DNA of 64,000 bases from Hyphomicrobium sp. (lineage in GTDB: Bacteria; Pseudomonadota; Alphaproteobacteria; Rhizobiales; Hyphomicrobiaceae). Below the pieces are notes generated by a model. That model did not search any database. It worked only from the letters and a program-made list of their open reading frames with translations, and was not told the origin of the DNA. This document shows, one piece after another, positions 1-64,000 of this stretch. Position 1 is the stretch's first letter. Every line of letters begins with the position of its first letter. A program made the position numbers and the translations under genes. The stretch is taken from positions 220,817 to 284,816 of the forward strand of contig RXJH01000007.1 of the NCBI GenBank assembly GCA_003987725.1. The letters run 5' to 3'.

Positions 1-122
1 AATCTCAGCAGATTTCGCTCGCCGGCCCCATGCGAAAATTCGGGAAGGTTCTGGAAATAATAGTCGCCTTCTTCGCCTTCGAATTCCAACATCCGTCCCG
101 CCAGGACGATGCGTTGCTTCAT
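1..122 (-). CDS. Unidentified protein, 5' end only
   Basis: An open frame on the minus strand begins with ATG at 122 and runs off the left edge of the window, giving about 40 residues that start MKQRIVLAGRMLEFEGEEGD. The peptide is acidic after residue 13 and has no signal peptide. It lies upstream of, and divergent from, the TPR gene at 467. I do not recognise the family from this fragment. The frame is uninterrupted and reads like real protein, but 40 residues are weak support. Confidence 0.45.
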   Translation of the reverse strand, partial: MKQRIVLAGRMLEFEGEEGDYYFQNLPEFSHGAGERNLLR

Positions 123-466
123 AAAAAATCCGATACCGAAAAATCTCGAGAAATACTCAGTCGCTTGAAAAATAAAAATCACTCCACCCCAGTATGAACA
201 TGGCAAGCAAGCCATTGAATTAACATCGACGGACAAAACTGAAGTACCGAAAAACTTTCGTCGACTAATACCGCCTCTGGACATTTCGACGACAGCTTAG
301 GTCAATATGTCGACCATTATGGTTGGGGAGATCTGGCCCTTCGATATTGCGCGACACAACCGCTGAGCTATCATTCCGACTCAGTGCGCGTATTTTTGCC
401 GGCCAATATTCAAATCATTATCACATATTGAATTATGACTTTCTCATCTATTTCGGGAAAACGGAC
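123..466. other. AT-rich divergent intergenic region
   Basis: This stretch separates the leftward partial gene from the rightward TPR gene and is richer in A and T than its surroundings. It presumably carries promoters for both. I see no convincing -35/-10 pair, repeat or RNA. An in-frame upstream ATG at 323 would extend the TPR gene, but that extension would bury its signal peptide. Confidence 0.4.
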
Positions 467-1171
467 ATGCGTTATATTGCAACGCCTATCCTATTTTTGC
501 TTTCTTTCAGCCCAGCATTTGCGGATGCAGCCCATGACTGCGAGTCAGGGCCAACACCTGACTCGCACATTACGGGCTGCTCGATCCTAATCGAGTCCCC
601 ATCCAACAATACGCGCAATCTCGCCATCTACTACGGAAACCGCGCGCTCGCCTACTTCAGCAAACGCGATTTTGAGCACGCAATAGCGGACTTTTCCAGT
701 GCCGCCAAAATGATGCCGGATCCCTATTATTACGTCGGCCGTGGCATTGTATACGCCGCGCTCGGCGATTGCGACCGCGCCATAGACGATTACGACGAAG
801 CTATCAAATTGGAGCCTTATTATCCGAGGGTGTACAATAACCGGGGAAATTGCTTGCGCAAAAAAGGCGACCTAGATGCCGCCATATCCGATTATTCCCG
901 TGAAATAAAAATCAATCCGAACGAGCCGGTCGTCTATTTCAATCGGGGAGTGGTATTGAAGATGCAGGGCAAGTTCAGTGACGCCATAGACGATTTAAGC
1001 AGGGCCGTCGCTATCAATCCCAAATACGCAATGGCGTACTTTGTTCGCGCCGACACATATATCGACGAAGGCGACCTGGACTCGGCAGACCGCGATTTCA
1101 AAACCGCGTCTATGCTCGACCCGAGTTTGGATCGCAAGAGCACGCACTTGGAGGTGCCGCCCATCAATTGA
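467..1171 (+). CDS. Exported TPR-repeat protein
   Basis: The product is about 234 residues. Starting at ATG 467 puts a clear signal peptide at the N-terminus (MRYIATPILFLLSFSPAFA, cleavage likely before DAA), so this start is preferred over the in-frame ATG at 323. The rest is a run of tetratricopeptide repeats, visible as repeated elements such as YYVGRGIVYAALGD, VYNNRGNCLRKKGD, VYFNRGVVLKMQGK and AYFVRADTYIDEGD at about 34-residue spacing. TPR proteins are protein-binding scaffolds, and this one should act in the periplasm. Its partner is unknown. The stop codon lies inside a perfect palindrome that may end transcription. Confidence 0.75.
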   Translation: MRYIATPILFLLSFSPAFADAAHDCESGPTPDSHITGCSILIESPSNNTRNLAIYYGNRALAYFSKRDFEHAIADFSSAAKMMPDPYYYVGRGIVYAALGDCDRAIDDYDEAIKLEPYYPRVYNNRGNCLRKKGDLDAAISDYSREIKINPNEPVVYFNRGVVLKMQGKFSDAIDDLSRAVAINPKYAMAYFVRADTYIDEGDLDSADRDFKTASMLDPSLDRKSTHLEVPPIN

Positions 1172-1178
1172 TGGGCGG
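1157..1178. terminator. 22-bp perfect palindrome over the TPR stop codon
   Basis: The arm CCGCCCATCAA (1157-1167) is followed directly by its exact reverse complement (1168-1178), with the TGA stop at 1169-1171 inside the right arm. As RNA it would fold into a 9-bp stem with a 4-base loop. There is no following T run, so intrinsic termination is uncertain. A dyad-binding protein is the other reading. Confidence 0.4.
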
Positions 1179-1216
1179 TAAACTTTCGCAGCGCTAAGCC
1201 GGCGCCAAAGGGAACA

Positions 1217-1788
1217 TCATCTATCACGCACATCGAGGTGCCCCGGATTGATGACCGGCTTGCTCAAATTTATGCGTTGGCAGATCGCATCGTAAAGCGC
1301 CTCGATGCGGGCTTCGTAATAGGTGACCACGGCTTGCCGGTCGGCGCTCGCCCGCAATGCGCCTCGAATGCATGTCGGAGACGGCCTGAAAACACTGGTG
1401 CTCGTGAAGAACGCTGATGAGCTTCTTTCGTCTGTTGGCCGTTTCTGCGATCGCGTAAGCGAAGCGATGAAATCGGTTGTTCGCGAAAAACGCGATGACG
1501 ATATCGTCGGGATCAGGATCGTAATCCTCTACCGCGACAACGGGCATCCCCATGTAGTGATGATCGAAGCGCCCGAACTCCGCTGTCGTCACGATCAATA
1601 CGTCTTGCGAGCGTAAAACCTATAGTCCAGCTGTTATGAACAGCCCGAGATACGGCGCCGTTCCGGTATTCATAGGCGACACCGGCGAAGCTAAAATGAT
1701 GCGCCCCATAAAAGTTCCCTGCCGAAAACACAGCGTTTCGGTGATGCACGCCCCAAGAAACAACAGCATAGATCATTGGATGCCCCAA
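1217..1788 (-). pseudogene. Decayed unidentified gene, probably frameshifted
   Basis: Protein-like stretches on the minus strand occur in different frames. One frame (1513-1788) reads sensibly in its first part (VVSWGVHHRNAVFSAG) and then degenerates. A second begins at ATG 1598 (MIVTTAEFGRFDHHYMGMP, then acidic DYDPDPDDIVIAFF) and stays plausible to about 1370. Past that point the natural continuation lies in another frame, which reads RASADRQAVVTYYEARIEAL and ends at TGA 1217-1219. The simplest view is one gene with at least one and perhaps two frame disruptions. I do not recognise the family. Two overlapping small genes or sequencing errors are alternatives. Confidence 0.35.
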
Positions 1789-2025
1789 CGAAGCAGATCG
1801 ATAGGCCTATCCCGTTAAACGTAGCCTTGGCTCCGCAACGGCCTTCGTCGTAGGGAAGCACCGCTACGCAGGTTTCATTTTTTCAGAAGAGACAGGAGCG
1901 CCGGATAGCCGGCGAATGTTACAAGCCCGCATATTGAAGAAAATAAATCGATGCAGCTCTCAAAATCATTGCTGCTCGATAAGGCGGCCCCAAGATCGGC
2001 GAGGCCGCCCCGATCGTCTCGAAGT

Positions 2026-2253
2026 TCAAGTCCGGCTACCGTGGAAAACACCGCAGTTCAACCAACCGAACATTCTGTTGCCGAGCCTCTGCGTCTTGTA
2101 GAAAGCCGCATCCGCAAGGGCTGTAGTGCGGACGAAAGCACTATCGATACCCGTCCGTACCGTACCCAAGCCGAGCCAATGCGCCTCCGATGCAGCAGGC
2201 GCGGCTACCGTGGCAATACTGATCATGACCGCTAATGTGAGATGCTTTGACAT
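2026..2253 (-). CDS. Small secreted protein
   Basis: The product is about 75 residues. ATG 2253 is preferred because AAAGGAG lies about eight bases upstream, better placed than for the ATG at 2274. Residues 1-22 (MSKHLTLAVMISIATVAAPAAS) form a signal peptide. The short mature part (HWLGLGTVRTGIDSAFVRTT) has no known domain and little charge. It stands alone between a decayed gene and a divergent glutathione S-transferase. No function can be assigned. Confidence 0.5.
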   Translation of the reverse strand: MSKHLTLAVMISIATVAAPAASEAHWLGLGTVRTGIDSAFVRTTALADAAFYKTQRLGNRMFGWLNCGVFHGSRT

Positions 2254-2427
2254 GCATAAAACTCCTTTAGACACGCAGTAATTCAGCGAGACTATGCCGC
2301 AGTTTTTAAACGACGAGCGCTGTCGCTGATCTTGGTTAGTTGTAAATTAAGTCTGCAAATGAGCATTAAAGGCTCTGAAACCTCTAGCCACTCTGAACGT
2401 TGACCGATCAAACTGCGGAGCACTTAT

Positions 2428-3015
2428 ATGATCCTCTATTACTCACCCGGAGCCTGCAGTCTCGCGAGTCACATTGCGCTGGAAGAAGCCGGCATGAAGT
2501 TCAAATTGGCTAAGGTGGATCTCAAAACGCATAAGCTCGAAGACGGCCGCTCGTATTTAGACATCAATCCAAAGGGCTATGTCCCGGCACTTCAGTTCGA
2601 CGACGGCCAAGTCCTGACGGAAAACGTCGCCATTCTAAGTTTTATCGCCGGCAATTACCCGGGGCTCATGGCTCCGGGGCAATTCGGCGTTTACAGGCTT
2701 CTAGAGATGCTCGCATTTATCTCGAGCGAAATTCACAAGTCTTTCGCGCCGTTGTTTCGTAACTCGGCGACAGACACCGACAAGACCGCCGCGGCCGCAA
2801 AAGTCCGCGAGAAATTCAAGGAAATCGCCGCCCAAACGAAAGGCCCGTATCTTTTCGGCGAACACGCGACCGTCGCCGATTTTTATCTTTTCGTGATGTT
2901 GCTCTGGGCCGCGTCGAACAAGATCGATTTTCCGAAGCCGCTGAAGACCCTCTTCGAGCATGCCCGAGCCCGCCCAACAGTAGACGTCGCGCTGAAGCAA
3001 GAAGGCCTGGCCTGA
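2428..3015 (+). CDS. Glutathione S-transferase
   Basis: The 195-residue product has the usual length of a bacterial glutathione S-transferase. The N-terminal thioredoxin-like domain (about 1-78) starts MILYYSPGACSLASHIALEE, and the cysteine in PGACS sits at the beta-class catalytic position. NPKGYVPAL contains the cis-proline that binds glutathione, and LTENVAILSFIA contacts the gamma-glutamyl group. The C-terminal part is the expected all-helical domain. It is probably cytosolic and conjugates or reduces electrophiles. It stands alone, facing away from the small secreted protein, and shows no link to the polysaccharide genes beyond proximity. Confidence 0.88.
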   Translation: MILYYSPGACSLASHIALEEAGMKFKLAKVDLKTHKLEDGRSYLDINPKGYVPALQFDDGQVLTENVAILSFIAGNYPGLMAPGQFGVYRLLEMLAFISSEIHKSFAPLFRNSATDTDKTAAAAKVREKFKEIAAQTKGPYLFGEHATVADFYLFVMLLWAASNKIDFPKPLKTLFEHARARPTVDVALKQEGLA

Positions 3016-3114
3016 TGACCATCTAAACTGCCGCTTCGACGACGCAAGGCAACAGATGATCGACCAACGCCTGCTGGAGCGGCCGCAATGATTGCTTCGC
3101 GCAGCGCAAGAATT

Positions 3115-3804
3115 CTATAAAGTTGCGTAGGTATTCACCGCGGCAACGAGATCGGTAAAAACTTTCCCCTTGCCGTCTTTCATAACGAGCGCCGCAGTAC
3201 AGCGTTCACGCACGATCGTGCCGTCATGAATTGCGAGGATCATGGCGCGATCAGCCCGCTTCTCGAATATCTCTCGATGACACTTTTCCTGGAAGCGATG
3301 ATCGCCGACAAGAATGACCTCGTCGATCAGAAAACATTCAAAATCAATTGCCAGCGACAACGCGAATGCCAAGCGCATCCGCATGCCGTTTGAGTAATAT
3401 TTGAAAGGCGTATGAAGCTGCCGTCCGATCTCAGAGAAATCGCTGACGAACTCATACGTCTCTTTGAACGGAACATCATAAATTCGCGCGATGAAGCGAA
3501 CGTTGTCGAATCCTGTGAGTTCGCCTTGGAAGCCTCCAGACAACGCTAGCGGCCAGGACATCGTGAGCCCGCGATCGATTGTACCGCTGGTCGCGACCTG
3601 AACGCCGGACAAGATTTGAATGAGCGTCGACTTTCCGGCGCCATTTCTCCCGAGAACAGCAAGGCGCTCTCCTCGGCCCACGCGAAACGAAATGCCGTTC
3701 AGCACGCGCCGGACGCCAATATCTGTATGAAATTCTTTTACGAGATCGCGAACAACGATCGCGTCGTCATTTGGCGCCAGAATTGTTGATTGTCTTCCGG
3801 TCAT
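3115..3804 (-). CDS. kpsT: Capsular polysaccharide ABC exporter, ATP-binding subunit (KpsT-like)
   Basis: This 229-residue ATPase has all the ABC motifs: Walker A GRNGAGKST (about 52-60), signature YSNGMRMRLAF (137-147), Walker B CFLIDE (157-162) and a switch histidine in AIHD (193). The short length and the IIRDLV-type start fit the KpsT/BexA/Wzt family, which drives export of finished polysaccharide through a KpsM-type permease. It lies 18 bases downstream of a KpsE-like gene on the same strand. The matching permease is the KpsM-like gene at 5670-6455 on the other strand, an unusual split of the pair. Confidence 0.9.
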   Translation of the reverse strand: MTGRQSTILAPNDDAIVVRDLVKEFHTDIGVRRVLNGISFRVGRGERLAVLGRNGAGKSTLIQILSGVQVATSGTIDRGLTMSWPLALSGGFQGELTGFDNVRFIARIYDVPFKETYEFVSDFSEIGRQLHTPFKYYSNGMRMRLAFALSLAIDFECFLIDEVILVGDHRFQEKCHREIFEKRADRAMILAIHDGTIVRERCTAALVMKDGKGKVFTDLVAAVNTYATL

Positions 3805-3822
3805 GTACTTCCCGAGAAACCC

Positions 3823-5013
3823 CTATCTTTCAGCGTGCGCCAGCACTTCGAGCACAAGTTTCCGGCCAATTGCATAGGCGAGACTGCACAGTGCGAATAC
3901 GCCTATGAGCTGCAGCAACCGCCGGGGATAGATCGGATAGTCGGGAGCCGTTGGAGAACTGATGTTCTCGAGAAAAATCTGCTGCCGGGATGCCTCGATA
4001 CGCGCCAGTTCCAACGCGGATTGAGCCGATGCAAATGTACGTTCGGCAAATTCGCGATTGAGCGTTAGCATTTCATATTCAGCGATGAGCGGCGCAAGAG
4101 ACTGGTCGGAACCGGCGAGCAACCGTCGCTCTTGCGCAATCTGATCGTTGATCGCCGCTATTCGACGCTGAAGCGACGTCGCCTGCGGGCTGTCCGGGGA
4201 GGAGCTCGTCAACTCTGCAAGCTCGGCCTTCGTTTTCGCAATGTCGAGCGAAAGCTGGGTAATGGTATCGAGAGCCGACGCGGAAATCTTTCCGGGATCG
4301 ATCATCCGGTTCTTCTTGCGAAATTCGGTTATCTTATTGACGGCATCCTGCGCATTGAGCCGGCTATCTTCCACCGTTTGCGCAGCGGTCGCGACGGCAT
4401 CCCCTTGGGCTCTAGCACTGATGTGATTGACGAGCGTCTCGGCCGAGCCCAGGAGAACTTCCGTTATTATTTTCGCATCGTCAGGGCGAAATGCTTGCAC
4501 GCGAAGGGTGCTGATGCCCGTCGTCTGATCGTAGTCGATCGTCAGGAATCGATTGAAGTGCTTCCACAGATGCTCTTGCGACTGCTTGAAAAGGAAACTT
4601 GGATAGCGCCACAGGAAATCCGCCTCAGGACGATTTAATCGTTCAAGCAAGCCCGCTTGCGAAACAAGCACCTTAAGAGCATCTCGCGAACGCATGTACG
4701 CGTGAACAATGTAAGCGTCGTTCGTCATTCCGGCGCCGCCGACCTCCTGCATGAGGCCACTTAGGGACGACGTGCCGAGACTGGGGTTGCGGACAATGAA
4801 CTTGGATTCCGCTTCATAGCGATCAGCCGCGATCGCGAATAAATAGATCGCGGCAAGTACAGTTGGAGCGCCAACGAATATGAGGAACCAGCGCCAAGCC
4901 GCCACGAAATGAAGGAATGGATTTTTGCGTTCAATTGCGGATGCACCAGGGCCGGCCCCAACCGGCACGAGTTCGACCGTCTCTAATTCGAGCGCAGACC
5001 TTTTCAACTGCAA
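3823..5013 (-). CDS. kpsE: Capsule export inner-membrane protein (KpsE/BexC-like), copy 1
   Basis: The protein is about 396 residues. It has a membrane segment near the N-terminus (around WRWFLIFVGAPTVLAAIYLF), a long periplasmic coiled-coil region and a second membrane segment near the C-terminus after the PTAPDYPIYPRR motif. This is the polysaccharide co-polymerase layout of KpsE/BexC, which bridges the ABC exporter and the outer-membrane channel. The longest frame opens at TTG 5043, but GGAGGG lies just upstream of TTG 5013, so 5013 is preferred. There is no good ATG. It forms a two-gene unit with kpsT. A paralogue lies at 6469-7662. Confidence 0.85.
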   Translation of the reverse strand: MQLKRSALELETVELVPVGAGPGASAIERKNPFLHFVAAWRWFLIFVGAPTVLAAIYLFAIAADRYEAESKFIVRNPSLGTSSLSGLMQEVGGAGMTNDAYIVHAYMRSRDALKVLVSQAGLLERLNRPEADFLWRYPSFLFKQSQEHLWKHFNRFLTIDYDQTTGISTLRVQAFRPDDAKIITEVLLGSAETLVNHISARAQGDAVATAAQTVEDSRLNAQDAVNKITEFRKKNRMIDPGKISASALDTITQLSLDIAKTKAELAELTSSSPDSPQATSLQRRIAAINDQIAQERRLLAGSDQSLAPLIAEYEMLTLNREFAERTFASAQSALELARIEASRQQIFLENISSPTAPDYPIYPRRLLQLIGVFALCSLAYAIGRKLVLEVLAHAER

Positions 5014-5199
5014 GGACTGCCCTCCATAATAAAATGCCCTCAAAAATCCAGGCTGCAGCCATCAGGCTACCGAACGCGATCTCGCCTATAAATTCAATAG
5101 AAGTAATTGATGAGCCGGGGCTTTGACCTCTTCCGGCCACTCGATAATATATGAGGGCATCACGTTGTTGGGAAATCAAAGTACGCTGTGGGGGAGACG

Positions 5200-5625
5200 A
5201 TGCGCGTAACGGAACGGATCCTTCTGGCGATATGCATATTATTTTCCGCGCTTGCCGGATGTTCAGCCAATCTGGCTACGCCAACAGCGACCAATGGCGG
5301 CCTCAGCCTCTCATCTAGTGGCTCAGAAGCCACACAGGCGAACGATAGCAAACCGTTGGCCGTGGCAGGCGCGGGAAGCGGAACCGCGACGAACGCACCC
5401 TCCACGTCGGCGCAGCGGCAGATGGTGATCGGATTCAAGCACGCGACAGTAATCCTTTATGGATCGCCGAGCAGCAATGACGGGGAACGCGTGCCGGCGA
5501 ACTCTCTATCCGTGCCCTTCAAGCCGAGCGCCCAGTCGGACAGCGGAGCGCGCATTCAAATCATGACCGTCGATGGACCGCGCTGGATTGCAAAGTCTGA
5601 TCTTACTTTCGGGCCGGGCGCCTGA
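5200..5625 (+). CDS. Lipoprotein with SH3-like domain
   Basis: The product is about 141 residues. ATG 5200 follows GGGGGAGA and is preferred over GTG 5188. A lipoprotein signal peptide ends in the lipobox LAGC, so the mature protein should be lipid-anchored. A low-complexity Ser/Thr/Ala linker follows. The C-terminal half (MVIGFKHATVILYGSPSS to DGPRWIAKSDLTFG) resembles a bacterial SH3-like fold. It stands just upstream of the KpsM-like gene on the same strand and may belong to the export apparatus, but that is an inference from position. Confidence 0.7.
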   Translation: MRVTERILLAICILFSALAGCSANLATPTATNGGLSLSSSGSEATQANDSKPLAVAGAGSGTATNAPSTSAQRQMVIGFKHATVILYGSPSSNDGERVPANSLSVPFKPSAQSDSGARIQIMTVDGPRWIAKSDLTFGPGA

Positions 5626-5669
5626 ATTGAAAGCAATGAGTCGTCGAATGCTGAATGCGGGTTTGTAGA

Positions 5670-6455
5670 ATGGCTGGCGAGTTTCAACGTGGCCTGAAGA
5701 CTCAGATTCGATGTATCAGCGCCTTGATAATTCGCGACGTCATGAGCCATTACGGCCGCGCCAATATCGGCTTCCTTTGGATCGTGCTCGAGCCTCTGAT
5801 CCTGGCCACCGGCGTCATGACAATCTGGCATACTTTAAAGCCGTCCTTTGAGCATGGCGTGCCGATTTTGCGCATGGCCTTCACCTGCTATCTGCCTTTG
5901 ACGTTGTGGCGCCACCTCACGAACTCGTGCCTCGGCCTTCTCTCCCATAGCTATGGCCTGCTCTACCACCGGCGCATCACGCTCGTAGACATCGTAATCT
6001 CTAGGCTTGCGCTCGAGGCAATGGGCACCACAACCGCCCTCGTGTTCGCGTATTTGGTTCTTGCGGCAGCCGACCTCATCGAACTCCCGACCGAGCCAAG
6101 TTGGGCGGTGGCAGGATGGATATCCATGATTGTCCTGGCGGGCGGGATGGGATTCATCCTCGCGATTCTGAGCGAATATTCCGAAGCGACGCAAAGATTT
6201 GTGCAACCGATGCAGTACCTGATGCTGCCGCTCTCCGGAGCGTTCTTTATGGTCGACTGGCTTCCGACTTCTGCACAATCGATCGCGCTGCTAAATCCGA
6301 CTGTGCATTGCTATGAAATGTTTCGCGCCGGCGTCCTCGGCGATTCCGTCGTGACGCACTTTACGCCGTGGTATCCAGCACTATGCGGTATGGTGCTGTT
6401 CGCTATCGGCATTTACGGACTGGATTCGTTGCGAAGTAAGCTCCATCCTAATTGA
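5670..6455 (+). CDS. kpsM: Capsular polysaccharide ABC exporter, permease (KpsM-like)
   Basis: The product is about 261 residues with six hydrophobic segments, typical of ABC-2 type permeases for polysaccharide export. The start region ALIIRDVMSHYGRANIGFLW is the conserved amphipathic entry of the KpsM/Wzm family, and PLSGAFFMVDWLP is a typical loop. It should pair with the ATPase at 3115-3804. ATG 5655 is five codons upstream and equally possible. Neither start has a strong Shine-Dalgarno sequence. The gene ends 13 bases before the convergent KpsE copy 2. Confidence 0.87.
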   Translation: MAGEFQRGLKTQIRCISALIIRDVMSHYGRANIGFLWIVLEPLILATGVMTIWHTLKPSFEHGVPILRMAFTCYLPLTLWRHLTNSCLGLLSHSYGLLYHRRITLVDIVISRLALEAMGTTTALVFAYLVLAAADLIELPTEPSWAVAGWISMIVLAGGMGFILAILSEYSEATQRFVQPMQYLMLPLSGAFFMVDWLPTSAQSIALLNPTVHCYEMFRAGVLGDSVVTHFTPWYPALCGMVLFAIGIYGLDSLRSKLHPN

Positions 6456-6468
6456 GAGCCCGCAATGC

Positions 6469-7662
6469 TCAGTCATGTTGGGATTCCACGACATGCTCTT
6501 TGAATCCCGAAATTACCAGCCATAGCACGAGAAGCATCACAACATTGAGCCCAGCGACCGTGGCTATATTTTTAAGCCGCGTAGGCGCCATCGAGCTATC
6601 TGGTGCAGTTGGTTCGACAATGCGCTCCAGATAAAGCTGCTGCCTCCTGGCGTTCTGTTGGGCCGTTTCGAGAGATCTGCGGACGGATGTAAGAGTCTCT
6701 TTGGCGAATTGTTGATCCAGGAGCAGCCGCTCGTAGCGCGCGAGTTGATCGGCAATCCCATCTTTCGGATCGGCGATCTTCTGCCGTTCCGCCGAAATTT
6801 GTGACTGCAGAGCCTCTGCCCGGACCCGAAGACTTGGCAATTGAGGATTGGTGCCGGCACCTTTTGAGATTTCCCGGATCTGAGCCTGGAGTTGCGCGCG
6901 CTCTGCTTCCAGCCGCGCGATAACCTCGACCACCACGATCGCAGAACCGGAGGCATCGATCATCAATTCTTTGTTGCGAAACTGCGTAATTGCAATCTGT
7001 GCCGACACCATCCGCTCTTCAGCACGGCGAACTTCTCGCTCGGCAAGACGCACGGCATCTTCCTGCATCCGAGCATTCATCCGATTGACCACTTCTTCCG
7101 CGAGCGAGAGCAGCGCCAAGCTGACATCTTTCGCATCCTCAGGAGCAAATGCATGCACGTTCAATGTCACTATTCCGGTGGTGCTGCCATATCGGGTCGT
7201 GATCATCCAATTCAGGTACTTGTAAAATTCTTCCTTGCTGTCGTTGAAAAAGATCGACGGAAATCGCGCGATGAAGTCAGCGCTTGGCGGTCCGAAAATC
7301 TTCCGAACCGGCAGACGCTCTGCGAGGCTGTCGGCAGCACTGCGCGATGATAAGAAAGCCTGCACCGAGTAGACGTCATCCTCTACCCTTCCGATGCCGC
7401 TCATTTGCAGGAGTGCACCAAATCCTGATGAACCGGCCGGCTTTTCGGATGTCCGCAAGACAAACTGCGATTCAGAGACGTATTGGTCGGTGGCAACTAA
7501 TCCATAATAGCCGATCGCCAAGATCGACGGCAGCAACCAAACACAGATACGCGTGTACTTTAAGAACGCTCCCCGTTCAGTTTCGGACCGTTTGCGAAAC
7601 GAAGCGGTACGAGCGCCATCCGCTCCTCTTTTTAGCGTTTCGGCTCTGTCGGCTGCAGTCAT
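6469..7662 (-). CDS. kpsE: Capsule export inner-membrane protein (KpsE/BexC-like), copy 2
   Basis: This 397-residue protein has the same design as the gene at 3823-5013: a charged cytoplasmic tail, a membrane segment (CVWLLPSILAIGYYGLVATD), then SESQFVLRTSEKP, a long coiled coil, the signature VEPTAPDSSMAPTR and a C-terminal membrane segment. The two copies align from end to end (RYEAESKFIVRN against QYVSESQFVLRT, for example) but are well diverged, so the duplication is not recent. It may serve a second polysaccharide or form mixed assemblies with copy 1. Only one KpsMT pair is in the window. Confidence 0.85.
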   Translation of the reverse strand: MTAADRAETLKRGADGARTASFRKRSETERGAFLKYTRICVWLLPSILAIGYYGLVATDQYVSESQFVLRTSEKPAGSSGFGALLQMSGIGRVEDDVYSVQAFLSSRSAADSLAERLPVRKIFGPPSADFIARFPSIFFNDSKEEFYKYLNWMITTRYGSTTGIVTLNVHAFAPEDAKDVSLALLSLAEEVVNRMNARMQEDAVRLAEREVRRAEERMVSAQIAITQFRNKELMIDASGSAIVVVEVIARLEAERAQLQAQIREISKGAGTNPQLPSLRVRAEALQSQISAERQKIADPKDGIADQLARYERLLLDQQFAKETLTSVRRSLETAQQNARRQQLYLERIVEPTAPDSSMAPTRLKNIATVAGLNVVMLLVLWLVISGFKEHVVESQHD

Positions 7663-7818
7663 TGACCTGGCTCGATCCTTCTCATGTCCGAATTGTCGTA
7701 CCCGGTCAGTTCTATATACGTCTCTATATTGAAAACCCGCGGCGACTTCCCGGTTGACCGCTTCCTGCGTATAGCCTTTTTATTTCAGTTTCCCACCGAA
7801 ATCCCGTGAAGGTGCAAA

Positions 7819-8613
7819 TTGCAACAACACACGGCATTCCGCCATGCTGTCATCACCGGAGCCAGCAGCGGGCTCGGTGCTGCGTTGGCCGTGAGACTTG
7901 CGCATAGCGGGGCCACTCTCACACTTTTTGGACGTGACAAGGCCCGCCTTGAGAAGGTAGCAGCCGACTGCACGCGGCGAGGTGCACAGGTACGCACTGT
8001 CATCTGCGACGTCGGCGATGCGGCCGGAATGAAGAAGGCTCTGCTCCACGCAGATGACATGACGCCTGTCGACCTGATTGCTGCAAATGCCGGATTAGGC
8101 GGTCGCGATGTTCTTGCAGGACCAAATGGCGAAACTATTGAATTGGCCCGCAATATTTGCGACGTAAACATCCACGGGGTCTTCAATACAATTATCCCCT
8201 TGATCGATTCCTTCATCAAGCGAAGGAATGGCCATGTCGTCATCATCAGTTCAATTATGGCATTTCAGGGCCTCCCGGAAGCGCCGGTCTACTCGGCGTC
8301 CAAGGCCGCATCCCGCATTTACGGGCAGGGGATCCGAAGGATGCTAAAGCCTCACAACGTTCAAGTCATGGTCGCATGTCCAGGATTCATAGACACCCCT
8401 ATGAGCGCCAGCCTTTCCTATCCGAAACCGTTTTCCATGAGCGCCGAAGCCGCAGCTGACCGCATAGTTCAGGCGATCGAACGGAAAAAATCCGAAATCG
8501 TATTCCCCTGGCAGCTCCGTTTTTTGCTTCGGCTCGTCAATAGCATGCCTGCGAATTGGGCAGATCGAATTCTCGCGGTGGTTAAATCGCTGGCTATCGG
8601 GAGATCTCATTGA
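7819..8613 (+). CDS. Short-chain dehydrogenase/reductase
   Basis: The 264-residue protein starts at TTG 7819 behind GAAGG. It has the classical SDR pattern: GASSGLG (14-20) for NAD(P), NAG (90-92), catalytic Ser in ISS (144-145) and YSASK (Tyr158, Lys162). After the core comes a C-terminal tail (IVFPWQLRFLLRLVNSMP) that looks membrane-associating, as in reductases acting on lipid substrates. Its stop overlaps the start of the next gene (TGATG), so the two are translationally coupled. That neighbour resembles a bacterial ceramide synthase, so a 3-ketosphinganine-type reductase role is a reasonable inference. A sugar or fatty-acid reductase is the alternative. Confidence 0.85.
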   Translation: MQQHTAFRHAVITGASSGLGAALAVRLAHSGATLTLFGRDKARLEKVAADCTRRGAQVRTVICDVGDAAGMKKALLHADDMTPVDLIAANAGLGGRDVLAGPNGETIELARNICDVNIHGVFNTIIPLIDSFIKRRNGHVVIISSIMAFQGLPEAPVYSASKAASRIYGQGIRRMLKPHNVQVMVACPGFIDTPMSASLSYPKPFSMSAEAAADRIVQAIERKKSEIVFPWQLRFLLRLVNSMPANWADRILAVVKSLAIGRSH

Positions 8614-9749
8614 TGGCCGAGTCTATTTCCATAAAGGAAGTCACAACGAAGAGAGATCTGCGTGCCTGGCTTAAAGTGCCCTATACGGTATTTAAGAACG
8701 ATCCGTTCTGGGTAGCAACGCCAGACATTCTTGAACGCGAGCAGGTCTCGCGCAAACACAATCCATTTTTCACGTCCGGAGAAGCCGCATTTTTTGTCGC
8801 GTATCGGGGAAGCGAGCCGGTCGGCCGCATCTCGGCACAAATCAATCACCGGTACTTGGCGCAACACCAGGACGAGACCGGCCACTTCGGATTTTTCGAT
8901 TGCATCGATGATAAGAAGGTTGCTGAGGCGTTGGTTGGCGCGGCGACAGACTGGCTTCGCCATCGCGGAATGAAGCGCATGATGGGCCCGTTTTGCCTGA
9001 GCATAAATGAGGAATGCGGTCTCCTCGTCAGTGGTTTCGAAACAACGCCCTCGATTTTGACAAGACATAGCCGTCCGTGGATCGGACCGCTTTTGGAAAC
9101 GTGCGGACTAAATAAATCGATGGACTTGTTCGCCTATCGCGCGAGTCCCGCCACCTCGGTCCCGCAGATCGATCGTCTGGCACGATTGGCGCGTGAAACT
9201 AGTCGGATCAAGATTCGACAATTCGATATGGCGCGTTATGCAGATGACGTCAGAATCGTTTTCGACATCTTCAACGATGCATGGCGTGACAACTGGGGCT
9301 TTGTGCCGTTCTCAGACGCCGAAATCAACGCGATGATCACCCAAACCCGGCCAATAATGCGCGGGAAATTTGGCCGTATCGTCGAAGTCGATGGCATTCC
9401 GTCGGCGATGATGGTCGCCTTGCCGGATCTCAATCGAGCCTTAGCTCCCTTCAATGGGCGGCTTTTGCCCTTTAACTGGCTGAAGCTCGTTCATGCGGTT
9501 TGGTCCGATCGCTGGAAATCGGCGCGAATACCCCTTCTGGGCATTCGTCAGAACTTGCGCCGAACGGCATTGGCCCCCGTTATTCTTTCGCTCCTTGTTT
9601 CGGAATTCATGCAACTTGGCCGCGACTACGATCTCGATTGGGTGGAGTTCTCTTGGGTTCTCGAAATCAATGAACCCATGGTCAAGCTCGCGGAGCTTGC
9701 AGCTGGACCGCCGAGTAAAGTGTTCAGAATATATGAAGTGCTGGTCTGA
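8613..9749 (+). CDS. GNAT-like acyltransferase, resembling bacterial ceramide synthase
   Basis: The product is 378 residues from ATG 8613, which overlaps the preceding stop by one base. The conserved features I recognise are NDPFWVATPDILERE, HNPFFTSGEAAFFVAYR, EPVGRISAQINHRY, GHFGFFDC and GPFCLSINEECGLLVSGF. These match the GNAT-fold family that includes the Caulobacter ceramide synthase (bCerS), long misannotated as a hypothetical or pyrophosphohydrolase. That enzyme N-acylates a sphinganine-type base. Coupling to an SDR, and the presence of a Spt-like synthase and a CDP-alcohol phosphatidyltransferase in the same locus, support a lipid role. The family call is from recollection of the motifs, not from a search. 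Confidence 0.65.
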   Translation: MAESISIKEVTTKRDLRAWLKVPYTVFKNDPFWVATPDILEREQVSRKHNPFFTSGEAAFFVAYRGSEPVGRISAQINHRYLAQHQDETGHFGFFDCIDDKKVAEALVGAATDWLRHRGMKRMMGPFCLSINEECGLLVSGFETTPSILTRHSRPWIGPLLETCGLNKSMDLFAYRASPATSVPQIDRLARLARETSRIKIRQFDMARYADDVRIVFDIFNDAWRDNWGFVPFSDAEINAMITQTRPIMRGKFGRIVEVDGIPSAMMVALPDLNRALAPFNGRLLPFNWLKLVHAVWSDRWKSARIPLLGIRQNLRRTALAPVILSLLVSEFMQLGRDYDLDWVEFSWVLEINEPMVKLAELAAGPPSKVFRIYEVLV

Positions 9750-11111
9750 TTACCAGGCGACTTTATTGTACACCGACCGCAATCGACGACCGTACTTCTC
9801 CAAGGAGAAATCGGACGCTCGCTTCAAACCGCGCGCCGTAAGGTCTTCGCGGTAGTCCGTGTCCGCATCGAGTCGCCGAATGGCCTGCGCCATCGCGTCC
9901 ACGTCAAATGGATCCACCAGGCATCCGGCATCGCCCACAATTTCCGGAAGCGATGTGACGTTCGATGACATTGTCGGCGTCCCGACCGTCATCGCTTCAA
10001 GCACCGGCAGACCGAAGCCTTCATAGAGGGAAGGAAAAAGCAGTGCTCGCGCACCTCGCATAACCGAGACGAGATCGCTGTATGGAACATACGATAAGCG
10101 CCGCACCCGCCGCTGCGGCACGATGTGCTTACCAGCTACCGAGTAGGATAGAAAACGCTCGTCAGCTATTTTCTCGAGATCCTTTTCGTACATCCATCCG
10201 AGACCCCCGGCGATAATCAGCGGCCTCTGCACGCCCGAAGCCGCATAAGCATCAACGAGCCTTGCGATATTCTTCTTTGGCTCGATAGCTCCAACGAACA
10301 AAAAATAATCTTTGAAATCGAGGCCATACTTGGCTGCAAGCATGTCGGAAATAGCGGCATCCGGCTGTTCGGTCGCGTCCTTGGGCAGAATAACAGGCTG
10401 ATAAGTATTGGTGATCCTATCAGGAGATATTCCCGTCAGCTGAATAATATCTTGGCGAGAAAATTCCGAAACAGTCACGATATGATCGGCAGTTCGAACG
10501 ATCTCGCGCAACATACCCAAATAATATTTCTTGTCATCGGCCGTCGCGGAAGGAAGCCGAAGCGGAATGATATCATGGATCGTATAAATATTTGCGGCGC
10601 CGGGAATATGGAGTGGCGCTGCACGCGTAACATGAAAAATATCCGGAGGCTGGTCCACGCGGAGACGTAGCCGCTTCCCGTGGCGCATGAAATGCAGTCT
10701 CTCGACGTCCAGCAGAAATGGCACACCATAAATGCGACGGAAGCCGTCGAAGGAAGCATTCGGTCGCGCCACCACCCCGTCGACGCTTTTTAAGACGCCG
10801 GCTTTGATGCCAAGCGGCGCACCGAACAACCGGCGCAGCTCCATTTGTCCTTTGTGAATGAGATTTAGGTTTCGAGGTCCATCGAATACCGTGATCTCCG
10901 CCATCACCGCATCGCTCTCATCGATGGCGCGGTTCGTGCTGACGAGAAGGTCTGTTTGATATCCAAGCGCGCGAGCGGCACTTCCCAACGTCCGAGAATA
11001 CGTCGCTATGCCAGTCCCCGCCGAAAGAGCTAAATTATATCCTTCAAGAAGGAGACGACGGGTTTTGTTATCTTGCTCGTCCTCCGAAATTGGCATACGA
11101 ATCAGTTGCAT
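9750..11111 (-). CDS. Glycosyltransferase family 4
   Basis: This 453-residue protein has the GT-B fold signatures of GT4: an N-terminal acceptor domain with YTIHDIIPLRLP and a C-terminal nucleotide-sugar domain with FVGAIEPKKNIARLVDAY and the E-x7-E region SLYEGFGLPVLEAMTVGTP. It has no membrane segment and should act on the cytoplasmic face during glycan assembly, adding a sugar with retention of configuration. Donor and acceptor cannot be read from the sequence. Its stop abuts the stop of the convergent GNAT-like gene with no gap. An alternative start is ATG 11096. Confidence 0.87.
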   Translation of the reverse strand: MQLIRMPISEDEQDNKTRRLLLEGYNLALSAGTGIATYSRTLGSAARALGYQTDLLVSTNRAIDESDAVMAEITVFDGPRNLNLIHKGQMELRRLFGAPLGIKAGVLKSVDGVVARPNASFDGFRRIYGVPFLLDVERLHFMRHGKRLRLRVDQPPDIFHVTRAAPLHIPGAANIYTIHDIIPLRLPSATADDKKYYLGMLREIVRTADHIVTVSEFSRQDIIQLTGISPDRITNTYQPVILPKDATEQPDAAISDMLAAKYGLDFKDYFLFVGAIEPKKNIARLVDAYAASGVQRPLIIAGGLGWMYEKDLEKIADERFLSYSVAGKHIVPQRRVRRLSYVPYSDLVSVMRGARALLFPSLYEGFGLPVLEAMTVGTPTMSSNVTSLPEIVGDAGCLVDPFDVDAMAQAIRRLDADTDYREDLTARGLKRASDFSLEKYGRRLRSVYNKVAW

Positions 11112-11284
11112 GGGGGACGAAAAGTTTTTCCAATCTCTGAGATATATAGTTGGCAGCCGCGGACGGCCGATACACCTGTCTTATAAATGCTCAATCGCCC
11201 AAGGTCACTTCAATGATTGCCGATGACCCGATTTTTTGTCAGGCAACGTCCTTGAATACGAACGAATAAAGCGAGTTTTTCCGA

Positions 11285-13656
11285 ATGCACTGGGTGGCCG
11301 CTAAATTTCTCAGACGACTATCATTACGTCCAAGAGGGCTTCTCAAATATTCGGCCGCCAAGTCAGTCGCTTCGGCTGACCGCGCGCGAGACAACCAACG
11401 CTGGCAAGAAGCGACCGCACTTTATAGACGGGCCCTCGATTGTGACCCGGCCCTATCGCCTATTTGGATTCAATACGGACATGCCCTCAAGGAGTCCGGT
11501 CATGTCGCAGATGCAGAAGCCGCCTACCGTCAGGCGTTGGCGTTAGGATTGGATGATTGTGACGCCCACCTACAGCTGGGTCATGCTCTGAAGCTGCAAG
11601 AAAGGCATGAGGAAGCTGCGCAGGAATATTACAGCGCGCTCTTACGAGATCCCTCCAACCCCGCCCCCGTTCGAGAGCTGCGAATGCTGGGTTGGCGACG
11701 CGAAAAACTGCGCACGGTATTGAATGTTTCGGCATTTGAGGGCACCGACCCCGCGGACACAATACGCTCCGAATGGCCGACCATTGTTTTCGACATTACG
11801 GACATCGCCTACTACATAGTGAACTCGCGCTGGCCAACCGGTATACAGCGCATTCAACTCGCCGTCCTGTCGGCCCTCATAGCTCAGCCGCCCGAGAAGC
11901 TGAATATTCTGTTTTCTGCATTTTCGCGCGCCTCCAACTACTGGACGCCGATTGCGAATGAAATTGTCGAAGACCTCGTGGCGATGACCGCCGCCGATGG
12001 CGAAGATGATGACGTCCACTGGAAACGTCTCGTTGGACGAATTGAAGCGCAGATTTTTATCGGACCCGACCTAGAGATCCCGCCAGGAGCCCGGCTGATT
12101 AATCTCGGATCGTCCTGGGCGATCCCGAACTACTTTCTAGCCGTTCGCCGCGCCAAGCTGGAATGCAATCTGATTTACATTCCCTTCGTCCACGATTGCA
12201 TTCCCATCATCGCGCCGCAGTATTTTGTCCGCGAGCTTGGTTACGATTTCCGCGAATGGTTGCGCGGCGTCCTCGATCACGCAGACGGCGTCCTGACGAG
12301 CTCAAACTCGACTGCGAAGGATCTCGACTCGATTGCCATAAAATTCGGTTACAATCCGCCAAACGCGTCTCGGATTCGCCTGGACGGCAAGTTCGAACCG
12401 ATCCGCACTGGGAAAAAGCAGACGAAAGAAGTGATTTTGAACCGATACGGAGTTGAAGAGTCCAACTTCATACTGTTCGTATCGACGATCGAACCCCGAA
12501 AAAATCACAAGCTCGTCTTTCAAACTTGGCTCGATCTCATTCACGAACGAGGCGTCGAGAATGTGCCGACACTTGTTTGCGTCGGCGGTCGCGGTTGGAA
12601 GAACGAGTCGGCATTGCACCTCTTGAATTCCAATCCGGATCTGCAGAAAAAATCAAACTGTTCTCGAACGTCTCCGACACAGAACTCGACGCACTTTACA
12701 GCGCGTGCATGTTCACAATCTATCCAAGCCGCTATGAAGGCTGGGGCCTTCCCGTGACCGAATCTCTCGCCAAAGGAAAGGTGCCGCTCGTTTCGAGAAT
12801 ATCATCGTTGCCCGAAGCCGGGCTCGACTTCGCGGAATACTTTGACCTGGAAGTTGAGACGGACTTTCGAGAAAAGCTCGAAGCACTCCTAACCGACCCA
12901 AATCTCCTAGCGCGAAAAGAGAAGCGCATCATTCGCGAATTCCGGCCGCGCCCCTGGATCGAAATCGCTCAAGAAATTATCGACAAATCATTGGGCGTCG
13001 AACGGCAAAACCACCCCTTCACGATCTATCACGACGCGACGTTCTATTCGTTTTCCCGGAAACATCGCCGTGGGCAGTCCCCGCACGCTGCATCGGCTGA
13101 GCGCTTCCGCGCCGGAACCGGCTGGGCTGAACCGGACGAAAAAGGATGCTGGATCACGGACGAAGGCATAACCGAGTTGGTTTTTACGCAACCCAGCGTT
13201 CGATATCCGGACAGATTGCATCTTTACCTTCTGGCATACGGCGGCGCTCCAGCATCGCCGGTTGAGAAAAATACTGAGAGCCTCTGCGACGATGACGGCC
13301 ACCTGCATCAACTAAACATCCAAATAGGAAAGCGCGTTCACTCTTTTCATGTTGAGGCCGAGCGCGAACGTTGGATTCTCGTTCTCATTGAAGTGGACGA
13401 CATCGCCGATAAGGAGGTTCGCCTTCAACTAGACACGTTGCCAATAAGCGGAAGGCGAAACTCGTTTGCCGTGGGGATCAAGTCCGCCTACCTGTGCGAG
13501 GCTGGCGATACAGCCGCGCGTCTCAACTTCGTGGAAGGCATAGCCCTCGGTGCGCCTGACGCGCTCGTCAATCCTCACGCGGTCGCAAGCGAAAAGATGT
13601 CCCGGCCAGTAGCTACCGAATTGGCTTTGGCGGCTCCGCACGATGGCCGTGACTGA
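11285..13656 (+). pseudogene. TPR-glycosyltransferase (GT4) fusion gene interrupted by a frameshift
   Basis: The reading frame from ATG 11285 gives TPR repeats (about 30-130), then a GT4 enzyme (VNSRWPTGIQRIQL, FVSTIEPRKNHKLVF, GGRGWKNESALHLL). It then leaves the correct frame near 12650 and stops at 12757. The rest of the enzyme continues in another frame as IKLFSNVSDTELDALY and YPSRYEGWGLPVTESLA, followed by a C-terminal domain of about 200 residues, to TGA 13654-13656. One extra A in the A6 run at 12647-12652 would restore a single protein of about 790 residues. Both halves are otherwise well conserved, so the lesion is recent, a sequencing error, or a slippage site. The last base overlaps the next gene. 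Confidence 0.8.
12647..12652 (+). other. A6 homopolymer at the frameshift point
   Basis: The run lies in CAG AAA AAA TCA in the upstream frame. Reading CAG AAA AAA ATC instead gives Leu-Gln-Lys-Lys-Ile-Lys-Leu-Phe and restores the glycosyltransferase. That fits loss of one A from an A7 tract, or a -1 slip at this site. Six A residues are a weak transcriptional slippage site, so mutation or sequencing error is more likely. Confidence 0.6.
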
Positions 13657-14681
13657 TGATAACCGAGAAGGATGCACTGATTATTGGACCGCCCGGCGGA
13701 TTGACGTTTTGGGCGTTCGAGGTCCTGCGGGCTCTTGCGAAGAAGAACCTCGAAGGCCCCGTTGAAGTGGTGACTGTTGGCGTCGCCCAACCCGTCCCCG
13801 CACCGGTTGAGCACACCGCCGGCCGGCTATTGCTCACCAACTATCCCGGCGTCGAATTTATCGACGCGATAGAGGGACTGAACGTGCCCGTGCTCTACAT
13901 GTCCGAAGAGCCAAGCCGCGTCGTCAACTATCTGAAGGAAAAAACCAATCGAACGAATATCGAAGCCATCAGAGTTTGCTCGGCGTCGTATTCGGCAAAT
14001 TTGGCATTACGAAAAGGCCCGAAGGTCGCCGTCCTCGATCGTGAAATGGATATAAATCTGCCGGACCTTCTTCGCGCAATGTGCGCACATCTCAATCTGA
14101 ATATTGAAGCAACGGAAATTCTCTCCTACGCCGCGCACATAACGCCGAAGGAAATGGCCGAGGGCAAGCTGGGTGCAGCCGTCAGAAAATTCGAAGGCGT
14201 TGCGGACCGCTCCCCAAGCACCGATGAACTCGCCGAAATTTTGATACCGTCGGTCCTGGATCCACTGGCCGCCTTGATAACACGCCACGAGATCGCCGCC
14301 GTCGTCTGGCCGCGGAATGCATTCTATTCCGCGGAACGTCCGACAGAAATGGCGCCCGTAAGTATCGACCTCATGGGGCCTGCGCGCATGCTTGTTCACG
14401 GCCCCTACATGCACCTGCCGCCCGGTAAATATCGCGCCGAGATTCTCGTGGACCTTTTCGAAACCGAACGAGACGCTTCGTTTCGCGTCGAAATTCATGC
14501 CGGCGAGGTGTGCCTGAAGCGAGTACGCTTCGCGTCGCCGGCGCCCGGCAGGTTTGCCGCCGCATTCGAGTTCCTGCATCCTAACGCGGGCCCCGAACTT
14601 CAGGCTCAGATCATCACAGAGCGGGGAGCTCTTGATGGAAGACTGTCTCTTCTGCAGGTTTCCTTCATGCCGCAACAGTGA
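13656..14681 (+). CDS. Unknown protein of a paralogous pair, polysaccharide locus
   Basis: This 341-residue protein has no family I recognise. It starts at the ATG overlapping the stop of the glycosyltransferase gene, so the two are coupled. The N-terminal part begins ALIIGPPGGLTFWAFEVLRA and has LLLTNYPGVEFIDAIEG. The C-terminal part (from about 240) is beta-rich, with GPARMLVHGPYMHLPPGKYR, and looks like a carbohydrate-binding-type sandwich. Both halves match the protein at 29992-31065, which has GAHGVFITWVFDVVR, LSNYPGPAAIDAI and GPARTLYYGPYFHLPPNRYR. In each case the gene adjoins a GT4 gene, suggesting a role linked to that enzyme. There is no signal peptide. Confidence 0.7.
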   Translation: MITEKDALIIGPPGGLTFWAFEVLRALAKKNLEGPVEVVTVGVAQPVPAPVEHTAGRLLLTNYPGVEFIDAIEGLNVPVLYMSEEPSRVVNYLKEKTNRTNIEAIRVCSASYSANLALRKGPKVAVLDREMDINLPDLLRAMCAHLNLNIEATEILSYAAHITPKEMAEGKLGAAVRKFEGVADRSPSTDELAEILIPSVLDPLAALITRHEIAAVVWPRNAFYSAERPTEMAPVSIDLMGPARMLVHGPYMHLPPGKYRAEILVDLFETERDASFRVEIHAGEVCLKRVRFASPAPGRFAAAFEFLHPNAGPELQAQIITERGALDGRLSLLQVSFMPQQ

Positions 14682-14698
14682 GGCCCGCGCCTGGCCTC
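14680..14698. terminator. Hairpin between convergent genes
   Basis: GAGGCC (14680-14685) and GGCCTC (14693-14698) form a 6-bp stem with a 7-base loop that overlaps the 3' ends of two convergent genes. There is no T tract, so a bidirectional terminator role is tentative. Confidence 0.35.
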
Positions 14699-15662
14699 AA
14701 AGCGGCTTCACGGCATAAAACGAATGGGAGCCGTACATGCCCGTGCTGGTGTCCATCAAGACCTCCCTCAGTTTCAGTCCTGCATCATCGATGCACCTCA
14801 AAACGTGGGGCATGGGCAGCAAGTGCATATCTAAGACCTCGGTCGCACTCTTGAGATAGCTCCCGATGGAAAACTTATAATTAGGAGTATGCGTCGGCAC
14901 CTGAAAATAGGCGGCGCCCCCGGGCCGGATTTTGGAAAGCAACGTCGTGAGAAAATATCTGATGACAGGCGGAGGATTGTGTTGAAGAACAATGATTGAA
15001 TAGAACATATCGTATTCAGGTAATGCTTCGATTTCGACCGGAGCCTTGATCACCCGAACGTCCACGTTGTGCTTTCCGCTCTCCAACAGATATTTCTTAC
15101 AAAGCGCGGAATTGCCTTCGGAGACGTCAACCCCAATGACCTTCTCGAATTGATCGGCGAGATGGCGCGTAACCCGGCCGACGCCGCTCCCAAGCTCCAG
15201 GCAAACTCCTGTCGGAACCGTTGTATGGCAGCGCGCAGCGGCACGCTGCAGCATTTGCAACGACTGCTCGCCCGTTCTTTCAAACTCTGCTTTGTTCTCT
15301 TGAAATTTCGACAGTCGATATCGATCATTCGTCAACACCGACCAATACGGCTCGATATCACCCAACTTTTGCCATTGGCGGCAAATTCTGTCGAATAGCG
15401 CACGCAGCTCATTTTCCGTTGCATCGACCGCAACGTCCTGTGCAATGGCCGCCTGCCCTATCCTAAGCGTGGCAATAAAATCCTTATGCGAAGCTTGGAA
15501 TTCTTCGGACGACAAGAAATGCTGAAGAATATCGACGGGGTCCTGAAGAGCCGCGGCTTTCGCCGTCAAGACTTCTTCGCTTTCAGGTTCTCTCCCCAGA
15601 AGCGCGACGTAGGCCGCCCTCACGAGTTCCTTTGTGTCCACGATGCGTTTCCAATGTCTCAT
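14697..15662 (-). CDS. Methyltransferase with N-terminal DUF4214-like domain
   Basis: The 321-residue product has two parts. Residues about 8-65 (LVRAAYVALLGREPESEEV, then DPVDILQHFLSSEEFQ) look like the short helical DUF4214 module often found in surface-polysaccharide proteins. From about 150 a class I SAM-dependent methyltransferase follows, with motif I LELGSGVGRVT (155-165), the acidic loop VIGVDVSE and a later RPGGAAYFQVP. It probably O-methylates a sugar or the growing glycan. It faces the previous gene convergently and follows the giant glycosyltransferase gene at 15735-20948, 72 bases downstream on the same strand. Confidence 0.8.
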   Translation of the reverse strand: MRHWKRIVDTKELVRAAYVALLGREPESEEVLTAKAAALQDPVDILQHFLSSEEFQASHKDFIATLRIGQAAIAQDVAVDATENELRALFDRICRQWQKLGDIEPYWSVLTNDRYRLSKFQENKAEFERTGEQSLQMLQRAAARCHTTVPTGVCLELGSGVGRVTRHLADQFEKVIGVDVSEGNSALCKKYLLESGKHNVDVRVIKAPVEIEALPEYDMFYSIIVLQHNPPPVIRYFLTTLLSKIRPGGAAYFQVPTHTPNYKFSIGSYLKSATEVLDMHLLPMPHVLRCIDDAGLKLREVLMDTSTGMYGSHSFYAVKPL

Positions 15663-15734
15663 AATATTTTAGGTCTACAGCGCAAAGCCGCCCCTCTGAC
15701 CGTACGAGGATCCATCAAACACGGCGTCCAGCGA

Positions 15735-18700
15735 TTATTGGGAAAGCAATCGGGCGCCCAATGAAGAAAGTACAGCAAGTTTCTTTGCGCCCCCTTCGAG
15801 AATTCTGCACTGCCTGACAAAAACTCCAAGAGCTCTCTGATCCGTCGAGCCAAACGCTTCGGATGGCTGAAACGACCGGTCGACTTCGATGTCGATCATC
15901 CAGGCCGATGCCTCTTCCACGAGCGACCGCGGAATAACGCCTCCAATCACCGCCACCCGCCCATTGTGCCGCGTTTGTCGCGCAATCTCGACATCATTGA
16001 TACGAAGCGAAAGCTCACGCCGTTTTTCTCCGACCAACGCACCGGCCCCTATCCCAGCCATCACTTCGATGACCAAGTCCCGCTCGGAAAGCGCCTCTGG
16101 CCGCAGAAGGAACGACCCTCGCACACCGTTCGTCCAACGACCTTTGACTTCGGACTCATGCCAGGTCTCGGACGAAAGAAAAGGATCAGCATTCCGTTGA
16201 AAGCGAACACGGACTTGTCTCCCGAACGCCAGGGTGTCGCCAATTTCATAGCTGACCGGCGCATCATTCCTGCTGCACGCCCGGCCAGGAACGACGGACA
16301 GGCTTCGAACCAGTACGCCGAGAAGCCTGTCATCCTTTGACTCGCCCGCTCGCGACGGCACGAAAGTCCGATCCGTGGACAATCGTATCCTTAGGGATTT
16401 TGAACCTTCGGCAAGCAACTCCGGCGAAATGCGCGCGCGGATGGCCTCAAAATTGGCGTGAGCGCGCGATTGCCGGACGATTTCACGGCCATTGATCTCG
16501 ACGGCAAGCGACGGCCCCTCTGTGCCATCGATAAGTTCGCCCGGAACTGCCGCGACGATCTCGATCTCCGCCTCTGGCGAAACGTCGTCCCGCAGCCGTA
16601 GATCGAAGCAGCCGCTTTCGCCGAGCGTCCATTGCCCATGTGGCTCAGCCAAGTGCCACGTCGATGGCAGAATGAATGAATCCTCTGTCGGGGCAGAGTC
16701 GCCTAGCACAATAGTCTGACCAAAGGGATATAGCCGGGCTTTCGGCTCAGCCGCCACTCCATAGGAACTGCGAATCCGGACCCCGAATATCCCGAGCGTA
16801 AATTCCTCTTCATCGGTGCCGACGCCAAGCAAGCTGGGCGACCGCATGTCCATTCGCAAAACTTCCAAGATTAAAGGTCGAGCTGAAATGATGAGCTTTT
16901 CGGGAATTCGGATCGTCGACCAATGAAGATTACTGTCCACCGCCTCGATGCGACCAACGACCTCGCCGCCTTCCGCGACGATGACAGCCGACACGGGCTT
17001 CTCGGAACTCGCAACAGCGCGGAACCGGATATCGAGATCAAGGTCTCCGGATCTGCCGCGGTGAATTTCGAACTTCAGTTTGGAATCGGCTCCGGGATTC
17101 CGGGCGCCCCAAGCGGAATCGGTCTTGACGTGCGGTCCCATAATACTTCGAGCGACCTCGGGCATGCGAAGGTCAAGTTCATCGCCGACGTACACGGAAT
17201 TCAAAACATCATCAGGGCTGGTTGCATATCTCTTGACCGCAAACGGGTAGCGCGCGTCAAGAAGCGCAAACTTCGATAATCCTATGCCTACGGGACGGTC
17301 GTCTGCGCTTTTTGGGACGACCGAACTAATCGGAATCAAGTGCGAGACACGAAATGAAATGGTGATTTGAAGCTTGTCTCGGACAAGCTCCTTGGGAATC
17401 GGCACCGAGCAAAGCCTGACGGTAGCGGTGTCGAACTGCAGTGTCGCAACGTGCTTGCCATCGACCTCAAGCGCACACCTTACGGGCAACTGGTAGCTCG
17501 CCAGAGCGCGCGCATGCAGAAGTAACAATGCATCCGCAGTCAGGGGACTTCTGAGCGACACGGCGATAACCGACGTCGTCTTTGCCGCCCAAACGCCCCA
17601 CCCTTCCCTGTTAAACCACCCGACCAAGCTGACATCAGGCCTCGCTGGACTGCCAACGTCGACGAGAGCGCCGGTGAGGTATCCGTCTTTAACTGCTCGT
17701 TCAGATAAAGGTGCCGTGAGCTGTTTCGCGAATTCGTCTGCGGCCACCGACCAGGGATAATTTACATACCCCTCCGCGATCTGAGCTTCGCGCAAGTCAC
17801 GAGCGCTCTTGCTTCCACAGTAGAAAAGAATCTTTGCGTACCACGCGGCAAAATCCAATGGATCGATCAGATCCGCGAGCTGTCCGCCGACTTCCGGAAT
17901 AGAAGACGAATTCGAAGCAATGCAGATCTTCCCACGGGCGAGGCTTTCCGCCACAGGAAGCCCCCACCCTTCGTAGAGAGAGGGATAGGCCGTGAACAAG
18001 CAACGCTCGTAAAGCCAATTGAGCAGATCGTCCTCGATATTGTCGACGATGTGCACGTTTGGCGCCGTACGCGGATCTTCCTTGAAGGCGCGCGCAACGT
18101 CATTGCCGTTCCAGGCCACACCTCCGACGATGACGAGCTTCGGACATTTCTTTCCAAGCTTTTCGGCGAGCCGCGTCCAGACGTTATAAAGCAGGCCGTA
18201 ATTCTTGCGCGCATGGACGGCGCCGACGGCCAAAATAAATTGTTGCCCTTTCAGGGCCTCGATCAAGGGTGATTGGTCATGACCAGCATCGCTCGATGAA
18301 AAGACCCCAAAGTCATCACCTTCGCGCAATATTCTGATCGTCGGCAAGAACAGACCGTTGGCAAAGGCAAAATCTTCGACGTCCTTCTTTGTATTCTCCG
18401 ACACCGCCAGAATATCGCGAGCATTGGCCAAAACGACTTTTAGATTAGCGACGAATTTTGGGGCGTATCCCTCATTGAACCAATGTGGAAATTTGACCGG
18501 GACGATGTCGTGGAAGGCCACCGTCAGCTCAAGCCCGGCACTCGCGCAAAAGTCTCCCAGGGCATCCGCGTACCGTGAATTCTGCATCCATGCGCTGCCA
18601 CCCACGAACAGTCGCGTCCCGGCACGAAACTTCGGAACCTGGAATCCGCGTTTGCCGGCCAGCGCGAGATTCGAACCAACGTCGCGAGACAGTATCGCGT

Positions 18701-20948
18701 TGTGATCGATGACCACGAACTTCTGCGTCGGATCATGCCAAGCGACAAACGAAACCGTCTGCCGCCGCGTTTTGATCAGGTGGCTGGCCAATGCCATTTC
18801 GAAGCGGGCAATCCCGGTCCATCGTCCCTTATGATTGGCGCTCGTCGTGACGTCGAAAACAATATGACCGTCTAGCTCCGCGGCATCATTTTCGTTCGAC
18901 GCCTTGTGATCTTCATGCTCCGCCGCCACGCGATCCTGACAGGAAGAATCTCTCTTTGCGGCGAAGTCTCGGGCGGCTTTCTGATACACATGGTGCGTCT
19001 GCTCCGCATACCGCTCCCAGCTGAAGTTCCGGGCAACATAGTCCTTCTGCTCCGCGCGACGGCTCGCGTCGAACGGAGCTTCATAGGCTTCGAGGATGGT
19101 GTCGCGAATTGAGCCAAGATCCGCCGGATCACAATATCGCGCAAGGTTGCCGAAATATTCGGGTTCTGAACTTCGGTTGGAAAGCACCATCGATGCTCCA
19201 GCCGCGGCCGCCTCGAGCGCCGCAAGAGGCGCCCCCTCGCACCAGCTTGGCAACACCGAAACCCTGGCACCCGCGAGCGCAGAAGCAATCAACGGACTGT
19301 TGGGATCGATACGGCCGGTGAAGTGAATATTGTCCCCGGCGCGCCGATGAAGCGTTTCACCATACTTTTTATCGGAGATCGCACCGATCAGGACGACCGG
19401 AATATTCAGACCGCTCAAAGCTTGAATGAGCATCAGCTGGTTTTTTCGCGACTCTATCCGGCCAACGCAAACGACATAATCTTTGAGCCCGAACGCATCC
19501 GCAAATAGGCTTGGATCTGCGTGCCCGAAGCGACCGACATCAACCGGATTGCGAACGATCGTCGAAGTTTCAACCTCAGCGCCTATACGTCGGAGAGCGC
19601 GTTGCTCGTGCTCGCTGAGACAAATGACTTCATCGGCCAGCCTGATCATTTCCCTGACGTACGCATGATGGCCGGGAGCGGCCTCGGTACTCGTTCGGCC
19701 GAGTTCGCGCGCATGCTCGAACGCCGCCCGTGCCAAAACAAGCTCGGCCTCGAGGCGATCGGCCTCCCATTCCTGAGCAAAAAGCTGCGGGATCGTTCCC
19801 GACCAGAATTCATTCTCTGTCTGATCGAGGAAGATCGGAGAGAACACGAACGGCTTGCCCAGCGAATGGCACTTGCGGGCCATCGTCAAAGCGGTTTCGA
19901 GAGACCAGACGTTGAAACCATGAACGATGTCGGCGTCGAAAATCGCAGGATCGGGAAAGTTGCGAACCTCGGCAAAAACGCCGCGCCGCCGCAAATAATC
20001 CGCCGTTGCCGGAACCCGCACTGTCGGGCCGCCGAGAGAATGGCGCTCAGACCCGTGAGTCAGAAGAACCACCTTCCCCAAGTCCTCGCGGACGTCGTCG
20101 TCCCGTGAAGCGCCGTCCTCCGAAATGTGCAATCGAGGGCGATGCTCTTTCAGCAGACTCTGAAAGAGCTTGTCGTGCCCCTCCGCCCACGCGTCCCAGG
20201 TACGGTCGAGCACGGCGCCCCGCAGGGCAGCTCGCTCCGAGACGACTTGCTCCAGCACACGACGCAGATCGGCCGCATCGCCATTCTTGAACGCGATATG
20301 CGGAAATTCCCCGACCCAGCCGACCGGCGAGGCAATCACGGGTACGCCGCAGGCAAGAGCTTCCACGACACACATGGGCCCACCCTCATAGAAAGCGGGC
20401 ACCAGAATGTAGTCCATCCCGTTATAGAAATCGCAGAGCTTGTTTCCAGGAACCAGCTCCGCCGGCCCGGGCCACCCATCGCCGGTGAAATGCCATTCGA
20501 TCCCGGGAACATCCATCACTTGCTGGACAAGCGATTCACCCTTGCGTCCGGTGTGATAGGTGCGTCCGACGACCCCGATCTTCACCCGCGGAACAAATTG
20601 GTCCAAATCCACGCCAGGCGAAATCGAGATGACATTCTCAATGCCCTTATCTCGAATGACGTCCTCATACATTCGAGAATGGCAAACGCAATAATCAACG
20701 TCGCGCGCTGCAGCAAAAAATTCCGCGGCGGTTTCCTCGTTTTTCTCCAAATGAGCGAAATAGGCCAACTCGATTGGCGAAACTCTTTGCCGCCTGCAGG
20801 AATATGTAATGTAATATTGAATGCTCGCACTTGGGTCCACGGCATCGCGGTGACGAACGTATGGCAGACGTTGCGTCAGTTCCGAAGCCAGTTTTTCTAG
20901 AATCCACCCCCGATCCGACGTAACAATATTTACGCTACCAAGCGCCAT
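15735..20948 (-). CDS. Giant protein: three glycosyltransferase modules plus four beta-sandwich repeats
   Basis: This 1737-residue protein carries three successive GT-B modules. Module 1 (about 1-270) has FYEGGPMCVVEALACGVPVI. Module 2 (about 290-660) has GRIESRKNQLMLIQAL and SWCEGAPLAALEAAAAGAS. Module 3 (about 690-1080) has GRWTGIARFEMALA, VGAVHARKNYGLLY and SLYEGWGLPVAESLARG. The last 640 residues contain four copies of one beta-rich domain, each ending in a variant of D-x-R-x-LGV-x-V-R (DRPVGIGLSKF, EEFTLGIFGVRI, DDRLLGVLVRSL, DQRALGVFVRQC). Three active sites in one chain suggest processive assembly of an oligosaccharide repeat, and the repeats may bind it. The frame is open throughout. 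No membrane segment is seen. Confidence 0.88.
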   Translation of the reverse strand: MALGSVNIVTSDRGWILEKLASELTQRLPYVRHRDAVDPSASIQYYITYSCRRQRVSPIELAYFAHLEKNEETAAEFFAAARDVDYCVCHSRMYEDVIRDKGIENVISISPGVDLDQFVPRVKIGVVGRTYHTGRKGESLVQQVMDVPGIEWHFTGDGWPGPAELVPGNKLCDFYNGMDYILVPAFYEGGPMCVVEALACGVPVIASPVGWVGEFPHIAFKNGDAADLRRVLEQVVSERAALRGAVLDRTWDAWAEGHDKLFQSLLKEHRPRLHISEDGASRDDDVREDLGKVVLLTHGSERHSLGGPTVRVPATADYLRRRGVFAEVRNFPDPAIFDADIVHGFNVWSLETALTMARKCHSLGKPFVFSPIFLDQTENEFWSGTIPQLFAQEWEADRLEAELVLARAAFEHARELGRTSTEAAPGHHAYVREMIRLADEVICLSEHEQRALRRIGAEVETSTIVRNPVDVGRFGHADPSLFADAFGLKDYVVCVGRIESRKNQLMLIQALSGLNIPVVLIGAISDKKYGETLHRRAGDNIHFTGRIDPNSPLIASALAGARVSVLPSWCEGAPLAALEAAAAGASMVLSNRSSEPEYFGNLARYCDPADLGSIRDTILEAYEAPFDASRRAEQKDYVARNFSWERYAEQTHHVYQKAARDFAAKRDSSCQDRVAAEHEDHKASNENDAAELDGHIVFDVTTSANHKGRWTGIARFEMALASHLIKTRRQTVSFVAWHDPTQKFVVIDHNAILSRDVGSNLALAGKRGFQVPKFRAGTRLFVGGSAWMQNSRYADALGDFCASAGLELTVAFHDIVPVKFPHWFNEGYAPKFVANLKVVLANARDILAVSENTKKDVEDFAFANGLFLPTIRILREGDDFGVFSSSDAGHDQSPLIEALKGQQFILAVGAVHARKNYGLLYNVWTRLAEKLGKKCPKLVIVGGVAWNGNDVARAFKEDPRTAPNVHIVDNIEDDLLNWLYERCLFTAYPSLYEGWGLPVAESLARGKICIASNSSSIPEVGGQLADLIDPLDFAAWYAKILFYCGSKSARDLREAQIAEGYVNYPWSVAADEFAKQLTAPLSERAVKDGYLTGALVDVGSPARPDVSLVGWFNREGWGVWAAKTTSVIAVSLRSPLTADALLLLHARALASYQLPVRCALEVDGKHVATLQFDTATVRLCSVPIPKELVRDKLQITISFRVSHLIPISSVVPKSADDRPVGIGLSKFALLDARYPFAVKRYATSPDDVLNSVYVGDELDLRMPEVARSIMGPHVKTDSAWGARNPGADSKLKFEIHRGRSGDLDLDIRFRAVASSEKPVSAVIVAEGGEVVGRIEAVDSNLHWSTIRIPEKLIISARPLILEVLRMDMRSPSLLGVGTDEEEFTLGIFGVRIRSSYGVAAEPKARLYPFGQTIVLGDSAPTEDSFILPSTWHLAEPHGQWTLGESGCFDLRLRDDVSPEAEIEIVAAVPGELIDGTEGPSLAVEINGREIVRQSRAHANFEAIRARISPELLAEGSKSLRIRLSTDRTFVPSRAGESKDDRLLGVLVRSLSVVPGRACSRNDAPVSYEIGDTLAFGRQVRVRFQRNADPFLSSETWHESEVKGRWTNGVRGSFLLRPEALSERDLVIEVMAGIGAGALVGEKRRELSLRINDVEIARQTRHNGRVAVIGGVIPRSLVEEASAWMIDIEVDRSFQPSEAFGSTDQRALGVFVRQCRILEGGAKKLAVLSSLGARLLSQ

Positions 20949-21238
20949 GTTCAGTTCCCACTCCGAACAATACTAGTCCCCCAGGCGCGGCGATCGCGCA
21001 CCGGCCGATGATGTAGCAAATCGCTACCCGAAGCCCCCCTTGAACCAAGCCACACGGAAGCTAACTCTAATGGGACTAACGCAAAGAAATGCATTTTAAA
21101 AGCCAAGAAACAATATCAAGCGGCGGATGAAGCTATTAGAAAATAGCGGCCACGAATTGCCAATTCCAAATTGGCCGCCGCCTGGCGATTTCACGCTGCC
21201 GGAACCTGTCTGCATCACGCGGAAGTTGATAAATCGAC
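20949..21238. other. Divergent intergenic region
   Basis: This 290-base spacer separates the giant glycosyltransferase from the rightward propeller gene and should hold both promoters. A 76-codon frame starting at 21127 runs into the next gene out of frame and has no ribosome binding site. I see no other structure. Confidence 0.35.
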
Positions 21239-22453
21239 ATGACGAGCTTATCCCGCCGTCGCTTCATTATCGGCGCAGCTACAACGGTCAGCGCGCCTGC
21301 CTTATTGAACGGCAGAAATATTTGCGCCCCGGCCTTCGCTCAGAAAGCCAGCGATGAGCCAATTCGTCCACCCTCTCCGCTGATCAAACGCGTCGTCAGC
21401 TCGCCCCCGAATACATATTTCACGTATCCCCATTCCAACGGCTTCCTGCCCGACGGCCGCGCCGTTCTGGCTTCGACTCCGAAAACCGGACCCGGGCTCG
21501 ACTTCATCGCCTTCGACCCGCGCACCGCCAGCGTCGAACACTTGGCGTACGTACGCGACACCCGCATGTACTATAGTATTGCGGAAAACGGCCTGATGCT
21601 CGTCAGCCAGAAAGAAGGGGCCGCCGTCGTCGACCTTGGTGCGAAGAATCCGCAGCCTCGCACGATCCTGCACGAGCCGAATTGGATCACGTCTGCCGAC
21701 AACGACATCTCACCGGATGGGAAATGGGCGTTGCTGACGAGGTCCCGCTACGTGGCGCCTCAGAACTACCGTTGCGACATGGTCGAAATTGCAACCGGAC
21801 GCATCAAGAACATCGCCGCGCCGGGCTGGCCGATGGACCATGCGCACTTCTCACCCTACGATCCCTCGTGGATCGCCTACTGCGCAAACCGCAACGGTCG
21901 CGACCCGCAGCGCATGTGGGTCTGGAATGAAGAGCGCGCGCCCCGAGGCAGGAATATTTTCCGCCAGCAACAGCTCAGCGGGAAGTTTTTTCATATCGGC
22001 CACGAACGCGCGATGTTTCACAAGCCCGCGATGCTGGTCGTCGCCTACGGCACGAGCAGCGCAACGCCGCGAGGCCTGTATGAAGTCGGCTTCAATGGCA
22101 GCGTTCGCCTCTTAAGCGAGTCAAATCGCGACCTTCACTGCAACATCAGTCGAGATGGCCGTTGGGCGGTGGTCTCGCTGCAAGGAAAATACGACCCCGG
22201 CGACGCGCGGCCACCATCCGACTGGCTAACGTCGGGCGGGAATTTCGGGTATCTCGACGTTATGGTCGTCAACGCGGCAACAGGAAAACGCATTTTTCTA
22301 TACCGAGGGACAAGCTCTACCGCGGGCCAGCCGTATGGAGTCCAACCGTCACTTAGTCCAGATGCCCGATGGGTTGTGATCAAAGACTCAAAAGAGAGAT
22401 GCACCTTATTTCTAGAAGTCGATCAGCACGAGCTAAATTCATTCCTCTCCTAG
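21239..22453 (+). CDS. Tat-exported oligogalacturonate-lyase-like beta-propeller
   Basis: The 404-residue product begins with a twin-arginine signal (SRRRFIIGAATTVSAPALL), so it is exported folded. The mature part is a propeller with repeated SPDGKW/SRDGRW/SPDARW blades. Two histidine-containing segments, MDHAHFSPYDPSWIAYCANR and GKFFHIGHERAMFH, resemble the metal and catalytic region of PL22 oligogalacturonate lyases. Those enzymes are normally cytoplasmic and cleave unsaturated oligouronides. Here it may trim a uronic-acid polymer in the periplasm. A non-catalytic TolB-like propeller is the alternative. It is flanked by divergent and convergent polysaccharide genes and is alone on its strand. 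Confidence 0.65.
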   Translation: MTSLSRRRFIIGAATTVSAPALLNGRNICAPAFAQKASDEPIRPPSPLIKRVVSSPPNTYFTYPHSNGFLPDGRAVLASTPKTGPGLDFIAFDPRTASVEHLAYVRDTRMYYSIAENGLMLVSQKEGAAVVDLGAKNPQPRTILHEPNWITSADNDISPDGKWALLTRSRYVAPQNYRCDMVEIATGRIKNIAAPGWPMDHAHFSPYDPSWIAYCANRNGRDPQRMWVWNEERAPRGRNIFRQQQLSGKFFHIGHERAMFHKPAMLVVAYGTSSATPRGLYEVGFNGSVRLLSESNRDLHCNISRDGRWAVVSLQGKYDPGDARPPSDWLTSGGNFGYLDVMVVNAATGKRIFLYRGTSSTAGQPYGVQPSLSPDARWVVIKDSKERCTLFLEVDQHELNSFLS

Positions 22454-22481
22454 CATCGTCCCCTTTAAGCGGCAGATCTGA

Positions 22482-24314
22482 TCATAAAGGCGGCCTTCCC
22501 CATTCTAAAGCGGAGCCACGATTCAGAATCTCGGCCGAGACCATCGGGCCATCCTTCGGCGGCTCAACGTCCCCAGTCATATGGAGTTGCAAACCTAGGA
22601 TGGTGAACATTTGATTGGCAGCAGCTGTTGACTTCAACGCTCCATCGCTATCGAGGAATAAATTCAACTTACTCCGATCCACGAATTCAAACAATTCAGT
22701 CTCAGCAGAGAATGTCGATTTGACCTTATCTTTCGCTTCGGAAAAGAACTCCCAGGCGAAAGGACGAATAAATTTGTCGCTGGCTCCAGCAGCAAAACTG
22801 TCGAACGCCAGCGCGCCTTGCGGAAAGATATGGCCAAGACTGTCGTGCCACTTGTCTTTCACAAACGGAACGCTGCAAAGCTCTCGCTTCGCGTACCAAA
22901 GCAGCGCGCAATGCGTCAGTTCGGCCTCACCTGCGAACCTGCCAAAAAGGAAATGCGTTTTCTGAAGCTTAGGATGAATAAGCGGATCGACATACAGCTT
23001 GGCGCCGCTCGCCATAGAGGCTATGCCCTGATGCAAGGGGACCCGATACGATACGAAAAACAACTCTGGCAATGCTTGTGGGTCGTATCCCTCAGCAATT
23101 TTCTGCTTGACCCAGGATGCCATCCAATTTGCATCTTTCCTCACGACTTCATCTCGGATGACGCGATTGACATCCGGAGGCACGTGATACGATCTCCACC
23201 TTACACAAGCATCGTCAATGTTCTTGATGGGTTTGGTGACGAATTGCTTCGCGATTCCCCTTCGATAAAGTTCTCCGCCAAAACCCGAAATCTCAATGCG
23301 CGGATTTGAAGAGAAGCGCTCTTTACTCCCCGACACAGGTAACAGAAGACCTTTGTACCTTCCAATTTGCGCCCGCAATGAAGGCCAATATGCCTCTGCC
23401 GTAAGATTTGCCGGTCGACCAACGATTTCCCTGCCCGCTACGCCAAGAACCGATCTGACACGAGCCGAAATCTCAAATTCCGGTGAGTTCTCGATTCCGG
23501 ATGTGAAAACATCCAGATTATCTCCTAGCCCCGCACGAACGGCGTAAGCAGCCATAACGCGGCTATCTTTGCCACCCGATAGGCCTAGACTTATTTTTGT
23601 AGAAACCAAGGTCCCCAGAGTTTTGAATGTTTGGAGCAGACGGTCTGAGGCTGTCTCGTAGTCGGCAACCGAGGGAATGTCGTACGCGCCGAACCATCCC
23701 CAATCATCATCCAGAGACATCGTCCTCAGTCCATACTCATCGAAAATGAGGACTTGCCCTGTTTTCAATAGCTCTACCCCAGGGAATATTTCGTCTCCCC
23801 AAATCTGACTATGAACGCAGAGAGATGTGGCTGCCCGCGCGCTCAACCGTTGCCGATTCTCCGCCAACAGGGACAAGACGTTGCTGACAATAACGATGCC
23901 GTCGGATTTCCTATAAAACCAAGGATAACGTCCACACAGATCTGAAAACGCAATTAGTCTTTCGGCGGAAACATCGGCAACCGCATATGAACTTGCGACG
24001 CTCTGCCGAAATCTCCGTGGCCCAAGCCTGAGATACTGAGCAATGTCATCCGCCCCGTATTTCCCATTCGCGGCGAGATCATCGATTAATGGAACGCCGG
24101 CGAACGCAAACGCTCCGCTATCAGAAATCGAAGCCGAGCCCCCAGGAAATACCGGATTTTCCATCTCAGCGCTAAAAAATAAGGAAGTAGACGTTCTCGC
24201 AACTCTGACGTGTTTTGGATGGAAATTTAGCCTATCCCTCCACGCGCTAAATATATTTTTCTCTATCTCCGTAATTTGCCCCGGCGAACCTACTGCAACC
24301 AAAATCCCGTGCAT
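22482..24314 (-). CDS. Asparagine-synthase-like protein without N-terminal cysteine
   Basis: The product is about 610 residues. The start ATG 24314 follows AGGGGACG and is preferred over 24368. The N-terminal part resembles a class II glutamine amidotransferase fold (FSDLCGRYPWFYRKSDGIVIV), but the chain starts Met-His-Gly, so the catalytic Cys2 needed for glutaminase activity is absent. The C-terminal synthetase domain keeps the ATP PP-loop SGGKDS (246-251). Such proteins adenylate a carboxylate and transfer an amine. In a polysaccharide locus a likely substrate is a uronic acid, with ammonia or another amine as donor. The gene is convergent with the PL22-like gene, 28 bases apart. Confidence 0.75.
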   Translation of the reverse strand: MHGILVAVGSPGQITEIEKNIFSAWRDRLNFHPKHVRVARTSTSLFFSAEMENPVFPGGSASISDSGAFAFAGVPLIDDLAANGKYGADDIAQYLRLGPRRFRQSVASSYAVADVSAERLIAFSDLCGRYPWFYRKSDGIVIVSNVLSLLAENRQRLSARAATSLCVHSQIWGDEIFPGVELLKTGQVLIFDEYGLRTMSLDDDWGWFGAYDIPSVADYETASDRLLQTFKTLGTLVSTKISLGLSGGKDSRVMAAYAVRAGLGDNLDVFTSGIENSPEFEISARVRSVLGVAGREIVGRPANLTAEAYWPSLRAQIGRYKGLLLPVSGSKERFSSNPRIEISGFGGELYRRGIAKQFVTKPIKNIDDACVRWRSYHVPPDVNRVIRDEVVRKDANWMASWVKQKIAEGYDPQALPELFFVSYRVPLHQGIASMASGAKLYVDPLIHPKLQKTHFLFGRFAGEAELTHCALLWYAKRELCSVPFVKDKWHDSLGHIFPQGALAFDSFAAGASDKFIRPFAWEFFSEAKDKVKSTFSAETELFEFVDRSKLNLFLDSDGALKSTAAANQMFTILGLQLHMTGDVEPPKDGPMVSAEILNRGSALEWGRPPL

Positions 24315-24526
24315 GCTCGTCCCCTGCCACCAGCTCAGAAAGAGAGCCATCTGCGTTCGCGGTGTCAACCTAATGGCGTTGGTCGCCTTCCCGGTTTATT
24401 GCGGAACCTCAGCGCCGCACTTGAAGCCTGCAGGCGAATATTTGACAATCGAAGGCGGAATCCATCGTTACAGCTGGTCGCGCCGCGCCAAGCGACGGCT
24501 TTGCGGCTCAACGCGGGGAGTAAATT

Positions 24527-25243
24527 ATGAATCTAGTGGAAGCTGACCAAATTGCCAGCTTACCGGGACTAAGTGTCGGAGCGTGGGCTCTAGATCGAGT
24601 GAGCATTCGCTTGTCCATCGAAATGCTGAATCGTTTGCGGAAAGAGGAAGCACAAGTGCACATTGGCGCAAGGCCTTGGTCGGGACCAGAATCATCGTTT
24701 GAATGTGGCGAATTTCTTGGAAAAACGCGGATCGATTTCCTTGAACCGGATGGACATGTGCGCATCGGGCGATGTGGAACTCTCAACACAACTATTGCTT
24801 GCTACCGGGGCGTTGAGGTTAGTATCGGTGATCGAACAACCATCAACGGCGCAAGATTTTCTGTAATGAACAGTCGAGTAGTCTTGGGCGAAGATTGCAT
24901 GCTCGGGGATAGTATTATTTTCCAACCCAATGACCAGCACGCTATCTACGATCTCGAAAACTTGGACAGAGTCAACACTAAGACAGATATCATCCTCGGT
25001 GACCGCGTGTGGGTGGGCCTTGGTGCATTCCTTCTTGCCGGTGCGGAAATCGGAGAAGGTTCCATCATCGGTGCCGGTAGCATCGTGACGGGTAGCATTC
25101 CTCCGTTCTCCGTCGCGGCGGGCGTTCCCGCCCGTGTCGTACGATCAAATGTTTCCTGGTCGCGCAATCCTTCAGCGCCCGACTCCGGGACACATCGCAT
25201 GCGCGAAAGATTTAAGACACTGCAATCGAAAACAAAAGACTAG
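24527..25243 (+). CDS. Left-handed beta-helix acyltransferase (WbbJ/CysE type)
   Basis: The 238-residue protein shows the hexapeptide repeat of LbetaH acyltransferases: VEVSIGDRTTINGARFSVM, VVLGEDCMLGDSIIF, IILGDRVWVGLGAFLL, AEIGEGSIIGAGSIVTGSI and FSVAAGVPARVVR. The histidine in NDQHAIYD is at the usual catalytic place. Such enzymes O-acetylate sugars with acetyl-CoA, so modification of the glycan built here is likely. The gene faces away from the asparagine-synthase-like gene, with a 212-base spacer. Its stop lies 41 bases before the methyltransferase gene, which is probably in the same transcript. Confidence 0.85.
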   Translation: MNLVEADQIASLPGLSVGAWALDRVSIRLSIEMLNRLRKEEAQVHIGARPWSGPESSFECGEFLGKTRIDFLEPDGHVRIGRCGTLNTTIACYRGVEVSIGDRTTINGARFSVMNSRVVLGEDCMLGDSIIFQPNDQHAIYDLENLDRVNTKTDIILGDRVWVGLGAFLLAGAEIGEGSIIGAGSIVTGSIPPFSVAAGVPARVVRSNVSWSRNPSAPDSGTHRMRERFKTLQSKTKD

Positions 25244-25283
25244 TCAACAACTGCCCAAAAACGCTGCCTGGCAAAAGAAATCC

Positions 25284-26306
25284 ATGCCCTACAATCTAGC
25301 CATCCCCGGCCAGGTCTCCGAGCACCAACTCAAAGCCATCGAAGCCGTCGCAACACTCGTGCCGAAGAACGGCAAGGTCGTGGAAGTGGGATCGCTTTTC
25401 GGCTGCTCGAGCTGGGCATGGGCCAAAAGCGTCGACCCCTCGGCCACCGTCTATTGCATCGACCCTTGGGAAAAGAACGAAGGCGTGCGCGCGATGGAAG
25501 CCCGCCTCGGCATCAAGTACGGCATCGAACAGTTCAAAATCCACACGGCCGACTGCCCGAACATCCGCCCGCTGCAGGGGTATTCGCCCATCCAGTTCGA
25601 AGACTGGTCCGATCCGATCGACGTCTATTACGAAGACGCCGTGCACACCAATCCTATACTGGCCCAGAACCTCGCGTTCTGGTCGAAGAAGATCAAGCCG
25701 GCAGGAATCTTGTGCGGCGACGATTATCGCCCGCGGTTTCCGGATGTCATGAACGGCGCGCAGACACTCGCCAAGCAGTTCGGCCGCGAGCTGCTCCGGG
25801 TCGATTTCTTCTGGTGCCTGCTGCCGAGCGAAGAGCTGCTGCCCGGAACGGACACCGTTGCTGCTCGCTTGCGCGCTCTCGGCACCGAGCACGATGCTTT
25901 GAAGCGCAAGCGCGGGACGGTCTTCTACATCGGACCGCGCAATCCACTCGAGCCTGTTGCGATCGGCACGAGTCCCGCAGTCGCTTGCCGCGTCTCGAAC
26001 GAGAGCCTGGATGCCTGGCCCAGCGCCCCGAACGGATACGTCTCGGCTGGCGTCAGGATCACGACGGAAGCTCAGCCCGGAAAGGTCCTCTCCGAAACCC
26101 ATCTCGGATTGGCGGTTCAACGCCTCGCGCCCGACCTTCCGGTCGATTTCGAAATAGCGCTTCCGACAGCGACACTTCCCGAGGGCAAATATCGCGCAGT
26201 ATTCGACGTCGTAAGTCCGAACGGAACATGGGCGATGACGCCCTCGGTCGGAAAAACGTCCGGCGTTCCATTTTCTATCCAACCGCGCACTGGCGCAGCG
26301 GTTTAA
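25284..26306 (+). CDS. Class I methyltransferase with C-terminal beta domain
   Basis: The product is 340 residues from ATG 25284 (MPYNLAIPGQVSEHQLKAIE). The open frame extends upstream to 25134 but that part overlaps the acyltransferase gene. Residues about 30-220 fit a Methyltransf_24 SAM domain: VVEVGSLFGCSSWAWA, TVYCIDPWEK and GILCGDDYRPRFPDV. From about 240 comes a beta-rich extension (PEGKYRAVFDVVSPNGTW) whose layout recalls the C-terminal domains of other proteins in this locus. It probably methylates a sugar hydroxyl. Confidence 0.8.
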   Translation: MPYNLAIPGQVSEHQLKAIEAVATLVPKNGKVVEVGSLFGCSSWAWAKSVDPSATVYCIDPWEKNEGVRAMEARLGIKYGIEQFKIHTADCPNIRPLQGYSPIQFEDWSDPIDVYYEDAVHTNPILAQNLAFWSKKIKPAGILCGDDYRPRFPDVMNGAQTLAKQFGRELLRVDFFWCLLPSEELLPGTDTVAARLRALGTEHDALKRKRGTVFYIGPRNPLEPVAIGTSPAVACRVSNESLDAWPSAPNGYVSAGVRITTEAQPGKVLSETHLGLAVQRLAPDLPVDFEIALPTATLPEGKYRAVFDVVSPNGTWAMTPSVGKTSGVPFSIQPRTGAAV

Positions 26307-26464
26307 TGAAGATCTGCTTCGCCAATCCCGATGCCACCCGGTCGGGCGATATTCTGAGCCAAGCGTCGATAAAAAACCGCCCTCGATTGCCGTGCGCCGG
26401 ATCGCGATAGAGTTGGAGGCTTAGCGGGCCAGCCACCTGCTCGCGGAAGCCATCAGCGTTGCTT

Positions 26465-27718
26465 CTAGCACGCGACGGGTTCGTTGGCCTTTCGACCTTC
26501 CTGGAGCGTAGACTGATGTCCACGCGACGGAAAAACTTTGATCGCATTCAGCACGCCGTCCAACTGATCCTTCTCGTGCTTCGCCGTAATGAAAAAGCGA
26601 AGACGCGGCCCATCCCGCGGCACAGCGATCTGCACGATCGGCGACACGTAATAACCGGCATCAAGGGCAGCGCCAGCAACCTTCATGGTCGTGGGAACAT
26701 CGTCGAAAAATATCGGAACGACCGCAATGCCAAGGCTGTTGCCCATGTTTAATCCGGCCGCACGCGCGGCCGCCGTGAAGTACTCGGAATTTTCGCGCAA
26801 CCGAACCAATCGCGCCGGCTCCTCTTGCATTATCGAAAGAGCTGCGAGAGCAGCGGCCGCGCTCGAAGGCGAAAGCCCTACACTGTAAACAAACCCTGGC
26901 AACGTATAGCGAAGCCATTCGACAACGCTGCGTTTACCGGCGATGAAGCCTCCGCAGGAAACAAATGCCTTCGAAAGCGTGCCGATGATCAGATCGATTT
27001 CCGAAGGATCAATGCCGTAATGCTCAGTGATTCCGCGTCCGGATGATCCGAGAACACCTATGGAGTGGGCTTCATCAATCATCAGCCAAACTTGATGACG
27101 GCGGCAGATCTCGATCAGCAATGGGAGATCAGGAATATCCCCATCCATGCTGTAGAGCCCTTCAACGATGACGAGCGCTCTGTTGTATTTCGACCGTTCG
27201 CGCGCGAGCTGATCCCGAAGATGGTCAAGATCGTTATGCCGAAACGTGAGAACGTCGGCGCGCGACAGTTCGGCTCCCACCATGATGCTATTATGGCAAG
27301 CCTCGTCGACAAAAATAATATCGCCCTTTGTCAGGAGATGCGAAACCAAGGTGACGTTTGCGCCGTATCCACTTACGAGCGCAAGAGCGTCTTCGACTCC
27401 TAAGAACCGCGCGAATTCGCACTCCAATGTTCGATGCAGCCGGAGTTCCCCGCCGACCAGGCGAGATGCTCCGGCGCCCGGGCCCATCGTATCGATGGCA
27501 GTCTTCGCCGCTTCCCTGACCCGCGGATTCTCCGCCAATCCCAAATAGTCGTAGTGCGCGAAACTTACGACCTCGGTGCTGCGTGATCCTGCAGTCGCGC
27601 TCACCCACTCTTCGCTTGGGCGGCAATACGGAAACTGGTCTTTGACGACTGACGTCCCAGACAAGACAAATCTGCGCCCGGCGTACTGAGCAAGAGAGGC
27701 GCGTTCCTTATTGCTCAT
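26465..27718 (-). CDS. Alpha-oxoamine synthase (serine palmitoyltransferase/BioF/KBL family)
   Basis: The protein is 417 residues from ATG 27718, which follows GAGGG, and is a PLP enzyme of the alpha-oxoamine synthase family. Visible signatures are YDYLGLAENPRV, GASRLVGGELRLHRTLE, DEACHNS, the PLP-contacting DEAHSIGVLG (Asp215, His218) and the catalytic lysine in GTLSKAF (Lys250). Family members join an amino acid to an acyl thioester: Spt (serine), BioF (alanine) or Kbl (glycine). There are no biotin genes around it. It is followed upstream by a CDP-alcohol phosphatidyltransferase in the same direction, and the locus has a ceramide-synthase-like gene, so a Spt-like role is favoured. Confidence 0.82.
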   Translation of the reverse strand: MSNKERASLAQYAGRRFVLSGTSVVKDQFPYCRPSEEWVSATAGSRSTEVVSFAHYDYLGLAENPRVREAAKTAIDTMGPGAGASRLVGGELRLHRTLECEFARFLGVEDALALVSGYGANVTLVSHLLTKGDIIFVDEACHNSIMVGAELSRADVLTFRHNDLDHLRDQLARERSKYNRALVIVEGLYSMDGDIPDLPLLIEICRRHQVWLMIDEAHSIGVLGSSGRGITEHYGIDPSEIDLIIGTLSKAFVSCGGFIAGKRSVVEWLRYTLPGFVYSVGLSPSSAAAALAALSIMQEEPARLVRLRENSEYFTAAARAAGLNMGNSLGIAVVPIFFDDVPTTMKVAGAALDAGYYVSPIVQIAVPRDGPRLRFFITAKHEKDQLDGVLNAIKVFPSRGHQSTLQEGRKANEPVAC

Positions 27719-27831
27719 CGCATCCCTCTGGGGGGACTGAAAGAGCAAACCAGTGCGAACTGAACTTGGTCATAAATCTAAACCGCTTGGAGCAAGCCCA
27801 CCGGTTCCAGCGAACCGACATGTGGCGAAGA

Positions 27832-28587
27832 TTAGGACTCTCTGGCGGGCGCGCCGCCCGACTCGAGGGTGATCATATCGACTGCGGACGCGCTGCCCTT
27901 GCCCCGAACGGGATCAAGAATGGAGATCTCATGCGCGTCTTTCACAAACGTGACGACTGCGCAACCGAGAGCAAACACCGACACTCCGATCGCTGCGAAA
28001 TCGAACACCGTCAGATCACCCAAGAACGTTGAAACCGGAAATGGCTCGACAAAGAGCGTCAACAGCATCCCCGCTCCGACAAGGATACGAATCTCTGTCG
28101 GCCCCACGCCGAAATAGCTCAGCTGCATCGTGCGAGACACGTGCAATTTGACGAGGGAGTAGATCGTCATCACCAGGTAGGCGACCAGCGCAACAAGAAT
28201 GACCTGGAACTGCAGATAGGGGGACAATCCCAACCCGAGAACGATCAGGATTTGCGAAGCGACATCGCTCAGGTGATCGACAAAAAATCCGTATCGAGGC
28301 CGTTCGATCTTGCGAAACCGCGCGACGGTCCCGTCAAGAGAATCGCCGAGCCAGTTCAAAAACAGCCCGGCGATGGCGAGATACAAAAAGCTGGTGGAGA
28401 GGTTGGTCAAGGCCGCGCCGGTGCCTGCGCAAACCGCTCCAAAAACTCCGAGCGCCGTGAGTTGATTTGGGGAAATGGCTTTTGGTACGCGCGGCGTGAG
28501 CCAATTCAACACCGCCCTTTCGGGACGCGCGGAGAAGCCATCTAGGATACGATTGTGGGTTTCACGCACATCAAATGTATTTACCAC
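27832..28587 (-). CDS. CDP-alcohol phosphatidyltransferase
   Basis: The protein is about 251 residues with roughly six membrane helices. The family motif D-G-x2-A-R-x8-G-x3-D-x3-D is complete: DGTVARF, then YGFFVDHLSD. It moves a phospho-alcohol from a CDP-alcohol onto a hydroxyl acceptor in the inner membrane. GTG 28587 has GGGGGA six bases upstream and is preferred over GTG 28602. The gene lies about 110 bases upstream of the alpha-oxoamine synthase in the same direction. It may add a phospho-headgroup to a ceramide-like lipid or make a phospholipid anchor. The substrate is not readable. Confidence 0.85.
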   Translation of the reverse strand: MVNTFDVRETHNRILDGFSARPERAVLNWLTPRVPKAISPNQLTALGVFGAVCAGTGAALTNLSTSFLYLAIAGLFLNWLGDSLDGTVARFRKIERPRYGFFVDHLSDVASQILIVLGLGLSPYLQFQVILVALVAYLVMTIYSLVKLHVSRTMQLSYFGVGPTEIRILVGAGMLLTLFVEPFPVSTFLGDLTVFDFAAIGVSVFALGCAVVTFVKDAHEISILDPVRGKGSASAVDMITLESGGAPARES

Positions 28588-28669
28588 GCTAATCCCCCGC
28601 ACCCAAAACCTACTAATAAAATTAACTAATCAATATGCACCGCGACGTGACGATGTCCACAGTCACCTT

Positions 28670-29965
28670 TTAAATCGTTGACAGGAAGTCTTCCATGTCG
28701 CGCAAGCGACACAGCGATTGGCGCCGCAAATTGTCTAACGATATTCCACAATGCTCAGTTGATGAGCGTTCGGCATCGAATATTCGCAATATTTCTTTTT
28801 TCCATCCCAAACCATCATCCGGCGATAGATACGTCGGTCCATCCAAGCCACGAAAGCACGGAAGCTCGGAAGCTACAACCGGAATACCGAGCGTCAAGGC
28901 CTCCGACACAGGCAATCCAAAGCCCTCTGCAAAGGAGGGCATTAGGAGCGCCCGGGCGCCGCGAAAAATCTCGACAAGCTGAGGCGTTCTGAGCGCTTCC
29001 AGCCACCTCACATGACGAGCGATCTGTGTCGTTCGCTCAAGCAAATCACGTACATTTTCGTTCTCCCAGCCATTCGCCCCGATGATCACGAGCTGGGGAA
29101 CGTCGTCGCCGCGTTCTGCCACCAGCTCGCGCCATACTTGCAGGAGCAAGAGGTGATTCTTTCTTGGCTCGACTGTGCCGAGAACTACGAAATAGGGTCG
29201 TCCCAGCGCATTGAAATCGCGTTTTTCGGAATACGCAAATTGTTCATCGACAGAAATCGGTATCGTAGCGATGGGCGGGACTGAGCCACCGCGTCTCTTG
29301 ATTTGGTCGACGAGCGCGTCTTTCGTTTCGGAATGCGAGACAATAATTCCGCTTGCACATCTCGCCACCACATCAACTCGCGCCGAATGAACGCGTTGCT
29401 CGATAGGCGGAAAAAACTCCGGATAGATGAGAGGCAGGATATCATGCACCATAAAAACGGCTTTGATATCAGGTCGTTTATGGAGAAACCGAAAATAACG
29501 ACTTAAAAACAAAGGAAACTGACTGATATTCAAATATACGGCGTTCGGCGGTGCCGAGCTGACCAGACTGCCCCCTGAAAGAATGCCGCCAACAAAAACG
29601 TTCGCAGACTTCAAAAAAGCAGCCAGGGAAGCCACCGTCTGACGCCCGGCGTCTGCATCAAGACGCGTCCTTACTTTGCCTTCCGCGCCCGCCGCGAACC
29701 ACTTGCTGAACTCGGAATAGGGTGGCTCCGCACCCACGGACATGTCCTCGCGCCAGTGGGCAGTAAGGTCATCCAAGAGACGTCGCGCAGGCAGATTTTC
29801 GACCAGGCGCGGACCGAGGGGGCTGGCAAGAACGCCCCGACCGCCACGCGAATGGCCCAAAAAATGTTGGGCATAGCGCAAATCTACGCGATCGATGCCG
29901 TTTGGCGTGGAGCGGGAAAATCGCGTCGCCAATCGGGACAGATCAAAAACGACTTCCCTCGGCAT
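28670..29965 (-). CDS. Glycosyltransferase family 4
   Basis: The 431-residue enzyme has GT4 signatures VLGTVEPRKNHLLLLQVW, GANGWENENVRDLL and SFAEGFGLPVSEALTLG. The N-terminus FDLSRLATRFSRSTPNGIDR closely matches the start of the enzyme at 32512-33792 (FDATHVVSRLVVERPSGIDK), so the two are paralogues. It lies 26 bases downstream of the unknown gene at 29992-31065, with which it probably forms an operon. Donor and acceptor are unknown. Confidence 0.87.
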   Translation of the reverse strand: MPREVVFDLSRLATRFSRSTPNGIDRVDLRYAQHFLGHSRGGRGVLASPLGPRLVENLPARRLLDDLTAHWREDMSVGAEPPYSEFSKWFAAGAEGKVRTRLDADAGRQTVASLAAFLKSANVFVGGILSGGSLVSSAPPNAVYLNISQFPLFLSRYFRFLHKRPDIKAVFMVHDILPLIYPEFFPPIEQRVHSARVDVVARCASGIIVSHSETKDALVDQIKRRGGSVPPIATIPISVDEQFAYSEKRDFNALGRPYFVVLGTVEPRKNHLLLLQVWRELVAERGDDVPQLVIIGANGWENENVRDLLERTTQIARHVRWLEALRTPQLVEIFRGARALLMPSFAEGFGLPVSEALTLGIPVVASELPCFRGLDGPTYLSPDDGLGWKKEILRIFDAERSSTEHCGISLDNLRRQSLCRLRDMEDFLSTI

Positions 29966-29991
29966 GCATGCCCGCGATACAGCCTCTTCGA

Positions 29992-31065
29992 TTATGGGGC
30001 GGACGGTAACAACATCTGTCCGGTATTGTCATCAACGAAGAAGAGCAATTCGATAAGGGATAGCCGGCCTCGTTCGACGCCACGTTCCACGATCAGTCTA
30101 ATCTCGAGTGATTGCAGGGCGTCGACATGATTGAGCACAAAATATCCTCGGTAGCCGCCGGCCTTTCGACGCTCGATACGAGCGCGCGCTAATGCCAGGT
30201 TGTCGAAGCGTTCGCCGTAGAATTCAAGAACGAACGGCACATCCTCAATTTCTTCCGAGAATGCGAGGAACGCCTCCACGCGATAGCGGTTCGGCGGAAG
30301 GTGGAAATACGGCCCATAGTAGAGTGTGCGCGCGGGTCCCGCGACGTCGATGACCTCGGGCGGAGGCAGCTCGGGATCACCGCTGAACTTGAATACGGGC
30401 GTCGGCCAGGAAATTGGCCGCACGGCCGAACCCTTTGCCATTGCGAGCAGCGGATCCATGACACTTCGCGCCAAATTCAGCTGATCGATCTGGCCGTCAC
30501 CCAGGCTAAATCGTATTGGCGCGAGATAATCGCGGACATGTTGTTTGAGGGCGGCCTCCAGACTATCGCCGCCCGAAGCGTCGGCAACTTCATTCACGAC
30601 AGCATCTATCTCATCCCGTCCGAGGCCGATTTGCAGCGAACGAGCGATCGAATGAACGACGGCTTTGGCGTCCGTGGAATTGTCACGCGACAGCACGGTG
30701 ACTCGATCGCTCTGGCCGATGGCGAAATTGGCAACGGCCGACGTCGTTTGCGCGCGAATAGACTGAAGATGGGAAAGGCCGATGACCGTTCGCTGAAAAG
30801 CAAGAATGTCCGCCGGATCTTCAACGACCGCAATGACACTTAAATCTCCGCGCCCGATGGCATCGATGGCGGCGGGGCCCGGATAATTCGAGAGGTAAAT
30901 CTGGTAATCTTTGCCAAAGCTTAGAATACCGTCTTCGCGATCGATCTGCACGACGCGGGCATGCGGCGCCCGCGCCGCAAGTCGTCGCACGACGTCAAAA
31001 ACCCAAGTTATGAAGACGCCGTGCGCACCGACGATGATGGACCCGAACGGCGAAGCATCCCTCAT
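29992..31065 (-). CDS. Unknown protein of a paralogous pair, polysaccharide locus
   Basis: This 357-residue protein is the second copy of the unknown family also found at 13656-14681. Shared blocks are GAHGVFITWVFDVVR, LSNYPGPAAIDAI and, in the beta-rich C-terminus, GPARTLYYGPYFHLPPNRYR and ERGRLSLIELLFF. There is no signal peptide and no Walker or SAM motif. It lies directly upstream of a GT4 gene, as its paralogue is coupled to another GT4 gene. A lipid- or glycan-binding partner of the transferase is one guess. The family is unrecognised. Confidence 0.7.
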   Translation of the reverse strand: MRDASPFGSIIVGAHGVFITWVFDVVRRLAARAPHARVVQIDREDGILSFGKDYQIYLSNYPGPAAIDAIGRGDLSVIAVVEDPADILAFQRTVIGLSHLQSIRAQTTSAVANFAIGQSDRVTVLSRDNSTDAKAVVHSIARSLQIGLGRDEIDAVVNEVADASGGDSLEAALKQHVRDYLAPIRFSLGDGQIDQLNLARSVMDPLLAMAKGSAVRPISWPTPVFKFSGDPELPPPEVIDVAGPARTLYYGPYFHLPPNRYRVEAFLAFSEEIEDVPFVLEFYGERFDNLALARARIERRKAGGYRGYFVLNHVDALQSLEIRLIVERGVERGRLSLIELLFFVDDNTGQMLLPSAP

Positions 31066-31134
31066 TTGGGAATCCGACTTCTCCGCAGACGAACGAGCAG
31101 GTTAGCCCCCATCCGCAGATCTTCTCCCGCGCCT

Positions 31135-32307
31135 TTATCGGGACGTATAGTAATATGTCGAAAGGGCCGGCGAAGCCAACGTCCCGATAACTCTAAAGAC
31201 CTTCTCGATCTCAGTTAGCGGCGCGGTGCTTACATATAGAATGTCCTTATCCCGCATGGCAAAGCGTCGGGCGCGGAAAAGCGAGATTGGGTTGCTTACA
31301 TCAAGCCGATAGACGACAGGAACAACATTGCCGTTCTCAACCAGTCGCGGCGAAATGTTGGGATATTGGCGCGCGAGACGTACGGGCTCATATCGAAGGA
31401 CAAAAACACCCGTCGGATCTGACCTTTCATCCAGAAGCCCGCCCGCTTTTCCCATGGCTTCTTCGAGTGTGATGCCGCCGGCGTCAAATGGCACAACAGC
31501 ATTGCGCCCGGTAGCGCCGACCGCAGTAAAGGACTGAGGCGCTCGATACACCGTCACGATGTCCCGGGGACGAACGTAGATATTTTCCTTGGTATTGGCG
31601 AGGATGGCCTGCATCGGGACGCTCAAGGACGTCCCATCTCGCGAGAGTGTAATGAACGCCTCATGGACGGGCGCCTTGATGCCACCGGCTTGCGCGATGA
31701 CGTCCAGAATGCGGTCCCCATTCGGATTAAGAGGTACGATCGCGCCGTTGGCGACATCGCCAGCGACCGTCACCGACTGGCTGACGTTCTTGGTCAACGT
31801 GACCATGGCCTGCGGGTCGGGAGTTTTGCCCTGCAATCCCTTGACGATCATCCGTTCGATTTCCGGCGTCGTCAAACCCGCGACGCGCAACCGGCCTGCA
31901 TAGGGAACGTTGATCGTTCCGTCGCGCGCGATGACCTGCTCGGGGATGGAGGAGTTACGCGTTCCCTGAGCCACCGAATGATCGCCAGTAGGCGCCGAGT
32001 AGAGGCCGCCCGATCCCGTTTCCCAGATGTTGACTTGAACGGCGTCGCCGACTTGGACTTTTTGCGCCTGCGGGCCGCGGTAATCGCCGTAGGTCGCGCT
32101 GAACGATGGGCGGCGCCAGTCGGATACGACATCAAGCGTCTGATCGGTGATATCGACGAGCGCGAAGGGAGCATCCTCTTGGCTGCCCGCGGCGATGAGA
32201 TCGCGCCCGCGCGGACCAGTCCCGCTGCAGCCAGCGAGGCTAGCTGCCAACGACACGACCGTTAGGAATAACGCACAGGTGGGAGCAAGCCCGAACGCGA
32301 ACGTCAT
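31135..32307 (-). CDS. Polysaccharide export outer-membrane lipoprotein (Wza/KpsD-like)
   Basis: The 390-residue protein has a lipoprotein signal with the lipobox LAGC (Cys27). A Poly_export domain follows (VQVNIWETGSGGLYS, DGTINVPYAGRLRVAGLTTP and the ERMIVKGLQGKTPDPQAMV segment), then two SLBB-type domains (VAGDVANGAIVPLN, YVRPRDIVTVYRAP). Such proteins form the outer-membrane channel for capsular or exopolysaccharide. It should complete the path formed by KpsMT and KpsE. It sits between glycosyltransferase genes, far from the ABC genes of the same locus. Confidence 0.9.
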   Translation of the reverse strand: MTFAFGLAPTCALFLTVVSLAASLAGCSGTGPRGRDLIAAGSQEDAPFALVDITDQTLDVVSDWRRPSFSATYGDYRGPQAQKVQVGDAVQVNIWETGSGGLYSAPTGDHSVAQGTRNSSIPEQVIARDGTINVPYAGRLRVAGLTTPEIERMIVKGLQGKTPDPQAMVTLTKNVSQSVTVAGDVANGAIVPLNPNGDRILDVIAQAGGIKAPVHEAFITLSRDGTSLSVPMQAILANTKENIYVRPRDIVTVYRAPQSFTAVGATGRNAVVPFDAGGITLEEAMGKAGGLLDERSDPTGVFVLRYEPVRLARQYPNISPRLVENGNVVPVVYRLDVSNPISLFRARRFAMRDKDILYVSTAPLTEIEKVFRVIGTLASPALSTYYYTSR

Positions 32308-32511
32308 GCGAAATATAGCCCCCCCACTCAGCGCTAGTATACGTAGCTATAATTCAGCGTCAGCATAAGAAATTTTTGAACAATCAGAACCCACGCAAAT
32401 GTGACCATTCCGCCACAAAAAAAATGCCATTCAGCCGGATTTAAGCGGCGGATATTGAGAAATCGATTCAAGGGTGATTGCCGTCACTCGTTTCTCCCCA
32501 GCAAATCTTTT

Positions 32512-33792
32512 TTAAAGCGCGCGCAGAAAATCGTCGACTCCCTCGAAATATGCTGTCCAGTCCGGCGGACAAAACGACTGAGCCGCGGTCCGTGCCTGAA
32601 TTGCGCGAGGATGGTTCGCGTTGCAGAGATCGAGGATCGCTTGCCTCCAACCCGGCCCATCGATGGGATGGATGTACTGACATCGATCCTGTCCGACTTC
32701 CTTGAACACCGCAATGTTGGAGGCAAGGACCGGCGTGCCGAAGCTTAGCGCTTCGACGATGGGGAGCCCGTAGCCTTCCGCAAACGATGGCACGAGTGCC
32801 GCACGGGCATTTCTGAGCAGCATCGCCAAACCGGCGTCTGTAATCCCCGCTACTTCGACGACGTGAGGTCGAACGATGTCGCTGCGATCTAGGACGTCGA
32901 GAACCTGCTCGTTTTCCCATCCTCGCCCTCCAACAATGACCAGCTTGGGAGGGTGCGGATGGTCCTCGGCGATGCGCCGCCAAGAATTCAAGACAAGCAG
33001 ATGATTTTTCCTCGGCTCGATCGTCCCGACCATTAGAAAATAGGGATGCCGCGCTAACACGGCATCGAACTGTTGCTCTTCCCTCTTGGCACTTAGTGGA
33101 GACGGCAGCGGCGCAACCCAGATCGGCACCGGGGTAAGACCCCGCGTCCGATACTCATGTCGAACACGGTCGGCAACGGAAGCGCTTGCAACGATCAACG
33201 CTCGTGCGTACCGGGAAATGGTAGCAAAGCGCCGTTCGAAGCGCGTTTTGTATCCGGGGCGAAAGAATTCCGGATAGTCGAGCGGCAGGAGATCGTGGAC
33301 CATAAAGACCGGCACGACATCCCTGCGATGATCAAGCCACGTAAAGAAGCGATGGTTCTCGAAGACGTGCTGCGCCACATTGAGATAGATCGCCCCTTCC
33401 GGCAATGTGCTCCGGCCGCGCGAGAGCCGCCAAACAATCTGCGTGGCGCGACGTTGCCATCGATTGGCAACCTGTCGTTTCGCCGGCCTTTCATTTGCAG
33501 GAACATGCGCGGCAGCGATGCCGGCGACCGCCGACAAAACCCTCGCAAACGCCCGATCATTTTCGAGTTCGCCGCCGCTCCAGCGGTCCGCCGTCGCAAG
33601 CGCGCTCAGTTGAGGCAGCGTTTTTGCGTCGTGGAACCGGGGCGCCGTCAGCCCGTAATGAACTGCTGTTGAACAGCGGTCGCGTGCAAAATGTTCAAGA
33701 TAAAGAAGATCGACCTTATCGATCCCAGAGGGTCGTTCGACAACCAGACGTGAAACGACATGTGTCGCATCAAATGCGATCGGACGCGACAT
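32512..33792 (-). CDS. Glycosyltransferase family 4
   Basis: The product is 426 residues from ATG 33792, which has GGAAG upstream and matches the start of the paralogue at 28670-29965. A longer frame to 33921 is unlikely. GT4 motifs are MVGTIEPRKNHLLVLNSW, GGRGWENEQVLDVLD and SFAEGYGLPIVEALSFGTP. It should add a sugar on the cytoplasmic side. About 200 bases separate it from the Wza-like gene downstream. Confidence 0.87.
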   Translation of the reverse strand: MSRPIAFDATHVVSRLVVERPSGIDKVDLLYLEHFARDRCSTAVHYGLTAPRFHDAKTLPQLSALATADRWSGGELENDRAFARVLSAVAGIAAAHVPANERPAKRQVANRWQRRATQIVWRLSRGRSTLPEGAIYLNVAQHVFENHRFFTWLDHRRDVVPVFMVHDLLPLDYPEFFRPGYKTRFERRFATISRYARALIVASASVADRVRHEYRTRGLTPVPIWVAPLPSPLSAKREEQQFDAVLARHPYFLMVGTIEPRKNHLLVLNSWRRIAEDHPHPPKLVIVGGRGWENEQVLDVLDRSDIVRPHVVEVAGITDAGLAMLLRNARAALVPSFAEGYGLPIVEALSFGTPVLASNIAVFKEVGQDRCQYIHPIDGPGWRQAILDLCNANHPRAIQARTAAQSFCPPDWTAYFEGVDDFLRAL

Positions 33793-34143
33793 TGAACTTC
33801 CAAGCTTCCCCACACTGCGCACGCAGTGGTGCACCCACCGATGACGATCGTAAAGCACCATCATGCTTCGGGGAAGCCGCCGCAAGTGAGCAATGCTGGC
33901 CAATCCGTGCCACCCATGCACCTGGGTGAACGATGGCCTTCACCCCGTTAGGCCGTGGCCCGGGAGCTCTCTACCTCAATGAGCGTACCGATGTCTCCTC
34001 CTCCGACAGTGGACGACTGACCCGGGACCACAGACTGATTAACGGAACTAATCGTTCAAGTTTTCCGCCCTGACGTTGCCGTGATGATAGAGAACACCGT
34101 ATATATCGCGATCTTTTAGGGGGAACGGGGCGGAATATCGCTG

Positions 34144-36090
34144 ATGACGTACCGGGCGGATATTGACGGCTTGCGAGCGCTCGCCATCGTTCTAGTTGTT
34201 ATCTTTCACGCCAAGCTTGATGTGCTGAGCGGCGGCTTCATCGGAGTCGACGTATTCTTCGTAATCTCGGGCTATCTTATTGCTTCGAACATCGCGAACG
34301 ATGCGGCTAAAGGCGAATTTTCCGTTGTGCAATTCTATGCCCGACGTGCACGACGAATTCTCCCAGCTCTCTTTCTGGTTCTTTTCGCATCGTCCATCGC
34401 AGCGTTATACTTTCTAATCTTGCCGCAGGACCTTGAGACGTTCGCGCGCTCGGCGCGAGCTGCCCTGCTTTTTTATTCGAACATCTTTTTCAGCCGGAGT
34501 GGAGACTATTTCGGACCCGCGCTTGAATCGCAGCCACTGCTCCACACGTGGTCTCTCGGGGTCGAAGAGCAGTTTTATCTGATCGCACCCTTTCTTCTTG
34601 CGCCTTTGATGACGTCGACCAGAACCCGCCCGTGGATGATCTTTGCGGCGGTCTTAGTTCTTTTTGTCTTTCTCTCGCAGTACGCCGTACTGCGCGGCGG
34701 ATCGAAAGCTTTTTATTGGCCGCATACACGCGCGTTCGAACTGATGATCGGCGTAGCGATAGCGTCGCCATTATTAAAGCCGCTACCAACGAGAGCGATC
34801 GGATTTGCTTCGGCGGCGGGAATGACGATGATCATGCTGGCTGCATTGACCTTTACCGAAAAGACGGCATTTCCAGGCTTTGCGGCTCTATTGCCGACAG
34901 TGGGGGCCGCATTATTGATATGGTCTGGAAGATCTGGTTCCACATTTATCGGCCGCGCGCTGTCAATGCCGGTCCCAGTGTACTTGGGTAAGATCTCATA
35001 CCCGCTTTACCTGTGGCACTGGCCAATTTTCGTCTTCGCGGGCTTGTTGCCGGTCCCCTTGGTGTCGCCGTTGGATCGGATTGGACTCATTGTGCTGGCG
35101 ATAGCATGCGCAACAGCAACCTACCATCTTCTGGAACTGCCGATCCGACGTCACGTTCGGACCGACGCCCTGCACCGACCATTCATTTTCAAGACAACAG
35201 CCGCGGCTGCAATCGTTTGTCTTCTACCTCTGCAATTCTTGATTTGGTCAGAAGGGTGGAGTGACCGGTTTGGTCCGGAGGTTGCGCGTTTCACGCGCGA
35301 AAATCCGACAAGCCTGATGACTCCGGGTCTTTGCGCTAAGTCCGCCAATCCGTTGTCGGCTGACTGCATGATTGGTGATGCGACGGCTCCGAATGCGACG
35401 TTTGTCTTATGGGGCGACTCGCATGGCCGGATGATCGCACCGGCAATATCGGAGATTGCCAAAACGAAAGGTCTGAAAGGCTACTTCGTTGCGCAGGGGG
35501 GATGCGCACCCCTGATCATTCCAGAGAGCGTGCCGTTGCCCATCAAATGCCGGGAGGCGGAGGAAAGGCTGTTCCGGTATCTTTCTGAAGCTAGAATTGA
35601 GCGGGTCATACTTATCGGACGGTGGGCCGCGTACTACACTCAGCCAAGAAACGGCAAAGAGGCGAAGGACCTCGTTCGGTTCGGCATTCCGTTCGCCCGC
35701 GCACTACCCGAAACGGTAAATCAACTTACTTCCGGAAATCGCGAGCTGATATTGATGGGTCCTGTCCCGGAACCGCTGTTTAACGTGCCGCTGACAATGA
35801 CAACTGCGCTTATCCATGGACAGTCATCGTCAGTGTCAATTCCACGATCCACGTTCGATGAACGCAATGCTGAAATACTGAAAGTTCTTGCCCAGGCGGG
35901 AGCGCAAGACCGCGTCAGACTGATCTATCCCCATTTGACCTTCTGCGATGACCAAAAGTGCCACGCATCCGAAGATGGCCGCGCCCTCTATGTTGATGAC
36001 AATCACCTGAGCCCGCGAGGCGCAGCCAAACTGAGCAGCGCCCTTTCCACTATTTTTCCGGCATACGCAGAATCCAACCTGTCGCGCTGA
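34144..36090 (+). CDS. OafA/YrhL-type O-acyltransferase with SGNH domain
   Basis: The 648-residue protein has an N-terminal acyltransferase-3 membrane domain with about ten helices, starting YRADIDGLRALAIVLVVIFH, with the family motif RRARRILPALF. A periplasmic SGNH hydrolase-like domain follows from about 400, with the nucleophile in GDSH (424-427) and the DxxH pair in DDNH (618-621). Such proteins O-acetylate surface polysaccharides in the periplasm. It starts behind a purine-rich GGGGGAACGGGGCG stretch. It is the right-hand end of the polysaccharide block. Confidence 0.9.
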   Translation: MTYRADIDGLRALAIVLVVIFHAKLDVLSGGFIGVDVFFVISGYLIASNIANDAAKGEFSVVQFYARRARRILPALFLVLFASSIAALYFLILPQDLETFARSARAALLFYSNIFFSRSGDYFGPALESQPLLHTWSLGVEEQFYLIAPFLLAPLMTSTRTRPWMIFAAVLVLFVFLSQYAVLRGGSKAFYWPHTRAFELMIGVAIASPLLKPLPTRAIGFASAAGMTMIMLAALTFTEKTAFPGFAALLPTVGAALLIWSGRSGSTFIGRALSMPVPVYLGKISYPLYLWHWPIFVFAGLLPVPLVSPLDRIGLIVLAIACATATYHLLELPIRRHVRTDALHRPFIFKTTAAAAIVCLLPLQFLIWSEGWSDRFGPEVARFTRENPTSLMTPGLCAKSANPLSADCMIGDATAPNATFVLWGDSHGRMIAPAISEIAKTKGLKGYFVAQGGCAPLIIPESVPLPIKCREAEERLFRYLSEARIERVILIGRWAAYYTQPRNGKEAKDLVRFGIPFARALPETVNQLTSGNRELILMGPVPEPLFNVPLTMTTALIHGQSSSVSIPRSTFDERNAEILKVLAQAGAQDRVRLIYPHLTFCDDQKCHASEDGRALYVDDNHLSPRGAAKLSSALSTIFPAYAESNLSR

Positions 36091-36171
36091 ATTGGACTCT
36101 TCGCGGCTAGACCCGCGCGCTCTTAAAGCTCTTGTCGTCGGAGCCGCGAGGGTCCCAAAGAAGCTGATATC

Positions 36172-37611
36172 CTATTCGAGCGGAGTAAGTCCTACGCGCT
36201 TGATACAGTCCCGATACCGCTCTGTACCTTGGAGCGATCTGAAGGCCGGATCAATGAGGATACCCAGAACATCCGGTTCGTCCTGCTGAATGGCGTCCTC
36301 AAGATATTGCAGGGCCGCTTGCGCATCATTCAGCAGCGCCGCCGTCCCGGCGAGCTTGTAGGCTGGTTCATGGCCAAGGGCATACTGACGTTTTTGCTCC
36401 ACCAGCATGGATTCAAGAAGCCCCCTCGCACCGTTCTGACGAAATCCGTCCTCCGCAGCATCCGCGATTGCAATGCGAGCCGCGTTTTTCGCGAGGACTG
36501 CCGCCGTCCGGTATTCGCGTAAATAGTCCTGATAGCGCCGCTCACTGAGATAAATCGTTGCGAGATATTCAGGCGGCGAACGAAGATTTGGCTCGGCATC
36601 CGCAAGCTGGCGCAGAATGAGGATCGCTTCAGCGGGGCGCCCGGCATGAAACAGAATGAGAGCCTTGTTGGCGAGAATGGCCCGCGATTCCGGCTGAAGC
36701 TCCTGAGCTTTGGAGATTTCACGCAACGGGATCTCGAACCGTCCGCCTTGCATTAAAGTCAATGCATACCAGTGACGGGCCTGGGCCGAGGACGGATCGA
36801 GCGCAATCGCCCGTTCGAAAAGCTGCTGGGAATGGCTGAAATTGCGCGACCAGTAAAATTCCGTGAACGCGAGCGCCGCATAGCCATCGGCCAGATCGGG
36901 ATCAAGCGCGATCGCTCGCTCGGCAGCGGCCTTGGCGCGAGGGTAGGCTTCCTCTGCCGGCATCAGGGTATATTGGCTGATCGTGTTGTAGGCGTCGGCG
37001 AGTTTCACATAAGCGACTGCGTAGTTCGGGTCGCGAATAGTCGCTTCCGTGAAATATTGGATTGCACGGGTTAGACCGTTGGTCTGCCGCGTTCCGAGAT
37101 TGTAGACTCCGGCCAAATAGAGATCGCGCACTTCCGGCGATGGCGCGTACGATGTCTTGCTGGATCGCCAGAGTCCAACTGGCCAAGACGGCAACGATGA
37201 TGCCCTCTCAAATGCGCCAAGTGCGGCTAGCCCAATCACCGTCAATGACAGAATGATGACGCCCGTAGTTGGCAGGCGACCGAACTTGAAAGGTGCCGAG
37301 CGCGGAAGGGTTGTATCCAATCCCGGTTGTTGAGCTGGAGATTCGGCCACCACGAGCGCCGGCTGCGGCTTGTCTGCCTCGCCTTCTTCCGCGTTGAGCG
37401 GCTTCCCTTCGAGCCAGCGCTCCAGTTCGTGCTGGTATGCGTAGACCAGATTGCGTTCGCCACCCGGGACGCGGTGAATGGGCAGCCCCCGCTGGCGCTC
37501 CCACCGCCGGACGGTGCGCTCATCGCGATTGAAGAACGCTGCAATCTCCTTCCAGCTTTCCAGCCGCCGTTTCCGCTCCTCAGCCACGTTGCCGTCCTGT
37601 TTCGCCCGCAT
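36172..37611 (-). CDS. Membrane protein with N-terminal HTH and TPR repeats
   Basis: The product is about 480 residues. The N-terminus has a MerR/excisionase-like winged helix (ESWKEIAAFFNRDERTVRRW, then RGLPIHRVPGG). A single membrane helix (TGVIILSLTVIGLAALGAF) follows at about 115, and then TPR repeats such as DPNYAVAYVKLADAYN and DPDLADGYAALAFTEFYWS. The layout resembles CadC-like one-component regulators with a sensory periplasmic part, although the TPR ligand is unknown. Starts at ATG 37611, GTG 37641 or a GTG further in are all possible. It is divergent from the LuxR gene, about 150 bases away. Confidence 0.75.
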   Translation of the reverse strand: MRAKQDGNVAEERKRRLESWKEIAAFFNRDERTVRRWERQRGLPIHRVPGGERNLVYAYQHELERWLEGKPLNAEEGEADKPQPALVVAESPAQQPGLDTTLPRSAPFKFGRLPTTGVIILSLTVIGLAALGAFERASSLPSWPVGLWRSSKTSYAPSPEVRDLYLAGVYNLGTRQTNGLTRAIQYFTEATIRDPNYAVAYVKLADAYNTISQYTLMPAEEAYPRAKAAAERAIALDPDLADGYAALAFTEFYWSRNFSHSQQLFERAIALDPSSAQARHWYALTLMQGGRFEIPLREISKAQELQPESRAILANKALILFHAGRPAEAILILRQLADAEPNLRSPPEYLATIYLSERRYQDYLREYRTAAVLAKNAARIAIADAAEDGFRQNGARGLLESMLVEQKRQYALGHEPAYKLAGTAALLNDAQAALQYLEDAIQQDEPDVLGILIDPAFRSLQGTERYRDCIKRVGLTPLE

Positions 37612-37764
37612 CCGCCCGTATATGCCCGGGCGGCATTCCACAAAAAAAGCGATAGATCACAACGAGATAACTCCAGATTCGTAGCGCGTGCGGCACGGGC
37701 TCAACGTGCGTGCCTTCAGCGAGCTGGAGACCTTCGATCGCGCAAGTAGGGGCAGAACGGGGCT

Positions 37765-38511
37765 TTGAGCAAGAGTCGAGATTGCAAAGAAGGCTTCGAC
37801 TTTGGGGGCTGGGATTTCGTCGATACCATCGAGGGGTGCCACGACATTGGCAGTCTCGCCGATGTCTTTTCCCATTACATTGCCGCATACGGCTACTCGG
37901 CCTCGGCCTGTGGCGCGTTCCATTCGGCCGGAGAGAATGGCGACAAGTTCGAGTTCTACTTTCGCAATTGGCCGGAGGCTTGGGCCGCCCTCTACACCCA
38001 AAGCAATTTCGCGTCCGATGACTTCACCATTTCGGAGGCACGGCGAAAGTCAGGTCCCTACAGCTGGGGGACCGCAATGGCTGGCCGACAGCTCTCGCAG
38101 AAAGAGAAAGTGTTTTTGGAGGCTATGGGTGAATTCGGCTGGGCAGACGGACTGTCCATCCCGATGCACGGCCCTGGGGGACAACTGGCGTTCGTAACGA
38201 TGGCCGGTTCGTCGCAACTGCTGACACCAATCGTGCGTGCGCGGCTGCAATTCTTCTCGCTCCTGACCCACGCCCGCGCACGCGCGTTGCTTCAGGTCGA
38301 TCCCGAACGAGGACCGCGTGACCTGCTGACCCCTCGTGAGCTCGAATGTCTTCGCAAAGTTGGAGCAGGCAAGTCCGACCGCGCCATAGGCGAAGAACTG
38401 GGCATCGCGCGCACGACCGTCAAGTATCATCTGGAGCACGCACGTCAAAAGCTTGGCGTCCGCACACGTGCTCAGGCGCTCGCGCAGTTGGTCCTATGGG
38501 GCGAAGAGTGA
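37765..38511 (+). CDS. LuxR-family transcriptional regulator with autoinducer-type domain
   Basis: The 248-residue protein has an N-terminal domain of the autoinducer-binding type (about 20-165, with FEFYFRNWPEAWAALYTQSN and GWADGLSIPMHGPGG) and a C-terminal LuxR helix-turn-helix (LTPRELECLRKVGAGKSDRA, then TTVKYHLEHARQKLGVRTRA). No luxI-type synthase lies in the window, so it may be an orphan receptor or bind another ligand. The start is TTG 37765. The autotransporter gene begins about 105 bases downstream on the same strand and is a plausible target. Confidence 0.85.
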   Translation: MSKSRDCKEGFDFGGWDFVDTIEGCHDIGSLADVFSHYIAAYGYSASACGAFHSAGENGDKFEFYFRNWPEAWAALYTQSNFASDDFTISEARRKSGPYSWGTAMAGRQLSQKEKVFLEAMGEFGWADGLSIPMHGPGGQLAFVTMAGSSQLLTPIVRARLQFFSLLTHARARALLQVDPERGPRDLLTPRELECLRKVGAGKSDRAIGEELGIARTTVKYHLEHARQKLGVRTRAQALAQLVLWGEE

Positions 38512-38615
38512 GCGCGCCACGCAAGCATCCCCTCCAGTTGGCCGGGATACGAATCAAGGCCGCTTGGCTAAAGGCGATTCACGGATCGCACAATAGAGCT
38601 TGGGGGCGCCGCGAA

Positions 38616-41243
38616 ATGCTTATTACTGAATGGGTTGCGCGCCGCGTCGCGTCCACACGCAACCTTGGCCGCGTTGCACCGGTCGGACGCTTTGATGTCA
38701 TACGGTGGCTGCCATATCTTCGGTGCTCTATTTCAGTGATCGCCCTCGCGGCTGCAACCGCCGCTCAGGCCGCCGACGTCGAAATTACCACCAACACTGC
38801 CAGCGTCGACCTCGACACATACGTCGGCACCACAGCTCGGATTTTTCCTGGCGTCACCGTCTCGAACGGCATCAGCGCCACCACGCAGGCCTGGACTGTC
38901 ACCAACGGCGGAGCAGTGAACGGCCCCAATTCCGTCAAGCTGAATGAGGGTGGCACGTTCGTCAATTCGAGCGGCGCGACCGTAAATGGTTCGGGGACGG
39001 CAATCACCTTCGGTTACAAGCTAATAAGTTTGCCGCCGGCGGGCGGCCCCGGCTATCTGGACAACTACGGCACCATCACCGGTGCCGTCGAAGGCGTCAC
39101 GATGTGGCTCGGCGGCACGGTCACCAACTATCAGGGTGGCATCATTTCCACGACTGGATCTGGCAATGCCGTATCAGTCGGGCAAGGCACCTCTCGCACC
39201 GTCATCAACAGCGGTGAAATTCACGCCGACCGCACCACCGGCTACTCGACCGGCATTCTTGTCCAAGGCGGACCGGCTACCGTCACCAACAACACCACGG
39301 GCATCGTCACCGGGGGCTACAACGGTGTCTACGCGAGCGCATCCACACCGCTGACATTCACCAACAACGGCTCCATCACCTCGGTTCGCGGTCCTGCCGT
39401 CGAAGCCGCCGGAGGGGGCACCTTCATTAACACCGGAACCATCCAGTCCGGTGTTGACGGCATGCTGATCTCGAATGCCGCGACCGTGACCAACAGCGGC
39501 ACTATCGGCTCGACCGGCGCGGGACGCGCCATTGTGTTCTCCGGTGCAGCCACACATACGCTCAATCTGCAAACCGGCTCTGTCCTCAACGGCAACGTCC
39601 AGGGCGGCACCGGCACGGACAATCTGGTGCTGCAAGGGACAGGTACCGAAGACATCGCGAAATTTTCGAACTTCGAAACCCTATCGATGCAAGGAAGCGC
39701 CTGGACACTCACCGGCGCGAGGACCTTCACCACAAGCGCCACGGTCCAGAGCGGCATTCTCAGCGTCAACGGCACGCTTACCAGCCCGACGGTCACTGTA
39801 CAGAACGGCGGCATTCTGGGTGGCACTGGCAACATCGTCGGTAACGTCACCAACAACGGCATCGTCGCACCGGGCAACTCCATCGGCACGCTGACGATCA
39901 CCGGCAACTACACGCAGTCGACCGGATCGACACTACGGACCGAGATCAACAATACGCCTGCAACGGATCTGCTGAACATCACCGGCACAGCGACGATCGA
40001 GAGCGGCGCGACGGTCAATGTTTTGCCCGCTACCGGTCTCTATACGGTCGGCCACCGCTATACGATCCTCACCGCCGCCGACGGGCGCAGCGGCACCTAC
40101 GACCATCTCGTCTACAATGCGCCGTTCCTCGACCTGTCGCTCGATTACGACGCCAACAATGTGTTTCTCGACGTCACGCGCAGCTCCGTCGCATTCCAGC
40201 AGATTGGGCAGACGCCGAACCAGATTGCCGCCGCTGGCGGAGCTGAAAGTCTCGGTTTCGGAAATCCTGTCTACGACGCTGTGTTGAATCTCTCCGAGCC
40301 CGAGGCACGGAATGCCTTCGATCAACTTTCGGGCGAGCTGCATGCCTCGGCGAAGACGGCGCTCATCGAGGACAGCCGTTTCGTGCGCGAGGCTGCTTTA
40401 GACCGCCTCCGCTCTGCCTCCGGCACAGTCTGGGGCCGCGGCTTCGGATCGTGGGGACATACCGATGGCAACGGCAATGCCGCGCGTCTTGACCGCTCGA
40501 CCGGCGGCCTCTTCGTCGGCGGCGACGGTCTTGTCTTGGACAGCTGGCGCCTCGGCGCGCTAGCCGGCTACAGCCATCTGAACTTCAATGTTCACGACCG
40601 CAGCTCCTCAGGCAGCAGCGACAACTACCACCTTGGCCTCTATGGCGGCACGCAATGGGGCCATCTCGCCTTCCGCACCGGCACAGCCTACACGTGGCAC
40701 GACATCTCGACTGGCCGCTCCGTCGTCTTCCCAGGCCTCGCCGATAGCCTGAAGGGCGACTATAATGCCGGCACCGCGCAGGCTTTCGGCGAACTGGCCT
40801 ATGATGTACGTGCTGGCAACATCGGCTTCGAGCCTTTCGCCAACCTCGCCTATGTAAACTTGCACACGGACGGATTTCGCGAGACAGGCGGCGCGGCGGC
40901 ACTGAGGAGTGCGGCGGCAGACACGGACGCAACCTTCTCGACGCTCGGCCTGCGCGCATCGACCACGTTCGTCCTCAACCGTGCAAACCTCACCGCCAGA
41001 GGCGCGTTCGGCTGGCGTCATGCCTTCGGTGACGTGACGCCATTTTCGATCATGCAGTTTGCGAGTGGCGGCGAGGCCTTCACGATCGGAGGCGTTCCGA
41101 TTGCACAAGATGCAGCGGCGATCGAAGCCGGGCTCGACTACGCGCTGTCGCCCGACGCCGCGCTCAGCGTCTCTTATGGCGGTCAGTTCGGCTCCAACGT
41201 CTCCGACCAATCCATCAAGGGGAATTTCAACTGGAAATTCTGA
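38616..41243 (+). CDS. Autotransporter (type Va) with beta-helical passenger
   Basis: The product is 875 residues from ATG 38616. An open frame extends upstream into the LuxR gene but that part is not protein-like. A long signal region ends in ALAAATAAQA before ADVEITTN. The passenger (about 50-560) is built of short Gly/Asn/Thr-rich repeats such as VTNSGTIGSTGAGRAIVFSG, as expected for a right-handed beta-helix, and includes NGGILGGTGNIVGNVTNNG, the PL-type autotransporter repeat. The C-terminal barrel (about 610-875) ends in NFNWKF, with the terminal Phe recognised by the BAM complex. The likely role is surface adhesion. It follows the LuxR regulator. Confidence 0.9.
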   Translation: MLITEWVARRVASTRNLGRVAPVGRFDVIRWLPYLRCSISVIALAAATAAQAADVEITTNTASVDLDTYVGTTARIFPGVTVSNGISATTQAWTVTNGGAVNGPNSVKLNEGGTFVNSSGATVNGSGTAITFGYKLISLPPAGGPGYLDNYGTITGAVEGVTMWLGGTVTNYQGGIISTTGSGNAVSVGQGTSRTVINSGEIHADRTTGYSTGILVQGGPATVTNNTTGIVTGGYNGVYASASTPLTFTNNGSITSVRGPAVEAAGGGTFINTGTIQSGVDGMLISNAATVTNSGTIGSTGAGRAIVFSGAATHTLNLQTGSVLNGNVQGGTGTDNLVLQGTGTEDIAKFSNFETLSMQGSAWTLTGARTFTTSATVQSGILSVNGTLTSPTVTVQNGGILGGTGNIVGNVTNNGIVAPGNSIGTLTITGNYTQSTGSTLRTEINNTPATDLLNITGTATIESGATVNVLPATGLYTVGHRYTILTAADGRSGTYDHLVYNAPFLDLSLDYDANNVFLDVTRSSVAFQQIGQTPNQIAAAGGAESLGFGNPVYDAVLNLSEPEARNAFDQLSGELHASAKTALIEDSRFVREAALDRLRSASGTVWGRGFGSWGHTDGNGNAARLDRSTGGLFVGGDGLVLDSWRLGALAGYSHLNFNVHDRSSSGSSDNYHLGLYGGTQWGHLAFRTGTAYTWHDISTGRSVVFPGLADSLKGDYNAGTAQAFGELAYDVRAGNIGFEPFANLAYVNLHTDGFRETGGAAALRSAAADTDATFSTLGLRASTTFVLNRANLTARGAFGWRHAFGDVTPFSIMQFASGGEAFTIGGVPIAQDAAAIEAGLDYALSPDAALSVSYGGQFGSNVSDQSIKGNFNWKF

Positions 41244-41572
41244 CCGTCTTCCGGGATTTGCGGCGGCGGTCAGAACCGTAGAGATAGGCCGTCCGCGCAC
41301 TTTAGCGTTGGGGCCGTCGCCCCACGGGTTACTTATGGAATGCATAAAATGAGATTATTCTGACGCAATATTTGTTCCCTACAGTGCACGATGCACGTAT
41401 TCTGCCACCGGTCCTAATGGTTCCTCCCAGTTTGACCCGCGAACTCAACTTGGCCGGGGAAGTTCTCCGGCCACTTCTCGTTTCCTTCCGTGGTTTGTCC
41501 GTGTCTCAGCCGATGATGGACCCGGTTTGAAGTTGCCATCGCGCATTGGGTTACGCATCCAGCGAGGGAAGA
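41244..41572. other. Intergenic region with two hairpins
   Basis: No gene is seen here. GGGGC (41310-41314) and GCCCC (41319-41323) form a small stem-loop that may end autotransporter transcription. TGGCCGG (41451-41457) and CCGGCCA (41467-41473) form a second, 7-bp stem with a 9-base loop about 100 bases before the chemoreceptor start, in a position for an operator or leader structure. Neither has a T run. Confidence 0.35.
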
Positions 41573-43276
41573 ATGACCGGCAGACGCTCAACGGAACGCG
41601 ACCCCTTCACGTCTCCGATAGTGATCGTGCACGAAGCAGCGGCCCAATGCGGGCACTTGACCGGGCAATCACTGGAAGCTGCCGAAATCCAAAATCGGCT
41701 TATCGAAGAAACGAACCAACGAACCAGCAGCCTTGCCGGGGCGCTCAAAGCCGCCAACAACGGTTTGGAGACCTGCAGCGCGACTGCAGCTAGCATTCAG
41801 ACCGAGACGCGCGACGCTCTTAAGAACATGTCCGATGCGCTCGATCGTGACTTCAACGCGCTGATGGAGATCATCTCCAACAAATCCGCGGATACAAAGA
41901 AAATCCTGACAACGATCGTCGAGATCGGTCACCAAATTAAAATCCTCTCGATCAACGCTCGAATCGAGGCCGCACGTGCAGGCGAAGCCGGACGCGGCTT
42001 TGCCGTCGTGGCAAACGAAGTGGGCAGACTCGCCGAAACGACCATGGGTCACGCAAAGGAAGCCGAGGTTCTGTTGAACTTCGCTGATGTAGAAAGTCAA
42101 ATCGACAACGCGGGGGAACGATTTCGGAACGCGGTTGCCGAAGTCCGAAAGACCAGCGATGACTCGCTCGGCCGCGTTTCGACAACGGTCAACGAGATGG
42201 CGGTCAATCTCGGAGACGTTGCAGATAACAACAAGGTCATTGACGAACTCGTCGACATGCAAAGGACCGCCGGTCGCCGCCTACGCGCACGGCTTGGCTG
42301 GGCGGTCCAGGAACTCGACGACATCGCGTCCGCAACCGTGAACGCCAAAGACGCCCACGACCCGCTGCTTCAGGTCGCGCGAAGATGGAATCTTGCGCCG
42401 GTGAGGGACCGTCTCGACGAAATCAGAACGCGAGGGGTCCTGCGGGTCGGAGTTGAACCAGGATTCGTGGGGTTATCGTTCCGTCGCCGCCCACGCGAAG
42501 AGCTTATGGGCTTGGACGTCGATTATGCCCGCGCCTATGCACAATCAATCGGCGTGACGTGCGAATTCGTCGAGTACCCGTGGGACGCGCTGACGGGATT
42601 GCTTCATGTCGGCATCAAACAGGGCGAGCAACCCGTCGACGTCATCTGGAGTGCGCTACCGCCAAATGCGTCGTACCGAAAAGTTGCGTATTCGGAAACG
42701 TATACCTACCTCCCATTCGTACTTGCGCGACGCGCCGGCGATACTAGGGTCCGCAAACTCGGCGATCTCGATGGCAAGGTACTCGGCGTCATCAATGATC
42801 CGGGTGCATTCGAAGTCTTGGAGGCGGCAGGCGTGCGGTGGTCTGCTAACAAGGGTAAGCCCAACGGGAAAATTTTTATCGCCAACCTCGTTGCCTATTC
42901 CGATCAAGGCCGCATCCACGACTGCCTGGCGGAAGGAAAGGTCGACGGCTTCTGCGTGGATTTGCCAATCTACCATTGGGCGTGCTCCAATCCCTCCAGC
43001 CCGTGGTTCGGCAAAATCGAAATTATGCCCGGCAATCTCTCTAGCAAACTCTACTATTACACGGTTGCTGTTGCGGCGAGCCCCGCCAGTGCATCGCTCC
43101 TCAAAAGCATCAATTCCTTTATTAGGAGCTTCCGCTCCAGCGCGCGGTGCCATCAAATCGAACAGCAATGGCAGGGTCGTGTCCACGAAGGCGCGCACGG
43201 CTATCGCGATGAGCCAGGCCACCTTTTAGGAGAGGCAGAGCTCAGCGCATCGATTTCATACGGTCAGGCGTGTTGA
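41573..43276 (+). CDS. Soluble chemoreceptor: MCP signalling domain fused to a solute-binding domain
   Basis: The product is 567 residues from ATG 41573, which follows GAGGGAAG. Residues about 40-240 form an MCP coiled coil with the conserved tip region IKILSINARIEAARAGEAGRG followed by FAVVANEVGRLAETT. Residues about 280-545 are a family 3 solute-binding domain (VLRVGVEPGFVGLSFRR, LGDLDGKVLGVINDPGAF, CLAEGKVDGFCVDLPIYHWA). There is no signal peptide and no membrane segment, so the binding domain would sit in the cytoplasm. That is the reverse of ordinary receptors, where sensing is periplasmic and N-terminal. It lies beside the alkane-oxidation island and may sense a metabolite. No che genes are nearby. 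Confidence 0.82.
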   Translation: MTGRRSTERDPFTSPIVIVHEAAAQCGHLTGQSLEAAEIQNRLIEETNQRTSSLAGALKAANNGLETCSATAASIQTETRDALKNMSDALDRDFNALMEIISNKSADTKKILTTIVEIGHQIKILSINARIEAARAGEAGRGFAVVANEVGRLAETTMGHAKEAEVLLNFADVESQIDNAGERFRNAVAEVRKTSDDSLGRVSTTVNEMAVNLGDVADNNKVIDELVDMQRTAGRRLRARLGWAVQELDDIASATVNAKDAHDPLLQVARRWNLAPVRDRLDEIRTRGVLRVGVEPGFVGLSFRRRPREELMGLDVDYARAYAQSIGVTCEFVEYPWDALTGLLHVGIKQGEQPVDVIWSALPPNASYRKVAYSETYTYLPFVLARRAGDTRVRKLGDLDGKVLGVINDPGAFEVLEAAGVRWSANKGKPNGKIFIANLVAYSDQGRIHDCLAEGKVDGFCVDLPIYHWACSNPSSPWFGKIEIMPGNLSSKLYYYTVAVAASPASASLLKSINSFIRSFRSSARCHQIEQQWQGRVHEGAHGYRDEPGHLLGEAELSASISYGQAC

Positions 43277-43295
43277 CGAGAACCCGGCTGCTTCT

Positions 43296-43580
43296 TCATC
43301 CATCAGACTCCGCATCGTTGTGCCGATTTTCGCCCTCCACCCGCACCAACGCCTCAGCAAGCTCCTGTCGCAGTTCCGCCGGCACGCCTTGTGTCTTCGC
43401 CGCGTGTCGAACACTGTCGAGAAGTTCTTCGATGCCGGACGCGTCGATGGCCGCCTTCGCCTCGCGACGATAGGATTCCCACATCGGCCTTCCTTGAAAT
43501 TTCGTGTCGGTCGGATTGCCATGCACTTGGCACAAAGCGCGGCAGATCCGCTCGATCAGAGGGGGATGACGATGGACCAT
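43296..43580 (-). CDS. Small protein of unknown function, tandem paralogue 1
   Basis: The 94-residue protein starts at ATG 43580 behind AAGGAG. It is soluble and largely helical, with a start MVHRHPPLIERICRALCQV followed by GNPTDTKFQGRPMW and a Lys/Glu-rich tail. It matches the protein at 43905-44213 over the first 60 residues, including PPL-[IV]-ERI, RALCQ, GNPTDT, PMW, YRR-[ED]-A and AAID-[AG]-SGI-[ED]-EL. I do not recognise the family. It converges on the chemoreceptor gene. Conservation between the copies, against a noisy background, is the evidence that both are real genes. Confidence 0.7.
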   Translation of the reverse strand: MVHRHPPLIERICRALCQVHGNPTDTKFQGRPMWESYRREAKAAIDASGIEELLDSVRHAAKTQGVPAELRQELAEALVRVEGENRHNDAESDG

Positions 43581-43904
43581 CAGCGTCTCCTTGCCTTTGA
43601 AGCATAAGACGGGGGGACAACCTTATCATCCTGGGATCAAATTCATCTCATTACGATTCGGACAATTTTCATATTGGGCGGCGAGCAATCCCCGAGACAC
43701 GTGCTATTCGCCGGATCTCTGTCAGGCGCCCTGCAGTGTCGAAGCTACAGACGGGTGCAAACAGAGGTTGCCCACCCCGACGCGAGGTTCGCCGTAGTTA
43801 AAGACCAGCTCGTGCACGCGAGGAGCTGACGAGCTTCGGGCACAACGGCCTTCACGAGCCGTCGTGCCCGGCAAAGATGCAGATAGGGCTCGACCCCTAA
43901 GCCG

Positions 43905-44213
43905 TTACCATCGCATGAAGTCGCTATACTGGTGCTCGTGGACTGCCGCGATGGACTCGCTTTCTCCTTCAAAACGCATCAACGCTTCGACAAGCTCTGC
44001 CCGCACCGCGGGTGACACGCGTTTCTCCTCTATGAGGCTTCGCACGGTGTGCACCAACTCATCAATGCCCGAACCGTCGATGGCCGCCTGAGCATCGCGG
44101 CGATAGGTCTGCCACATGGGCTTGCCTTTGACCCTGGTATCGGTGGGGTTGCCATTCGCTTGGCAGAGGGCCCGGCTGATCCGCTCGACGAGCGGTGGAA
44201 ACTGTCGAACCAT
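43905..44213 (-). CDS. Small protein of unknown function, tandem paralogue 2
   Basis: The 102-residue protein starts at ATG 44213 behind AAGGAG. It begins MVRQFPPLVERISRALCQA and keeps GNPTDTRVKGKPMW and AAIDGSGIDELVHTVRSLIE, matching the copy at 43296-43580 through the first two thirds. It differs in the tail, which ends HEHQYSDFMRW. The two copies lie 324 bases apart in the same orientation, and the spacer has no clear gene. The function is unknown. Confidence 0.7.
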   Translation of the reverse strand: MVRQFPPLVERISRALCQANGNPTDTRVKGKPMWQTYRRDAQAAIDGSGIDELVHTVRSLIEEKRVSPAVRAELVEALMRFEGESESIAAVHEHQYSDFMRW

Positions 44214-44808
44214 GGGGTGCTCCTTCGCTTTTCACCAAAATGTTCGATCCGTGGCGCCCGCGCTTTCCGTCTCCCTTGGAAATTCGTTTCGTCCCTTTAC
44301 GGCTGAGTGTGTCCCAGCATCTCTTAGTTTGATAACGCGTTACTTTACGACGCGTTTGCGCCAAGCCTGAAACAACAAAAACAGAAAAACAATGCGGTCC
44401 GGTGACAGTCCAAACTGTGACTGAAGGTCGCCAAAGCATGGCGCCGACTTTTATCTCCGACACTGATCTCTTACGTGATGAGTCGGAAGTACGCCTGCTC
44501 GAAGTCCGGCGGCACGTTTCGAAGCTTATCCAGCTCCGTCGCCGAACTGCAACTTCGACGCCAGGAGCGCGCCTGGGGCACCCGCCGATGAGGATTAAGG
44601 GCAGCCGGCTCATGGGCGGTCCTTTCCGCTCCACTCTCGAGCAACCAACTTCGAAAAAAAGCAGAATGACTTATTTGGCTCCCCGGAGTGAACCGGCACC
44701 GAAAAGCTCGATACAATCTTGGCTACACATATGCCGGATGCCTTGTGAAAGCAGCAGATGACGTAATCCATTTCGTTTGAAACGGGCACACGGCTCCGGC
44801 AAGACGCA
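44214..44808. other. Gene-poor spacer of about 600 bases
   Basis: Two overlapping open frames (44402-44761 plus, and 44471-44716 minus) lack ribosome binding sites and read like random sequence, although the end of the minus frame (ELDKLRNVPPDFEQAYFRLI) looks protein-like and may be a gene remnant. The region marks the boundary between the paralogue pair and the alkane-oxidation operon. No terminator with a T run is visible. Confidence 0.35.
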
Positions 44809-45663
44809 TCAATCGGCAGAAGGGGGAGTGAAAGTCACTCCATAGCTCGCACAAATCCGTTCCAATTCTCCATCTGCGCGCATGTCGTCGAGAGCACGCC
44901 CGATCGCGTAGCCCAGGTCCCGGCTGTTTTCTTTCACTGCCGTTCCTATCTTCCAACTCTTTAGCGTGATCCCCGGCATTGGCGGCTCGATAAACACTGC
45001 GGTGTGGCCCTGGTCATGCAAAACACCCTCGAGATTCGATTTTACACCGAGCAGGGCCACAGTCTGATGGCTGAGAAATTGGCGCACGCCGTCGGCGACG
45101 TTCGTATAATGCACAACATTGTTGATCAATGCGCCGTCGTCAAAGCGCATCAGGAAATAGTCCGCACTTGTCGAGAATTGGACGCCGACTTTTTCTTTAC
45201 GAAATATTTCGAATGTCGCGTCGCGCGGGACCCGAGACGAATCGATTGCGAGGGCAACATGCTGCTCGAAATAGGTATTGCCGATGACCGCAAGATTGTT
45301 CCGCGCCATCAGTTCTCGATCGACCGGCACGTGCAGCATCACATCCGCAATGCCGCCTTCACCGACTGGACCTTTCCAGATATTGAACCGGAGATCATCG
45401 TCGACACTTTCCCCGGTCATGCGCGTAATAATTTCGGCGCTGATACCGAGGCGCCGTGCGAGTGCCTTACCGATATCGACGTCTATGCCCTTGGCGCTCT
45501 CTCCGTCCATCCACGAGAACGGAGCATTGTCGATGTAAACCGCAATACGAAGAACTTTGCTAGCCACGACCTCGTCGAGCGGCCGGCCCGTTACCGCCGC
45601 GTGCGAGGTGACGAGGAATATGCCAAGCGCAAGAACAAATTCTGCCAATCGGCATTTGAACAT
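44809..45663 (-). CDS. Quinoprotein-dehydrogenase-associated solute-binding protein
   Basis: The product is 284 residues from ATG 45663. A longer frame runs into the cytochrome gene and is rejected. A signal peptide (MFKCRLAEFVLALGIFLVTS) directs it to the periplasm. The mature part is a family 3 solute-binding fold (VLRIAVYIDNAPFSWMDG, KGIDVDIGKALARRLGISAE). Proteins like this (the XoxJ and PedABC-cluster type) accompany PQQ alcohol dehydrogenases and are thought to help assemble or activate them rather than import a nutrient. The gene follows the PedF-like cytochrome by 13 bases and is the last of the operon. No ABC transporter genes are nearby. Confidence 0.78.
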   Translation of the reverse strand: MFKCRLAEFVLALGIFLVTSHAAVTGRPLDEVVASKVLRIAVYIDNAPFSWMDGESAKGIDVDIGKALARRLGISAEIITRMTGESVDDDLRFNIWKGPVGEGGIADVMLHVPVDRELMARNNLAVIGNTYFEQHVALAIDSSRVPRDATFEIFRKEKVGVQFSTSADYFLMRFDDGALINNVVHYTNVADGVRQFLSHQTVALLGVKSNLEGVLHDQGHTAVFIEPPMPGITLKSWKIGTAVKENSRDLGYAIGRALDDMRADGELERICASYGVTFTPPSAD

Positions 45664-45676
45664 CTTATCACGAGCC

Positions 45677-46105
45677 TCAGTCTGGTGGCCGTGATTCCAA
45701 ATAGGACCGAATAGCCCACATTGCTTCTTGGCTGAGTATACCTTCAAATGGCGGCATCTTGAAATCGCCGTTGACGGTCGCGCCGTGACGGATGCGATTG
45801 AGAAACCAAGCGTCGCCGTCGGGGGTGGCCTCAACGTAGCGCAGGTCCGGAGCAATGCCCCCCGAGATAGCTTCGAGACCATGGCAACGAGCGCAGTTTT
45901 GGTTATAGCCAGAAGCTCCAATCTTGATTGCAGTCTCATTGCCCTTGTAAGGGTTTTCCGCCCGCCATTCCGGTCCAAGCGGCTCGAGCCCCGTTGTATC
46001 AACAGGCTCGGGCGTGACACTGCCGTGTGCTAAGGCGTCAAATGCGCAGGTTGCGGTTGCTAGCAGAGCAACGACAAGCACAACCGTCAATCGAGCTAAA
46101 TTCAT
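45677..46105 (-). CDS. pedF: Cytochrome c, PedF-like (electron acceptor of PQQ alcohol dehydrogenase)
   Basis: The 142-residue protein has a signal peptide ending near ALAHG and one CxxCH heme site in NQNCARCHGLEAISGGIAPD. The methionine in GDFKMPPFEG is the likely sixth ligand, and LSQEAMWAIRSYLE closes the domain. This is the pattern of cytochrome c-550 PedF, which takes electrons from quinoprotein alcohol dehydrogenases in the periplasm. Its dehydrogenase is probably the enzyme at 60670-62478, 15 kb away on the other strand under the same type of promoter. It lies 33 bases downstream of the propeller gene. Confidence 0.85.
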   Translation of the reverse strand: MNLARLTVVLVVALLATATCAFDALAHGSVTPEPVDTTGLEPLGPEWRAENPYKGNETAIKIGASGYNQNCARCHGLEAISGGIAPDLRYVEATPDGDAWFLNRIRHGATVNGDFKMPPFEGILSQEAMWAIRSYLESRPPD

Positions 46106-46138
46106 TCAGAGACTCCAATTCCTGGAAGGATAATCTCG

Positions 46139-47221
46139 CTAGTCGAGCGAATTCTTCACAACTCCGGCGAGCGGCGTCATTGCACGCAGGGCAACGCCCC
46201 ACGGAGCGCGTCCGACCTTGATCGACTTCACCGCCGTCAAGGTTTTCACGTCGATTACGGACACGTCATTCGTAAGTCCGTTGGTGGTAAAGAGCAGGTC
46301 GTTTTCGGGCGTCAGCGCGAGATGCCAGACGCGCTCTCCGACGAGGATATATTTGGTAACGGTTGCCGTCTTCACGTCGATGACGGCGACCCGGTTGGCG
46401 GGCCCTAGGGCCGCAAAAGCCGTGTTGCCATCACGTAAGAAGACGATGCCGACCGGTTGAATTTTTTCACTCGGTACACCCGGTATCTGAAACGCGATTT
46501 TATGTTCGACGATCTGGCCAGCAACGTCGATGATCGAGATCGTTCCGCCGATTTCCGACGAAACCCAGACCTTCTTTCCATCTGCCGTGAACTCGGCGTG
46601 GCGCGGCCGCTGATCTACAAGTACGTTCGATATGGGCTTATAAGTGGTCGCATCGATAAAATGCGCCATATTGGTTGTCTCGGACGTCGTCACGGCTAGC
46701 GAATTGTCCGGCGAGACGGCCATGCCCTCGGGCTCCACGCCAACATCGATCTGCGCGACCACCTGCCGGGTGCCTGCATCTATTACAGTCGTTACGGCGT
46801 TATCTTCGTTAGCAATAAAGAGGTGCTTGCCATCGGGGGCCAATGCGAACTGCTCCGGATCTGCCCCTGACGGAAGATCATAGAGATGACGGCCGCTCGC
46901 AGCATCAAAGACCTGGACCGCATCACTATCGCTGGCACATACAAAAAATCGGGAATAGTCGCTCGAGAACGTAATTCCGCGGGGCCGTTTGCCAACCGGA
47001 ATAGTGCGAAGAACACGAAGCGCCTGCGTGTCGATCACCGATATGGTGTTGTCCTTTTCATTGGTGACGTACATTTCGTGCGCAAGAGCCTGCCCAACCG
47101 GCGCGCAGGCGAGCCCCGCAAAAATGCAGGCGATGAACCGCGCTGCGTCCGTCCGCAATAAATGCCGACGTTTCGCTGAAATTGTGCCTGGTCGTTGAAC
47201 GATCGGGATCGACTGTTTCAC
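46139..47221 (-). CDS. PQQ-dependent catabolism-associated beta-propeller (YVTN family)
   Basis: The product is about 360 residues. The open frame reaches 47506 but overlaps the aquaporin gene, so a start at GTG 47221 or slightly downstream is more likely. A signal peptide (FIACIFAGLACAPVGQALA) precedes YVTN blades: EMYVTNEKDNTISVIDTQAL, FFVCASDSDAVQVFDAASG, LFIANEDNAVTTVIDAG and LLFTTNGLTNDVSVIDVKTL. A propeller of this type commonly accompanies PedE/PedF alcohol-oxidation systems, in the periplasm, with no proven reaction. It sits between the aquaporin and the PedF gene. Confidence 0.8.
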   Translation of the reverse strand: MKQSIPIVQRPGTISAKRRHLLRTDAARFIACIFAGLACAPVGQALAHEMYVTNEKDNTISVIDTQALRVLRTIPVGKRPRGITFSSDYSRFFVCASDSDAVQVFDAASGRHLYDLPSGADPEQFALAPDGKHLFIANEDNAVTTVIDAGTRQVVAQIDVGVEPEGMAVSPDNSLAVTTSETTNMAHFIDATTYKPISNVLVDQRPRHAEFTADGKKVWVSSEIGGTISIIDVAGQIVEHKIAFQIPGVPSEKIQPVGIVFLRDGNTAFAALGPANRVAVIDVKTATVTKYILVGERVWHLALTPENDLLFTTNGLTNDVSVIDVKTLTAVKSIKVGRAPWGVALRAMTPLAGVVKNSLD

Positions 47222-47312
47222 TTGCTTGCGCCTAGCATCACCATTGAGACCAATAACCGGCGCGGCCGAAGTCGGCAGCCGCGCCGTATTGCCTGGAGAA
47301 AGGACATCGCTC

Positions 47313-48014
47313 CTATCTGGCTTCCAAAACGGTGCTTCTGAACATGAGTCCGGCCGTGAACGCACCGAGCGGCGGAGCCAAGAGGTAAAGCCAAACGTCT
47401 GAGAGGGCCTGCCCGCCAACAAAAACAGCGGGACCAAGCGATCTGGCAGGGTTGAGCGACGCACCTGTTGCCCGAATGAAGGCCAGATGCATGACGAAGA
47501 GAGCAAATCCGATGGCGAGGCCGGCGGCGGGCGTCATGCCGTCGCGCGACGTGGCTCCGAGGATAACGACCAGGAAGAGGAACGTCGCGACGAACTCGAC
47601 TATGAAGGCTTGCGTGACGGCATACCCCGACCAGCCGGTCTGGCCGAGCCCCTGCGTGGCGACATCGTACCCGCCGGCTTTTCCTAACAGCACAAAATAA
47701 AGAAGCGCCGCGCCGACGACGCCTCCCAAAAGTTGCGCAGCAATGTAGCCCGGCAGATCGCTCGCCGGCAGACGGCCGGCCGCCCATGCGCCGATCGAGA
47801 CCGCCGGATTTATGTGGCAGCCCGAGATCGGTCCAATACCGTATGCGAGTGCCGCCACCGTCAGTCCGAAAGCCGATGCAATCGGCAGTAAGGCGACTGC
47901 CGAGATCTCCTGAGGCGAGCCGAGAGCTGCCCCCAATCCGCCAATGGTGATGGCGGCGCATCCAACAAAAACAAGTGCCGTAGTGCCAAGGAACTCAGCC
48001 AGATATCTGTTCAT
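47313..48014 (-). CDS. aqpZ: Aquaporin (MIP family, AqpZ-like)
   Basis: The 233-residue protein has six membrane helices and both pore motifs, HINPAVS (Asn69) and SLNPARS (Asn188). The selectivity-filter positions inferred by analogy to AqpZ are Phe49, His176, Ala185 and Arg191, which is a water-channel rather than glycerol-facilitator set. Ala replaces the AqpZ Thr. It lies 53 bases downstream of groEL on the same strand, so it belongs to the monooxygenase operon. A role in moving small uncharged intermediates such as 2-propanol, acetone or acetol, or in osmotic protection during growth on them, is inferred from position only. Confidence 0.9.
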   Translation of the reverse strand: MNRYLAEFLGTTALVFVGCAAITIGGLGAALGSPQEISAVALLPIASAFGLTVAALAYGIGPISGCHINPAVSIGAWAAGRLPASDLPGYIAAQLLGGVVGAALLYFVLLGKAGGYDVATQGLGQTGWSGYAVTQAFIVEFVATFLFLVVILGATSRDGMTPAAGLAIGFALFVMHLAFIRATGASLNPARSLGPAVFVGGQALSDVWLYLLAPPLGAFTAGLMFRSTVLEAR

Positions 48015-48067
48015 TCTTCCCTCAGTTCATTCGTGCGACGTATCGCTAATTTTGAAAATCCGCTTCG

Positions 48068-49732
48068 TTATCCGTTGACGAGCTTGATTGGCGGCGGTGT
48101 GCGGCCGAGAAGCTCTGCTCCGCCTCCTCGCGCCGCCTCCTTGGTCGGATCGTAATCATCCGGCCGCTTTGCAACGAGCGTGTCCGTCGTCAAAATCAAT
48201 CCGGCGATAGAAGCTGCGTTCTGTACGGCGCTCATTACGACTTTGACCGGATCGATAATCCCGGCTTCCATGAGATTGACAATTGTTCCGGTACGAGCGT
48301 CGAGCCCGTGGTCTCCTTTGGCCGCAGCGACCCGTGTGACCATTTCAGCTCCATCGTAACCGGCGTTCTGCGCGATCCGTTCGAGAGGCTTCTGCACCAC
48401 TTCGCGCACCAGCTCTATGCCCCGGCAGACGCTTCCTTTTGCGCTCTTGATAGACTTTTCGAGCGCGGGCTGAGAGCGCAGCAGGGCGGTTCCACCGCCC
48501 GGCACCACGCCATCGGAGACTGCGGCGCGGGCAGCTGAAATTGCGTCTTCAATGAGCTGCGCCTTGCGTTTCTGCTCGACCGGGGTCACGCCGCCGGCGA
48601 GCAGCAATGCGGTGCCGCCGGAAAGCTTGGCGAGCCGTTCCTGCAGCTTGTCGCGCTCGATATTCTCCGGCGCCAACTCATATAGGCGAGTGACTTGATC
48701 GCGGCGCGCCGCGATCGCGGCATCGCTGCCGGCGCCACGCGAAATCGCCGTACGCGTCGCTGATATTGTCGCCCGTTCGGCTGTGCCTAGATCGGCCGGT
48801 TCGCATTTATCGATACGACCTCCGAGATCGCGAGAAATAACACGGCCGCCGGTGACGATCGCGATGTCTTCGAGCATCGTCTTCCGCCAGTGACCATACT
48901 CCGGTGGGTTGACCGCAACTATTGGGACCCCTGTTTTCTCTCGGCGTCTAAGTATGTCCATAACGCAGGCCGGAGAGATGTCCTCGGCGATAATAAGGAG
49001 CGGGCGTCTGGTTTGTTCGATCGCCTGGTAGACGTTTGCTAGTTCCGTCGGAGACTCTATTTTCTGATCGGTGATAAGGATGTGTGGATGATCGAGGATG
49101 GCTTCGAGGGATTCCGCGTTCGTCGCCATATGGTGCGAGAGATAGCCACGATCAAACGTCATACCCTCAATGAACTCGAGGGTAGTGAACATTCCAACTC
49201 CGTACTGAACGTCCACAATGCCGTGCTTGCCGGCTTTGTCGAACGCCTCCCCCACGAGGCGGCCGAGGTCATAGTCATTGGCTGCTATGTTGGCTACCGC
49301 GCGGATCGTCTGCGCCGAGGCCACGGGCTTCGCTTGAGCCTTAAGCGAAGACAGGATTTCGCCGACGCCCATTTCGAGCCCATGCACCAATTCTACCGCA
49401 TTCGCCCCCGCAGCAACGGCCTTGAGGCCGCCCTGCACCAGAGCATCTGCCAGCACCGTCGCGGTCGTTGTACCGTCGCCCGCAACATCGTTCGTCTGCT
49501 TTGAAACTTCGCGCACGATTTGCGCGCCCATGTTCTCGAAGGGGCATTCGAGTTCGATCTCTGCGGCGATCGTCACGCCGTCACGCGATATAATCGGCGT
49601 GCCGACCGGGCGATCCATTACGGCATTCATGCCTCGCGGACCAAGCGTTCCGGCAACGGCGCGAGCGAGCTTGTGAACACCCCTGCCGAGCGCCTCGCGG
49701 GCCGATTCGTCATGCAACATCATCTTTGGCAT
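48068..49732 (-). CDS. mimG: Divergent GroEL chaperonin of the monooxygenase operon
   Basis: The 554-residue protein is a full-length Hsp60 with ATP-site elements LGPRGMNAVMD, DVAGDGTTTATVLADALVQ and VVPGGGTALL. It is clearly diverged from housekeeping GroEL: the start is MPKMMLHDESAREALGRG and the C-terminus ends PPIKLVNG with no Gly-Gly-Met tail. No groES is nearby. In actinobacterial mimABCD clusters a dedicated GroEL-like protein (MimG) is needed to assemble the large hydroxylase subunit, and that is the likely role here. It follows the DUF59 gene by 57 bases. Confidence 0.9.
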   Translation of the reverse strand: MPKMMLHDESAREALGRGVHKLARAVAGTLGPRGMNAVMDRPVGTPIISRDGVTIAAEIELECPFENMGAQIVREVSKQTNDVAGDGTTTATVLADALVQGGLKAVAAGANAVELVHGLEMGVGEILSSLKAQAKPVASAQTIRAVANIAANDYDLGRLVGEAFDKAGKHGIVDVQYGVGMFTTLEFIEGMTFDRGYLSHHMATNAESLEAILDHPHILITDQKIESPTELANVYQAIEQTRRPLLIIAEDISPACVMDILRRREKTGVPIVAVNPPEYGHWRKTMLEDIAIVTGGRVISRDLGGRIDKCEPADLGTAERATISATRTAISRGAGSDAAIAARRDQVTRLYELAPENIERDKLQERLAKLSGGTALLLAGGVTPVEQKRKAQLIEDAISAARAAVSDGVVPGGGTALLRSQPALEKSIKSAKGSVCRGIELVREVVQKPLERIAQNAGYDGAEMVTRVAAAKGDHGLDARTGTIVNLMEAGIIDPVKVVMSAVQNAASIAGLILTTDTLVAKRPDDYDPTKEAARGGGAELLGRTPPPIKLVNG

Positions 49733-49789
49733 TTCGTTTCCTCGATATTTTTTTAATTGGCCGACGCGTGTACGCGTGCATCTCCCGGA

Positions 49790-50530
49790 TTAAGAGTGAC
49801 AGCCCGTGAGCGGCTCCGTGCTGAAGCGCTCGACCAGCAACCGCCGGCATAGGGCCCCGTTGAATTCGGCATTCGTCCTTAAGCGCCGGATTGATCTGAG
49901 GTAAGCTGGAAGGGCCATTGCGGAAAGCGGCGCGCCGTCGATCGATACGAACGCCAGCGATGAATCATCGAAGGCTCCGCCGATATGGCGGCGGTCAAGA
50001 TAGCGCGCGATTAGACCGTGCGCCTCGATCGTAGTCTCACGGTCGTACAGCTTGCCGACTGTCCACTCGACGACGTCACTTCCCGCAGCGCCTGCGTTTA
50101 GGAGGTGCGAAAGTAGTGCTTCCTGCCGCCACTGAAATGCCTTGTTGAGAAACGTCTTTCGGAGTTCATCGAGGTTGCCCGTCGCTTCCTCACCAAACGC
50201 CTCGCGAAACGACAGACCTTCGTTGACGCCGCGGTTGATGGCATCGACATACATGTGCTCGCCGAGCACGACCCTGGCCGAACGTACCCAATCCAGTTCG
50301 AGAATCTTGGCACGCATGTCCTCACCCATCATGAACGCGAAGTTCGGCGAACACCAATAGGTCGGAAGACGGAAACTGACGGCAACATCCCCATCGCCGC
50401 CGATCGTGACCTCTGTCACAAACCCCATTTCTGTCACCGATTCGTCGAGCTCCGGATCTGTGACGCAACCAAGCTTGCGCCACACATCCGAGACGCGGAC
50501 ATCGTTGGATGCTCGCGATGGCCTCTTCAT
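49790..50530 (-). CDS. DUF59/MIP18-type protein with extended C-terminus
   Basis: The product is about 246 residues. ATG 50530 lies behind GGAGGG and overlaps the amidohydrolase stop as ATGA, so the two genes are translationally coupled. Residues about 10-100 form a DUF59 domain (VWRKLGCVTDPELDESVTEM) with a conserved cysteine in YWCSPNFAFM. DUF59 proteins of the SufT/PaaD type help build iron-sulfur or iron centres. The extra 140 residues after it are unrecognised. In this operon it may help load iron into the monooxygenase or its reductase. Confidence 0.78.
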   Translation of the reverse strand: MKRPSRASNDVRVSDVWRKLGCVTDPELDESVTEMGFVTEVTIGGDGDVAVSFRLPTYWCSPNFAFMMGEDMRAKILELDWVRSARVVLGEHMYVDAINRGVNEGLSFREAFGEEATGNLDELRKTFLNKAFQWRQEALLSHLLNAGAAGSDVVEWTVGKLYDRETTIEAHGLIARYLDRRHIGGAFDDSSLAFVSIDGAPLSAMALPAYLRSIRRLRTNAEFNGALCRRLLVERFSTEPLTGCHS

Positions 50531-51567
50531 CGGAACCACCCTCCGGCAAGGGCCTTTTCCTTTTTCGCTTCGCCGCCGAACTTTGCCTTGTGCGCAGCAA
50601 TGTCGATGTCGTAGAGGCGAGCTGCGTTTAGGCCGAGTATCTTCTTCTTGGCTTCAAGATCGAGCTTTACGCCGGTCTCCGCCGCAACATCCTTCGGCAG
50701 TTCGTAAGCCATGAACTTGTCGATGATCCACTTCGGAGTCCAAATCCCGTAGTCGCTGCCGAACAGAAGCTTATCCGGTCCGAGCCAATAGAGCAGCTCA
50801 GAGATGATATGCGCGAAATATGCCGGCCGGCTGTGAATAAACGGGATAGCCACAGCAAGGCCGCCATAGACGTTGGTTTCCTGAGTGGCGATCCAGCAGA
50901 AATCGTCGAGGCGCGGCAAACCGCAGTGTTCGATGATAAAATTCAAATTCTGGAAAGACGTGGCGACATCGTCTACGTCGGCGACATCGAATGCGTCGCG
51001 ATTGAGCGGCAGAATGGTCGGACCCTTGTGGACGTGGATATTCTTGATCCCAAGTTTCTCGCACCACTCAAGATAACGATAGCTCTCCTTATCGGTGAGC
51101 TTGTAGCCTTTCGACTCGCCTTTCCACTCGGCCGTGTAGAGTTTGACGCCTTTGATGTCATAGGTTTCCTTTAAGGCGTGTAGGTACTCAATGCCCTTGG
51201 TGCCATCCCGAGGATCAAAGCTGCCGTTGAGAATAAATCGATCAGGGTGGTTCTTCTTAAGGACAGAGTTCTGCTCCGTGGTGTTGAAGCCGTTCACATA
51301 GAAATCATTCAAATACGTTGGCTGCAGGATCGCTATGTCGACATAGCCCTTGACGAACAGATCGTCGTAAAGCGTTTTTTCGTCGTACTTCTCGAATTTC
51401 TCTTTCGGCCAGAGCTCCTCTTTGGGGCTGAGGCCGGTGTGATAATTGAAAAAGCATTCGATGAACTGCTTGCCGTGGACGTTTTTCTGATTGGCCGGGC
51501 TTCCGTCCCAAAAGTGCGTATGACCGTCGATGACGAAGATTTCTTCGCCGTTGCGCGCCTTGTACAT
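50527..51567 (-). CDS. Metal-dependent amidohydrolase (amidohydrolase 2 family)
   Basis: The 346-residue protein is a TIM-barrel hydrolase with the metal motif HxH in DGHTHFWDG, later histidines in NIHVHKGPTILPL and EHCGLPRLDD, and the metal-binding aspartate in LLFGSDYGIWTPKW. Homologues follow mimABCD in mycobacteria and similar propane or phenol monooxygenase clusters, but the substrate is not established. It lies 103 bases after mimD and is coupled to the DUF59 gene. Confidence 0.83.
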   Translation of the reverse strand: MYKARNGEEIFVIDGHTHFWDGSPANQKNVHGKQFIECFFNYHTGLSPKEELWPKEKFEKYDEKTLYDDLFVKGYVDIAILQPTYLNDFYVNGFNTTEQNSVLKKNHPDRFILNGSFDPRDGTKGIEYLHALKETYDIKGVKLYTAEWKGESKGYKLTDKESYRYLEWCEKLGIKNIHVHKGPTILPLNRDAFDVADVDDVATSFQNLNFIIEHCGLPRLDDFCWIATQETNVYGGLAVAIPFIHSRPAYFAHIISELLYWLGPDKLLFGSDYGIWTPKWIIDKFMAYELPKDVAAETGVKLDLEAKKKILGLNAARLYDIDIAAHKAKFGGEAKKEKALAGGWFR

Positions 51568-51670
51568 GGATCAATCCTTCGGCTTTGTCTTTCTCTAGCG
51601 ATACGGACCTGCAGGTTTTTTCTGAAAGGGATGACGGAGCGGCCTTCGCTTGCCGCTGACGCGACTTCCT

Positions 51671-52024
51671 TCAAATGTATTTCATTGCGTCGTCCATATT
51701 CCCGAACAGCACGACGTTCTCCTCGTCGATCATCACCATCCGGCCGTAATGCGTGGAGGTGGAGATCTCGAAGATATGTGGCGTCATCGGCCGGCCGAGT
51801 GCCTCGCTGATTTCACTCATCTTGAATTCGATCTTGCCTTGGCCGTCGATGCGGATCATTGCGGGCAGATACGTGACGACGATGTTGGGCTTCGCTTCCA
51901 TCACTTCCGCGATGGCACGCGCCTCGACGCTGTCGTTCATTGTTACTCCGCACTGATGCGAGATCGTGTCCTCGAACTTGATCTCCTTCATCGACTTGAA
52001 GATATTCGCGTTGTGGTCACTCAT
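51671..52024 (-). CDS. mimD: Monooxygenase coupling/effector protein
   Basis: The 117-residue protein has the size and layout of MmoB/MimD effector proteins, with EARAIAEVMEAKPNIVVTYL and MIRIDGQGKIEFKMSEISEA. These small proteins have no cofactor. They bind the hydroxylase and tune oxygen activation and substrate access. AAAGGA precedes the ATG. It is the fourth gene of the di-iron monooxygenase set, 49 bases after the beta subunit gene. Confidence 0.88.
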   Translation of the reverse strand: MSDHNANIFKSMKEIKFEDTISHQCGVTMNDSVEARAIAEVMEAKPNIVVTYLPAMIRIDGQGKIEFKMSEISEALGRPMTPHIFEISTSTHYGRMVMIDEENVVLFGNMDDAMKYI

Positions 52025-52073
52025 AGCGGTTGTTCCTTTGCGGAAAAGCGTCGGTTGATTCTTTGGAGGTCGA

Positions 52074-53156
52074 TCACGCGACTATCGACGGCGCAGCAAG
52101 ACCTGTTTCCGCGCAGATCATCCGCAGTCGGTTGCGAGCCTGTTCGAGCGCCTCCGTGAATGAGGCAACTTTCACGCGTGGTTGAGACCATATGGGCTGA
52201 AGTTGGACGGCGGCGGCGAGACACAGCTTGCCGTGCTTCTCGATCCACTCACTGATCACGATCCTGTTGTGGAGCGCATAATCCTTGTCGTTCAGCAGAA
52301 CGTGGATCAGCTCGACGCAGTTGGCGAGGTTTCTTTCATAGTCACCCTCAGCGGCGGAAACGACACTTGGTGTAATGAAGTCATTGTGTGCTGCCGCCAT
52401 CTGGAGGATGAACCCGCTGCGAAATAGCTCGCCGATGAGCGGCTCGAACACGATGTTGATTGCAACATACTGCTCGAGGTAGTCCGTCGCGCCCATAATC
52501 TCCTCTACGGCGCGACGCGTGCCTTGCCAGATCGGATTTTCAAGCCAGTTGCGTTTTCCCGCGTCCTTGTCGATGCCGCCCTCGATGTCGAGGCCGATCT
52601 CCCCGAGATAGAGCGTCAGATCTTGTGTGAAGCGCAGCTTGTAAGATGAGTTCGTCAGGATCGCGTTGTTGATCATCTGCGTGAAGCCGTAGCGCTGCGC
52701 CTGCATCAGCGACGTACCGAGACCAAATTCGGCATGCTTGTAAGCGCCTACGTGATCGGCGAGAACCTTGACCCACGATTTGTCGAAACGGCCAACCGCC
52801 CCCGAGCGCCGGCCGTTATCGATGACGTTCTGGATCGTGCCGCAGATCGTCGACTGGCGTTGATAGTGCGTCTTCTCCCATTCCTGATCGACGGCACGAA
52901 ACTTGTGCCAGTCTGCTGCTTTGACTCTGGTCCAATCTTTGGAGTACGTCGGCGTCCCGTCGGGGAAGTTGATAATCCAATCTTGCAATAGATAGCGATC
53001 GGGATCCGGCTGGACGTCGAGTGTCATGTCCTCGTAGTGCGTTGCCTTGCGGCCCTTTGGCTCGAAGTAGTTGAACTTGCGGCTATCGGAGCCGGGAAAT
53101 TCGGCGGCACCGGCTGCACCGGATTTCGCTGGCTGCGTTGCGGTCTGAGTATCCAT
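52074..53156 (-). CDS. mimC: Monooxygenase hydroxylase small (beta) subunit
   Basis: The 360-residue protein is the structural beta subunit of the hydroxylase. It has the ferritin-like fold but none of the E-x2-H iron motifs of the alpha subunit. Recognisable stretches are SRKFNYFEPKGRKATHYEDM, YLLQDWIINFPDGTPTYSKD and AEFGLGTSLMQAQRYGF. GGGAGG precedes the ATG. The order alpha-reductase-beta-coupling is that of group 5/6 soluble di-iron monooxygenases (MimABCD, PrmABCD). Confidence 0.9.
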   Translation of the reverse strand: MDTQTATQPAKSGAAGAAEFPGSDSRKFNYFEPKGRKATHYEDMTLDVQPDPDRYLLQDWIINFPDGTPTYSKDWTRVKAADWHKFRAVDQEWEKTHYQRQSTICGTIQNVIDNGRRSGAVGRFDKSWVKVLADHVGAYKHAEFGLGTSLMQAQRYGFTQMINNAILTNSSYKLRFTQDLTLYLGEIGLDIEGGIDKDAGKRNWLENPIWQGTRRAVEEIMGATDYLEQYVAINIVFEPLIGELFRSGFILQMAAAHNDFITPSVVSAAEGDYERNLANCVELIHVLLNDKDYALHNRIVISEWIEKHGKLCLAAAVQLQPIWSQPRVKVASFTEALEQARNRLRMICAETGLAAPSIVA

Positions 53157-53220
53157 CTTTTTCCTCCCGACGCCTTGGTCCGACGTCTTTTTCTCTGATC
53201 AAAGCGAACTGTCGTGTGTC

Positions 53221-54270
53221 TTATTCTTTCAAAATCGGCTGAGTGAATTTGTCGAAATAGAACCGGCTCGGCTCGACGCCCGCAGCAAACAGCACCGGCA
53301 TTAGCGCATCGATCATCGGTGGCGGACCGCAGGAATAAGCATCCACTGGACCGCTCAGTCCCTCTTCCCTTACCCGTCGCGCGACCACTTCATGGATAAA
53401 GCCCTTTTCTCCGTTCCATTCCCCAGCGGAAATTTCGTCGGAGAGTGCGGGGATGAATTGAAAGTCGTTGAGCTTGGCGGCAACGTCAGCAAATTCCTTG
53501 AGGAGGAAGAGATCCTTCTCGCTTCGCGCCCCGTAGAAGAAGCGCACCGGCCGCTGCTCCTTGCTTTCGATGTGGTCTTGCAAAATAGAGCGCAGAGGCG
53601 ACATCCCCGAACCGCCCCCAACGAGGATCATTGGGCCCTCGTGTCCCTCCCGCCGGAAGCAGGCACCGTAAGGACCCTTCGCAATGACTTCGGTTCCAGG
53701 CGTGAGGGCATCGTCGAGTAGGGCAGAGAACGCGCCGTTCGCATACTTCTTGATGATGAACTGCAACCGTATCTGCTCGCTCGGCGGATTAGCCATCGAG
53801 TAGGCACGTGTCACACCCGCGCTCGGAATCGAGAGGTCGACGTATTGGCCGGCCCAGAACTTGAGCGGTTCAGCAAGCTCGATCTCGAGGAGACGGATGT
53901 CGTGCGTCAGCGGTTTGACCGCCGCAACCTTGCCTTTAATCGCCCTGACCGGAATGGACCGGCTCAAAAGCTCTTCATCGAAATTGGTCAGCTCAACCGT
54001 GATGTCGCTGAACGCGTGTGTGCGGCAAAGCAGAATGTAGTTCTCATCCCGCTCATGATCAGGCAGGGCGAATGTCGAGTACTTGAGGAGATCAATGTCG
54101 CCTTCCACGAGTCGTGATTTGCAACTCGAGCACTGGCCCTCCTTGCAGCCGTGCATGAGTGCCACGCCTTGACGAAAGGCGGCATCAAGCACCGTCTCAC
54201 CCTCTTCGACGTCCATCTCGATCCCGATCGGCTCGAGTCGAACTTTATGGGCGGCCTTACTTGCCATCAT
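53221..54270 (-). CDS. mimB: Monooxygenase reductase (2Fe-2S, FAD, NAD(P)H)
   Basis: The product is 349 residues from ATG 54270, which follows GGAGCAG. The plant-type 2Fe-2S domain has Cys42, Cys47, Cys50 and Cys82 (GCKEGQCSSCKSR, then LLC). The FAD domain has RAYSMAN, and the NAD domain has GGGSGMSPLRS and CGPPPM. It passes electrons from NAD(P)H to the di-iron centre. A longer frame to 54333 lacks a ribosome site. The gene lies between the alpha and beta subunit genes. Confidence 0.92.
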   Translation of the reverse strand: MMASKAAHKVRLEPIGIEMDVEEGETVLDAAFRQGVALMHGCKEGQCSSCKSRLVEGDIDLLKYSTFALPDHERDENYILLCRTHAFSDITVELTNFDEELLSRSIPVRAIKGKVAAVKPLTHDIRLLEIELAEPLKFWAGQYVDLSIPSAGVTRAYSMANPPSEQIRLQFIIKKYANGAFSALLDDALTPGTEVIAKGPYGACFRREGHEGPMILVGGGSGMSPLRSILQDHIESKEQRPVRFFYGARSEKDLFLLKEFADVAAKLNDFQFIPALSDEISAGEWNGEKGFIHEVVARRVREEGLSGPVDAYSCGPPPMIDALMPVLFAAGVEPSRFYFDKFTQPILKE

Positions 54271-54386
54271 CTGCTCCGTGACGTTGGGTTGCCAGCAACC
54301 CAGTTGCGCGAAAGATGCGGAGGCCACTTGCAATCGGCCTCCGCACTCGTGGCAGGCGCCCGGAAACTAAGGCGCCCCCAACGATG

Positions 54387-56078
54387 TTAGTGACGGCAGG
54401 AACAGCTGCCATTGCAGGGATTGATCTTGAAGCCCGCACGATATTGGGCGACATGCTTTTCGCGATCGGCCAGGCTCATCTCGCGAAGGAGGACGAGCGG
54501 ACTCTGAAGCGTATTGCCGCGCACGTGATCAAGCGTCCACATGTCCTTCGGACCAAACCGCAGATGCGGCTGCGCCGTGATCGTCTTGCCGTCGGGACGA
54601 ACAAAGCCCAGATCCTTGATCGCGTCGGCGAGGTCCCAGCCGTGGTAGCAGTCTTCCCAAATCCGCTGGCCTTTGAAGCGGCCCATCGCAGGTGTCGGCC
54701 GGCCTTCGTATTCGGCTTGGAAAGCGACGGTGTGGGTCCACTTGCACTGCTCGGAACAGTACGTGTAGAGCTTGCCGTCGACTTCACCGACGCAGAAGTC
54801 CTCGCGGATTACGCATGGGCACATGCAGCTCCAGCAGCGGTGCGGATATACGTAGCCGTTCTCCTGATCGAATAGGATGTTCGTCTCGCCGGGAACGCTC
54901 TTTCTCGCGTACCACTTCCAGAAATCGCCGAACTCGGCGTACCAGCCCGGATATTTGTGCTCGAACCACTCGAAGTCTTTGTCGGTCTGGGCTTCGATAC
55001 GCCAGAAATTGACAGGCCAGCCGACTGCGAAGAACTGCGCAATCTTGTGCACGTAGTTCTTCTTGACCAGCCGATCCCACGCCGCCGAGACGTCATCATG
55101 ATGGATCTTGATGCCGTACTTCTCGAGCGGCAGCATGTAAGTCCGATAGTAGTCTTCGTAGATCCACCGGTGCCACAGCTCGACGTAGGACTCCTTGTTC
55201 TTGTCGCGGTTCGTCGTGCCGTATTCGATGAAGGTGCCGATGGCAGCGTCGACGATGGCGTGGTTTTGCCAGAACGCATATTTGAGATCGCGTTCGAGTA
55301 ACTGGTGGTTGGAGGGGTCGTTGATCATCGCCATCAGCATCGAGTGACCGTTGCCGATGTGGCGAGACTCATCCGACTGGACCGAGAGGAACACCGTCGG
55401 CAGAGCGTAGTCACCGTTGCGCGCGGCTTCTGACGGCATCGCAACGAACAGCGTGTTGGTGAATGCGGTCTCGGCGACGACGGTCAAATAGACATTGGCT
55501 GAGGTGATCGCGTCACCACAGATGAAGCCCTCGCCGAACTGGCGGCCGATCGTCGAAGCGTAGCATTTTCCGAAGGCCTTCTCGGTGATATCGAACCCAG
55601 CAGGATCGATATAGTTCTCCATGTACCATTTCTTGAGGTTCATCTGGATAGTCGAGTGGCGGAACTCGTCGACCATCTGCATGGTGAAGCCAGTGCGCAG
55701 CTCTTCACCGGGAGCAAGCCGGGCAACCATCGCCATGGCCCGCGCCGCAGAAATCTCCGGAAACGGGATGATGGCCAGAAACAGCTTCATCCATTCGACC
55801 CAACGGGGTTCGACGTTCCGGAACATGTCGCCACGCAGCGCGGCATCGAGCGCGCCATAGACACGATTGTCTTTTTCTTCCTGCATAGGAAAATAGGAGC
55901 GAAGAACCTGTTTCATTGGGTCCCTCGGCACCTTCGAGATCTTATAGTCCGTTGGGAAAGTCTGCGCTTCCTGGACGTACGTAGGTGTCCAGCCGAGGTC
56001 AGCAACGCGCGATGTGGCCTCGGCGATGCTGATGCCTTTCTGAGACGTGATCTTGTTGAGTGTTAAGCCTGCGGCCAT
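54387..56078 (-). CDS. mimA: Soluble di-iron monooxygenase hydroxylase alpha subunit
   Basis: The 563-residue catalytic subunit binds and activates dioxygen. All six iron ligands are present: Glu108, Glu138 and His141 (in DEFRH), Glu203, Glu237 and His240 (in DESRH). Each lies exactly six positions before its MmoX counterpart. Cys-rich segments near 430-455 (HRCWSCMCPCVIREDFC) and at the C-terminus are also present. The gene order and sequence fit MimA/PrmA-type enzymes that hydroxylate propane, acetone or phenol. I favour propane or acetone because of the neighbouring secondary alcohol dehydrogenase. GAAGGAG precedes the ATG. Confidence 0.93.
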   Translation of the reverse strand: MAAGLTLNKITSQKGISIAEATSRVADLGWTPTYVQEAQTFPTDYKISKVPRDPMKQVLRSYFPMQEEKDNRVYGALDAALRGDMFRNVEPRWVEWMKLFLAIIPFPEISAARAMAMVARLAPGEELRTGFTMQMVDEFRHSTIQMNLKKWYMENYIDPAGFDITEKAFGKCYASTIGRQFGEGFICGDAITSANVYLTVVAETAFTNTLFVAMPSEAARNGDYALPTVFLSVQSDESRHIGNGHSMLMAMINDPSNHQLLERDLKYAFWQNHAIVDAAIGTFIEYGTTNRDKNKESYVELWHRWIYEDYYRTYMLPLEKYGIKIHHDDVSAAWDRLVKKNYVHKIAQFFAVGWPVNFWRIEAQTDKDFEWFEHKYPGWYAEFGDFWKWYARKSVPGETNILFDQENGYVYPHRCWSCMCPCVIREDFCVGEVDGKLYTYCSEQCKWTHTVAFQAEYEGRPTPAMGRFKGQRIWEDCYHGWDLADAIKDLGFVRPDGKTITAQPHLRFGPKDMWTLDHVRGNTLQSPLVLLREMSLADREKHVAQYRAGFKINPCNGSCSCRH

Positions 56079-56154
56079 CTTCTTCTCCTTCGCTAATTAC
56101 TATTCCAGTGCTTCCCGGGTATTCCTGTGCGCCGAATTGGAATTTCGATTCAGG

Positions 56155-56349
56155 TCATTTGGCACGGGTCAGTGGTTTGCCTTCCGCTATGAAGCGTGCG
56201 CCAATGATCAGCACACCGATGGCAAAGTCCTTCCCATGCTTTTCGATCATGCGTTGGGCGATGTCGCCAACTTCGGCAAAGAACTCGTCTTTCGATTGCT
56301 CTTCCCCATTCATGGCCTGAGGTGCGGTCGGGCCGGAGTTGAGGTTCAT
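56155..56349 (-). CDS. Small unknown protein upstream of mimA
   Basis: The 64-residue protein starts at ATG 56349 behind GAGGAGG, and its start overlaps the stop of the preceding gene as ATGA. It is acidic, then amphipathic, with DEFFAEVGDIAQRMIEKHG and FAIGVLIIGARFIAEGKPL, and has no signal peptide. The family is unrecognised. Its position directly before mimA, with translational coupling upstream, suggests a role in monooxygenase assembly or stability. Confidence 0.7.
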   Translation of the reverse strand: MNLNSGPTAPQAMNGEEQSKDEFFAEVGDIAQRMIEKHGKDFAIGVLIIGARFIAEGKPLTRAK

Positions 56350-56810
56350 GACATCCTCCTCACACTGCGTTTCTCAGACGTCTCGTTGGCAGCGGCGGCG
56401 CTATCGAAATCATCAAGCGTCTGCTCTAGCCACGCCTTCTCCGTCAGAATTTTCTGACGCATGGCACCAAGCTCACTGATCCGCTCCTCAATCGTAAAAA
56501 GAGCTTCGCCGCGGCCCGACGAGGGCACCGCGTGAACGTCGCGTTCGGCATTCCGTCGCTCGATGTCGAGGCCGTTGATCTCGTTGTCGATGCGCAGAAT
56601 GCGAGAATTGACGTCAATGATGCGGACCACGATCTCGTGGCGTTTCAACATCACGTCTCTTCCATCGGGCGTACTCATGGCCTCGCTCCTCGCAAGACGC
56701 GTCCACGTGTGCCAAGCGCTCCTCGCGAGGCCTCCCACGAGAGCGCCAGTTTCGGACATGATTTGCTTTTTGATCATTGCATTGGCCGTAGCGGCGTTTA
56801 GGTCGAGCAT
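56346..56810 (-). CDS. Coiled-coil protein of unknown function
   Basis: The product is 154 residues from ATG 56810, which has GAGGGAT upstream and follows the alcohol dehydrogenase stop by about ten bases. A helical start (MLDLNAATANAMIKKQIMSE) is followed by a long charged coiled coil with LKRHEIVVRIIDVNSRILRI and ALFTIEERISELGAMRQKIL. A longer frame upstream overlaps the dehydrogenase gene. The protein is probably cytosolic. I know no family for it. It is coupled to the 64-residue gene. Confidence 0.72.
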   Translation of the reverse strand: MLDLNAATANAMIKKQIMSETGALVGGLARSAWHTWTRLARSEAMSTPDGRDVMLKRHEIVVRIIDVNSRILRIDNEINGLDIERRNAERDVHAVPSSGRGEALFTIEERISELGAMRQKILTEKAWLEQTLDDFDSAAAANETSEKRSVRRMS

Positions 56811-56820
56811 CGTTGATCCC

Positions 56821-57864
56821 TCAGGGCACGAGCACCGCGCGGCCGCGAACCTTGCCGTGATGAAGGTCGAGGAGAGCCTGATTGGCGTCTTTGAGCCGGT
56901 ATTCCTTCGTCCGGAGATTGACGCGGCCCCGATCAGCAAGGGCCATGAGCTCGACGAGCTCCGCATAGGTGCCAACAAGATTGCCGACGATCGTCTTCTC
57001 TGAAGCGATCATGTCCAGTGTCGGCACCTCGACCCTGCCGCCATATCCGACGATGTAATAGAAGCCGTCGTTTCGTGTCGCGGCGAGCCCCTTTTTGACG
57101 GCATCCCCTTCGCCGACGAAATCAATGACCGCTTCGGCACCTTGACCGTCGGTCAACTCCTTGATCGCTTCGACTTCATTCCCGTCGGCTTTGATAAGGT
57201 GATCGGCGCCGCATTGCTTGGCGAGTTCAAGGGAGACATCAGAGCGATCGACTGCGATGATGCTGGCAGCGCACAGCGCCTTCAACACTTGAATACCGAT
57301 GTGGCCAAGCCCCCCGACGCCGATGACCGCCACATACTGTCCGGGCAACAAATGGCGTGAAGCTTTTTTGGCTGCGCGATAAGCCGTCAATCCCGCGTCC
57401 GTGTAGGGCGCGACATCTTTGGGAGCGAGGGTCTTCGGCAACTTAATAAGAGAGCGCTGCGAGGTCTTCAGGTACTCGGCATACCCGCCGTTCGCGTTGA
57501 TGCCGGGAAAGCTGCTTCCGACTGCGTGCATATCGTTGCCGCGACGGCACGCCAGACAGTGCCCACTGGTGACGAGCGGGTGACAAACAACGGGATCGCC
57601 AACCTTTATGCCGTCAACTTCGGAACCAACGGCCTCAACCCAACCGGCGTTTTCGTGCCCCATGATATAGGGCAATGCGACGTTGGATTTCTCGCGCCAA
57701 ATTCCCTCGATGATATGTAGATCGGTTCTGCAAACACCTGCGCCGCCGATTCGCACAACAACGTCGGCAGGACTTTCTATGCGGGGGGCTGGTACATCTT
57801 CGTATTGAACAAATTCCTGTCCCGCCAACTTCTCGTCATAGCGATGTAGAACCGCCGCTTTCAT
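56821..57864 (-). CDS. adh: Zinc-dependent secondary alcohol dehydrogenase
   Basis: The product is 347 residues from ATG 57864, the first gene of the operon. It is a medium-chain dehydrogenase with catalytic zinc ligands Cys45, His70/Glu71 (GHE) and Asp156, and a Rossmann motif GVGGLGHIG. The segment GLTAYRAAKK and the layout resemble secondary alcohol dehydrogenases such as Rhodococcus ruber ADH-A. Structural zinc ligands are incomplete: Cys103 and Cys106 remain, but the outer two positions are Ser/Gly and His. In context it should oxidise 2-propanol to acetone with NAD. The gene starts about 45 bases after the sigma-54 promoter's predicted start site. Confidence 0.88.
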   Translation of the reverse strand: MKAAVLHRYDEKLAGQEFVQYEDVPAPRIESPADVVVRIGGAGVCRTDLHIIEGIWREKSNVALPYIMGHENAGWVEAVGSEVDGIKVGDPVVCHPLVTSGHCLACRRGNDMHAVGSSFPGINANGGYAEYLKTSQRSLIKLPKTLAPKDVAPYTDAGLTAYRAAKKASRHLLPGQYVAVIGVGGLGHIGIQVLKALCAASIIAVDRSDVSLELAKQCGADHLIKADGNEVEAIKELTDGQGAEAVIDFVGEGDAVKKGLAATRNDGFYYIVGYGGRVEVPTLDMIASEKTIVGNLVGTYAELVELMALADRGRVNLRTKEYRLKDANQALLDLHHGKVRGRAVLVP

Positions 57865-57919
57865 TCCTTGACCCTTCCATCCCAACGTCGACCCTTTGCA
57901 GGTCTGTTAACGGAAGGAT

Positions 57920-57936
57920 AGCAACGGCCGTGCCAA
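57920..57936 (-). promoter_or_regulatory. Sigma-54 promoter of the monooxygenase operon
   Basis: On the minus strand this reads TTGGCACGGCCGTTGCT. The -24 GG and -12 GC are separated by ten bases, as needed, and TGGCACG-N4-TTGC matches the consensus fully. It lies about 56 bases upstream of the alcohol dehydrogenase start, and the activator gene is divergent beside it. Confidence 0.85.
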
Positions 57937-58021
57937 GCTAATAACGCACTGATTTACTTCAGATGTAGTGAGATTTTTGTCTGCAAAGCCATGTTCGTCA
58001 GTCGACGTCATTGGGAGCATG

Positions 58022-58038
58022 TGTTGACTTTATCAACA
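58022..58038. promoter_or_regulatory. Putative upstream activator site of the monooxygenase operon
   Basis: TGTTGA and TCAACA form an inverted repeat with a 5-base spacer, 17 bases overall in the form TGTT-N9-AACA. Its centre is about 96 bases upstream of the -24 element. The same outline occurs upstream of the PQQ dehydrogenase promoter (60521-60537), so it is a plausible binding site for the divergent activator. Confidence 0.6.
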
Positions 58039-58369
58039 TTGGTGCAGCGCATATTTTTTATTCTGCTCTGCACTTCGGCAATGAAGACAAAAAAATTTCG
58101 TCACTTGAATAAATCATTGAGCATTAGGTGTTTTGGGACCAGCCGATAACATCCCCAGAAATGAAACTCGCGATAGGAAAAATCATCACGGCTCAAATCT
58201 TAGCAGTTTAGTCCTACCAGAGGATCACAGGGATCCGAGCGAACTGACACCGCCGTAGTCGATCGCCATCAATGCGCGGATGGAGGCCCATTAGTGCGGT
58301 GCAACGCATCGTAGTTGCGTTGTATTCAACGACATCTTCATCTACAGCTTTTGAACCCTTCAAAACTCT

Positions 58370-60394
58370 ATGATCGCGGAGACCATGAACGAAGGCGTTA
58401 TACGAGATGCATGGGAACGGTTTATCTGCGGTGGAGAGTTGCCGCAGTCGTTGCGGCCCGCGGTTACCGGGTCGTGGCAGCGTTGCCGGAACTTTAGCGT
58501 CGACGTCGGCAACCAGCGGGCCCCCAAACTTTCGGATGCCGAGCTTTATCGCCGTCGTTGCGACAACGCACTTCTGGCCGCCTCCGCGCGCCTAGCGATG
58601 GAACGCACCGGCCAGATACTTTCTGACGCCTCATCGATGCTGATCCTGACCGACGGTTCAGGGCATATCATTGAAACTCTCGGAGATCATCGGACCATTG
58701 ACGCCGGGCGCCAAGTTCACTTGGAGACCGGGGGCTGTTGGGACGAGACTGGCATAGGCACGAATGCGATCGGGACTGCCATGGCGGTCAGACAGCCGGT
58801 TCAGATTCATGCCGCCGAGCACTTCTGCGAGAAAGTCCAACATTGGACGTGCGCCGCGGCACCGATTTTCCATCCGATCGACCATGAGCTCCTTGGTGTG
58901 ATCGACATATCAGGTCCGCCCCAAACCTTTAGCAATCAAAACCTCGCCCTCGTTGTTTCGCTTGCCGACCATATCGAAGGGCTGATTGGCCAGTCGATCA
59001 AGAATGAACATTCTCGCCTCACCGCAAGATTTCAAGAAAAGCAGCGCAAATGGGGAAGCAATGATTTGGTTGCGATCGACCGGCGCGGAGCCATCGTCTG
59101 CGCCTCGCCGGAAGCGATAAGAAGCCTCGCGACGCACTTCGGTGCGCAGTCCGATGCCCCGGATCTGTCCTATCTCAAGTCATTACCCTTCGAGGACTGG
59201 GAAGGAGATCTCGCGCGGCGGCTGGCGAACACACGCACAGTGCTTGTGAAGGATGGTGACTCGGAGCTCGGGGCCATAGTTGTTTTCCCGGCAAAACACA
59301 AATCTTTTGCCGAATGCACGACCAGCTCGCGAAAACGGCAAGCTGCTCCCGTCGTCAACGTTCCGCCAACTGACGCGCCGCCGCGGGATATAGTAGCATC
59401 CGCTAGCGGAGGAAGCTCATCGCAGCGTGGACTGGAAAAAATCGTGTTTCTGCGTTCTGCAGATACGGACACAAGTCCTCATCGGAGCACTGCGAAATAT
59501 CAGTTCGTAGCATCGGACGCCCGGGTCAAACAGATTTGCGGCAATGTTTCTTCGGCCGCACGGATCGGCCTGCCAATTCTGATCGGCGGTCAAACGGGAA
59601 CAGGCAAGGAAGAACTCGCGCGGTTTGCTCATAACGCGAGCGGTCGCAAAGGCGCCTTTGTGCCGGTGAATTGCACTGCCCTCCCGGATAGTTTGATTGA
59701 GGCTGAGCTTTTTGGCTATGCGGACGGCGCATTTACGGGCGCACGAAGAGGCGGCTCGCGCGGACTGGCAAAAGAGGCGAACGGCGGCACACTATTTCTC
59801 GATGAAATCGGCGATATGCCGTTTGCTTTGCAGTCCGTGCTTCTGCGGTTCCTCGACGACTACACCGTTCGCCCAGTGGGAGGCACATCGACGAAGGTCG
59901 ACGTGCTCATCGTGTCTGCGACGAACGTTGAACTGGGCCAAGCCGTTACGAGCAAGCGCTTTAGAGCGGATCTTCTCTATCGGCTTAACACGGTGCACGT
60001 GACGCTTCCTAAGCTCAACGAACGAACGGATTTCGAGGAAATTGTTCTGCATCTGCTCGAGAAGATTAGTCCCGGAAACCGGATTACGGACAAGGCGGTT
60101 GCATCCCTCGCCCGCTGGGCTTGGGAAGGAAATATTCGCGAGCTGCGTAGCGTCCTCGCCCGCCTGGCGCTCTCGACAGCAGACCTGAACGGCACAATCG
60201 ACGAGGCTTTGGTCAGTCATCTCGGGCAACCGTCTTTGGCGCAGGCGCAAGGAGAATCTCTGCGCGATCTTCAGCGGGCGCGGCTGCTTGAAGTTTATGC
60301 GGAGACCGGCGGAAACATCAGCGAGACTGCGCGTCGGCTTAATGTCTGCCGGAACACGGTATACAGGGCGCTAGAGGCTCAAGACTCCGAGTAG
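58370..60394 (+). CDS. mimR: Sigma-54-dependent activator (AcoR/MimR type)
   Basis: The 674-residue protein has an N-terminal sensory part with a GAF-type fold (GGCWDETGIGTNAIGTAM, then TCAAAPIFHPIDHELLGVID), a linker, an AAA+ domain with Walker A GQTGTGKE and the sigma-54 loop GAFTGA (453-458), and a Fis-type helix-turn-helix at the end (GGNISETARRLNVCRNTVYR). This is the AcoR architecture, in which the GAF part binds small ketones, alcohols or similar effectors. It lies between the two sigma-54 promoters and is the likely activator of both. ATG 58385 is an alternative start. Confidence 0.9.
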   Translation: MIAETMNEGVIRDAWERFICGGELPQSLRPAVTGSWQRCRNFSVDVGNQRAPKLSDAELYRRRCDNALLAASARLAMERTGQILSDASSMLILTDGSGHIIETLGDHRTIDAGRQVHLETGGCWDETGIGTNAIGTAMAVRQPVQIHAAEHFCEKVQHWTCAAAPIFHPIDHELLGVIDISGPPQTFSNQNLALVVSLADHIEGLIGQSIKNEHSRLTARFQEKQRKWGSNDLVAIDRRGAIVCASPEAIRSLATHFGAQSDAPDLSYLKSLPFEDWEGDLARRLANTRTVLVKDGDSELGAIVVFPAKHKSFAECTTSSRKRQAAPVVNVPPTDAPPRDIVASASGGSSSQRGLEKIVFLRSADTDTSPHRSTAKYQFVASDARVKQICGNVSSAARIGLPILIGGQTGTGKEELARFAHNASGRKGAFVPVNCTALPDSLIEAELFGYADGAFTGARRGGSRGLAKEANGGTLFLDEIGDMPFALQSVLLRFLDDYTVRPVGGTSTKVDVLIVSATNVELGQAVTSKRFRADLLYRLNTVHVTLPKLNERTDFEEIVLHLLEKISPGNRITDKAVASLARWAWEGNIRELRSVLARLALSTADLNGTIDEALVSHLGQPSLAQAQGESLRDLQRARLLEVYAETGGNISETARRLNVCRNTVYRALEAQDSE

Positions 60395-60518
60395 ACCAAG
60401 ACTGCCGTTCCCGCGACCGACCCGGTCAACCTAGCTCAGCGCAAGCGATTGGCTACAAGCAATCAAGCTTTGTGCGCCGCACATTTCGTTACATGGCAAC
60501 ACTCACCCATCGAACCGC

Positions 60519-60539
60519 GCTGTTCAATCTTTGAACAGC
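60519..60539. promoter_or_regulatory. Upstream activator site of the PQQ alcohol dehydrogenase
   Basis: The arms GCTGTTCAA and TTGAACAGC are exact inverted repeats separated by TCT. The centre lies about 63 bases upstream of the -24 element, a typical place for a sigma-54 activator dimer. The inner TGTT-N9-AACA outline is shared with the site at 58022-58038. Confidence 0.7.
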
Positions 60540-60590
60540 CTCCGAATTTTGTGATCTCGCGAAATCAGAAGTTTCAAGAACTTGCCGCCT

Positions 60591-60605
60591 TGGCACGACG
60601 GTTGC
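60591..60605 (+). promoter_or_regulatory. Sigma-54 promoter of the PQQ alcohol dehydrogenase
   Basis: The sequence TGGCACGACGGTTGC has the -24 GG and -12 GC ten bases apart and fits TGGCACG-N4-TTGC exactly. It lies about 65 bases upstream of the dehydrogenase start. Confidence 0.85.
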
Positions 60606-60669
60606 GCGGAATTCGCCGGCACGTCGCACACGCTCGATGGTTCGACGAGTCCGCAAGGGAGGAAAAACA

Positions 60670-62478
60670 ATGGATGAGATAATAGTGTCCTACAAGTTCG
60701 GAAGAACCGGCGGCGCGTTCGTGAGAACGCTCATGTGTGCCAGCGCATTCGCCCTTGCCATGACGATGGCAGGCACAGCCAAAGCTGGCGATGTGACGAT
60801 CGACGACCTCGCGAACGACGCGGGTTCGACCAACAATGTGCTTATGAATGGGCTTGGCTGGAACGCCCAGCGGTTCAGCCCACTCACTGAAATAAGCACC
60901 AAGACTGTAGATCGTCTCGTGCCCGCTTGGGCGATGTCATTCGGCGGCGAGAAAATGCGCGGGCAGGAAACCCAGCCGCTTGTTGAGGATGGCGTCATGT
61001 ATGTGACGGGATCCTACAGCCGCATGTTTGCAATCGACACGAAAACGGGTGCGCGGCTCTGGGAGTACGATGCGCGCCTGCCTGAAGGGCTTCTTACCTG
61101 TTGCGATGTCATCAATCGCGGCGCCGCGTTGTTTGGCGACAAGGTCTATTTCATGACGCTCGACGCCAAGGTTGTCGCACTCAATAAGAAGACAGGCAAA
61201 GTCGTCTGGTCGAAACAGATTGATGATCCCAAGGCTGGGCATACGGCAACGGCCGCGCCGCTCATAGTACCCTCGAAGGCGTTCGGGCCCCTCATCGTAA
61301 CGGGCGTTTCAGGAAGCGAGTTCGGGATTGTCGGCCGTGTCGAGGCTCGCAAAGTCGACGATGGCGAGTTGGTCTGGACTCGACCAACCATCGAAGGAAA
61401 CGTCGGCTCGCTCAACGGTCAGCCTTCGACGATGACTGGGAAGCAAAACGAAACCTGGCCCGGCGATCTGTGGAAGACCGGCGGCGGTGCGCCATGGCTC
61501 GGCGGAACCTACGATCCCGACACGAAGCTAATATTCATGGGCGTCGGCAATCCTGGCCCATGGAACAGCTACGTCCGCCCGGGGGACAACAAATGGGGTT
61601 GCTCACGGATCGCCATCGATCCGGAAACCGGTGAGATCAAGTGGGGTTTCCAGACAACACCTCACGACGGATGGGACTATGACGGCACCAACGAGGTCGT
61701 TTCGTTCGATCTCAACGGAACGAAAGCTGCGGCAACGGCCGATCGCAACGGCTTCTTCTACGTGCTCAACCGCGAGAACGGAAACTTCATCTCTGCGTTC
61801 CCATTCGTCGAACAGATCAATTGGGCAAAGGGCATCGATAAGGCCGGGCGGCCGATCTACGATCCAGCCCATCGCCCTGGCGACCCTGCAAAATCGGCCG
61901 ACGGTAAGAAGGGCGACATGATCTGGGCGGTACCAGCCTTCCTCGGCGGCAAGAACTGGATGCCGATGGCCTACAGCCCAGATACCAAGCTGTTCTATAT
62001 CCCGTCGAATGAGTGGGGGATGGATCTATGGAACGAGCCCATCACCTACAAGAAGGGCGCGGCCTACCTCGGCGCCGGCTTCACCATCAAGCCAATATTC
62101 GCGGACCATATCGGATCTTTGAAGGCCCTTGATCCCTCCACGGGGAAGATCGTCTGGCAGGTCAACAACAAGGCACCACTTTGGGGCGGTGTCCTGACGA
62201 CGGCGGGCGGGTTAGTGTTTTACGGAACGCCCGAGGGCTATCTCAAAGCACTTGACGCCAAGACGGGCCAGGAGCTTTGGTCATTCAACACGGGATCGGG
62301 AATCGTAGGTTCGCCGATCACGTGGGAGCAAGACGGCGAGCAGTATGTTTCCGTCGTTTCCGGCTGGGGCGGTGCGGTTCCGCTGTGGGGCGGAGAAGTC
62401 GCGAAATCGTTCCAGGGCATTCCGCAAGGTGCAATGACCTGGACCTTCAAGCTTTTGAAGAAAGTCGCATCCAACTGA
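60670..62478 (+). CDS. PQQ-dependent alcohol dehydrogenase, lanthanide (DYD) type
   Basis: The product is 602 residues from ATG 60670, which follows GGGAGG. A signal peptide (ending AGTAKA) sends it to the periplasm. The eight-blade quinoprotein fold is marked by repeated W motifs ([24 protein letters not shown]). Cys144-Cys145 are the vicinal pair that covers PQQ. The metal site reads WDYDG: catalytic Asp336 is followed two residues later by Asp338, the extra ligand of lanthanide enzymes, where calcium enzymes have Ala or another residue. It resembles ExaF/PedH more than MxaF. It oxidises primary or other small alcohols, with PedF as acceptor. Confidence 0.9.
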
Positions 62479-62510
62479 TAACGATGCGACGCTGGTGGCA
62501 AAGCTTGCTC

Positions 62511-62529
62511 CCGGGCGCATGTCGCCCGG
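62511..62529 (+). terminator. Hairpin after the PQQ dehydrogenase gene
   Basis: CCGGGCG (62511-62517) and CGCCCGG (62523-62529) form a 7-bp GC stem with a 5-base loop about 30 bases after the stop. A T run is missing, so it is a candidate terminator or RNA-stabilising hairpin. Confidence 0.55.
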
Positions 62530-62665
62530 AAGCTCGCCTGAGCAACCGGCATTGAACAGACCCTCTCAAAGAAACGCTGCTTGAGCCGGCTTTGAGGCCA
62601 AGCACTTACCCGCGCGAGTCGAATTGGGCCTCTCTTCCGCCGCTCCTCGAGTCCTTCGCAAGGCG

Positions 62666-63484
62666 ATGTTCTATATCGCGGCGTTGTCGCTCATTTTCTT
62701 CCCGCTCTGTCTAACCGTTGCCGTCGTCCATGTGGAAAGCACCTACGCAAAAGCATTGGGCGACGACGGCGTCGATATTGCATTGATCGTGTCGGTTGAT
62801 GTTTCCCAGTCGGTCGATGCTGGTCGCTACAGGCTTCAAATGGAGGGCATCGCGAAGGCTCTCGAAGATCCGTCGGTAATCGCCGCCATAACTGGGGGGA
62901 CTCGAGGCAGCATCATGTTTTCCATGATCACGTGGGCTGATCAGGCCAATGTCGCAATCGGCTGGCACCCGATCGCCTCTGCGAAAGATGCCGCGACGAT
63001 TGCGAGCCTTGTGCGGCAGATCCCGCAGCAAAGCGGTGAATTCACTTGCTTGGCCCGCATGCTTCACACGGTTTCGGTCAGCATCATCCCGAGTCTGAGA
63101 GTGCCGGTCGGTCGCTTTGTCGTCGATGTTTCAGGCGACGGCATCGACAATTGCACGGATACGGACGGCCTTCATGCAGAACGTGACGCCGTTCTGGCAC
63201 TCGGGGCAACGATAAATGGCCTTCCCATTCTGGTGAAAGGTGAGAATGACGTCGTTGGCGCGGGCGCCTACCGTGCCCCCGGGTTCGGCCTCAAGGAGCT
63301 TTCGCGCGCTCCCGATCTTGAGGCGACGACGCTCGATCAATGGTATCGCGACCACGTCGTCGGTGGCCCAGATACCTTTCTTCTGCCCGCGCGTGGCTAC
63401 GAGGACTTCGCGCGCGCGCTGCGGCAAAAATTCGTGACCGAAATCAGCGCGATTCCGCCTCCGTCGCCGCACGCGCTGCAATGA
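62666..63484 (+). CDS. DUF1194 von Willebrand A-like secreted protein
   Basis: The product is about 272 residues. ATG 62666 places a hydrophobic signal segment (FYIAALSLIFFPLCLTVAVV) at the N-terminus. TTG 62624 is the alternative. The mature part is a DUF1194 domain with a VWA-type metal site (VSVDVSQSVDAGRY) and VVDVSGDGIDNCTD. Many alphaproteobacteria have such proteins, of unproven function. It lies downstream of the PQQ dehydrogenase but after a hairpin, so co-transcription is uncertain. Confidence 0.8.
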   Translation: MFYIAALSLIFFPLCLTVAVVHVESTYAKALGDDGVDIALIVSVDVSQSVDAGRYRLQMEGIAKALEDPSVIAAITGGTRGSIMFSMITWADQANVAIGWHPIASAKDAATIASLVRQIPQQSGEFTCLARMLHTVSVSIIPSLRVPVGRFVVDVSGDGIDNCTDTDGLHAERDAVLALGATINGLPILVKGENDVVGAGAYRAPGFGLKELSRAPDLEATTLDQWYRDHVVGGPDTFLLPARGYEDFARALRQKFVTEISAIPPPSPHALQ

Positions 63485-63554
63485 AAAAGTTGAATCTGCA
63501 CGTGTTCGAGCCGTTTCAACAAACAACCCGATCAGCGATCTGTTGAGGACTTGT

Positions 63555-64000
63555 ATGGGCAAAAGCGATCGGCGCAGCGTAGCGGCTCAGGACGCGGAAG
63601 TTCGCGACTGGACGGATTCGATTTCATCAGTGATTGCGTACAATGGTACCGAGCGGGCTGATGACATCCTTGAAGAGGTTGTCGAACGCGCCAGGGTGAG
63701 CGGTGCTGCGATCCCGTTTGCGTCCAGCACGGCTTACCTCAACACCATCCCGATGAAGGATGAGCCGAAGTATTCAGGCAATCGCGAGCTTGAGCATCGC
63801 ATCGCGTCGGCGATCCGCTGGAACGCGGCGGCGATGGTGTTGCGCGCCAACAAAGAGTCGACCGAGCTCGGCGGCCACATCGCGAGCTACCAGTCGGCGG
63901 CGACGCTCTACGAAACCGGCTTCACGCATTTCTGGCACGCGCCGTCCGAAAGGCATGGCGGCGATCTCATTCTGGTCCAGGGGCATTCGTCGCCGGGCAT
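63555..64000 (+). CDS. aceE: Pyruvate dehydrogenase E1 component, homodimeric type, 5' part
   Basis: The frame from ATG 63555, with GAGG upstream, is open to the window edge and gives about 148 residues. It matches the start of AceE: RDWTDSISSVIAYNGTERAD, SSTAYLNTIP, LEHRIASAIRWNAAAMVLRA, LGGHIASYQSAATLYETGF, FWHA, and DLILVQGHSSPG with the histidine-containing thiamine-site segment. It decarboxylates pyruvate in the pyruvate dehydrogenase complex. It is unrelated in function to the alcohol island except as a downstream carbon sink. Confidence 0.92.
   Translation, partial: MGKSDRRSVAAQDAEVRDWTDSISSVIAYNGTERADDILEEVVERARVSGAAIPFASSTAYLNTIPMKDEPKYSGNRELEHRIASAIRWNAAAMVLRANKESTELGGHIASYQSAATLYETGFTHFWHAPSERHGGDLILVQGHSSPG

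Follow-up and report, generated by a model that had tools for sequence, protein, structure and literature searches.

Two promoters in a 64,000-nucleotide stretch of Hyphomicrobium sp. DNA (contig RXJH01000007.1; the whole stretch is called the window) share rare control signals that relatives retain; we therefore propose that one activator serves both operons. That a single activator controls both the mim and the PQQ-dependent alcohol dehydrogenase (PQQ-ADH) promoters, as the initial annotation had suggested, is well supported at the level of sequence, by the co-segregation of site and activator, the conservation of both promoter modules and the presence of PQQ-type accessory genes in the mim run. 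The best explanation, and in our view a highly probable one, is a two-promoter sigma-54 regulon holding a captured and split ped-like cassette.

Both -24/-12 boxes match TGGCACG-N4-TTGC exactly and have, by sequence, GG at -24 and GC at -12. The box of the ADH-mim operon (TGGCACGGCCGTTGC) lies at 57921-57935 on the minus strand, with a predicted start near 57909; the initial annotation had located it properly, at 57920-57936, with coordinates one base too wide on each side. The box of the PQQ-ADH promoter (TGGCACGACGGTTGC) is on the plus strand at 60591-60605, exactly where it had been placed, with a predicted start near 60617. The TGTT-N9-AACA repeat claimed upstream of each box was also recovered, and both repeats are predicted to be activator sites. 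On the mim side it reads TGTTGA-CTTTA-TCAACA (58022-58038), with 6-bp arms, and begins 103 bases before the box. On the PQQ-ADH side, GCTGTTCAA-TCT-TTGAACAGC (60519-60539) has the 9-bp arms that had been described, set about a 3-base centre, and its core (60521-60537) begins 70 bases before the box. The mim promoter also has an IHF-like site (57942-57954, minus strand) that matches 9/9 consensus positions and begins 19 bases before the box; the site is weaker (7/9) in the mim promoters of the related loci L001, L002 and G051, and, of the eight promoters that these loci and the window have between them, five show such sites only in weak form (6-7/9). An FNR-like reading of the mim-side palindrome was rejected by eye, its spacing being off by one and the PQQ-side site not fitting it. 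A scan for sigma-70 promoters gave 3 matches, below the shuffle mean of 7.9.

With no mismatch allowed, the two boxes are the only sigma-54 matches in the window, whereas up to two mismatches give 26 matches against a chance mean of 25.86. TGTT-N9-AACA occurs 19 times in the 4.25-Mb genome (reversed-pattern control, 13) and TGGCAYG-N4-TTGC five times (control, 3). Two palindromes lie within 110 bp upstream of these five boxes, against about 0.0025 expected by arithmetic from the genome counts, and palindrome and box combined, at the searched spacings, are found in this genome only at the two window promoters. Simple chance for the pairing is ruled out by the genome-wide counts and the shuffles. 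A wider regulon was likewise rejected: the 17 other genomic palindromes were scanned for a box 40-110 bases downstream and none was strict, the best scoring 8/11 (L095, L104 and L105, the palindrome of L105 sitting within an ORF) and 7/11 (L096). Matches to the composite pattern do occur in genomes that lack mimA (G076 and G098 in one search; G015, G059 and G076 in the other), against 1 and 0 in the reversed controls, so a low composite background exists. One rpoN was found in the Hyphomicrobium genome.

The activator gene (58370-60394, plus strand) lies between the two promoters and encodes a GAF domain, an AAA+ domain with GAFTGA (PF00158, 183.7 bits) and a Fis-type HTH (PF02954, 30.8 bits; cut-off 22). 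The GAFTGA loop, said to be kept, is present in the translation, and the protein has what is expected of a bacterial enhancer-binding protein: an AAA+ sigma-54 interaction domain, GAFTGA, a Fis-type HTH and a conserved palindromic upstream site. The position of the gene was thus given correctly, but the name "MimR-type" fits only loosely: the homologue next to the mim cluster of Rhodococcus sp. JS3073 (L140), 27% identical over residues 4-239 in a locus that truncates it, is without GAFTGA, whereas the window's protein is an ordinary sigma-54 activator with it. To our knowledge, actinobacteria lack sigma-54. Across an alignment of 108 activator entries, which includes fragments and wrong-strand ORFs, GAFTGA is found in 86. 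The sensor of the window's activator resembles that of the groEL-side activator of Bradyrhizobium ("type B", a label coined here). At locus L003 there are two activators whose AAA+ domains are 100% identical and whose GAF domains are 27% identical.

A search of related genomes for the palindrome had been suggested, near mimA and near PQQ dehydrogenase promoters, and both associations were found. Eighty mim loci were collected and 65 counted, 39 with and 26 without a divergent activator, the other 15 having either no usable first gene or too little sequence upstream. An exact palindrome lies no more than 300 bases from the first gene in 35 of the 39 (shuffle mean 0.04, maximum 1), the exceptions being L036, L055, L061 and L062, and in none of the 26, of which 24 carry YGTC-N9-NACA sites instead. 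The box scores at least 9/11 in 40 of the 41 scored divergent-activator mim promoters (L043 has none), and 35 of these 40 have a palindrome of at least 8/10 starting 101-105 bases before it. Several relatives (e.g., L003, L006, L059, L067, L073 and L075) have a second palindrome in tandem, about 33 bases from the first; no convincing one was found in the window.

Since palindrome, activator subfamily and recognition helix segregate together, the palindrome most likely belongs to that subfamily. Among activator entries whose AAA+ identity is 30% or more (54, 43 and 3 by kind; 1 of the 54 and 7 of the 43 have an unreadable helix), the helix is RN[TM]xYR in all 53 readable proteins of the window's kind and R[SAP]T in all 36 of the other kind. 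Palindromes of the TGTT-N9-AACA outline suit many regulators, and other activators exist in the genome, such as the one at L110 7204-9144 (30% identical), so that some other regulator, whether a repressor or a second sigma-54 activator of the genome, might use the site. We think this very improbable: palindrome presence tracks the subfamily and HTH type of the adjacent activator, and in 19 searched relatives every composite match falls within mim loci, a result that informs only on the lack of additional targets, these genomes having been picked for mim loci of the window's type.

Box and palindrome are found at PQQ-ADH as well in four of the five mimA-bearing genomes of the family, the window's included. 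In all four (window, L001, L002 and G051) PQQ-ADH is downstream of the activator, and the spacing to the box is 103-104 bases for the mim palindrome, which scores 8/10 against the wider consensus in each, and 68-70 bases for the PQQ-ADH palindrome. The latter spacing bears on the idea that the mim promoter alone is a true target, the activator gene having the PQQ-side palindrome as its stem-loop or terminator. Its start 125 bases past the activator stop, its long arms and the imperfect copies of L001 and G051 (9/10 positions, one mismatch each) would fit such an element; however, the distance to the box is held in 4/4 genomes, the outline is shared with the mim site but centres and flanks are not, no T tract follows the palindrome and a terminator scan did not list it. 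We give this idea, too, very little chance, and continue with the reading in which both palindromes are activator sites.

The mim run, on the minus strand, opens by ORF reading not with mimA but with a gene for a Zn-type alcohol dehydrogenase (56821-57864), followed by two small conserved ORFs without a Pfam match (56155-56627). Next come mimA, the hydroxylase large subunit (54387-56078; PF02332), mimB, the reductase (53221-54333), mimC, the hydroxylase small subunit (52074-53156), and mimD, an MmoB/DmpM coupling protein (51671-52024). Genes for an amidohydrolase (50527-51567; PF04909), a DUF59/FeS-assembly-like protein (49790-50539; PF01883), a GroEL-like chaperonin of the MimG kind (48068-49732) and an aquaporin-family channel (47313-48014; PF00230) follow. 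Judged from the genes alone, hydroxylase A and C, reductase B, coupling protein D and the GroEL-like gene have the order of a MimABCD, propane/acetone monooxygenase. The tail encodes a PQQ-dependent-catabolism-associated beta-propeller protein (46139-47120, start approximate; TIGR03866, 485.2 bits, cut-off 287.3), a PedF-kind cytochrome c550 (45677-46105; TIGR04494, 195.2 bits, cut-off 122), which is at the same place in L001 (81%) and G051 (64%), and a periplasmic solute-binding-like protein (44809-45700, start approximate; PF00497) 50% identical to L112 7716-8582. The operon called here would, by ORF reading, have about 14 genes in place of the 13 counted. A GC hairpin precedes the beta-propeller gene in 3/3 genomes checked and the best box there is only 8/11; hence, the operon tail may be transcribed apart.

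PQQ-ADH itself (60670-62478, plus strand; the ATG at 60670 was picked for its ribosome site) is of the PedE/PedH/ExaA kind (TIGR03075, 753.5 bits, cut-off 480.05), and its adjacent Cys pair aligns with those of 6zcv and 1flg. Two residues past the catalytic Asp, in the WDxDG motif, it carries the lanthanide-type aspartate: WDYDG is found in the enzymes of the window, L001, L002 and G051 and in the paralogue at C2 in the window's genome, whereas 1flg has WDFSG. According to PMC5487730, PedE has Ser and PedH Asp at this position. A lanthanide-type enzyme is accordingly what the window's sequence predicts. A DUF1194 gene (62624-63484, plus strand) adjoins it in 4/4 loci. At C2, a paralogous ped-like cassette is contiguous, while the mim-locus set is split over two promoters. 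Among the 80 loci, another PQQ-ADH match was seen at L052, 39% identical.

By family, the beta-propeller and the PedF-type cytochrome of the mim tail are accessory types of the window's PQQ-ADH kind, and because the tail encodes them, a functional link between mim and PQQ-ADH is suggested. Alternatively, both promoters could be co-activated while PQQ-ADH oxidises environmental short alcohols, which would also induce the activator, rather than the monooxygenase product. Enzymes of the PedE/PedH/ExaA kind are broad for short alcohols, in keeping with this, and the GMC oxidoreductase, glyoxalase-like and D-lactate dehydrogenase genes that follow DUF1194 at G051 could handle acetol; the window's genome has nothing closely related to that GMC oxidoreductase, the best match being 35% identical over part of its length. 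On the other side, the accessory genes of the PQQ enzyme are in the mim gene run, and a locus-level search of G051 found no Zn-ADH but did find PQQ-ADH, beta-propeller, PedF-like cytochrome and binding protein. This alternative seems to us unlikely, although it is clearly the strongest of those weighed. In the genome, 12 genes clearly belong to the PQQ-ADH family (10 of them over the cut-off), so redundancy is possible.

Under the two-promoter regulon that we favour, the activator would bind the palindromes upstream of both promoters, use its GAF domain to sense a substrate or product and remodel sigma-54 RNA polymerase at both. One transcript would supply the cytoplasmic di-iron (propane/acetone-type) monooxygenase, the Zn alcohol dehydrogenase and the chaperonin and, at its end, the beta-propeller, PedF-like cytochrome c550 and binding protein for the PQQ enzyme; the other would supply the periplasmic lanthanide-type dehydrogenase. 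In this lineage, a regulon that elsewhere appears, by the pattern searched, to have only one target probably captured the ped-like cassette, which came to be divided between the regulon's two promoters. As a result, the alcohol (or acetol) may be oxidised in the periplasm, with electrons passing to cytochrome c.

A bolder version, for and against which we would lean equally, is that a monooxygenase regulon with one target was rewired when a paralogous ped-type cassette was split: the lanthanide-type dehydrogenase would have gained its own palindrome and box, and the cytochrome and accessory genes would have gone to the tail of the monooxygenase operon. Neither transcript would then suffice for a working pathway, and monooxygenation and periplasmic rare-earth-dependent alcohol respiration would be obligately co-expressed. 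On the same proposal, two activators with different sensors and similar output domains would form a two-input switch on the same palindrome in Bradyrhizobium/Rhodopseudomonas.

What is predicted is a defined two-promoter regulon. If true, it would show how, in relatives of Hyphomicrobium, a monooxygenase pathway for short alkanes or ketones gained a respiratory, rare-earth-type alcohol step. Such regulons could be sought by the consensus TGTT-N9-AACA, beginning 101-105 or about 70 bases ahead of TGGC-N7-TTGC. The comparison also points to a regulator-specificity switch on homologous operons, TGTT...AACA going with RN[TM]xYR and YGTC...NACA with R[SAP]T.

Among known systems, the MimR-controlled mimABCD of Mycolicibacterium (Furuya et al. 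2011, 2015, as cited in PMC7176365; mimR is named in PMC8394569) shares with the window the same kind of monooxygenase, a Zn-ADH, an amidohydrolase, a GroEL-like gene and a regulator beside them. The actinobacterial mim, compared through Rhodococcus sp. JS3073, differs in that the JS3073 regulator homologue lacks GAFTGA, and no PQQ-ADH match was found in the 25.6 kb covered at the JS3073 mim locus. BmoR and MmoR, activators of butane and methane monooxygenases as described in PMC6366067 and PMC8784404, are likewise activators at di-iron alkane monooxygenase promoters, BmoR being sigma-54-dependent (PMC6366067); by description, they serve another monooxygenase group. In our literature search, no paper turned up in which one activator governs both a PQQ-ADH and such a monooxygenase.

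The ped cluster of Pseudomonas putida, as described in PMC12997753, PMC5487730 and PMC6115532, has a PedE/PedH-type enzyme, PedF cytochrome, PedA2-type beta-propeller and PedG/PedA1-type binding proteins like those of the window. It holds a LuxR-type activator and PedS2/PedR2, PedS2/PedR2 being reported as crucial for PedE/PedH expression, whereas the window's set is split over two sigma-54 promoters, together with a monooxygenase. In the XoxF5 system, too, lanthanide-dependent periplasmic alcohol oxidation is reported to aid growth on propane; the enzyme, however, is XoxF5, and control by MxaY/MxaB, rather than by a monooxygenase activator, has been suggested. In Azospirillum sp. B510 (L133), mim and GMC oxidoreductase/cytochrome operons diverge and sigma-54 boxes face both ways, but a GMC flavoprotein stands in place of the PQQ enzyme and the activator is 32% identical; its palindrome, TGTC-N9-GACA, lies, by arithmetic, 103 bases before the mim-facing box.

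The initial annotation placed two sigma-54 promoters, each with a TGTT-N9-AACA palindrome upstream, on either side of the activator gene. The sequence of the window bears out both palindromes (58022-58038 and 60521-60537) and both boxes, the -24/-12 elements, except that the first, on the minus strand, spans 57921-57935 rather than 57920-57936; the second lies at 60591-60605 on the plus strand. The whole genome (15 contigs, 4,249,670 bases) contains 19 copies of the palindrome and five of TGGCAYG-N4-TTGC. By arithmetic from these counts, a palindrome would lie within 110 bases upstream of a box about 0.0025 times, versus the two cases observed. We defined a composite pattern as the palindrome, a gap of 45-65 (proximal) or 78-98 (distal) bases, and then the box. 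Each version matches the genome once, and these matches are the two window promoters; boxes 40-110 bases downstream of the remaining 17 palindromes reach 8/11 at best. A single rpoN was found in the genome. Three of the five strict boxes directly precede PQQ alcohol dehydrogenase (PQQ-ADH) family genes, one of them in the window and the others at G000:C7:12642 and C15:2519 (L110 and L111). The C7 box adjoins an operon that by eye resembles an acetoin/pyruvate dehydrogenase set, and a further sigma-54 activator is close by.

The activator (58370-60394, plus strand) has GAF, AAA+, and Fis-type HTH domains, and the GAFTGA loop ascribed to it is present in its translation. The opposing minus-strand run starts with a Zn alcohol dehydrogenase, two small ORFs, and mimA, mimB, mimC, and mimD, continues with genes for an amidohydrolase, a DUF59 protein, a GroEL-like protein, and an aquaporin, and ends with a PQQ-associated beta-propeller (TIGR03866), a PedF-type cytochrome c550 (TIGR04494), and a binding protein. 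The run counts about 14 genes, against the 13 of the proposed operon. Two small tandem ORFs of 94 and 102 aa, alike by eye, lie 3′ of the binding-protein gene (43296-43580 and 43905-44213, minus strand), and the protein encoded at 41546-43276 (plus strand) joins a family-3 solute-binding domain to a methyl-accepting chemotaxis signalling domain. On the plus strand, the activator is followed by the PQQ-ADH (TIGR03075) and a DUF1194 protein. The nearest PDB entries to this dehydrogenase are 6zcv/6zcw and 1flg. Its WDYDG motif, with the lanthanide-type aspartate, is also present in the homologues from mimA loci L001 and L002 and genome G051 and in the 73% identical paralogue on contig C2.

In related genomes, the palindrome was found near promoters of both kinds, those of mimA and those of PQQ dehydrogenases. 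Within the family, mimA is present in 5 of 103 genomes, and a PQQ-ADH lies 3′ of the activator in four of these: the window's, G051, G061 (L002), and G095 (L001). All four PQQ-ADH promoters have a box and, 68-70 bases upstream, a palindrome scoring 10/10 in the window and L002 and 9/10 in L001 and G051. In the fifth genome, G097, the activator at the locus (L055) belongs to another sensor type, and the 21.7 kb of the locus contain no PQQ-ADH match. The G051 locus retains the PQQ-ADH, beta-propeller, PedF-like cytochrome, and binding protein; no Zn-ADH, amidohydrolase, DUF59, or aquaporin gene was found in the 27 kb searched, and glyoxalase-like, GMC oxidoreductase, and D-lactate dehydrogenase genes lie 3′ of DUF1194. 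In L002, from a metagenome-assembled genome, the activator match is interrupted near residue 600 (5722-5952; L117 near 7380), through an assembly error or a true break.

Usable upstream regions were available for 65 of 80 mimA loci, 39 with a divergent activator and 26 without. The exact palindrome lies within 300 bases in 35 of the former (shuffle mean 0.04, maximum 1) and in none of the latter. There, TGTC-N9-GACA occurs in 10 of 26 loci and the looser YGTC-N9-NACA in 24 (among L012-L070), fifteen of which have two copies 42-44 bases apart; this motif upstream of the first gene is probably the site of another activator subfamily. Where the recognition helix can be read, it is RN[TM]xYR in all 53 activators of the same kind as the window's, which is counted among them, and R[SAP]T in all 36 of the other main kind. 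A box of at least 9/11 is present in all but one (L043) of the 41 mim promoters scored (the 39 loci, the window, and G051), and in 35 of the 40 that have it a palindrome of at least 8/10 starts 101-105 bases upstream of the box. In 19 whole genomes picked for mim loci of the window's type, the composite pattern occurs once each in 17 with distal spacing and once each in four, including the remaining two, with proximal spacing. Since all 21 matches fall within mim loci of the 80-locus set, the regulon elsewhere has, by the strict pattern, one target. Composite matches also occur in some genomes without mimA.

We propose that the GAF domain likely senses a pathway compound, that activator dimers would bind the palindrome and the DNA would bend, and that an activator hexamer would then open the sigma-54 complexes at both promoters. 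In the window, an IHF-like site begins 19 bases before the box at the mim (9/9) and PQQ (8/9) promoters. Of 44 promoters, 28 score at least 8/9, as against 6.7% of mononucleotide shuffles, but in the four PQQ-linked genomes five of the eight promoters score no more than 6-7/9. MimR responds to acetone. The PQQ enzyme may act on 1- or 2-propanol.

The GAF domain of the window's activator is about 59-61% identical to that of the groEL-side activator of Bradyrhizobium/Rhodopseudomonas but only about 28-33% to that of the ADH-side activator, while the AAA+ domain is about 59-66% identical to both. In Bradyrhizobium erythrophlei (L003), neighbouring activators (3707-5656 and 6024-7955) are identical over the AAA+ alignment and 27% identical in GAF, which could reflect a sensor swap or gene conversion. 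We infer two sensors that share one output module and a common palindrome.

On contig C2, a beta-propeller, a PedF-like cytochrome (61%), a binding protein, and a PQQ-ADH form a single run. At the mim locus this cassette is divided, three genes ending the mim run and the dehydrogenase standing under the other promoter. PedF is reported to be essential for PedE/PedH activity (PMC12997753). A GC hairpin lies 5′ of the beta-propeller gene in the window (47258-47286, minus strand), L001 (about 18700-18730), and G051; the three are strong, mutually unrelated, and without a clear T tract. Because of this hairpin, and with no box match above 8/11 before the gene in any of the three, the tail may be transcribed separately from the mim run.

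Among the literature matches listed, which cover few subscription papers, we found no description of a sigma-54 activator common to a di-iron monooxygenase and a PQQ alcohol dehydrogenase. Azospirillum sp. B510 offers a parallel (L133, 9400-10050): the mim operon and a divergent GMC/cytochrome operon each have sigma-54 boxes facing them, and one TGTC-N9-GACA palindrome lies in between. In light of this parallel, control of a monooxygenase together with a second oxidoreductase by a single activator may be a recurring arrangement, and the PQQ case one version of it.
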